Source: a virus. From it: 26,274 bases of DNA. Made by a program: the position numbers and the translations under genes. Positions 1 through 26,274 of the stretch are shown in pieces; positions within the stretch are counted from its first letter, which is position 1; each line of letters opens with the position of its first letter. The notes beneath the pieces were generated by a model. That model was not told the DNA's origin, did not search any database, and saw nothing but the letters and a program-made list of their open reading frames with translations. The DNA lies in the IMG/VR virus record IMGVR_UViG_3300006927_003284, positions 1 through 26,274 of that record. One strand, written 5' to 3'.

Positions 1-438
1 ATGACACCAGCCGAATACGCAACGCACGATTTTAACCCAGACTATGATTATGACTTTTCAGAGTTTGATGAAGTGATTAACCCAAGAGAAATTAAACAAA
101 TTACCAACATTGTTCGCAATGCAATCAATGCCGGCACAGAGGGGCGTGAGATTGCTATCTTGACGGCGAGGGCGCCCGGGGCAGAGGGCGCGATTCGGGA
201 TTATCTTGAGAGCATTGGGCTTGATACTTCGAAAATTACATTCGAGCTTTTAGCAGATTCAGATCCCAGCGCCAAGGCGGCGTGGGTAGCCGATCGAATA
301 GAACAAGGTGCTACAGATGTATTGTTTTTCGATGACTCCGGGAATAATGTGGAAGCTATCAACGCTTTATCTGAGCAATACCCAGAGATTAAAATTATAG
401 CAAGAAAAGTAAAGTATGCAGAGGATGTAGCCCAATAA
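1..438 (+). CDS. HAD-superfamily phosphatase, 5'-partial
   Basis: This is the C-terminal part of a HAD-fold hydrolase. ILTAR (about residues 53-57) is HAD motif II, and the FFDDSGNNVEAI stretch (about 109-120) is the acidic motif IV with the usual DD pair. The nucleophile motif DxDxT (motif I) is absent, and the frame is open to the first base, so the gene almost certainly begins upstream and the ATG at base 1 is internal. The pattern TPAEYA..FDFSEF..V.NP followed by LTAR is familiar from small HAD proteins of T4-like marine phages, some grouped with polynucleotide-kinase/RNA-repair-type phosphatases. Substrate is unknown; an RNA or nucleotide 3'-phosphate is a guess. The fold is confident, the function is not. 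Confidence 0.75.
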   Translation: MTPAEYATHDFNPDYDYDFSEFDEVINPREIKQITNIVRNAINAGTEGREIAILTARAPGAEGAIRDYLESIGLDTSKITFELLADSDPSAKAAWVADRIEQGATDVLFFDDSGNNVEAINALSEQYPEIKIIARKVKYAEDVAQ

Positions 439-533
439 GCTAGCGACGGCAAAAACTTAGCGAAATAAAACCAGACAATTTTGAGTTGATAATCAAGAAA
501 CCGGCGAAAACCGACACCGGGTTACATCTGGGG

Positions 534-600
534 TAAATGACTTATAGCAAATGACTTGCTAACCACTATTTATCATAGTATTAGTATACCATGGTGCGGG
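534..600 (+). promoter_or_regulatory. Candidate promoter/operator region
   Basis: The 175-base gap between the HAD gene and the next gene holds no convincing ORF. It contains two dyads built on the same core ATGAC: TAA-ATGAC-TTA (about 534-544) and AGCAA-ATGAC-TTGCT (546-560), so AAATGACTT is repeated 14 bases apart. These are followed by ACTAT-N5-ATAGT, which includes CTATTTAT (566-573) and TAGTA, a motif also seen before bases 1970 and 13250. A TTGCTA/TATTAG pair (556-561 and 579-584, 17-base spacer) is only a weak sigma70 match. A GGGAGG ribosome site follows at about 598-603. Confidence 0.4.
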
Positions 601-613
601 AGGCTGTTTTATT

Positions 614-934
614 ATGCAAGATGATAATGGGTGGGATCAATACTCAAAACTAGTTTTAAAACAACTAGAGACTCTTTCTCTTACTATCGAGGATTTGAGA
701 TCAGAGCTTCAAGATATAAAAGAGAAATTGGCTGAACTGCGTGTGCGAGAAGAGAGAATCGAAGATATCCGTACGTGGAAAAACAAAGTAGACGAAGTTG
801 TTTCACCCACTCAGCTGAGTATGTATATCAAAGAGATAGAAGAGCTTAAAATATTTAAAACCAAGGCAGTTGCTGTATTTGCTACTGTTCAATTTATAAT
901 GGCTATAGCAATTGCTTGGCCAAAACTATTCTAA
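614..934 (+). CDS. Small coiled-coil phage protein with C-terminal membrane anchor
   Basis: A 106-aa protein. Residues about 12-75 are charged and heptad-like (LxxLxxxL with many E/K), indicating a coiled coil. The last ~20 residues (AVFATVQFIMAIAIAW) form one hydrophobic span ending near the C-terminus, so the protein is probably tail-anchored with its coiled coil in the cytoplasm. The opening DDNGWDQYSKLVLKQLE resembles the N-terminus of a small family common in T4-like phages (DUF7201-like, from memory). GGGAGG lies 10 bases upstream of the ATG. A lysis-related or membrane-scaffold role is possible but nothing in the sequence decides it. Confidence 0.75.
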   Translation: MQDDNGWDQYSKLVLKQLETLSLTIEDLRSELQDIKEKLAELRVREERIEDIRTWKNKVDEVVSPTQLSMYIKEIEELKIFKTKAVAVFATVQFIMAIAIAWPKLF

Positions 935-935
935 A

Positions 936-1226
936 ATGGCGTGGGATAATGTTGACGCCAAGAAGTTTAAAGTCTTAGTTAAACAAATCTCTGGCACTAT
1001 AAAGGACGCCGACGGTGCACTGACACCCTTTCACATAATTAAGGGAACTGGTGAGATTTGGTGTTTTCAACCATCTACGAAACAAGTTGTGAAGCTATTT
1101 CGAGGCAAAGATATCTATATTCTAGATTTTGGAACAGAAGAAGATGAACAATGTCTGTCCATGTCTTCAGATGGTATTGTTTTTGTGATCGATAAAGACG
1201 AGATAGAAGAAATAGGCTTTAACTAA
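936..1226 (+). CDS. Uncharacterised 96-aa protein
   Basis: I chose the ATG at 936, which gives MAWDNVDAKKFKVLVKQ and starts just after the TAA of the previous gene. A longer TTG start at 912 would overlap that gene's membrane-anchor coding region and is less likely. The protein is mixed alpha/beta with alternating hydrophobic strands (IYILDFG, GIVFVID) and no recognised motif, membrane span or signal peptide. Its stop overlaps the next small gene in the form TAATG, so the two are probably translationally coupled. I do not recognise a family. Confidence 0.65.
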   Translation: MAWDNVDAKKFKVLVKQISGTIKDADGALTPFHIIKGTGEIWCFQPSTKQVVKLFRGKDIYILDFGTEEDEQCLSMSSDGIVFVIDKDEIEEIGFN

Positions 1227-1369
1227 TGCTGTTTACGTTTAATAACGCACCTTGGAAATATCTACTTGTGTGTTGTGGCTCTTGGGGATTATACGCCCTT
1301 TGTGGTTTTGAATTCGCAGTTATCACCCTTTTATCCCTTAGTATAGTCAATGTGAATCCAAAAAGATGA
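1226..1369 (+). CDS. Small membrane protein, 47 aa
   Basis: A short ORF starting at the ATG inside TAATG, sharing bases with the stop of the preceding gene, and ending at TGA 1367-1369. It encodes a hydrophobic peptide with two likely membrane stretches (YLLVCCGSWGLYAL and FAVITLLSLSIVNV) and a basic C-terminal end (NPKR). Length, hydrophobicity, coupled start and otherwise empty space make it a credible gene. It sits two genes after another small membrane protein. It could be a holin/spanin-type or regulatory membrane peptide, but no motif shows this. Confidence 0.5.
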   Translation: MLFTFNNAPWKYLLVCCGSWGLYALCGFEFAVITLLSLSIVNVNPKR

Positions 1370-1405
1370 ACTTTTTTATTTCCAATAGAAAATTGTGCGC
1401 TATTT

Positions 1406-1624
1406 ATGACACATATGAGACTTGATAAAAGAAAGACAAAAACTCTAATTCCAAATGAGCCGGCAATGCGTGGAAAGACGCTTTATATACTCTACAAATA
1501 TGATCTTGAGAGCGAAGAACTGGCTTCTGATGGTCCATTTTTAAGCAAAGACGAAGCTTATGAAAAAATGAATTCTTTTCTGCAGCAAAAGGTTTGTTCG
1601 TGGGTTGTCGTCTATAATGGATGA
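1406..1624 (+). CDS. Uncharacterised 72-aa protein
   Basis: A small basic-to-neutral protein; residues about 25-70 (TLYILYKYD...LSKDEAYEKMNSFLQQ...WVVVYNG) look like a compact beta-alpha-beta fold. There is no clear Shine-Dalgarno sequence before the ATG at 1406; an in-frame ATG at 1415 is an alternative. Its last codons overlap the start of the next gene by 8 bases (ATGGATGA), supporting a shared transcript. Family unknown. Confidence 0.6.
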   Translation: MTHMRLDKRKTKTLIPNEPAMRGKTLYILYKYDLESEELASDGPFLSKDEAYEKMNSFLQQKVCSWVVVYNG

Positions 1625-1907
1625 GAAACCGGTTTTTGGAGAGTTATCTGCCGAAAATTTAGAAGTTGGCGATATTGTAGAATGGAAAAAATGGTGTTAT
1701 AAATTGCGTGAATGGCAACCTCACTATGGAGTGATTACTGGCATCAAAAATGAGATAAAAGGTAATCGAATGGTGTCGATTTCAAATGTGATGCCACTTT
1801 CTAATAGTAATCAGGTTGAGGTGGAGTTCTTTACCCCTAGCTTAAAATTAGTGTCAAAAGTGCAGAGGTCTGATCAAATAAACCCAAAGTTTGTGGAAAA
1901 GGGGTGA
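1617..1907 (+). CDS. Small SH3/KOW-like phage protein
   Basis: A 96-aa protein. I used the ATG at 1617 (MDEKPVFGELSAENL), which overlaps the upstream stop; the upstream in-frame TTG at 1605 lies deeper inside the previous gene. The LEVGDIVEWKKW...HYGVITGIKNEIKGNRMVSISNV pattern is a run of short beta strands typical of small SH3/KOW-type barrels, and similar proteins with GDIVEWKKW occur in T4-like marine phages (recalled). Such folds bind nucleic acid or act as adaptors, but no residue here proves a partner. A second protein of similar build lies at 9933-10178. Confidence 0.65.
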   Translation: MDEKPVFGELSAENLEVGDIVEWKKWCYKLREWQPHYGVITGIKNEIKGNRMVSISNVMPLSNSNQVEVEFFTPSLKLVSKVQRSDQINPKFVEKG

Positions 1908-1913
1908 GTTGCA

Positions 1914-1935
1914 ACTATTTATACTAGTAGTTTAC
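1914..1935 (+). promoter_or_regulatory. CTATTTAT..TAGTA motif (candidate phage promoter or operator)
   Basis: The gap before the metallopeptidase gene contains ACTATTTATACTAGTAG. CTATTTAT-NN-TAGTA is identical in layout to the copy at 566 and close to that at 13215. It lies about 55 bases before the ATG at 1970. No strong -35 element precedes it, which would suit a -10-only late promoter, but that is inference. Confidence 0.35.
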
Positions 1936-1969
1936 AATACTCTATAATCTTGACTTGGTTTGTTTCTAA

Positions 1970-2761
1970 ATGATCGATATTATCAACCCTATGATTAAAA
2001 GATTTCTTCCTTATGCACAAGAGAAGATGGGTTTTAATGAACCTCCAAAATTATTCCTTAAAGGTTCTGCGGAGAACGCAGAAGATCCTTTAGGAAAGAC
2101 AGCTTTTTATGATCCCGCGGGTAAAGCAATCACAGTTTTCATAACAGGGCGCCATCCAAAAGATATCATGCGCTCTATTTCTCACGAGTTGGTACATCAT
2201 GCACAAAATTGTCGTGGAGAGTTTGACAGCCCCGGTGAGATGGGTGCGGGATATGCTCAAACCAATGATCATCTGCGAAATATGGAGCGAGAAGCCTACG
2301 AAAAAGGAAACATGTGCTTCCGAGATTGGGAAGATAGCATAAAGAGTACTATTTATTTTGAACATCTACAAAAAGGAGACAGTAGAATAATGTCCACAAA
2401 ACAATGGAAGAACGGAGAACTCAAGGGTCTCCTTTCAGAAGCCTGGGGTCTAAAAATGGATCTCAACAAATTAAATGAAAACCAGGACTTTGCAGCCGCT
2501 CACCGCGGTGCCGGAGTATCATTAGAGGAATCAGAAGAACTTGAAGAAGGTGATACTGGTGCTTCTAAGGGTGATAAGGGTAAGGATAAAAATGACCCGG
2601 GAGCCAAAGACTACACCGATGGTGGAGATCGCGAGGGCGATGAGTCTAAAACCCACGAGGGTGAGAAAGATGATACCACAAAAAACGAGGGCGTCGAAGT
2701 ACGATTGCAAGAGATTGTAAAGCGCGCCATTAAACAACTTAAGGAGAAGAAAAATGGGTAA
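1970..2761 (+). CDS. Zinc metallopeptidase-like protein fused to an acidic phage domain
   Basis: A 263-aa protein in two parts. Residues 1-140 form a zincin-like domain: SHELVHHAQ has HELVH at 72-76 (two His ligands plus catalytic Glu), and MEREAYEKG (about 105-113) supplies plausible third-ligand Glu residues. Residues 141-263 begin MSTKQWKNGELKGLLSEAW, which reads like a genuine N-terminus; the rest is Lys/Asp/Glu/Gly-rich and probably disordered, ending in a short basic helix. An AAAGGAG lies upstream of Met141 (ATG at 2390), so a second product of 123 aa (2390-2761) may be made, or two ancestral genes have fused. Similar HELVHHAQ proteins occur in T4-like marine phages (recalled). Substrate unknown; virion maturation is a guess. 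Confidence 0.75.
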   Translation: MIDIINPMIKRFLPYAQEKMGFNEPPKLFLKGSAENAEDPLGKTAFYDPAGKAITVFITGRHPKDIMRSISHELVHHAQNCRGEFDSPGEMGAGYAQTNDHLRNMEREAYEKGNMCFRDWEDSIKSTIYFEHLQKGDSRIMSTKQWKNGELKGLLSEAWGLKMDLNKLNENQDFAAAHRGAGVSLEESEELEEGDTGASKGDKGKDKNDPGAKDYTDGGDREGDESKTHEGEKDDTTKNEGVEVRLQEIVKRAIKQLKEKKNG

Positions 2762-2936
2762 AAAATGGAAAAGATTGCTTATCGCAAGAAGAAATGCAGC
2801 TAAAGCAGTTGTGGAAACTGTACAAGAAGAACAGCCTGTCGCCAAACCAGAAAAGGCGGTTGTACCGGCTGCTGATGAAGCGGTGGAGAAGAAAGCACCA
2901 AAAGTAAAAAAAGCCTCTAAGCCCAAAAAGAAGTAA
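2754..2936 (+). CDS. Small Lys/Ala-rich basic protein
   Basis: A 60-aa protein starting 8 bases before the previous stop, behind GGAGAAGAAAA. The first 15 residues are strongly basic (MGKKWKRLLIARRNA), the middle is A/V/E/P-rich, and the end is a lysine tail (KAPKVKKASKPKKK) like a histone H1 C-terminal tail. It is likely disordered and may bind DNA or RNA by charge. No catalytic motif. It could instead be a linker or internal virion peptide. Confidence 0.6.
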   Translation: MGKKWKRLLIARRNAAKAVVETVQEEQPVAKPEKAVVPAADEAVEKKAPKVKKASKPKKK

Positions 2937-2943
2937 ATAAACG

Positions 2944-3198
2944 ATGTCGCTAGATAAAAATTGGAGTGACTTTATTTTAGGAGAAGGTTTAGATAGGAAT
3001 ATATTTACTTATCTCCACGGGTTGCAGGAAATAATCACAGCAATTAAGCCTCGTTCTATAACAGAGGAGCACCGCTTAACTTTAGCTAAACAGCATATTA
3101 AAGAAGTTCGTCGTTCTGCTCGTAAGATGCAAAACGAAATGAAGTTGTTGGAAGAGAAGCTGAATATCTTAGAAGAAAGTTTAAACGAGGGAAAATAA
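2944..3198 (+). CDS. Small helical protein
   Basis: An 84-aa protein, almost entirely helical by composition. Residues about 45-84 (HIKEVRRSARKMQNEM...LEEKLNILEESL) form a likely coiled coil. There is no recognised family. It sits 7 bases after the preceding stop, and its TAA abuts the next ATG (TAAATG), so it is in a tight operon. The ribosome site is weak, suggesting coupling to upstream translation. Confidence 0.6.
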   Translation: MSLDKNWSDFILGEGLDRNIFTYLHGLQEIITAIKPRSITEEHRLTLAKQHIKEVRRSARKMQNEMKLLEEKLNILEESLNEGK

Positions 3199-5544
3199 AT
3201 GCCCACACTTTTAAAAGAAGGCAGTGCCAACACACACCTTACTCACCTCGAAGAGTTAGTTCTCACGCAAGGTCCAGCCGGCTATAAAATGGCCCGGGCA
3301 TTTCTGTTAGAACTTCTTGAAACCCTAAAGGGGAATTCTAAATCGCATGTGCAAACATCTGTTAAATGGGATGGTGCACCGGCGATGTTTGTTGGTATCA
3401 ACCCCGAGAATGGTAAGTTTTTTGTAGGAACTAAATCAATCTTTAATAAGGTTCCTAAAATTAACTACACTGAAGAGGATATTGTCAGAAACCACGGGCA
3501 TGCGCCCGGGCTTGTTGATAAATTATCGAAAGCATTAAAATATCTCCCTTCCCTTGGGATCAAAAATATTCTGCAGGGTGATTTCATGTTCGATGATGAA
3601 ATGCTCGATGTTGTTCAAATAGATGGAGAACCACACTACCGCTTTAAGCCAAACACGATAGTTTATGCGGTACCGGTTGATTCAGACTTAGGTAGAGAGA
3701 TTGGGCAATCGAAATTTGGTATTGTGTTTCACACTACATATGATAGTCTAGATAGCGGCGCTAGCTTTGGAGCAGATGTAAGCGCGCTGAACCGACCGCC
3801 GGGGATTTGGTTCGATGATGCTTTCTTTACAGATGACACCGGTACAGTAACTCTTACTGCTGGTGAAGAGAAGAGAATTCTTTCTTTAGTTAAAGAGGCT
3901 GACGCGGTTAATGAAAGTATAGACTATAATAATTTGCCTTCTGCGCTTCTGAATATCTATATTAACAGCGAAATTAAAGGCGGACAGTTTTTGGAGGATC
4001 CAGAACGTTCTTTTGATGGCTTTAAGAACTGGTATTTCGAGCGTTCTGAAAAGAAAATCAGTAAGCTAAAAAGCGAGAAAGGCCGCGGCAAAGCCGAAAC
4101 AAAAGCTCTGCAAGATATTCAACTGCTCGATAGCAAAAAAGAAGATATTCTTAATCTCTTTCAGGTATCTCGTCTATTGTTTGAAGCCAAAAACATTTTT
4201 ATTGAGAAATACAACAATGCTGTGTATAATACAAAGCACTTTGTAGATGATGGCTCTGGAGATCTGGTTGCGACGAATCCAGAGGGATATGTAGCAGTAG
4301 ATCATGCGGGTAATGGAGTGAAATTTGTAGATCGTCTGGAATTTAGTCGCGCTAACTTTATGGTAGATAAAACTGCCAAATTTACTGGTGAATCCGTTGA
4401 TCGCCGAAACTTTACTGTTCAAATCTCAAAAAATAAACAAATAACGAAAACTATAGCCGAGTGGTTGACAGAAATTAAGGCCGCAGGGCACAAACACCAG
4501 AAACTCCCACAAATGGTTTATAAGGACGTCTTGGCAGGTACCCCTATCGTAGACATTGTTGTTCAAGAGAACGCCGAGAGAACCATCTACAACGCAGTTA
4601 TGGACTATGCCAACAGTCTAAAGGAACAGTTCGAAGAAGAGCCTCCAGAAGACGAATGGTATAGTGATGAATATGAGACGCTAGGAGATCGCAAGTTTGC
4701 AGATCGTCCGGGTCAGACCATCGCTCTTGTCCCAGGTGCATTTAAGCCACCACACAGAGGGCATGCCGATATGGTACGTCGTTATGCTACCGGTGACGGT
4801 GTGCCAAAGGCGGACAGAACAATTATTTTGATTTCCAACCCTAAAGGCGCGCTGAGGAAGCTGCCGCATGACGATTCAGAAGTTAGTGCAGAACATTCCC
4901 GACGAATTTGGGAAACAGTCTTCTCTGATGTTACAAACCTGCCGGGTGTTGAAATACAAGTTGCAGACTCAGAGATGAGATCGCCAGTAAGCATTGCTTA
5001 TGAATATATTAGTGAAACATCTCCGCTAGATATCAAGGCGGGAGACGATATTATTTTGGGCGCTAGCAGAAAAGATCGCGACTTCATGCGCTGGAAAGGC
5101 GCCTCTGAATATAAAAAGAAGAAGAGAGGGGTTAACGTCTTAGCTGGTGAGGAATACGCTGTAGTGCCTTCTGAGCGCTCTGATAACAAACCTTTTAGCG
5201 CCAGCGACTCGCGGCAGTTGGTCAGCAATTTAGTAACCAACCCAGAAGATGTGGAATCATTACGACAGCTATCTGAGTATATTCCACAAGATAAGATCGA
5301 TGAGTTATTCAATATCCTTGGACAACCATCTCCAGTTTCTACAATAGCACAAGATCCTGTGAATGAAACATCACTTGGGGGTGGCGGACCCGGTGGGGCG
5401 CCGGGGAATGTGACCGGTTACTCAGGCCCTTTGCAATCTGGGTTGGGTAAACCCAAGAAAAAACCCAGAAAGAAAAAGAATGAAAATTTAGTTATCGTGA
5501 ACGAAGTTATGAAACTAATTATGGAAAGAGGTATACAAAGATGA
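3199..5544 (+). CDS. Ligase-fold nucleotidyltransferase fused to NMNAT/cytidylyltransferase-like domain
   Basis: A 781-aa two-domain protein. The N-terminal part matches the pattern of DUF6267-type proteins of T4-like marine phages: SVKWDGAPA (K56, D58, G59) is the KxDG motif I of ATP-dependent ligases and capping enzymes, followed by NILQGDFMF and the RFKPNTIVYAVP strand. The middle is helical. From about residue 508, IALVPGAFKPPHRGH carries the HxGH signature (H519, H522) of the nucleotidylyltransferase superfamily, and FSASDSR at about 665 occupies the place of its ISSTxxR motif. The C-terminus has a Gly-rich linker and a Lys-rich patch. Two AMP-transfer-type folds in one chain suggest work on RNA/DNA ends or NAD-type cofactors; the actual substrate is unknown. 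GAGGGAAAA precedes the ATG. Confidence 0.8.
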   Translation: MPTLLKEGSANTHLTHLEELVLTQGPAGYKMARAFLLELLETLKGNSKSHVQTSVKWDGAPAMFVGINPENGKFFVGTKSIFNKVPKINYTEEDIVRNHGHAPGLVDKLSKALKYLPSLGIKNILQGDFMFDDEMLDVVQIDGEPHYRFKPNTIVYAVPVDSDLGREIGQSKFGIVFHTTYDSLDSGASFGADVSALNRPPGIWFDDAFFTDDTGTVTLTAGEEKRILSLVKEADAVNESIDYNNLPSALLNIYINSEIKGGQFLEDPERSFDGFKNWYFERSEKKISKLKSEKGRGKAETKALQDIQLLDSKKEDILNLFQVSRLLFEAKNIFIEKYNNAVYNTKHFVDDGSGDLVATNPEGYVAVDHAGNGVKFVDRLEFSRANFMVDKTAKFTGESVDRRNFTVQISKNKQITKTIAEWLTEIKAAGHKHQKLPQMVYKDVLAGTPIVDIVVQENAERTIYNAVMDYANSLKEQFEEEPPEDEWYSDEYETLGDRKFADRPGQTIALVPGAFKPPHRGHADMVRRYATGDGVPKADRTIILISNPKGALRKLPHDDSEVSAEHSRRIWETVFSDVTNLPGVEIQVADSEMRSPVSIAYEYISETSPLDIKAGDDIILGASRKDRDFMRWKGASEYKKKKRGVNVLAGEEYAVVPSERSDNKPFSASDSRQLVSNLVTNPEDVESLRQLSEYIPQDKIDELFNILGQPSPVSTIAQDPVNETSLGGGGPGGAPGNVTGYSGPLQSGLGKPKKKPRKKKNENLVIVNEVMKLIMERGIQR

Positions 5545-6365
5545 TCCCCAAGCAAGAGCAAAAACTCAGAGAAAATATTAGACAGTTGATTGAAGTTGTT
5601 AAGCAGAGAAGAGAATCAGCTGCAGCTAAGATCTTAGAAGAAGAAGCTAGATTACGTGGCATAGTAAGGGGTCTTTTAAATATAGAGCTTTCTAACCTGT
5701 CTGAAGGTGTTACACCCGATAATGATCCCACACCTAATAAATCTACCGGTATCAACGTGCTGGAGGATCTCCTCAAAAAGATTATTCCCGTTCTGCAGAC
5801 TGACTTCAAACTTCTGACAACTGATGGCTCCCAAAGACAATCGTTTAGAGCCCACATTATTAATGCGGTCATTGGTGCTCTTACGCCCGCAGAAGTAAAT
5901 AACGAGGCTGGTGATGATATTGAAGCACTTGCCGAGATTGTTGACGTCGATCTCGGAGGACCCGCAGATGCAGACAAGTTTATCGATATCCGTACAGACG
6001 CAGAGAAGTCTGCGGATGAAGAAGAGCCCGAAGAGTCTGATCCTAGAGATGAATTTGGAATGGATGGCGCAGATGAGACCGGTCGAAACGTTGCTTTCAA
6101 CGCGTTCAAAAAGATTCAAACCTCAATTATTGATTCTTATGAACTGTTGTCTAACAATGAAGACCAAGAGTTATTCTACGATTATCTTATAGCCAATCTA
6201 AAATTGTATTTTGATAAGTTCGAAGATGAGCTGTCCCCAGAAGTTGAAGAGCCCACAAACCAAGCTTACCAAGACGCTGTGGCTGATGAGGGTGGTGAAT
6301 TAGAAGCGCCCACTGAAGAGGGCGGTGAAGAGTCCGCAGAAGAGGAAATTGATCTTGAGTTTTAG
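5541..6365 (+). CDS. Acidic helical phage protein
   Basis: A 274-aa protein starting inside the end of the previous gene (ATGA overlap). Residues 1-55 are basic and helical (KQEQKLRENIRQLIEVV), about 70-125 helical, and about 130-185 and 235-274 very acidic (EEEPEESD, EEGGEESAEEEID). The strongly biased composition and helical arms resemble internal scaffold or core-type phage proteins, but there is no diagnostic motif and no structural neighbour in the window. A long reverse-strand frame here is a composition artefact. Probably one operon with the nucleotidyltransferase fusion. Confidence 0.65.
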   Translation: MIPKQEQKLRENIRQLIEVVKQRRESAAAKILEEEARLRGIVRGLLNIELSNLSEGVTPDNDPTPNKSTGINVLEDLLKKIIPVLQTDFKLLTTDGSQRQSFRAHIINAVIGALTPAEVNNEAGDDIEALAEIVDVDLGGPADADKFIDIRTDAEKSADEEEPEESDPRDEFGMDGADETGRNVAFNAFKKIQTSIIDSYELLSNNEDQELFYDYLIANLKLYFDKFEDELSPEVEEPTNQAYQDAVADEGGELEAPTEEGGEESAEEEIDLEF

Positions 6366-6372
6366 GTGAGAT

Positions 6373-6741
6373 GTGCGGAAAAAAGCAAAAAAGAATTTGA
6401 CAACTCAGAATAAGAGTGTTATTATAAAATTGAAAGCAAAAAACCTTATTAATGATAGTTTATTAGTTAGTATTAATAATTTAACATTAGAAGACTTAAT
6501 CTCAATTAAATTAGAACTCTCAGCTAACCATATTAATAATAGACCATATGGATTTAGCTTGTGGTCGAAGGCTTCATATATAATGAAGGACTCTTTAATA
6601 AGGTTTGCACTCTCAACAACTAACTCGAAGAAAAGCGCAGCCAGGTTCCTAGGCATTACAGATAGTGAATTATATCAAGCTATCAAAAGGTATGAAGTGG
6701 CTGAACTATTAAAGGATAATGATAATGTGGAAGCTTTATAA
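6373..6741 (+). CDS. Fis-like HTH protein
   Basis: A 122-aa protein with a GTG start at 6373 behind AGGTGAG. The C-terminal 45 residues (SLIRFALSTTNSKKSAARFLG followed by ITDSELYQAIKRY) follow the Fis-type helix-turn-helix pattern: a helix, then A-A-R-x-L-G, then the recognition helix. The N-terminal 45 residues are Lys/Asn/Leu-rich with no known fold. It is a likely small DNA-binding regulator of phage or host transcription; no target can be named. Composition is more AT-rich than the preceding genes. Confidence 0.6.
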   Translation: MRKKAKKNLTTQNKSVIIKLKAKNLINDSLLVSINNLTLEDLISIKLELSANHINNRPYGFSLWSKASYIMKDSLIRFALSTTNSKKSAARFLGITDSELYQAIKRYEVAELLKDNDNVEAL

Positions 6742-6946
6742 ATACAACGGGCGCTATATTATGGGAGATTTAATCAGCTCTCATAAAACTGAATCTGCTG
6801 CCATGAAAAAAGCCAAGAAAGAACTCACATTTAAACATACCGAAAAAGAAAAGAAATCAACCGGACTCTATATCTGGCTAGATGATCAAAATCATGCACC
6901 AGTTGGTGTTATATTTCAAAAGAAGAAAGATAAAAAGGGGGTGTAA
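6719..6946 (+). CDS. Small basic protein whose stop codon lies inside the tmRNA gene
   Basis: A 75-aa Lys-rich protein (start ATG 6719; an alternative ATG at 6725 gives MWKLYKYNGRY). It overlaps the Fis-like gene by 23 bases. Residues about 4-35 (LYKYNGRYIMGDLISSHKTE) look like a small beta-strand module, followed by a charged helix. Function unknown. Its final codons (Gly-Val-stop) form the first ten bases of the tmRNA, so RNase P cleavage at the mature tmRNA 5' end would remove the stop codon from a read-through mRNA. Confidence 0.55.
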   Translation: MIMWKLYKYNGRYIMGDLISSHKTESAAMKKAKKELTFKHTEKEKKSTGLYIWLDDQNHAPVGVIFQKKKDKKGV

Positions 6947-7280
6947 GGGTTTCGACAGGGTAAAAAAGAAGAATAGTGCAAGTAGTCAAACGTACCAGTA
7001 GACTTTAAATGCAGATACAAAACAATAATTGCTAATAATAATAACAATTTCGAATCTGTCCGCCTAGCGGCTTAATCGGGAGGTTGCTTAGAGCCTTCTT
7101 TTCAATCTAAGCAAACAACAGACAAGTTGTAAAAATCAAAACCATCTAATGCAACAGGACGGTAAGCAATAGATTATAACCGTATAGCTTTTCAGTTTGT
7201 GACTAAAACTGAATAAACTTGTGAATGACTTGAATTGTGATTTATCTTGGACGCCAGTTCGACTCTGGCCACCTCCACCA
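6937..7280 (+). ncRNA. ssrA: tmRNA (transfer-messenger RNA)
   Basis: A complete one-piece tmRNA of 344 nt. The 5' end GGGGGTG pairs over seven positions with CACCTCC before the discriminator A and the encoded CCA (7278-7280). The conserved GGGTTTCGACAGGG follows the 5' end, and the T arm GCCAG-TTCGACT-CTGGC precedes the acceptor 3' strand. The internal reading frame (7031-7075) ends in Leu-Ala-Ala-stop. Downstream hairpins fit the pseudoknot ring: GCTTAGA/TCTAAGC (about 7085-7111), ACGGT/ACCGT (about 7160-7185) and TTCAGTTT/AAACTGAA (about 7190-7213). tmRNA with SmpB frees stalled ribosomes and tags the unfinished peptide for ClpXP. No smpB is seen here, so host SmpB would be needed. tmRNA genes in phages are known but uncommon. 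Confidence 0.93.
7031..7075 (+). other. tmRNA tag reading frame ANNNNNFESVRLAA-stop
   Basis: Starting at a GCT resume codon, the frame reads A-N-N-N-N-N-F-E-S-V-R-L-A-A then TAA. The Ala start and LAA end match ssrA tags recognised by ClpXP and ClpAP; the five-Asn run is unusual. The stop lies in a CCGC/GCGG hairpin, as in helix 5 of known tmRNAs. The frame is open upstream of the GCT, so the exact resume codon is inferred from the typical Ala start. Confidence 0.75.
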
Positions 7281-7329
7281 CTTACATAACAACAAAGCAG
7301 ATTTATAACTCTGCAAAAACGAGAAAATA

Positions 7330-9228
7330 ATGACAAAAACACTTATAATCGCAGCACTGTTAACTTTGACAGGCTGTTTTAACTCTGACAATACTGATAC
7401 TGTCCTCCCTGACGACCCTATTGAAACACAACCTATAGGAAGAATTGGCGGATTTGTTGAAGACCTTTCGGGACAACCTCTATCGAATGTTTTGGTGTCC
7501 ACCGAAACTGAAGTAGCATATACCGCAGACGATGGCTCATATACGCTTGAAAACGTTTCACCAGATGATAATATCGTTATCAAATTCACCAAGTCAGGCT
7601 ACGCTTCAAACTATGAGGTTGTTGAGCTGATTGGCTGGGAAACAGCAACTTCAAATACAGCACTGATGGGTATCGGTGGCGTAGCAACCTTTAATAGTAC
7701 TGAAACTTCACAGATTACTCTTGATGACGTTACTGTAGACTTTCAGGCAAACAGCTTTATCGATGGCGTTTCCGGAAATCCTTATACTGGTAATGTGATG
7801 GTAGAGATTACTCATGTCGATCCCACTACCGATGAACTTGATGCTGCGCCACGAGATCTTTCTGCGATTGGCTCTGATGGCTCCTCACAGCTTGTATCTT
7901 ATGGTATGGTTGATATAACTCTTTATGGTATTGATGGAGAAGTCCTAACAGTTAATCCAGACATGCCGGCAAACATTAAAATCCCAATTACTAATGGTAG
8001 TTTAAATGAAGATTACCAGCTTTCCGTAGGCGACACCCAATCAACGTGGTCATTCAGTCCTGAGCGAGGTATCTGGGTTGAAGAATCTGTAGGAACCATC
8101 ACTGGTGATGAAGACGGACTTTTCTTTACCTTTGAAGCGCCTCATTTTTCATGGTGGAACTGCGATCAAGGATTTGTACCTTCATGTGCATCAGGGCGCG
8201 TCATTGATTTTGTCGGTTTCCCAGTTAGAAGCGCTGAGGTTACCTGCGCAGGCGGACAAACAACGTCTACAGTCACCACTGATGAGGACGGCTATTACGT
8301 TTGTTCTGTGATGGTTGGTGATTATGTTAGCTTTACTGCCAGCACTTTTGTAGGCGGCCGCGACTGGCACAAGACGAAGGGAGCAATCTTTATGGACAGC
8401 GAGGGCTCCTCTGCTGCAGATTGTGAACCTATCCCAGATATCCAAATTGATGTTTGTCGTATTGCCGGCACCGTTAATGTGGAGAATTACGAGGCTAGCC
8501 TTAATGAAGACAGTTCAGAGACAGTAGCAGCTGATGGCTTGTCCGCAGTCTTTTGGGAACCACCCGGAGACATCTCATATTGTAATAATCCGCTTGATTC
8601 ATTGCAAGTTGGCGAATGTTGGTCAGGTACTAATGATGAAATAATCTCTAACTATCCCGAAAGCTCATGGCCTGGAATTCCGGCCTCTGCTCGCTCTGCA
8701 GGACTTTGGTTTGAAGTTTCTAATGCGCACGGATCTTATCGTATGGAAAGAACTCTTCAGGGAGTACTCCCCTTCTATGCATGGCAAACTCATAGCGATG
8801 AAAATGGAGATATTGTTACGGATAGACCCGAGTTTAACCAAGGGGACCTTCTTGCTGTCTCTGCAGCCGGTGATTCCGGGGCTTATTTTGGTCCCTGGGC
8901 TGTCGCTGACATCGCAGAGATACCTAGCCAAGTATTCTTCTCTAGCAACAGTCTGACGGCAACTGGTGGCAATCTATTAGTAGATTATACCAATGCTAGC
9001 GGAGACGATGTTTTCTTTGCCGCTGCAGCAGGTGATGAACAGGTACTTTGTAGATTTGAAGAAGCCGGCGCCTTTAGTGTACCGGCTCATGCGTTGTCAA
9101 GCCTGCCCGCAGGCTTCGGAGGCGCCTCGGTCTTCAATTTGTCGCTGGAGTTAGCTCCCGGACCAGATGGGCTGCCTATCTATACGCAAATATACTCTGG
9201 ACAATCTGTGCCGCTCTCGATTGAATAA
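7330..9228 (+). CDS. Large surface lipoprotein with carboxypeptidase-regulatory-like repeats
   Basis: A 632-aa protein. Residues 1-16 are a lipoprotein signal peptide (MTKTLIIAALLTLTGC), with Cys16 as the lipidation site. A carboxypeptidase-regulatory-like beta domain follows at about 35-100 (GGFVEDLSGQPLSNVLVST...DDGSYTLENV). A second domain (about 115-280) has FQANSFIDG...SGNPYTGNVMVEIT...LVSYGMVDITLYG and ends in FEAPHFSWWNCD, a pattern known from secreted proteins of Gram-negative bacteria. A further regulatory-like repeat begins at about 287 (CASGRVIDFVGFPVRSAEV...DEDGYYVCSV). The rest is beta-rich and Cys-containing. It should be exported by Sec and anchored to the outer membrane. Roles such as superinfection exclusion or surface change are possible but not shown. 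It begins 49 bases after the tmRNA. Confidence 0.8.
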   Translation: MTKTLIIAALLTLTGCFNSDNTDTVLPDDPIETQPIGRIGGFVEDLSGQPLSNVLVSTETEVAYTADDGSYTLENVSPDDNIVIKFTKSGYASNYEVVELIGWETATSNTALMGIGGVATFNSTETSQITLDDVTVDFQANSFIDGVSGNPYTGNVMVEITHVDPTTDELDAAPRDLSAIGSDGSSQLVSYGMVDITLYGIDGEVLTVNPDMPANIKIPITNGSLNEDYQLSVGDTQSTWSFSPERGIWVEESVGTITGDEDGLFFTFEAPHFSWWNCDQGFVPSCASGRVIDFVGFPVRSAEVTCAGGQTTSTVTTDEDGYYVCSVMVGDYVSFTASTFVGGRDWHKTKGAIFMDSEGSSAADCEPIPDIQIDVCRIAGTVNVENYEASLNEDSSETVAADGLSAVFWEPPGDISYCNNPLDSLQVGECWSGTNDEIISNYPESSWPGIPASARSAGLWFEVSNAHGSYRMERTLQGVLPFYAWQTHSDENGDIVTDRPEFNQGDLLAVSAAGDSGAYFGPWAVADIAEIPSQVFFSSNSLTATGGNLLVDYTNASGDDVFFAAAAGDEQVLCRFEEAGAFSVPAHALSSLPAGFGGASVFNLSLELAPGPDGLPIYTQIYSGQSVPLSIE

Positions 9229-9285
9229 ATATTAAAAAACATTGCGCTTCCTTTATGAAACAGTATAACTATTATAGGGAGCAAA

Positions 9286-9954
9286 ATGAAACGACTAATA
9301 ATATCAGATATTCATATCGGAAGTAAATATTATAAAGCTGATCAAGTAAAAGCTCTATTGCAATCGACCGAGTACGATCAATTGATCCTGAACGGAGACA
9401 TTATTGATCTTATAAAAGTGCCCATCTTCACAGATCGGGCACTTTCTCTTTTTAAGGCGATCGATCCCTCGAAAGAGATAATATATGTGGTAGGTAACCA
9501 TGACATATCATTTATGGGATTCATAGGGAGTTCTATTGGTCCCGTCAAATTTGTAAATTCATATGAGTTTGAAGAAAAGGGTAGAACGTTTAGGGTACAA
9601 CATGGTGATATTTACGACAAAGGCTGGATTAAAGATAGTTTTTGGATAAAATTATTGTCGCTTGTGCAAGGGTCAATAGAGAACTATTTTAATATTGACA
9701 TAACATCTTGGTATATCTCTCGTAAAATAAAGAAGCGCAAATTAAAAAGAATTTGGGATCTGTTGGATGCGAATAGTGACGTTGATGTGATAATACTGGG
9801 ACATACCCATATCCCAGAGGCGGTTATATGGGTTAATGAAAGAGAAGAAATAAAAACCTATATTAATTGCGGAGATTGGATATCACACACTTCATATGTG
9901 ATGATCGACAATGGTATCGCCCGGTTAAAAGAATGGAATCCACCAAAAGACTAG
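9286..9954 (+). CDS. LpxH-like calcineurin-type metallophosphoesterase
   Basis: A 222-aa protein with the full calcineurin-like metal set: DIHIG (D8, H10), NGDIIDL, VGNHDIS, QHGDIYD and LGHTHIP. Size and the order of GNHD, HGD and GHTH resemble the UDP-2,3-diacylglucosamine hydrolase (LpxH) group, and the middle helical segment (KIKKRKLKRIWDLL) fits its basic membrane-facing insert. It probably hydrolyses a phosphoester or pyrophosphate; whether it acts on lipid A precursors is unproven. GGGAG precedes the ATG. A TTGCGC (9242) and TATAAC (9264) pair with a 16-base spacer could be a promoter. It lies among envelope lipoproteins. Confidence 0.85.
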   Translation: MKRLIISDIHIGSKYYKADQVKALLQSTEYDQLILNGDIIDLIKVPIFTDRALSLFKAIDPSKEIIYVVGNHDISFMGFIGSSIGPVKFVNSYEFEEKGRTFRVQHGDIYDKGWIKDSFWIKLLSLVQGSIENYFNIDITSWYISRKIKKRKLKRIWDLLDANSDVDVIILGHTHIPEAVIWVNEREEIKTYINCGDWISHTSYVMIDNGIARLKEWNPPKD

Positions 9955-10178
9955 TTAAAGATATTTTAGTTGGTGATTTGGTGGGTTTACGTACTCGAAA
10001 GAAATCTACCAAGAGAGTCTGGGCAATTGTATTAGAGCTTATAGATCCTGATGATTTTCGTCGCAGAGAAGAAAATACAATTTGGTTAAATTACGCATAT
10101 AAGGTCCACAGCGCAGGGAAGATTTTGTATATTTCAGCCGGTCAAATCGAGTGTGTCTTAAGCAGGAGCAAGAGTTGA
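9933..10178 (+). CDS. Small SH3-like beta protein
   Basis: An 81-aa protein; I chose the ATG at 9933, which overlaps the phosphoesterase stop by 22 bases. A longer frame to 9867 would be buried in that gene. DILVGDLVGLRTRKKSTKRVWAIVLEL and ILYISAGQIECVL are strand-rich and similar in layout to the 1617-1907 protein (a GD-centred barrel with a final strand). It is basic overall, so nucleic-acid or partner binding is possible. No family is certain. Confidence 0.55.
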   Translation: MESTKRLVKDILVGDLVGLRTRKKSTKRVWAIVLELIDPDDFRRREENTIWLNYAYKVHSAGKILYISAGQIECVLSRSKS

Positions 10179-10381
10179 AAGTTTATAACTTTAAAATGGA
10201 TGACTGGGCGATTTACAGACCAATGGGTAATACTTATGAACACATGCTTGAACACAGGTGTGTTATTTTAGAGGTCTTATACGATGATCCATTTTATGAT
10301 TACAAAATTTTTATCGACGTACGTGGGATTATTAGAAATGTCCGCGAAAGCGACTTGTTTCCTTACGAACAAACTAAATAA
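10175..10381 (+). CDS. Small acidic beta protein, TTG start
   Basis: A 68-aa protein. The best start is TTG at 10175: AGGAG (10164-10168) lies six bases upstream and TTGA overlaps the previous stop. A GTG at 10151 and an ATG at 10196 are alternatives. The sequence (WAIYRPMGNTYEHMLEHRCVILEV...YKIFIDVRGIIRNVRESDLFPYE) is again a short SH3-like strand series, so this gene and the one before may be diverged neighbours of one fold. Function unknown. Confidence 0.55.
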   Translation: MKVYNFKMDDWAIYRPMGNTYEHMLEHRCVILEVLYDDPFYDYKIFIDVRGIIRNVRESDLFPYEQTK

Positions 10382-10448
10382 TATAGAAGAACCCCCTTTT
10401 AGATGCCCTTGCTGTGGGTATGCTCCATGCGACTGCGATGATCACTAA
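10338..10448 (+). CDS. Candidate 36-aa Cys-rich (zinc-binding) peptide
   Basis: A short frame from ATG 10338 to TAA 10446-10448, overlapping its neighbours at both ends and filling the 56-base gap between them. The C-terminal half reads CPCCGYAPCDCDDH: five Cys and one His in 14 residues (C-x-C-C-x4-C-x-C-x2-H), a plausible zinc or other metal site. Such dense Cys clustering is unlikely in random sequence. The start has only a weak AGAA ribosome site. It may be an adaptor or RNA-binding knuckle; this is inference. Confidence 0.4.
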   Translation: MSAKATCFLTNKLNNIEEPPFRCPCCGYAPCDCDDH

Positions 10449-11352
10449 AGAAAATAAAATACTAAAAACATTGACAACATTTTTGATGATGTGCGTGGCT
10501 TTTCTTTCATGCAGTCCTGATTATGGGGTAAAATATGATATTATAGAAGAAATTCGCCCAACGACAGTGGTGATAGACTCTTTTTACCAGCAATCTCCTC
10601 CGGAGCATTTAGATGTTTTAATAATACTCGACACATCGGGCTCGATGAATGATAACTACGATAGTGTTAGCGCCGGCGTCGAGCTTTTAAGAATAGATAT
10701 TGAACAGCTCACTTCTGACTATCGAATCGGATATATTAATACTAGTCTTCGCGAAACTTATTTTAATGGGCCTTATGATCAGAATAGTTCTATCCTTGAC
10801 ATGCTTATGGCACCGTATACTTTAGGGGAAGATAGAACAGAAGAAGCATTCGCCGCCATGTATGAATTCACAACACAAACCCCTGAAGGCGCCGATTTCT
10901 TCCGTGATGGTGCCGATAAATTACTCATTTTTGTCTCTGATGAAGACGAACAAAGTTCAATACCGACAAACATATTTTATGATTGGCTGAGGTCAGAGTT
11001 CTCTGAAGTACAACAAGACGTTGTTACTATCGTTCTCACCGAAGAGTCTACATGTGATAGCTCTTACACCAATATGATAGGTACGAAATATATAGAACTT
11101 TCAACTCGGTTTTACAAAGAAGCGGTTGACCTATGCAGCGATTGGAGCCTATGGCTAGCCGACAGCACTTTTCTTGTTGGAATAGTGGATGAAATACCAC
11201 TAACGAGAATACCGGTTATAGAAAGTCTTGTAGTTTATTTAAATGGCACAGAGATTACAGAGTGGAACTATGATGCCGCAGCAAATATGATTCTACTAGA
11301 CTTTGAGCCATCCCCCGGCGATTTAATCGAAGTGGGTTATGTTATTCTATAA
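10438..11352 (+). CDS. von Willebrand factor A-domain lipoprotein
   Basis: A 304-aa protein starting at ATG 10438 (MITKENKILKTL). The start is chosen because it gives a proper signal peptide; there is no good ribosome site, so it may be coupled to the Cys-rich frame it overlaps by 11 bases. Residues about 10-25 are hydrophobic and end in FLSC, a lipobox. The vWA domain follows: LIILDTSGSM is the MIDAS DxSxS motif, and LLIFVSDEDEQSS holds the later acidic metal-site residues. The last ~60 residues are a separate beta segment. vWA domains bind proteins in a metal-dependent way; the DTSGSM...VSDEDE style is frequent in lipoproteins of Myxococcota-like bacteria. A periplasmic or surface protein acting on host or phage partners is likely. 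Confidence 0.82.
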   Translation: MITKENKILKTLTTFLMMCVAFLSCSPDYGVKYDIIEEIRPTTVVIDSFYQQSPPEHLDVLIILDTSGSMNDNYDSVSAGVELLRIDIEQLTSDYRIGYINTSLRETYFNGPYDQNSSILDMLMAPYTLGEDRTEEAFAAMYEFTTQTPEGADFFRDGADKLLIFVSDEDEQSSIPTNIFYDWLRSEFSEVQQDVVTIVLTEESTCDSSYTNMIGTKYIELSTRFYKEAVDLCSDWSLWLADSTFLVGIVDEIPLTRIPVIESLVVYLNGTEITEWNYDAAANMILLDFEPSPGDLIEVGYVIL

Positions 11353-11408
11353 AGCGCTCGCTTTGAAACAATTTAAATTACTACTAATTATATTTTAAGG
11401 AGTATAAA

Positions 11409-11903
11409 ATGGCAATCTATAGGGATATGGTTGACAAGAAAAAAGAAGAAAAACCTACTGTAATGGTTTCTGGTGGTTTTGATCCGGTACATGCCGGACA
11501 CATAAAACTGATTCGTGCCGCAGCACGACATGGAGACGTAATTGTGATCGCCAATTCTGACGAATGGTTATTTCGCAAAAAGGGTTTTGTGTTTATGGAC
11601 TTTGAGGCCCGGGCGTTGATATTGAACGCTATCAAAGGTGTTATACTGGTTGATTCTGTAAATGATAGCGATGGCACTGTTTGCGAAGCAATCCGTCGAC
11701 ATAAACCAACATTTTTCGCTAATGGTGGAAACCGCGGCCGCGACAACACGCCCGAGCAGCATGTATGCGAGGAACTCGGAGTTAAACTTTTGTGGAGCAT
11801 CGGCGGTGACAAAAAATTAGCAAGTTCGTCAGACTTGGTAGAAAATGTCCGACAATTTGAAACACCACCCCACAGATATACCTCCAAGGTGTCAGAAAAA
11901 TAA
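11409..11903 (+). CDS. Cytidylyltransferase-like nucleotidyltransferase
   Basis: A 164-aa single-domain protein. MVSGGFDPVHAGHIKLIRAA contains GGFDPxHxGH, the nucleotide-binding HxGH signature. FANGGNRGRDNTPEQHVCEELG and the C-terminal LASSSDLV match the RfaE/HldE C-terminal and glycerol-3-phosphate cytidylyltransferase layouts. It would transfer AMP or CMP to a sugar phosphate or polyol phosphate. It may supply an activated precursor for the glycan operon at 15.6-26 kb, although it is not in that operon. Shine-Dalgarno AAGGAG precedes the ATG. Exact substrate cannot be read. Confidence 0.85.
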   Translation: MAIYRDMVDKKKEEKPTVMVSGGFDPVHAGHIKLIRAAARHGDVIVIANSDEWLFRKKGFVFMDFEARALILNAIKGVILVDSVNDSDGTVCEAIRRHKPTFFANGGNRGRDNTPEQHVCEELGVKLLWSIGGDKKLASSSDLVENVRQFETPPHRYTSKVSEK

Positions 11904-11935
11904 AAGAAAACGATAGCTGCAGCCCTAACTATAAT

Positions 11936-12454
11936 ATGGGACATTCTACTTTGACTCTAAAACTTGACGCTTCTTATCGACCCGTAGGGGTGATTGATGC
12001 GATCGAGGCTTTTGTCTTATGCCTTGTTGGCAAAGCTACTTCCGTCGAAAACTATGGGAAAAAGATAAATACCGTAGATAAGAGTTTCGTTCTACCGGCG
12101 GTTATAGTTCTACACAGGGTTATAAAGTTTAGATTATATAACCTAACGCCAAATCGAAGAAATATTTTATTGAGAGATAATAATGAGTGCCAATATTGTC
12201 AACATAAATTTCCTCCCCTTGAATTGACAATAGACCATGTAATACCAAAATCTCGCGGCGGCTCCAATACATGGCTAAATTTGGTGGCAGCATGCAAGTC
12301 GTGTAATCAAAAGAAAGGAGACAAGCTTTTAAGAGATAGTGCAATGAGCCTATCGCGAAAACCATATGCACCAAAGTATAGTATTCTCAGCTCTTTATTA
12401 AGTGATACACGCGCATCAGATTTGTGGGCTGATTATTTGTGGGAAAAAAGTTGA
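11936..12454 (+). CDS. HNH endonuclease with CxxC zinc knuckles
   Basis: A 172-aa protein. Its N-terminal 60 residues (LTLKLDASYRPVGVIDAIEAF...GKATSVENYG) follow the common opening of HNH proteins in bacteria and T4-like phages. The nuclease core has CQYC, then LTIDHVIPKSRGG (the HNH His), TWLNLVAAC (Asn) and CKSCNQKKGD, so all four Cys ligands are present and the fold looks intact. It may be a genome-processing, repair or homing-type nuclease; no intron or target site is seen. The start lacks a ribosome site: a TATAAT (11930-11935) directly abuts the ATG. Confidence 0.85.
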   Translation: MGHSTLTLKLDASYRPVGVIDAIEAFVLCLVGKATSVENYGKKINTVDKSFVLPAVIVLHRVIKFRLYNLTPNRRNILLRDNNECQYCQHKFPPLELTIDHVIPKSRGGSNTWLNLVAACKSCNQKKGDKLLRDSAMSLSRKPYAPKYSILSSLLSDTRASDLWADYLWEKS

Positions 12455-12479
12455 CACAATAACCTTCTCATGTTAAAAT
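12451..12479 (+). promoter_or_regulatory. Sigma70-type promoter
   Basis: TTGACA at 12451-12456 is a perfect -35. TAAAAT at 12474-12479 follows after 17 bases. A second -10-like TATACT lies at 12485-12490. GGGAG and the ATG of the next gene follow at 12496-12507. It would use the host housekeeping RNA polymerase. Confidence 0.65.
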
Positions 12480-12506
12480 AATATTATACTTTATAAGGGA
12501 GAACAA

Positions 12507-12995
12507 ATGAGTATTATCAACAAAATCAAAAACCTAAACCTTTCAAACGACACCAAAGTTACGATGACTTACGAGGGCGCAACCGATGTGTTTGTGCATA
12601 ACGAGACAGCGATTGATACAGCGATCGAAGATACCGACGTTATTTCTACACTCGCGGAACTAATCACAGAGCACCCAAAACTGAATGCGTCCACCAAATA
12701 CGGCGACACCTCCGATGGAATCTTAAACCATCTCCGTTCCGAAGGGTATCTCGAGGATTATGACCGCGGTGAATTCGAATTTACGGATTTCGTTGCCGAG
12801 GTTATCACCGAGAATTTCTATGATCTAGACTTTATCGATTCATCTGTCCATGCATACGATCACAAGAGAGGAGAGTGCACCTTATCAACAGAGGTGATCA
12901 CTACAGTAGGTAATCTACTATTGGAAGAACATGCCCCACTTTCCTTATGGACTGTCAGTGTCCCCACAGAAAATGGCACTCTGACATTTAACTAG
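12507..12995 (+). CDS. Uncharacterised phage protein
   Basis: A 162-aa acidic protein opening MSIINKIKNLNLSNDTKVTMTYEGATDVFV, a pattern I recall from small proteins of T4-like marine phages. The middle (SEGYLEDYDRGEFEFTDFVAEVITENFYDLDFI) is helical and acidic, and the end is strand-rich (LWTVSVPTENGTLTFN). There is no catalytic motif, signal or membrane span. It is well placed for strong expression: consensus-like promoter and GGGAGAACAAATG. It may mimic DNA or bind a host protein, purely as a guess. Its stop overlaps the structured RNA that follows. Confidence 0.7.
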   Translation: MSIINKIKNLNLSNDTKVTMTYEGATDVFVHNETAIDTAIEDTDVISTLAELITEHPKLNASTKYGDTSDGILNHLRSEGYLEDYDRGEFEFTDFVAEVITENFYDLDFIDSSVHAYDHKRGECTLSTEVITTVGNLLLEEHAPLSLWTVSVPTENGTLTFN

Positions 12996-13095
12996 CCACC
13001 GCGTCCGCTGCACCGTCGGGTAAACAATAACGGTGCGTGGCTGCCGAACGTCACGCAGGCAGGGGTTTGTGGTTTCCTGAGACGTCGAAAACCAC
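12995..13095 (+). ncRNA. Structured non-coding stretch before tRNA-Thr
   Basis: No gene fits here, but the stretch is more GC-rich than its surroundings and folds well by eye. GCCAC (12995-12999) pairs with GTGGC (13037-13041), enclosing GCACCGT (13010-13016)/ACGGTGC (13030-13036). TGCC (13042-13045) pairs with GGCA (13058-13061). GTGGTTT (13069-13075) pairs with AAACCAC (13089-13095). The second and third loops hold ACGTC (13048-13052) and GACGT (13081-13085), which could form a loop-loop contact. TGCGTG (13034-13039)/CACGCA (13052-13057) is a competing hairpin. It could be a novel small RNA, a tRNA leader or a riboswitch-like element. I cannot match it to a known family. Confidence 0.5.
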
Positions 13096-13099
13096 TTTA

Positions 13100-13174
13100 G
13101 CCCCTATAGTTTATCTGGTAAAACAGCGGATTTGTAACCCGCAGTGCTTTGTTCGAGTCGAGGTGGGGGCACCA
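13100..13174 (+). tRNA. tRNA-Thr (anticodon UGU)
   Basis: A 75-nt tRNA with encoded CCA. Acceptor GCCCCTA pairs with TGGGGGC (one G-U). The D arm is GTTT/AAAC with A14, GG and A21 in place. The anticodon stem GCGGA/CCCGC has an A-C mismatch next to the loop. The loop TTTGTAA carries UGU, reading ACA/ACG Thr codons. The T arm CTTTG-TTCGAGT-CGAGG has two G-U pairs. It is the only tRNA I found. It would supplement host tRNA pools during infection. Confidence 0.88.
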
Positions 13175-13213
13175 TTTTGGCGTAATATAAAATAAGATTT
13201 GTTTAAGCAAGAG

Positions 13214-13231
13214 ACTATTTATCGATAGTAC
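13214..13231 (+). promoter_or_regulatory. CTATTTAT..TAGTA motif before PIN-PhoH
   Basis: ACTAT-TTATCG-ATAGT is an inverted repeat containing CTATTTAT (13215-13222), followed by TAGTA three bases later. It is 35 bases upstream of the PhoH ATG at 13250 and matches copies at 566 and 1915. It may be a phage promoter element or an operator. Confidence 0.35.
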
Positions 13232-13249
13232 CATTAAATGCAGGATTAC

Positions 13250-14605
13250 ATGAGCAAAAAGAAGAATTATGTATTAGACACTAGCGTCTATTTAACTGAC
13301 GCAGAAGCAATATACAAGTTTAGCAATCATGATATTTTTATACCCCTTAAGGTATTAGAAGAAATTGATAAGCATAAAAAGCGCCAAGATTCTGTCGGAG
13401 TCAATGCGCGCCGCATAATCCGTATCCTCGACGAAATCCGTCACCGCGGCAATCTTAATACAGGGGTGAGAATTGAAAAAGGAAAAGGATTGGTAACAGT
13501 GATGTCTTATTCCTGTGTAACTTCTTCTATCTCTTTTCCTCCGGATTTGGATCTCCGAGTGCCCGATCACGTTATAATCGCCACTGCCCAAGCGATCATA
13601 ACTAAAGAACATCTCAAAGAATCAAAAAGAGCACCCAGAGAGACAATTTTAGTCTCCCGGGACATCAACATGAGGGTTATTTGTGATTCGATTGGAATAA
13701 AGTCAGAAGAATACAATACAGATAAAGCGCTTGAAAGCTCTGCAGAGTTGTATCAGGGCTTCGCAGAACATCTTGTCGATGACGCTGTAATCGATCGGTT
13801 CTACAATGATGAAGATGTGTTTATTTCTGATAGTGAAATGGAAACCGAGTGGTATCCAAACCAATATGTTATGATGGTTTCTAATGCTAATCCCAAAAAG
13901 ACTGCTTTGGCACGTTTTAGAGATATTCACCGCCCGCTTCGGAAAGTGATCCACGGGGCTATACCAGACTGGAAAATCAAGTCTCGCAACAAAGAACAAG
14001 CTTTCGCCATCGATCTTTTATTAAATCCGGACGTAAAGGTCGTCTCTCTTGTCGGAATGGCCGGGAGTGGTAAGACCCTTCTTGCCATAGCAGCCGGACT
14101 ACAACAGACCATAGGTCTCCGGGAAAACCCATATACACGCATGATTGTCTCCCGCCCTGTCCAACCGCTGGGGAAGGACATAGGATTCCTTCCGGGCACA
14201 GTGGATGAGAAAATGCTTCCATGGCTTATGCCGATTCAAGATAATCTTAAGTTCTTGATGGGAGATAAAGCGTCGGTTGAGATGTATATGGAGAAAGGCA
14301 AGATTGAAATCGAAGCTCTTACATATATTCGTGGCCGGTCGATTGCAAATGCGTTCATGATTATTGACGAAGCTCAAAACCTTACCATGCACGAGATTAA
14401 AACAATTATCACACGCGTCGGAGACGGAACCAAGGTGATACTTACAGGCGATATTGAACAGATTGACAATATTTATGTCAATGAAACATCAAATGGGCTC
14501 GCTCATGCAGTGGAAAAGTTTAAAGAGTTTCCAATTGCAGGGCATGTTACATTTAAAAAGGGCGAAAGAAGTGAAGTTGCAACGATGGCAGCTAAGGTTT
14601 TATAG
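13250..14605 (+). CDS. phoH: PIN-PhoH fusion (PhoH2-type) ribonuclease/ATPase
   Basis: A 451-aa protein. I prefer the ATG at 13250, with AGGA four bases upstream, over the ATG at 13238, which has no ribosome site. Residues about 5-150 are a PIN nuclease domain: YVLDTSVYL, LEEIDKHK and the later VSRDINMRV supply its acidic residues. The PhoH ATPase follows, with Walker A GMAGSGKT (about 269-276), SRPVQPLGKDIGFLPG and Walker B MIIDEAQN (about 370-377), then TRVGDGTKVILTGD. PhoH2 proteins unwind and cut RNA. In a phage this may degrade host mRNA or regulate its own. Full length, with all key residues visible. Confidence 0.9.
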   Translation: MSKKKNYVLDTSVYLTDAEAIYKFSNHDIFIPLKVLEEIDKHKKRQDSVGVNARRIIRILDEIRHRGNLNTGVRIEKGKGLVTVMSYSCVTSSISFPPDLDLRVPDHVIIATAQAIITKEHLKESKRAPRETILVSRDINMRVICDSIGIKSEEYNTDKALESSAELYQGFAEHLVDDAVIDRFYNDEDVFISDSEMETEWYPNQYVMMVSNANPKKTALARFRDIHRPLRKVIHGAIPDWKIKSRNKEQAFAIDLLLNPDVKVVSLVGMAGSGKTLLAIAAGLQQTIGLRENPYTRMIVSRPVQPLGKDIGFLPGTVDEKMLPWLMPIQDNLKFLMGDKASVEMYMEKGKIEIEALTYIRGRSIANAFMIIDEAQNLTMHEIKTIITRVGDGTKVILTGDIEQIDNIYVNETSNGLAHAVEKFKEFPIAGHVTFKKGERSEVATMAAKVL

Positions 14606-14643
14606 ATAATTCACCCGCCGATTAATATATTTAATAAATATAC

Positions 14644-14671
14644 TTGCAAATAAGATTTAATGTGTTATACT
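14644..14671 (+). promoter_or_regulatory. Sigma70-like promoter
   Basis: TTGCAA (14644-14649) and TATACT (14666-14671) are separated by 16 bases in an AT-rich gap after PhoH. The next gene has AGGAG eight bases before its ATG. A good but not perfect match. Confidence 0.55.
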
Positions 14672-14690
14672 ATTAATAGGAGTAAATAAC

Positions 14691-14993
14691 ATGACAACTA
14701 AAGAAACAAACGTGATTACTGAAGAAGAGGTACACACCAACCCTATGCTGGCGACAACGCCGGACAATAATTCGGAACTAAAACAATATCTCATTAATTA
14801 TACCGGTGCAAAATTACAACCGGACAATGAGAAGGTAACAGCCCATATGATTATTGAAACTGTGGCCGCTGATTTTCCGGAATTAGTTTATGTTATCGCA
14901 GAGGAAAACTTTCTAAGAGGATATCAATTAGGACTAAATGATGCAGGAACACTTAAGACAGAAACAGATGAAACTGAACCAGCCGGGACATGA
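14691..14993 (+). CDS. Small acidic phage protein
   Basis: A 100-aa protein. Residues about 30-85 (LKQYLINYTGAKLQPDNEKVTAHMIIETVAADFPELV...AEENFLRGYQLGLND) are helical and follow a pattern I recall from small T4-like cyanophage proteins: LK..L..Y.G followed by VT..MI.E..A..FPE and AEEN..RGY. N- and C-terminal tails are acidic and probably disordered. AGGAG precedes the ATG behind a sigma70-like promoter. No function can be assigned. Confidence 0.7.
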   Translation: MTTKETNVITEEEVHTNPMLATTPDNNSELKQYLINYTGAKLQPDNEKVTAHMIIETVAADFPELVYVIAEENFLRGYQLGLNDAGTLKTETDETEPAGT

Positions 14994-15639
14994 TTTTTAT
15001 ACCAGCCGCGGCACCCATGTTTACTTTAAAAATCAGATAGAAAACCCAGATATCAGCCCCGAAGCAGTTGTTGCTTCAGTTGAAGAAAAGATCCCCGATC
15101 ACCTATTATCAGAAATGGAGATGATCATAATCGGGCATTTCAAAGAATTTGAAGAAAGGTACATTAGTGCCTTTTACAAAGACGGGATCTTACATATATC
15201 AAACGTTCAAGAAAGCGAAGAAGATCTGATAGACGATATAGTGCATGAGATCGCACATTCGATCGAAACACCGTATGGTTACGAGATATATGCAGACCAA
15301 AGAATAAAATCTGAGTTCCTACAAAAAAGAGGCTCACTCTATAATAAGTTAAACGCTCTTGGCTACAAAGCTCCCAAAAGCTGGTTTACCAATACAGAGT
15401 ATGACGAAGATTTCGATAACTTCTTGTTTCAAACAGTGGGAAGAGATAAGCTGAGGATGATATGCACTGGATTATTTATAAACGCTTATGCAGCCACGTC
15501 GCTAAGAGAATACTTTGCAACAGGGTTCACTGATTTTTATCTTTATGCGAATAAAACACTGCTTAAAACGATTTCCCCAGTGTTAGCACAAAAACTTTTT
15601 TTTCTTCACGACATAAAAAACCTTGACGAAAGCATTTGA
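14938..15639 (+). CDS. Putative zinc metallopeptidase (HEIAH zincin)
   Basis: A 233-aa protein. The ATG at 14938 has AGGA four bases upstream but overlaps the previous gene by 56 bases; the in-frame ATG at 14968 (MKLNQPGHDFYTS) has a poorer ribosome site. The core DDIVHEIAHSIE (HEIAH near residues 103-107) is a HExxH zinc site. A Glu in LREYFATGFTDFYLY, about 90 residues later, is a plausible third ligand, as in the lethal-factor/MtfA-like zincins. No signal peptide or membrane span is visible, so it should be cytoplasmic or packaged. It could process phage proteins or attack a host protein. The second zincin in the window. Confidence 0.75.
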   Translation: MMQEHLRQKQMKLNQPGHDFYTSRGTHVYFKNQIENPDISPEAVVASVEEKIPDHLLSEMEMIIIGHFKEFEERYISAFYKDGILHISNVQESEEDLIDDIVHEIAHSIETPYGYEIYADQRIKSEFLQKRGSLYNKLNALGYKAPKSWFTNTEYDEDFDNFLFQTVGRDKLRMICTGLFINAYAATSLREYFATGFTDFYLYANKTLLKTISPVLAQKLFFLHDIKNLDESI

Positions 15640-15651
15640 TGTGGTTATAAT
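15623..15651 (+). promoter_or_regulatory. Strong sigma70-type promoter of the glycan operon
   Basis: TTGACG (15623-15628) and a perfect TATAAT (15646-15651) stand exactly 17 bases apart, overlapping the end of the zincin gene. GGAG and the GTG start at 15673 follow. It is the best promoter in the window and the likely entry for the tightly packed genes from 15673 to the end. A minimum initiator or operator cannot be read. Confidence 0.7.
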
Positions 15652-15672
15652 AATAAGAAACATGGAGTTTGT

Positions 15673-16446
15673 GTGCCGCACATAAGTTATAGTGAGTTAA
15701 AAGATTGGGCGTTTTGCGCCTTTTACCATAAATTAACAAGAGTAGATAAGATAGATGGTTTCAAGGGAAATGCCTACACTGCTTTTGGTTCCGCTATTCA
15801 TGATGTATGTGAGAAGAAGCTTCTAAAAGAGAGTTTTAACGAAGAAGAGCACTTTGTTAAAGCGTTTGAGGAAAATATCGCCAAACTACCAGATGATGTT
15901 GAGGTGGACCCTAAGATGACCTCCGACATGCACCATCAAGGCAAAGCAATTTTGCCTGAGATTGAAGATGCTCTGAGTGATTATTTCGGCGAATACGAAG
16001 TGTTGGCAACGGAGCTTGCGCTTTATGAGTCTATAAAAGACGAAGAAAAATACAATTTTAAGGGATACATCGATGCTATCGTCGCGACACCTGATGGAAA
16101 AGTGCACATCTTTGATTGGAAGACCTGTTCTTGGGGTTGGAACTCTCGCCGTAAAAGCGAAAAAATGACAACTTATCAACTAACCCTTTATAAGCACTTC
16201 TTCGCACAAAAGACAGACACAGATCCAAAACATATTGAAACACACTTTGCTCTACTCAAAAGAACAGCTAAAAACAATAGAGTTGAATTCTTTCGAGTAA
16301 CAAGTGGTCCAAAGAAAACTGAAAACGCTTTAAAGGTTTTAAGAACCGCGCTTTGGAACATCAAGAAAGGACGAACTATCAAGAATAAGGCGTCCTGTAC
16401 ATCCGGCTTCGGATGCAAATTTTATAACACAGAACACTGTAAGTGA
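15673..16446 (+). CDS. Cas4/RecB-like PD-(D/E)XK nuclease with possible Fe-S cysteines
   Basis: A 257-aa protein with a GTG start behind GGAG. ISYSELKDWAFCAFYHKL opens like RecB/Cas4-family nucleases, FGSAIHDVCE gives the conserved His, GYIDAIV and HIFDWKT give the D...DxK catalytic pair, and TYQLTLYKHFF gives the QxxxY motif. Cys15 plus three C-terminal Cys (CTSGFGCKFYNTEHC) resemble the one-plus-three arrangement of the Cas4/AddB iron-sulfur staple, though the spacing (x5, x7) differs from the usual short one. It likely degrades or trims DNA ends. It is the first gene of a glycan operon, which is odd; it may simply share the promoter. No CRISPR array is present. Confidence 0.82.
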   Translation: MPHISYSELKDWAFCAFYHKLTRVDKIDGFKGNAYTAFGSAIHDVCEKKLLKESFNEEEHFVKAFEENIAKLPDDVEVDPKMTSDMHHQGKAILPEIEDALSDYFGEYEVLATELALYESIKDEEKYNFKGYIDAIVATPDGKVHIFDWKTCSWGWNSRRKSEKMTTYQLTLYKHFFAQKTDTDPKHIETHFALLKRTAKNNRVEFFRVTSGPKKTENALKVLRTALWNIKKGRTIKNKASCTSGFGCKFYNTEHCK

Positions 16447-16456
16447 GGATAATTTA

Positions 16457-17740
16457 ATGAAGAAAAAGAAAGTTTTGGTGCTCTCCGATCACCCGCTTTC
16501 GCCATCCGGGGTTGGAACCCAAACCCGGTATATGATCGAGGCGCTCCTTAAAACAGGGCGCTATCAATTTGTTTGCTTAGGCGGAGCAGTAAAACACAGA
16601 GAATACCAAATGCAGAAGGTTGATCCCTATGGGGAAGACTGGCGAATATTCCCTGTCGATGGATATGGAAACCCCGAAATCATACGCTCGATACTCCAGA
16701 AAGAAAGACCGGATGTATTGTGGTTTATGACAGATCCTCGTTTTTATACGTGGCTGTGGGAAATCGAGAACGAAGTGAGAATCAACGTCCCAATGGTTTA
16801 TTATCATGTATGGGATAACAACCCGGCACCGTTCTATAATGCAAACTACTACAAATCTAATGATAAGGTAGTTTGTATATCAAAGGTTACAAAGGGTATT
16901 CTAGATACAGTTGCTCCAGACGTAGACAGCGAGTATCTTCCACATGCGGTAGACTCGGAGTCTTTCTATAAGTTCAAAACAGATGAAGATCTTGCAAGAA
17001 CCGCTGTTATTCGTGAACGCGTCGTTGGAGCCTCAACAGAGTTCGCCAACCCGGAGAAGAAAATCTTTTTCTGGAATAATAGAAATGCACGTAGAAAACA
17101 GTCTGGAACACTTATTTGGTGGTTTAAAGAGTTCTTAGATGAAGTGGGTCATGACAAAGCTACTCTGCTTATGCATACTGATGCGCGAGATCCTCACGGA
17201 CAAGACTTGCCTCATATCTTGAACCACCTTAATATAACAGACGGACAGGTTTTGCTTTCAACTGATAAGGTTTCTCCACAAGACCTCGCAGCAATGTACA
17301 ACGCTGCGCATTTTACCATTAATATCTCAGATGCAGAAGGATTTGGACTAGGAACGTTAGAGTCTTTAGCATGCGGAACTCCTATTATTGTTAATATGAC
17401 AGGAGGCTTGCAAGAGCAGGTTACCGATGGAAAGAACTGGTTTGGCTACGGTTTAGAACCTTCCTCGAAGGCGATTATTGGTTCCCTACAAGTGCCATAT
17501 ATCTACGAGGATCGTATCACCCAGAAAGCTTTCACCAACACCCTCAAAAAGGCTCTGAACATCGCACCAAAGACTTACAAGAAGATGTCGATACAAGGTA
17601 GAGAACATGTTCGTGCAAACTATAACTTTGACGATTATGAGAAAAACTGGGTTAAGATTATGGATGATGTTGTTGAAACATACGGATCATGGGAAGAGAG
17701 AAAACAATATAAACGCTGGCATTTATTGGAGGTAGCGTAA
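16457..17740 (+). CDS. Glycosyltransferase, GT-B fold (GT4-like)
   Basis: A 427-aa protein. The N-terminus KKVLVLSDHPLSPSGVGTQTRYMIEAL has the Gly-rich acceptor loop of GT4 enzymes. The C-terminal donor domain carries ISDAEGFGLGTLESLACGTPIIV, the E-x7-E nucleotide-sugar motif, preceded by a KIFFWNNRNARRKQ basic loop. Full length for the family. It would transfer a sugar from an NDP donor in the cytoplasm. AGGA precedes the ATG, and its stop overlaps the next start (TAATG). Donor and acceptor unknown. A close structural relative follows, suggesting duplication or sequential additions to one glycan. Confidence 0.9.
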   Translation: MKKKKVLVLSDHPLSPSGVGTQTRYMIEALLKTGRYQFVCLGGAVKHREYQMQKVDPYGEDWRIFPVDGYGNPEIIRSILQKERPDVLWFMTDPRFYTWLWEIENEVRINVPMVYYHVWDNNPAPFYNANYYKSNDKVVCISKVTKGILDTVAPDVDSEYLPHAVDSESFYKFKTDEDLARTAVIRERVVGASTEFANPEKKIFFWNNRNARRKQSGTLIWWFKEFLDEVGHDKATLLMHTDARDPHGQDLPHILNHLNITDGQVLLSTDKVSPQDLAAMYNAAHFTINISDAEGFGLGTLESLACGTPIIVNMTGGLQEQVTDGKNWFGYGLEPSSKAIIGSLQVPYIYEDRITQKAFTNTLKKALNIAPKTYKKMSIQGREHVRANYNFDDYEKNWVKIMDDVVETYGSWEERKQYKRWHLLEVA

Positions 17741-19002
17741 TGAAAAAGAAAGTATTCTTTAGAGGACCCCTTCTAACAAGATCGGGATACGGAGAACAGG
17801 CTAGATTCGCAATGCGCGCACTAGCTTCCCGACCAGATCTTTTCGATATCTATATTCAGCCTTTAGAATGGGGGAAAACCTCGTGGACCAATGAGGATAC
17901 CCCTGAGAGGGCTTGGATTGATAGAACTATAGAAAAGACCCTGCAATACATCCAACAAAACGGACAGTTTGATATATCGTTCCAAGTTACAATTCCAAAT
18001 GAATGGGACAAGCCGGCGCCGATTAATATTGGATACACAGCCGGGATTGAGACTACGAAAACATCACATCAATGGATCCAAAAGGGCAATGAGATGACTG
18101 GTATTATTGTAGTTTCCAACCATGCGAAAAATACTTTTTTAGCTACGGACTACCAACTGTCCAATCAACAAACAAACCAAACAATGATTCTCAAGTTAGA
18201 AACTCCAATTGAGACAGTTAACTACCCAGCAAAGAAGTTCCAGGAACTTCCAGATGTTGATTTAGACTTAGAATACGAACACAATTTCCTAGTAGCAGCC
18301 CAATTGGGCCCTCGCAAAAACGTGCCAAACACTATTAAATGGTTTGTTGAAGAGTTTCGAGACGAAGAAATAGGGCTTGTTGTAAAGTGTTACGCTGCAA
18401 AGAACTGTCTGCTCGACCGCGAGATGACAATGCAAAATCTTAGACAGCTAGTCTCCCAATTGGGAGAAAAGAAGTGTAAAGTATATCTTCTGCACGGTGA
18501 CATGTCCGACGAAGAAATGCATTCCCTCCAAACACATCCTAAGATTTCCGCATTCTTATCCCTAGCTCATGGCGAGGGCTTTGGTTTACCGATTTTTGAA
18601 GCAGCCTATTCTGGTACCCCTGTCATTGCAACCGGTTGGTCTGGTCAGCTGGACTTTCTTGTTGACGAAGAGGGCAAATCAAACTTTTACAACGTAAATT
18701 TCGATCTCAACCAAGTACAGCCAGCAGTTGTTTGGGATGGTGTCTTAATCGCCGACTCAATGTGGGCTTATCCTCGCGAACAGTCTGCAAAGAAGTGTAT
18801 GCGCGACTGTTATAATGATATTATAAATCAAACAGAAGGAAGTGTTGCAACATCTGCCGACACCTTTGCTGAATCCGTGCAGGAGAGATTTTCGCAGGAA
18901 AAACAATATAAAGCCATGGTGGACGCCGTTCTTAAGTTCTCTGGGAACCCAGAAGAAGAACAATGGAGAGATGTGTTGGACCAAGTGGTAGAGTATGATT
19001 AG
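17740..19002 (+). CDS. Glycosyltransferase, GT-B fold (GT4-like)
   Basis: A 420-aa protein. KKVFFRGPLLTRSGYGEQARFAM is the N-terminal Gly-rich loop. LVAAQLGPRKNVPNTIKWF starts the donor domain, and LAHGEGFGLPIFEAAYSGTPVIA contains the E-x7-E motif. GGAGG lies seven bases upstream of the ATG, and the start overlaps the previous stop by one base. No membrane segment, so cytoplasmic. Acts in the same glycan pathway as its neighbours by position. It overlaps the next gene by eight bases. Confidence 0.9.
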   Translation: MKKKVFFRGPLLTRSGYGEQARFAMRALASRPDLFDIYIQPLEWGKTSWTNEDTPERAWIDRTIEKTLQYIQQNGQFDISFQVTIPNEWDKPAPINIGYTAGIETTKTSHQWIQKGNEMTGIIVVSNHAKNTFLATDYQLSNQQTNQTMILKLETPIETVNYPAKKFQELPDVDLDLEYEHNFLVAAQLGPRKNVPNTIKWFVEEFRDEEIGLVVKCYAAKNCLLDREMTMQNLRQLVSQLGEKKCKVYLLHGDMSDEEMHSLQTHPKISAFLSLAHGEGFGLPIFEAAYSGTPVIATGWSGQLDFLVDEEGKSNFYNVNFDLNQVQPAVVWDGVLIADSMWAYPREQSAKKCMRDCYNDIINQTEGSVATSADTFAESVQERFSQEKQYKAMVDAVLKFSGNPEEEQWRDVLDQVVEYD

Positions 19003-20662
19003 CAAAGAAGTAATCTTTATATCCGACTTCTTTATCAATGAGGTAATGGGTGGCGCTGAGTTTTGTAATGATGCTCTGATGAAACTTTTAAGTCCGGACG
19101 TAAAGATTGATAGTTTAAAGTCTGACCGTGCAACTGTTCAACTTGTTGAGAATAATCTTGATAAGTTCTTCATTGTCGCGAACTTCTTTCAACTTGCTGA
19201 GAATGTAAAAGTAGCTTTAGCAAAAACAACATATGTTATTTTAGAGCACGATCACAAATATGTCCGCTCAAATAATCCTTCCTTATACAAAGATTTTCTT
19301 GCGCCAGAAAGACAAATACAAAATAAGGCATTTTATAAGAATGCGTTAGCGGTACTGTGTCAGTCTAGGAAGCATGCCGGAGTCGTCCAACGCAACCTCC
19401 TAATAAACAATATTGTAAATTTAGGCGGCAACATATGGAATGAGGAACAACTCGCCACTTTAGAGAATAATATGGGCGCGAAGAAAATAATTAAGTATGG
19501 AGTTCTCCAGTCCAATAACCGCAACAAAGGCATGCCCGCAGCGATCGCCTATTGTCAGAGAAAAGGATTAGACTTTAAGCTAATTCAAGGCAAGCCATTT
19601 CCTGAGTTTATTAGAGATATCTCCCAAGTGGAAACATTAGTATTCTTTCCGCAATGGTTAGAGACATATAATCGTTTTTCTATTGAATCAAGGATCCTGG
19701 GCTGTAAACTTATAACAAACAGCCTGATAGGCGCCACCAGCGAAGACTACTTTAAGCTGAAGGGCAACGAACTTTTAGATTTTATAAGACAAAACAATCA
19801 GAATCTTCGTCAGCGCTGGATTAAACTAATCAACAATAGTGAAATAAAATACTTCCCGCCCTTAGACCTGCCAAAGATTACGGTATTCTGTCCCCTATAT
19901 GCCGGCGAACAATATATTGAAGGCTTTCTGAAGTCTATGCAAGAACAGACAATCTTTGATCAGTGCGAACTGATCATTATTGATGCCAACTCTCCCGAAA
20001 ACGAGAGTCAATACATCGAAGAGTTTATGAAAGAGCATGAAAATGTAATTTACAAGCGATTAGATCATAGGGCGTCAGTAATGGAAACTGAAAATATGGC
20101 AATCCACATGGCAACGGGTGAGTTCTTTGCTCAAGCATGCGTTGATGACAGACATCATAGAGAATATCTTGAGATTATGGCAAAACATCTCCACTATCAC
20201 GAGGATATAGATCTTGTTTATACAGACTGTCTACAGACTACAAAGCCAAATGAGACCGTAGAGACAAACTCTTCGTCTGGAGCCTATTACGAGCATTCGC
20301 GTAATGAGTTTTCTCCGGAGAACATGATTAAGTGCTTGCCAGGGCCAATGCCTATGTGGAAGCTGAGTGTACACGAAAAATGTGGATATTTTGATGAAGG
20401 CTTATCGTATGCTGGAGATTGGGACATTTTTCTAAGAATGGTAGCGTCAGGTTCTAAATTTAAGAAAATTGATATTCCGTTAGGGTTATATTACTTTAAT
20501 TCTGAGGGATTATCAACCTCAACAGAAAATCAAATCCCTAGGGGAAAAGAAGAGGCGGAAGTCTTCTTTAAGCATAAAAACGTATTCGGTGAAGCGAACT
20601 ACAATAAATATAAAAATTACTTCTCACAATTTATAAGGAATGAAAATGAGTCAACAACGTAA
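18995..20662 (+). CDS. Two-domain glycosyltransferase (unknown GT-B-like N-half, GT2 C-half)
   Basis: A 555-aa protein. Residues about 1-285 resemble a GT-B half: KEVIFISDFFINEVMGGAEF at the start and VETLVFFPQWLETYNRFSIESRILGCKLITN, with the Glu expected in donor binding. From about 292, KITVFCPLYAGEQYIEGFLKSM starts a GT-A/GT2 domain: CELIIIDANSPENE, MAIHMATGEFFAQACVDDRHH (DD as the DxD-type metal site) and SYAGDWDIFLRMVASG. Such fusions can add two different sugars in turn. The N-half lacks a clear E-x7-E, so it may be inactive or diverged. Starts inside the previous stop region. Confidence 0.85.
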   Translation: MISKEVIFISDFFINEVMGGAEFCNDALMKLLSPDVKIDSLKSDRATVQLVENNLDKFFIVANFFQLAENVKVALAKTTYVILEHDHKYVRSNNPSLYKDFLAPERQIQNKAFYKNALAVLCQSRKHAGVVQRNLLINNIVNLGGNIWNEEQLATLENNMGAKKIIKYGVLQSNNRNKGMPAAIAYCQRKGLDFKLIQGKPFPEFIRDISQVETLVFFPQWLETYNRFSIESRILGCKLITNSLIGATSEDYFKLKGNELLDFIRQNNQNLRQRWIKLINNSEIKYFPPLDLPKITVFCPLYAGEQYIEGFLKSMQEQTIFDQCELIIIDANSPENESQYIEEFMKEHENVIYKRLDHRASVMETENMAIHMATGEFFAQACVDDRHHREYLEIMAKHLHYHEDIDLVYTDCLQTTKPNETVETNSSSGAYYEHSRNEFSPENMIKCLPGPMPMWKLSVHEKCGYFDEGLSYAGDWDIFLRMVASGSKFKKIDIPLGLYYFNSEGLSTSTENQIPRGKEEAEVFFKHKNVFGEANYNKYKNYFSQFIRNENESTT

Positions 20663-21059
20663 ATACCTTCCTACACTCTCCGATTTGATCGATCGCCTGT
20701 CGATTGCACAACTCAAAGAAGTATTTATCCCCGAACACAAAGCTGAATATGCCCAGGAAATCTCAGATATCTGCCATGATATCCAGTTGATTCTCGATTC
20801 TAGTTCCGGCAAAATGAACGCGGAAACTGTAAGAGCGATAATTGTCCTCTCTCAGATGAACTTGCACATTTGGCACAATGAGTCTCAAGTTAGAGCCGGC
20901 TCAGGTTCTGGCAATTTATCGCTAACTCACGGACTCAACGGTCTTCGGAATGTGGCAAAAAACAGGATTCAAGAGATTAACGGCGGCAGAAAAGATTATA
21001 AGATTGATTGTTTAGCAGCCGACTTTAAAGATTGGGAAATCAGCTGGGATAATGACTGA
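20646..21059 (+). CDS. Uncharacterised helical protein of glycan clusters
   Basis: A 137-aa protein; the ATG at 20646 has AAGGA six bases upstream and is preferred to the ATG at 20640. LPTLSDLIDRLSIAQLKEVFIP, a mid helix with VRAIIVLSQMNLHIWHNESQVRAG, and KIDCLAADF form a conserved-looking pattern that I recall beside glycosyltransferases in phages and marine bacteria. No catalytic motif is evident. It might be a partner or chaperone for the transferases, or an enzyme of unknown type. Overlaps both neighbours by 8-17 bases. Confidence 0.7.
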   Translation: MSQQRKYLPTLSDLIDRLSIAQLKEVFIPEHKAEYAQEISDICHDIQLILDSSSGKMNAETVRAIIVLSQMNLHIWHNESQVRAGSGSGNLSLTHGLNGLRNVAKNRIQEINGGRKDYKIDCLAADFKDWEISWDND

Positions 21060-22143
21060 GGTTTATGACTTTGATGTTGTCATTATTGGAGCCGGACTTG
21101 TAGGATTAGCTGTAGCTAGAGAATTATCCTCGGTATATGATAATATCATATTAGTTGAAAAAGAGTCAAGTTTCGGACAGCACGTTTCGAGTCATAATAG
21201 CGAAGTTATCCACTCCGGCATATATTATCCCAAGGGCGCCCTTAAAACTAAACTATGTGTTGAGGGCAATAAACTGCTTTATAAATTTGCACAAAAATAT
21301 GATATACCGCATAAGAAATGTGGAAAATTGATTGTGGCTACCTGCCCAGAAGAAGAACCTATTCTTGATCAACTTTATGAGCAGGGGAAGAAAAACGCGG
21401 TAGTAGGTATGTCAATGATTGGCAAATCAGAGATCGCCAAAATAGAGCCAGCCGTTAAAGCAACAAAGGCACTCCACGTAGAATCCACAGGAATAATAGA
21501 CAGCCATTCAGTTATGCAGCAGCTTGAGGCGTCAGCCTTAAATGCGGGGGTGGTCACTCTGTATAATACTGAAATAACATCGATTGATAAAAAAAATAAC
21601 ATTTATAAGTTGACAACTGATACAAATAATGATATTATACAAACAAGAATAGTAATTAACGCTGCAGGGCTCTGGAGCGACACTATTGCGGCAATGGTGG
21701 GAATAAATGATTATAAGATCCATTGGTGTAAAGGCGAGTATTATAAAACCAATAAACACAGGAATATGAAAAAGCTGATTTATCCGGTACCGGATCCTCA
21801 AGGCAAGTATTTGGGAATTCATACGGTACTAGATTTAAATGGCGGACTTCTTTTCGGACCAAATGCATATTATGTAGACAATCTCTCTTATGATATGAAA
21901 GAGAATAACAAGCCCCAGTTTTATGAGGCGATTAATCGATATTTAGATATCGGTTGGTGCGAGATAGAACCAGCGTTAACTGGCATAAGACCAAAACTTC
22001 AAGCTCCCGGCGAGAAATTTAGAGATTTTGTAATAGAAAATAACCAAAAACATGAGAATTTTATCAACATAGTAGGAATAGAATCACCGGGCTTGACAGC
22101 CTGTCTTGCTATTGCTAAACATACAAGGGGAATTATTAGATGA
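21052..22143 (+). CDS. L-2-hydroxyglutarate oxidase-like FAD-dependent oxidoreductase
   Basis: A 363-aa protein. DVVIIGAGLVGLAVAREL (GxGxxG at about 11-16) is the FAD-binding Rossmann site. SSHNSEVIHSGIYYPKGALK and STGIIDSHSVMQQL match the LhgO/DAAO-type oxidoreductase pattern strongly, and IVINAAGLWSD is the second FAD contact. The C-terminus IGIESPGLTACLAIA is also typical. LhgO oxidises L-2-hydroxyglutarate to 2-oxoglutarate. In a phage glycan operon the substrate is more likely a hydroxy-acid or sugar intermediate, or the enzyme feeds 2-oxoacid to the nearby E1-like proteins; that is inference. GGGA precedes the ATG; ATGA overlap with the epimerase. Confidence 0.88.
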   Translation: MTEVYDFDVVIIGAGLVGLAVARELSSVYDNIILVEKESSFGQHVSSHNSEVIHSGIYYPKGALKTKLCVEGNKLLYKFAQKYDIPHKKCGKLIVATCPEEEPILDQLYEQGKKNAVVGMSMIGKSEIAKIEPAVKATKALHVESTGIIDSHSVMQQLEASALNAGVVTLYNTEITSIDKKNNIYKLTTDTNNDIIQTRIVINAAGLWSDTIAAMVGINDYKIHWCKGEYYKTNKHRNMKKLIYPVPDPQGKYLGIHTVLDLNGGLLFGPNAYYVDNLSYDMKENNKPQFYEAINRYLDIGWCEIEPALTGIRPKLQAPGEKFRDFVIENNQKHENFINIVGIESPGLTACLAIAKHTRGIIR

Positions 22144-23078
22144 AAAAAGAACACGTATTAGTCACAGGAGGCGCCGGCTATATAGGCTCTGAACTGATCG
22201 ATTACTTACTCCACGCAGGATATACTGTAACAGCGCTCGATAACTTAATGTATGATCCGACATCGTTGCTGCGCTATACCAACAATCCAGATTTTAGCTT
22301 CATCAAGGGGGACGTTAGAAACGTTCTATTGATGGAACGCCTTATGGCAGAAGCAGACATTATTATACCTTTGGCGGCATTGGTTGGCTTTCCTTTGTGC
22401 GATGAGGACCCCCGTGGTGCCCAAGAGATTAACCATGACGTTAATACTTGGATAGCAAAAAACAAAAAGCCAAATCAAAAGGTTATCTACCCCTGCACTA
22501 ACTCTGGCTACGGCGTTAGTGTCGATGGTTCTGTCTGTACAGAAGAATCACCCCTTAATCCTATTTCGCTCTACGGACGCACCAAAGTGGCGGCAGAGAA
22601 AGAATATCAGGATGTTGACAACTGCATAACGTTTAGATTGGCTACTGTTTTCGGCCCGGGCTCACGCATGCGCACTGACCTCCTTGTAAACAACTTTGTT
22701 CTTAAGACATTGCGCGAGAGAGTTTTGGTGTTGTATGAATGTGAGTTCATGCGCAACTATGTGCATCTTCATGATGTATGTCGCGGCTTTATGTTTGTGC
22801 TCCGTAACTGGGAAGATTGTAAAAATGAAACATATAATCTTGGAAATGACGAACTGAATATGAACAAGCTCCAGCTAGCCGAAAAGATTCAAGAGCATCT
22901 TCCTCTAGAGATAATCCGCGCAGAGATTAACAGCGATCCTGATACCCGCGACTACATTGTTAGTAGCGATAAGATTTATAATAAAGGCTACAAGTGCGCA
23001 TATGATCTCGATGATGGAATCAGACAACTCATAACTGCATATGCTATTATAGAAAGCCCTTGGTACGCAAACTATTAA
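22140..23078 (+). CDS. NDP-sugar epimerase/dehydratase (extended SDR)
   Basis: A 312-aa protein. VTGGAGYIGSELIDYLLHAGY carries the GxxGxxG NAD site. TALDNLMYDPTSLL and IKGDVRN fit the extended-SDR cofactor pattern. SLYGRTKVAAEKEY contains the catalytic YxxxK (Y145, K149), and the TNSGYG stretch supplies the Ser/Thr. FRLATVFGPGSRMRTDLLVNNF is a typical sugar-nucleotide loop. It would epimerise, reduce or dehydrate an NDP-hexose for the glycosyltransferases. Sugar unknown. It starts inside the FAD gene's stop (ATGA). Confidence 0.9.
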   Translation: MKKEHVLVTGGAGYIGSELIDYLLHAGYTVTALDNLMYDPTSLLRYTNNPDFSFIKGDVRNVLLMERLMAEADIIIPLAALVGFPLCDEDPRGAQEINHDVNTWIAKNKKPNQKVIYPCTNSGYGVSVDGSVCTEESPLNPISLYGRTKVAAEKEYQDVDNCITFRLATVFGPGSRMRTDLLVNNFVLKTLRERVLVLYECEFMRNYVHLHDVCRGFMFVLRNWEDCKNETYNLGNDELNMNKLQLAEKIQEHLPLEIIRAEINSDPDTRDYIVSSDKIYNKGYKCAYDLDDGIRQLITAYAIIESPWYANY

Positions 23079-23079
23079 T

Positions 23080-24588
23080 ATGAAACAGATAGATGTATTA
23101 TTCGTCCATCCCAATGGCGCCCAGATAATTTATCAAGAGCTGAGTAAAAACTATTCAGCGATTGAACCGCCTATATGGGCAGCACTGCTGGCAAAAAATG
23201 CCCTCACAAAAGGATTTACTACAAACATTCTTGATTGTGAAGCAGAAAGAATAGACGCATCAGAATCAGCAACCCGGGTAAAAGAGCAGAATCCTCGTTT
23301 GGTGGCGATAGTGGTATATGGTCAACAGCCTTCAGCATCAACTCAGAATATGATTGGCGCACGAAGGTTGATAGAACAACTGAACGCAATCGCTCCAGAA
23401 CTTAAGACGATCCTCATCGGATTACACCCCTCAGCCGTCGCTCGACACACGCTGGAAACCGAAGGCTCTGATTTTGTTTGCCAAGGTGAAGGTCCTTACA
23501 CTATTCAAAAGCTCTTAGAAATCGATATGGACGATCCCGACGCTCTAAGCACCGTCCCCGGGCTTTGGTACCGAGTTGATGGTAAGGCCCTTTGCACACG
23601 CCCTGCGCCGATTATACCGCAAGAGAAGCTCTCTACGGAGCTACCCGGGATGGCATGGGACTTGCTTCCGATGGATAAGTACCGCACATCTAACTGGCAT
23701 GCAATGACAAATGGAGATGACCGTCAGCCGTTCGCTTCTTTGTATACAAGCTTAGGTTGTCCGTTCCGCTGTAGTTTTTGTTGTATTAACGCGCCATTCG
23801 GCAACAATAACTTGGAAAATTGGGACTACGGACGTAATAAGTTTAGATATTGGGAACCAGAATTTATGATTGAAGAGTTTGAAACTCTCCATAAAATGGG
23901 AATCCGGAATATTAAACTAGCTGATGAAATGTTTGTCTTAAATCAAGACCATTTCATGAAGCTATGCAACTTGATTATTGAGAGAGGTTATGACTTTAAC
24001 TTTTGGGCGTACGCTCGTGTAGATACAGTTAAAGAAGAATATCTTGAAACATTAAAGAAAGCCGGCGTTAACTGGCTAGCCTTGGGAATCGAATCGGGAA
24101 ACACTGAAGTTCGAAAGGATGTAACAAAGGGTAAGTTCACAGATGTAAAGATTCAGGATTTAGTAAAGAAGATCCAAGACGCTGGCATCGACGTCATCGG
24201 TAACTATATCTTTGGGCTCCCCGAGGATACTATCGAGACCATGCAAGATACACTGGACATGGCAATGGAACTCAACTGTGAGTTTGCAAACTTCTATTCA
24301 ACCATGGCTTACCCCGGCTCGAAGTTATATCTCGATGCATTGAGAGAAGGCTGGGAGCTTCCAGAAACATATGTGGGATTCTCACAACATTCATACGAGA
24401 CGCACCCGCTGTCAACTAAACATATATCAGCAGCCGAAGTGTTAGGCTTCAGAGACGAAGCGTTTACAAAATACTACACCAGCGATAGATATTTGGATAT
24501 GATTGAGGAAAAGCGAGGAAAAGCCACGCGCCAGTCTATTGAAGATATGACAAAAATAAAACTTAAAAGAAAACTATTGGGAGATTGA
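23080..24588 (+). CDS. B12-binding-domain radical SAM enzyme
   Basis: A 502-aa protein. Residues about 1-165 form a cobalamin-binding-type Rossmann domain (KQIDVLFVHPNGA, RLVAIVVYGQQPSAS, ILIGLHPSAVARHTLE, DFVCQGEGPYTIQKLL). I see no classic DxHxxG, so the cobalamin may lack the lower His ligand, as in many such enzymes. TSLGCPFRCSFCC is the CxxxCxxC [4Fe-4S]/SAM site (C227, C231, C234). The rest follows the radical SAM barrel (WAYARVDTVKEE, LALGIESGNTEV, GNYIFGLPEDTIETM). Many relatives methylate or rearrange unreactive carbons. A modification of a sugar or lipid in the glycan pathway is a fair inference. Confidence 0.9.
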   Translation: MKQIDVLFVHPNGAQIIYQELSKNYSAIEPPIWAALLAKNALTKGFTTNILDCEAERIDASESATRVKEQNPRLVAIVVYGQQPSASTQNMIGARRLIEQLNAIAPELKTILIGLHPSAVARHTLETEGSDFVCQGEGPYTIQKLLEIDMDDPDALSTVPGLWYRVDGKALCTRPAPIIPQEKLSTELPGMAWDLLPMDKYRTSNWHAMTNGDDRQPFASLYTSLGCPFRCSFCCINAPFGNNNLENWDYGRNKFRYWEPEFMIEEFETLHKMGIRNIKLADEMFVLNQDHFMKLCNLIIERGYDFNFWAYARVDTVKEEYLETLKKAGVNWLALGIESGNTEVRKDVTKGKFTDVKIQDLVKKIQDAGIDVIGNYIFGLPEDTIETMQDTLDMAMELNCEFANFYSTMAYPGSKLYLDALREGWELPETYVGFSQHSYETHPLSTKHISAAEVLGFRDEAFTKYYTSDRYLDMIEEKRGKATRQSIEDMTKIKLKRKLLGD

Positions 24589-24589
24589 T

Positions 24590-25201
24590 ATGTTAACGAA
24601 AGAAGATTTGATTGATTTTGAGAACGACATTGCAGCCTGTTTTGATGACGCACAAATCCGCGCACCCGTTCACTTATATAATGGTAATGAAGAGCAAATG
24701 TTGGAGATATTTCGAAAGCATGATATTGGCGATGATGATTGGGTCTTCGGATCTTGGCGAAGCCATTATCAGTGTCTTCTCAAAGGTGTTCCTCCCGAAA
24801 AGCTCAAAGCAGCTATTCTTAAGGGGCGCTCTATTTCATTGTGCTTTGCTGAGCAAAAGGTTCTATGCTCGGGGATCGTAACTGGTGTTCTTCCGATTGC
24901 AGTAGGGGCAGCGCTAGACATTAAAAGGAGAAACCTCCCGGGAAAAGTATATTGTTTTATGGGAGATATGACATCCGAGACTGCGATCGCGCATGTAAGT
25001 ATAAAATATGCCAGAAATCACAAACTCCCTATTCACTTTATCGTTGAAGATAATGGCAAATCAGTTTGTACTGATACTAAATCCACGTGGGGAACTGAGA
25101 AGTTAACCTATGAAGATGTCAACGACGAGTACATAACATATTATAGCTACGACGCAAGTAAGTGGCCACACGCTGGAGCCGGCAAGAGAGTGCAGTTTTG
25201 A
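24590..25201 (+). CDS. 2-oxoacid dehydrogenase E1-alpha-like ThDP protein, short form
   Basis: A 203-aa protein behind GGGAG. FGSWRSHYQCLLKGVPPEKLKAAI matches the E1-alpha substrate loop (YRxH..L.KGVP). IVTGVLPIAVGAALDIKRR is the conserved helix, and FMGDMTSE...IHFIVEDNGKS is a ThDP/Mg site of the GDG-x26-NN type, here GDM (about 125) and DN (about 155). It is much shorter than a usual E1-alpha (over 300 aa), lacking parts of the N- and C-terminal regions. With the E1-beta-like gene after the sulfotransferase it could form a heterotetramer that decarboxylates a 2-oxoacid. No E2 gene is in view. Perhaps an acyl or aldehyde donor for a sugar. Confidence 0.82.
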   Translation: MLTKEDLIDFENDIAACFDDAQIRAPVHLYNGNEEQMLEIFRKHDIGDDDWVFGSWRSHYQCLLKGVPPEKLKAAILKGRSISLCFAEQKVLCSGIVTGVLPIAVGAALDIKRRNLPGKVYCFMGDMTSETAIAHVSIKYARNHKLPIHFIVEDNGKSVCTDTKSTWGTEKLTYEDVNDEYITYYSYDASKWPHAGAGKRVQF

Positions 25202-25806
25202 TCAAAGATGACGTAATCATTTATTCACACCCTAGGAGTGGGTTACATCTACTTTCATTAGGGTTGTATATAATGGGTGAACATTTTAATGATAAGCATA
25301 CATATGCGGAAATATGGGGTAGCGATAAACTACCTTCATATAGGCACTGGTTTGAACTTCTTGATCCCGGAAAAGCCGATTTGCAGTTTAAGAAGCATAT
25401 TTTATTACTAAGAGATTATAAGGTACTTTTTGGAACTACCAACGCAAAAGGAGATACCAGTCCAACAACGGGACTCAACCTTGACGGCTATGCGCAACAA
25501 ATACATAAGTTTGAGCAACTAAAGTCTCCAAAAATGGTTGTATACTACGAAGATTTAATATCTGACAACAATACTTTTATAAAAGTAGCAGATTTTTTAG
25601 ATATTAAATATGATTTAAAGAAAATCGATTTTGAGCATTTAAAGAAATATGCTCATGATTTATATTTGGACTCGGGACACAAGCCATCGGTCAAACAAGA
25701 AGTTCCAGCACCCCGAAAATTGTATCACGTAATGCAATTTTTGCTAAAAAACCAACAAGAACACGATTTGTTTGACAAATATCTAAGGAGATATAACAAT
25801 GGGTAA
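25198..25806 (+). CDS. Sulfotransferase-family protein
   Basis: A 202-aa protein. I propose TTG at 25198, which overlaps the previous stop (TTGA) with AAGAGAG upstream. The ATG at 25162 would overlap the E1-alpha gene by 40 bases. VIIYSHPRSGLHLLSLGL is the PAPS 5'-phosphosulfate loop (PRSGxxLL), HILLLRDYKVLF matches the second sulfate-binding strand (LRDP-like), and VVYYEDLISDNNTFIKVADFLDI is the C-terminal sulfotransferase pattern (YEDL). It would transfer sulfate from PAPS to a sugar or other hydroxyl, giving a charged glycan. It lies between two E1 subunits in a tight overlap, which is unusual. Confidence 0.85.
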   Translation: MIKDDVIIYSHPRSGLHLLSLGLYIMGEHFNDKHTYAEIWGSDKLPSYRHWFELLDPGKADLQFKKHILLLRDYKVLFGTTNAKGDTSPTTGLNLDGYAQQIHKFEQLKSPKMVVYYEDLISDNNTFIKVADFLDIKYDLKKIDFEHLKKYAHDLYLDSGHKPSVKQEVPAPRKLYHVMQFLLKNQQEHDLFDKYLRRYNNG

Positions 25807-26274
25807 ATATTTTGATGAACTGCAACGAGCAATGACTTATCTCGGAGAGCAAGAAGATACGGTATTTCTAGGACAAGCAGTAGCTTATGCCGGCACTGCA
25901 ATGACAAACACTCTTAAGGGTGTAGACAGAGATAAACTAATTGAAATGCCAGTTGATGAAGAAATGCAGATGGGAATCACGAATGGCCTCGCGATCAACG
26001 GTTCTGTCCCAGTTAGCATCTATCCGCGTTGGAACTTTCTTCTATGCGCCATGAATCAGCTGGTTAATCACTTGGATCGCATGCTAGCTTTTTCACACGG
26101 CGAATATACACCCAAGGCGATTATAAGGGTGGGCATCGGATCAGAAAGGCCGCTAAACCCTCAAGTACAACATACAGGTGACTTCACACAGTCGATTCGA
26201 GGTATGTTGAGAAACATTGAAGTTATCCGCTGTGAAGAACCAGAAGATGTGTTCCCAGCGTATTATAAGGCATA
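25799..26274 (+). CDS. 2-oxoacid dehydrogenase E1-beta-like protein, 3'-partial
   Basis: Starts at ATG 25799 (MGKYFDELQRAMTYLGEQ) behind AGGAG and runs off the window; 158 codons are visible. VFLGQAVAYAGTAMTNTL, LIEMPVDEEMQMGITNGLAINGSVPVSIYPRWNFLLCAMNQLVNHLDRM matches, segment by segment, the E1-beta/transketolase pyrimidine-binding fold (xGEdv, DTPxsExgixGxAxGxAxxGxrPv, FxxxAxdQivnhxaK). The conserved Glu of the ThDP activation site is in the VDEEMQMG stretch. It overlaps the sulfotransferase by eight bases. It is the natural partner of the E1-alpha-like protein two genes upstream. Confidence 0.82.
   Translation, partial: MGKYFDELQRAMTYLGEQEDTVFLGQAVAYAGTAMTNTLKGVDRDKLIEMPVDEEMQMGITNGLAINGSVPVSIYPRWNFLLCAMNQLVNHLDRMLAFSHGEYTPKAIIRVGIGSERPLNPQVQHTGDFTQSIRGMLRNIEVIRCEEPEDVFPAYYKA

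Follow-up and report, generated by a model that had tools for sequence, protein, structure and literature searches.

Non-stop messages made by RNA processing are a known theme, and the layout described here is a variant of it. In arfA of E. coli and brfA of B. subtilis, a programmed RNA event strips the stop codon from a small gene and turns its message into a tmRNA substrate, as set out in passages of two papers (PMC8012679; PMC10107115). Passages of the latter describe how such non-stop messages enter trans-translation and how decay spreads upstream to zntR, which lies before arfA; processing of the tmRNA 5′ end by RNase P is described in part of a further paper (PMC3985003). In the viral locus analyzed here, a comparable loss of the stop codon is predicted from the overlap of a 75-aa gene with a tmRNA gene. 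For arfA and brfA, the stop is lost through RNase III cleavage or through a terminator within the ORF, whereas in the phage the RNase P maturation of the tmRNA itself would remove it. The arfA and brfA products are rescue factors, whereas the 75-aa protein matched no Pfam family at E 0.1 or better. In mitochondrial tRNA punctuation, tRNA excision sets the 3′ ends of mRNAs and can remove stop codons, which polyadenylation then completes; in the phage, by contrast, the removed RNA would be the rescue RNA itself. Among the top matches in open-licence PMC papers, none described a gene whose stop codon lies inside a tmRNA.

Two isolate phages with a tmRNA offer further comparisons. Methylophage Melnitz is a T4-like marine phage that, like the phage studied here, carries its own tmRNA in a regulated unit; its tmRNA is two-piece with a predicted glutamine riboswitch (parts of PMC9004378), whereas the tmRNA studied here is one-piece and had no riboswitch match. 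Section 8 of that paper offers only suggestions for the role of phage tmRNA (PMC9004378). In the Melnitz record (MZ577097), the tmRNA is annotated 3 nt after a small CDS, without overlap. Homology of this CDS before ssrA to the 75-aa gene was considered and rejected, because the two showed no similarity. The tmRNA of Streptomyces phage Jay2Jay also fits the one-piece model (96.5 bits), and the CDS upstream of it ends 215 nt before the tmRNA, again without overlap.

The window, by which we mean the whole stretch of DNA analyzed, corresponds to a 26,274-base virus record from IMG/VR. The Rfam RF00023 match to its tmRNA scored 115.4 bits (E 9e-45; gathering score 47). Acceptor pairing joins 6937-6943 (GGGGGUG) with 7270-7276 (CACCUCC), G3.U70 included, and is followed by the discriminator A7277 and CCA at 7278-7280. 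The tag frame ends in a degron-like sequence, with LAA before its stop, and the function of its resume codon is predicted. As for the four pseudoknots typical of tmRNA, the middle of the Rfam alignment contained many non-standard pairs and low posterior values. At the Rfam gathering score, the window contained no riboswitch, the matches being the tmRNA and one tRNA only; no riboswitch family was among the Rfam matches listed at E 1 or better for eight relatives.

The sequence-only reading had placed the stop codon of the 75-aa gene inside the mature tmRNA, with the 5′ end at 6937, and this was confirmed by ARAGORN, Rfam, and the acceptor pairing. The codons across the junction are GAT (6929-6931), AAA (6932-6934), AAG (6935-6937), GGG (6938-6940), GTG (6941-6943), and TAA (6944-6946). 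Its further argument, that RNase P cleavage at 6936/6937 would leave a non-stop message if the two genes are co-transcribed, is logically sound: the predicted message would end in AAA AA, that is, in one Lys codon and two bases, with no stop. The features are collected in Table 1.

Table 1. Positions of features in the window and of structured RNA copies in related loci.
Feature	Position	Strand	Basis
Promoter-like TTGACA-17-TATTAT, TG before second hexamer	6397..6425	+	11/12 consensus bases
Upstream gene, C-terminal helix-turn-helix (HTH; Fis-like)	6373..6741	+	ORF list; Pfam HTH_8
75-aa gene (73 aa from ATG 6725), conserved family	6719..6946	+	ORF list, relatives
AAG codon across predicted RNase P cut 6936/6937	6935..6937	+	Sequence; tmRNA 5′ end
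TAA stop of 75-aa gene, tmRNA bases 8-10	6944..6946	+	Sequence, ARAGORN, ORF list
One-piece tmRNA with G3.U70 and encoded CCA	6937..7280	+	ARAGORN and Rfam, same ends
Tag reading frame, ANNNNNFESVRLAA then stop	7031..7075	+	ARAGORN
Acceptor-stem 3′ strand	7270..7276	+	Read from sequence; 7/7 pairs in 57/57 tmRNAs
Structured RNA copies	L046:4146-4252, L053:3332-3440, L072:4032-4154, L178:2161-2267		Covariation
Structured RNA copies, more	L037:4126-4256, L048:9996-10124, L070:11209-11337, others		Covariation

The 75-aa ORF is a true gene and not a chance frame. A first scan of viral contigs yielded 23 loci with a relative, and the viral contig scans together with one genome-contig scan gave at least 140 records among 189 loci, representing at least 67 distinct variants; in two of the scans, the relatives were the best 80 of 182 and the best 80 of 112. 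The 140 records collapse to 67 distinct sequences, several records being the same contig. An alignment of 25 family members contained 18 invariant columns, and relatives mostly begin with MWK, so that ATG 6725 is the likelier start. All 57 ARAGORN tmRNAs downstream of 75-aa gene relatives possess a 7/7 acceptor stem, G3.U70, and CCA. The AlphaFold model of the protein is a confident small alpha/beta fold (mean pLDDT 87). We rejected assigning a function from this fold: Foldseek returned one viral relative at E 0.001 or better (62% identity), which carries no name, and no match in the PDB at the same threshold. PHROGs likewise contained no matching family, and the Pfam, PHROG, and PDB searches revealed no relationship to a known rescue factor. 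Two queries with the 75-aa gene found no match in 50,697 isolate phage records.

The gene upstream, with a Pfam HTH_8 match just under the cut-off (E 2.6e-4; 21.1 bits against 22), was present in 157 of the loci, duplicates and the window counted. The 75-aa gene starts inside it in the window, and an overlap of 1 to 23 nt between the 75-aa start and the gene before it recurs in many loci. Downstream, a gene with a lipoprotein-like start, as read by eye, begins at 7330, 49 nt after the tmRNA. In many relatives (L011, L014, L034, L048, L077, and others), a gene judged by eye to be thioredoxin-like lies between the HTH and 75-aa genes. Farther along the window, at 16457-25806, ORFs resemble by eye glycosyltransferases, an oxidoreductase, a nucleotide-sugar epimerase, a radical-SAM protein, and a sulfotransferase. 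Isolate phage records also provided no match for window positions 5500-9300, the HTH protein, the tmRNA DNA, or the structured RNA of relatives described below. A neighbouring DUF6267 protein matched 466 isolate records, mostly of cyanophages; among the matches listed, these were distant and covered about half of the protein length, and they fit a T4-like marine myovirus. One relative (L189) sits in a Neomarinimicrobiota assembly whose own tmRNA tag, ADYGYAAAA, is different; we claim no host from it, because a binning error is possible.

We interpret the locus as a compact tmRNA operon, with a probability of about 0.6, in which the overlap would arise and persist through genome compaction and the non-stop message would be a tolerated by-product. 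In these T4-like marine phages, the 75-aa gene and the tmRNA would follow one another in a single, densely arranged transcription unit, which would run from the promoter and the HTH gene, in some cases through a structured RNA and a thioredoxin-like gene, to the 75-aa gene and the tmRNA. Recognition by RNase P depends on the folded acceptor and T arms. The acceptor 3′ strand at 7270-7276 comes approximately 330 nt after the stop codon, so early ribosomes could finish normally; we infer that, before the 344-nt tmRNA is transcribed and folded, ribosomes would terminate at the stop and release full-length protein. Host RNase P would then cut at tmRNA base 1, a step that active tmRNA requires, and leave a leader without a stop codon, at whose 3′ end later ribosomes would stall and be relieved by trans-translation with host SmpB. 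The host would need to supply SmpB, because the ten phage records searched, some of which may be fragments, gave no SmpB match; one bacterial assembly did. The non-stop by-product would limit each transcript to an early burst of product. The earlier proposal that all tmRNA production from the shared transcript would entail tagging and destruction of the protein therefore goes too far, as early ribosomes could end normally.

We compared the position of the stop codon across relatives. Ten of the 67 variants had no ARAGORN tmRNA; eight of these were scored by hand from a visible tmRNA start (seven overlapping, one separate) and two (L134 and L160) were excluded, which left 65 scorable variants, with L247, L248, and L259 outside all counts. 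The stop codon lay inside the tmRNA in 53 of the 65, with all three frames used, and outside it, 3 to 675 nt before, in the other 12. In the 57 variants with ARAGORN-called tmRNAs, 46 stops were inside (base 6 in 29, base 8 in 5, base 11 in 1, base 25 in 4, base 38 in 5, and base 39 in 2) and 11 were not (-3 in 2, -7 in 1, -13 in 4, -63 or -64 in 3, and -675 in 1). By parsimony on the protein tree, in which many forks are weak, the arrangement switched between overlapping and separate at least eight times and the stop moved at least 18 times; the variants do not count as independent of each other. These counts and tree changes indicate that the overlap is common but dispensable and that its frame is not fixed. 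The check for conservation in related phages proposed in the sequence-only reading thus had a divided outcome: most variants retain the overlap, and 12 of 65 do not. Relatives with the two genes separated, which that reading had named as evidence against itself, do exist, both among these 12 and in L134 and L160, where the 75-aa gene lies tens of kilobases from the tmRNA on a linear contig, while the majority still overlap.

In other loci, the place next to the tmRNA is occupied differently. The 75-aa gene is absent beside the tmRNA in L046, L053, and L072; in none of these, nor in L200, does the tmRNA contain the end of an ORF of at least 35-40 aa. The HTH ORF itself runs to tmRNA base 25 in L191, which holds the tmRNA of the record containing L160. 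This HTH ORF is usually one or two genes upstream, and the 75-aa gene of that record is approximately 35 kb away on the linear contig. In L199 (the record of L125) and L201 (the assembly of L189), which have lost the overlap, a tiny Cys-rich ORF of 17-21 aa, for example MKCKCCECCACECEKCC as read by eye, follows the 75-aa gene and directly precedes the tmRNA. In L157/L194, a gene that appears methyltransferase-like by eye lies between the two and ends a few nucleotides before tmRNA base 1, without overlap.

For comparison with tRNAs, we surveyed 25 tRNAs in four related genomes, G001, G002, G005, and G008 (minus its last 4.9 kb). Only one, a tRNA-Thr entered at base 8, was overlapped by an ORF whose homologue occurs in another genome. 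Three more were entered by homologue-less ORFs of 42-80 aa, namely a tRNA-Arg at base 21 and two tRNAs of the G008 cluster at bases 59 and 37, where the ORFs partly read other tRNAs; two of the 25 share one base with a stop codon. The same ORF family enters tRNA-Thr at base 8 in L079, L086, and L088, with its stop at bases 8-10. As overlap is seen at tRNAs, though more rarely than at the tmRNA, gene-tRNA overlap evidently occurs without a rescue function, and the tRNA-Thr cases and the HTH ORF of L191 count in favor of compaction. Compaction alone may nevertheless not suffice, because overlap is commoner at the tmRNA (53/65) than at tRNAs. An ORF in L014 ends inside tRNA-Asn at base 36, and a similar-looking ORF in L011 stops 7 nt short of tRNA-Asn.

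The same comparisons bear on the regulatory alternative, a self-coupled switch in which the overlap would have been selected so that tmRNA maturation makes the message of the gene non-stop, the released tmRNA then tagging the product and triggering decay of the upstream operon, as for arfA-zntR in E. coli. Most variants have retained the overlap while the stop moved at least 18 times, which is consistent with such selection, as are the higher frequency of overlap at the tmRNA than at tRNAs and the likely co-transcription; there is also precedent, in passages of two papers, for a non-stop ORF that is repressed by trans-translation and drags down the gene upstream (PMC10107115; PMC8012679). Against selection for the overlap, however, 12 of the 65 variants place the stop outside the tmRNA, three of them directly abutting base 1, and the 75-aa gene can sit elsewhere (L134, L160) or be missing beside the tmRNA (L046, L053, L072). 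The HTH ORF can occupy the same place, so the loop would not depend on any one protein, and two isolate phages with a tmRNA have no overlap. On balance, we consider selection for a switch rather unlikely.

The codon at the junction provides a view of whether translation continues into the tmRNA. In the commonest class, comprising 36 variants, the stop is UGA at tmRNA bases 6-8, and the codon over the RNase P site is N(-1)-G1-G2. Base -1 was A in 19 and C in 17 of the 36, so that the codon is always Arg (AGG or CGG); G (Gly) or T (Trp) was found in none, despite at least nine changes at this position on the tree. The base before it, a third codon position, was A in 22, T in 12, and G in 2. By comparison, in 15 contexts of the same phage group where -1 falls in a spacer or beyond the final stop codon, several of which are close relatives, the base was T in 8 (L244, L246, L046, L053, L073, L200, L125, L126), C in 5 (L189 and the four -13 variants), and A in 2 (L058, L157). 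T at -1 is compatible with processing, since it is common in these non-codon contexts; outside the group, the base was A in L100, another kind of phage, and T in the bacterial L190. The constraint at the junction codon is of the protein type. RNase P preferences at -1 could nevertheless add to the A/C pattern. We conclude that the 75-aa protein is probably read into the tmRNA, and selection on the junction codon suggests that a full-length protein with its last residues encoded in the tmRNA is produced and important.

Translation into the tmRNA could also work in the opposite direction and control tmRNA maturation. Ribosomes ending in the tmRNA 5′ strand would block folding of the acceptor stem, so that heavy translation of the 75-aa gene would delay tmRNA release and a shortage of free ribosomes would allow it. 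With stops at bases 6 to 39, terminating ribosomes would indeed cover the acceptor strand and D-like region, and the acceptor stem is intact in 57 of 57 tmRNAs; stops just upstream of base 1, however, satisfy the geometry equally well, and direct evidence is absent, so we hold this control to be very unlikely.

With respect to transcription, the best promoter-like site of the window, at 6397-6425, lies within the annotated start of the HTH ORF and is the candidate start of a transcript carrying both the 75-aa gene and the tmRNA. Sites resembling sigma-70 promoters and scoring 10/12 or better were found in 44 of 60 distinct HTH-upstream regions (those less than 80% identical) versus 4.2 in shuffles that keep base composition only, and a wider spacing range gave sites of 10 or more in 47 of 62 distinct regions. 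Interiors of the 75-aa gene were not enriched, with such sites in 4 of 50 versus 4.8 in synonymous shuffles. The window gene contains a weak site at 6735-6762 (9/12). A scan of synonymous variation found five single codon columns low (z at least 2, the scores taking no account of relatedness) and no long run of codons with reduced variation. We also considered and rejected a T4-type late promoter, TATAAATA at 6737-6744, since the motif occurs 3 times in the window versus 2.07 expected, and we rejected an internal promoter in general on the lack of enrichment and of any block of synonymous constraint. As promoter-like sites cluster upstream at the HTH gene and not inside the 75-aa gene, one transcript through both genes is likely, and the shared transcript assumed in the earlier reading gains support from the strong upstream site and the absence of internal enrichment. 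That the tmRNA is expressed separately from its own promoter within the 75-aa gene, leaving the overlap without consequence, is the least credible alternative, given that the 9/12 site, which could start a tmRNA-only transcript, and TATAAATA are opposed by the above counts and that TATAAATA codes for Y-K-Y of the protein.

Relatives contain an additional element in the unit, a conserved stretch of approximately 100-130 nt that separates the HTH gene from the gene after it, first met where the 75-aa gene is missing. A model built from seven copies matched 27 sequences at E 1 or better among 84 sources, training copies included, and did not match the window. In 26 aligned copies (25 distinct), 15 of 21 pairs showed changes on both sides; the covariation score was 0.441, versus 0.158 for shuffles and no more than 0.080 for slid controls, the alignment having been fitted to the structure, which favors the score. 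Both-side changes occurred in 7/7 pairs of the closing stem, 2/4 pairs of a GTGG-type hairpin with the loop GAGCAARAGA, and 3/5 pairs between a hairpin loop and downstream sequence; the element would be a pseudoknot if the hairpin bearing this last loop, which was read by eye, holds. A motif search of the loci recovered 26 distinct copies, 25 of them directly after the HTH gene, and the next feature was the thioredoxin-like gene, the 75-aa gene, or the tmRNA itself. The position directly before the 75-aa gene or tmRNA fits a shared transcript, and the element is possibly a riboswitch or another leader element. Scans of eight relatives returned no Rfam family for it at E 1. Matches to tmRNA_permuted upstream of some tmRNAs were rejected as cross-matches, because one covers the tmRNA start of L070, where the element is elsewhere.

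For genome annotation, the locus is a warning to gene callers that the C terminus and stop codon of a conserved gene can sit within a stable RNA. It is also conceivable, if rather doubtful, that the birth of the tmRNA makes its own first substrate, with one non-stop operon message per mature tmRNA and hence a self-timed shut-off. If so, trans-translation would degrade the small protein, and coupled mRNA decay would silence the upstream operon genes, by way of RNase P alone, while the covarying leader RNA of relatives may set the amount of transcript that enters the circuit. Because maturation and message destruction would coincide, a role for the phage tmRNA would be directly testable by a reporter. 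Maturation of the tmRNA and destruction of the neighbouring message would then be a single chemical step, in many related phages.
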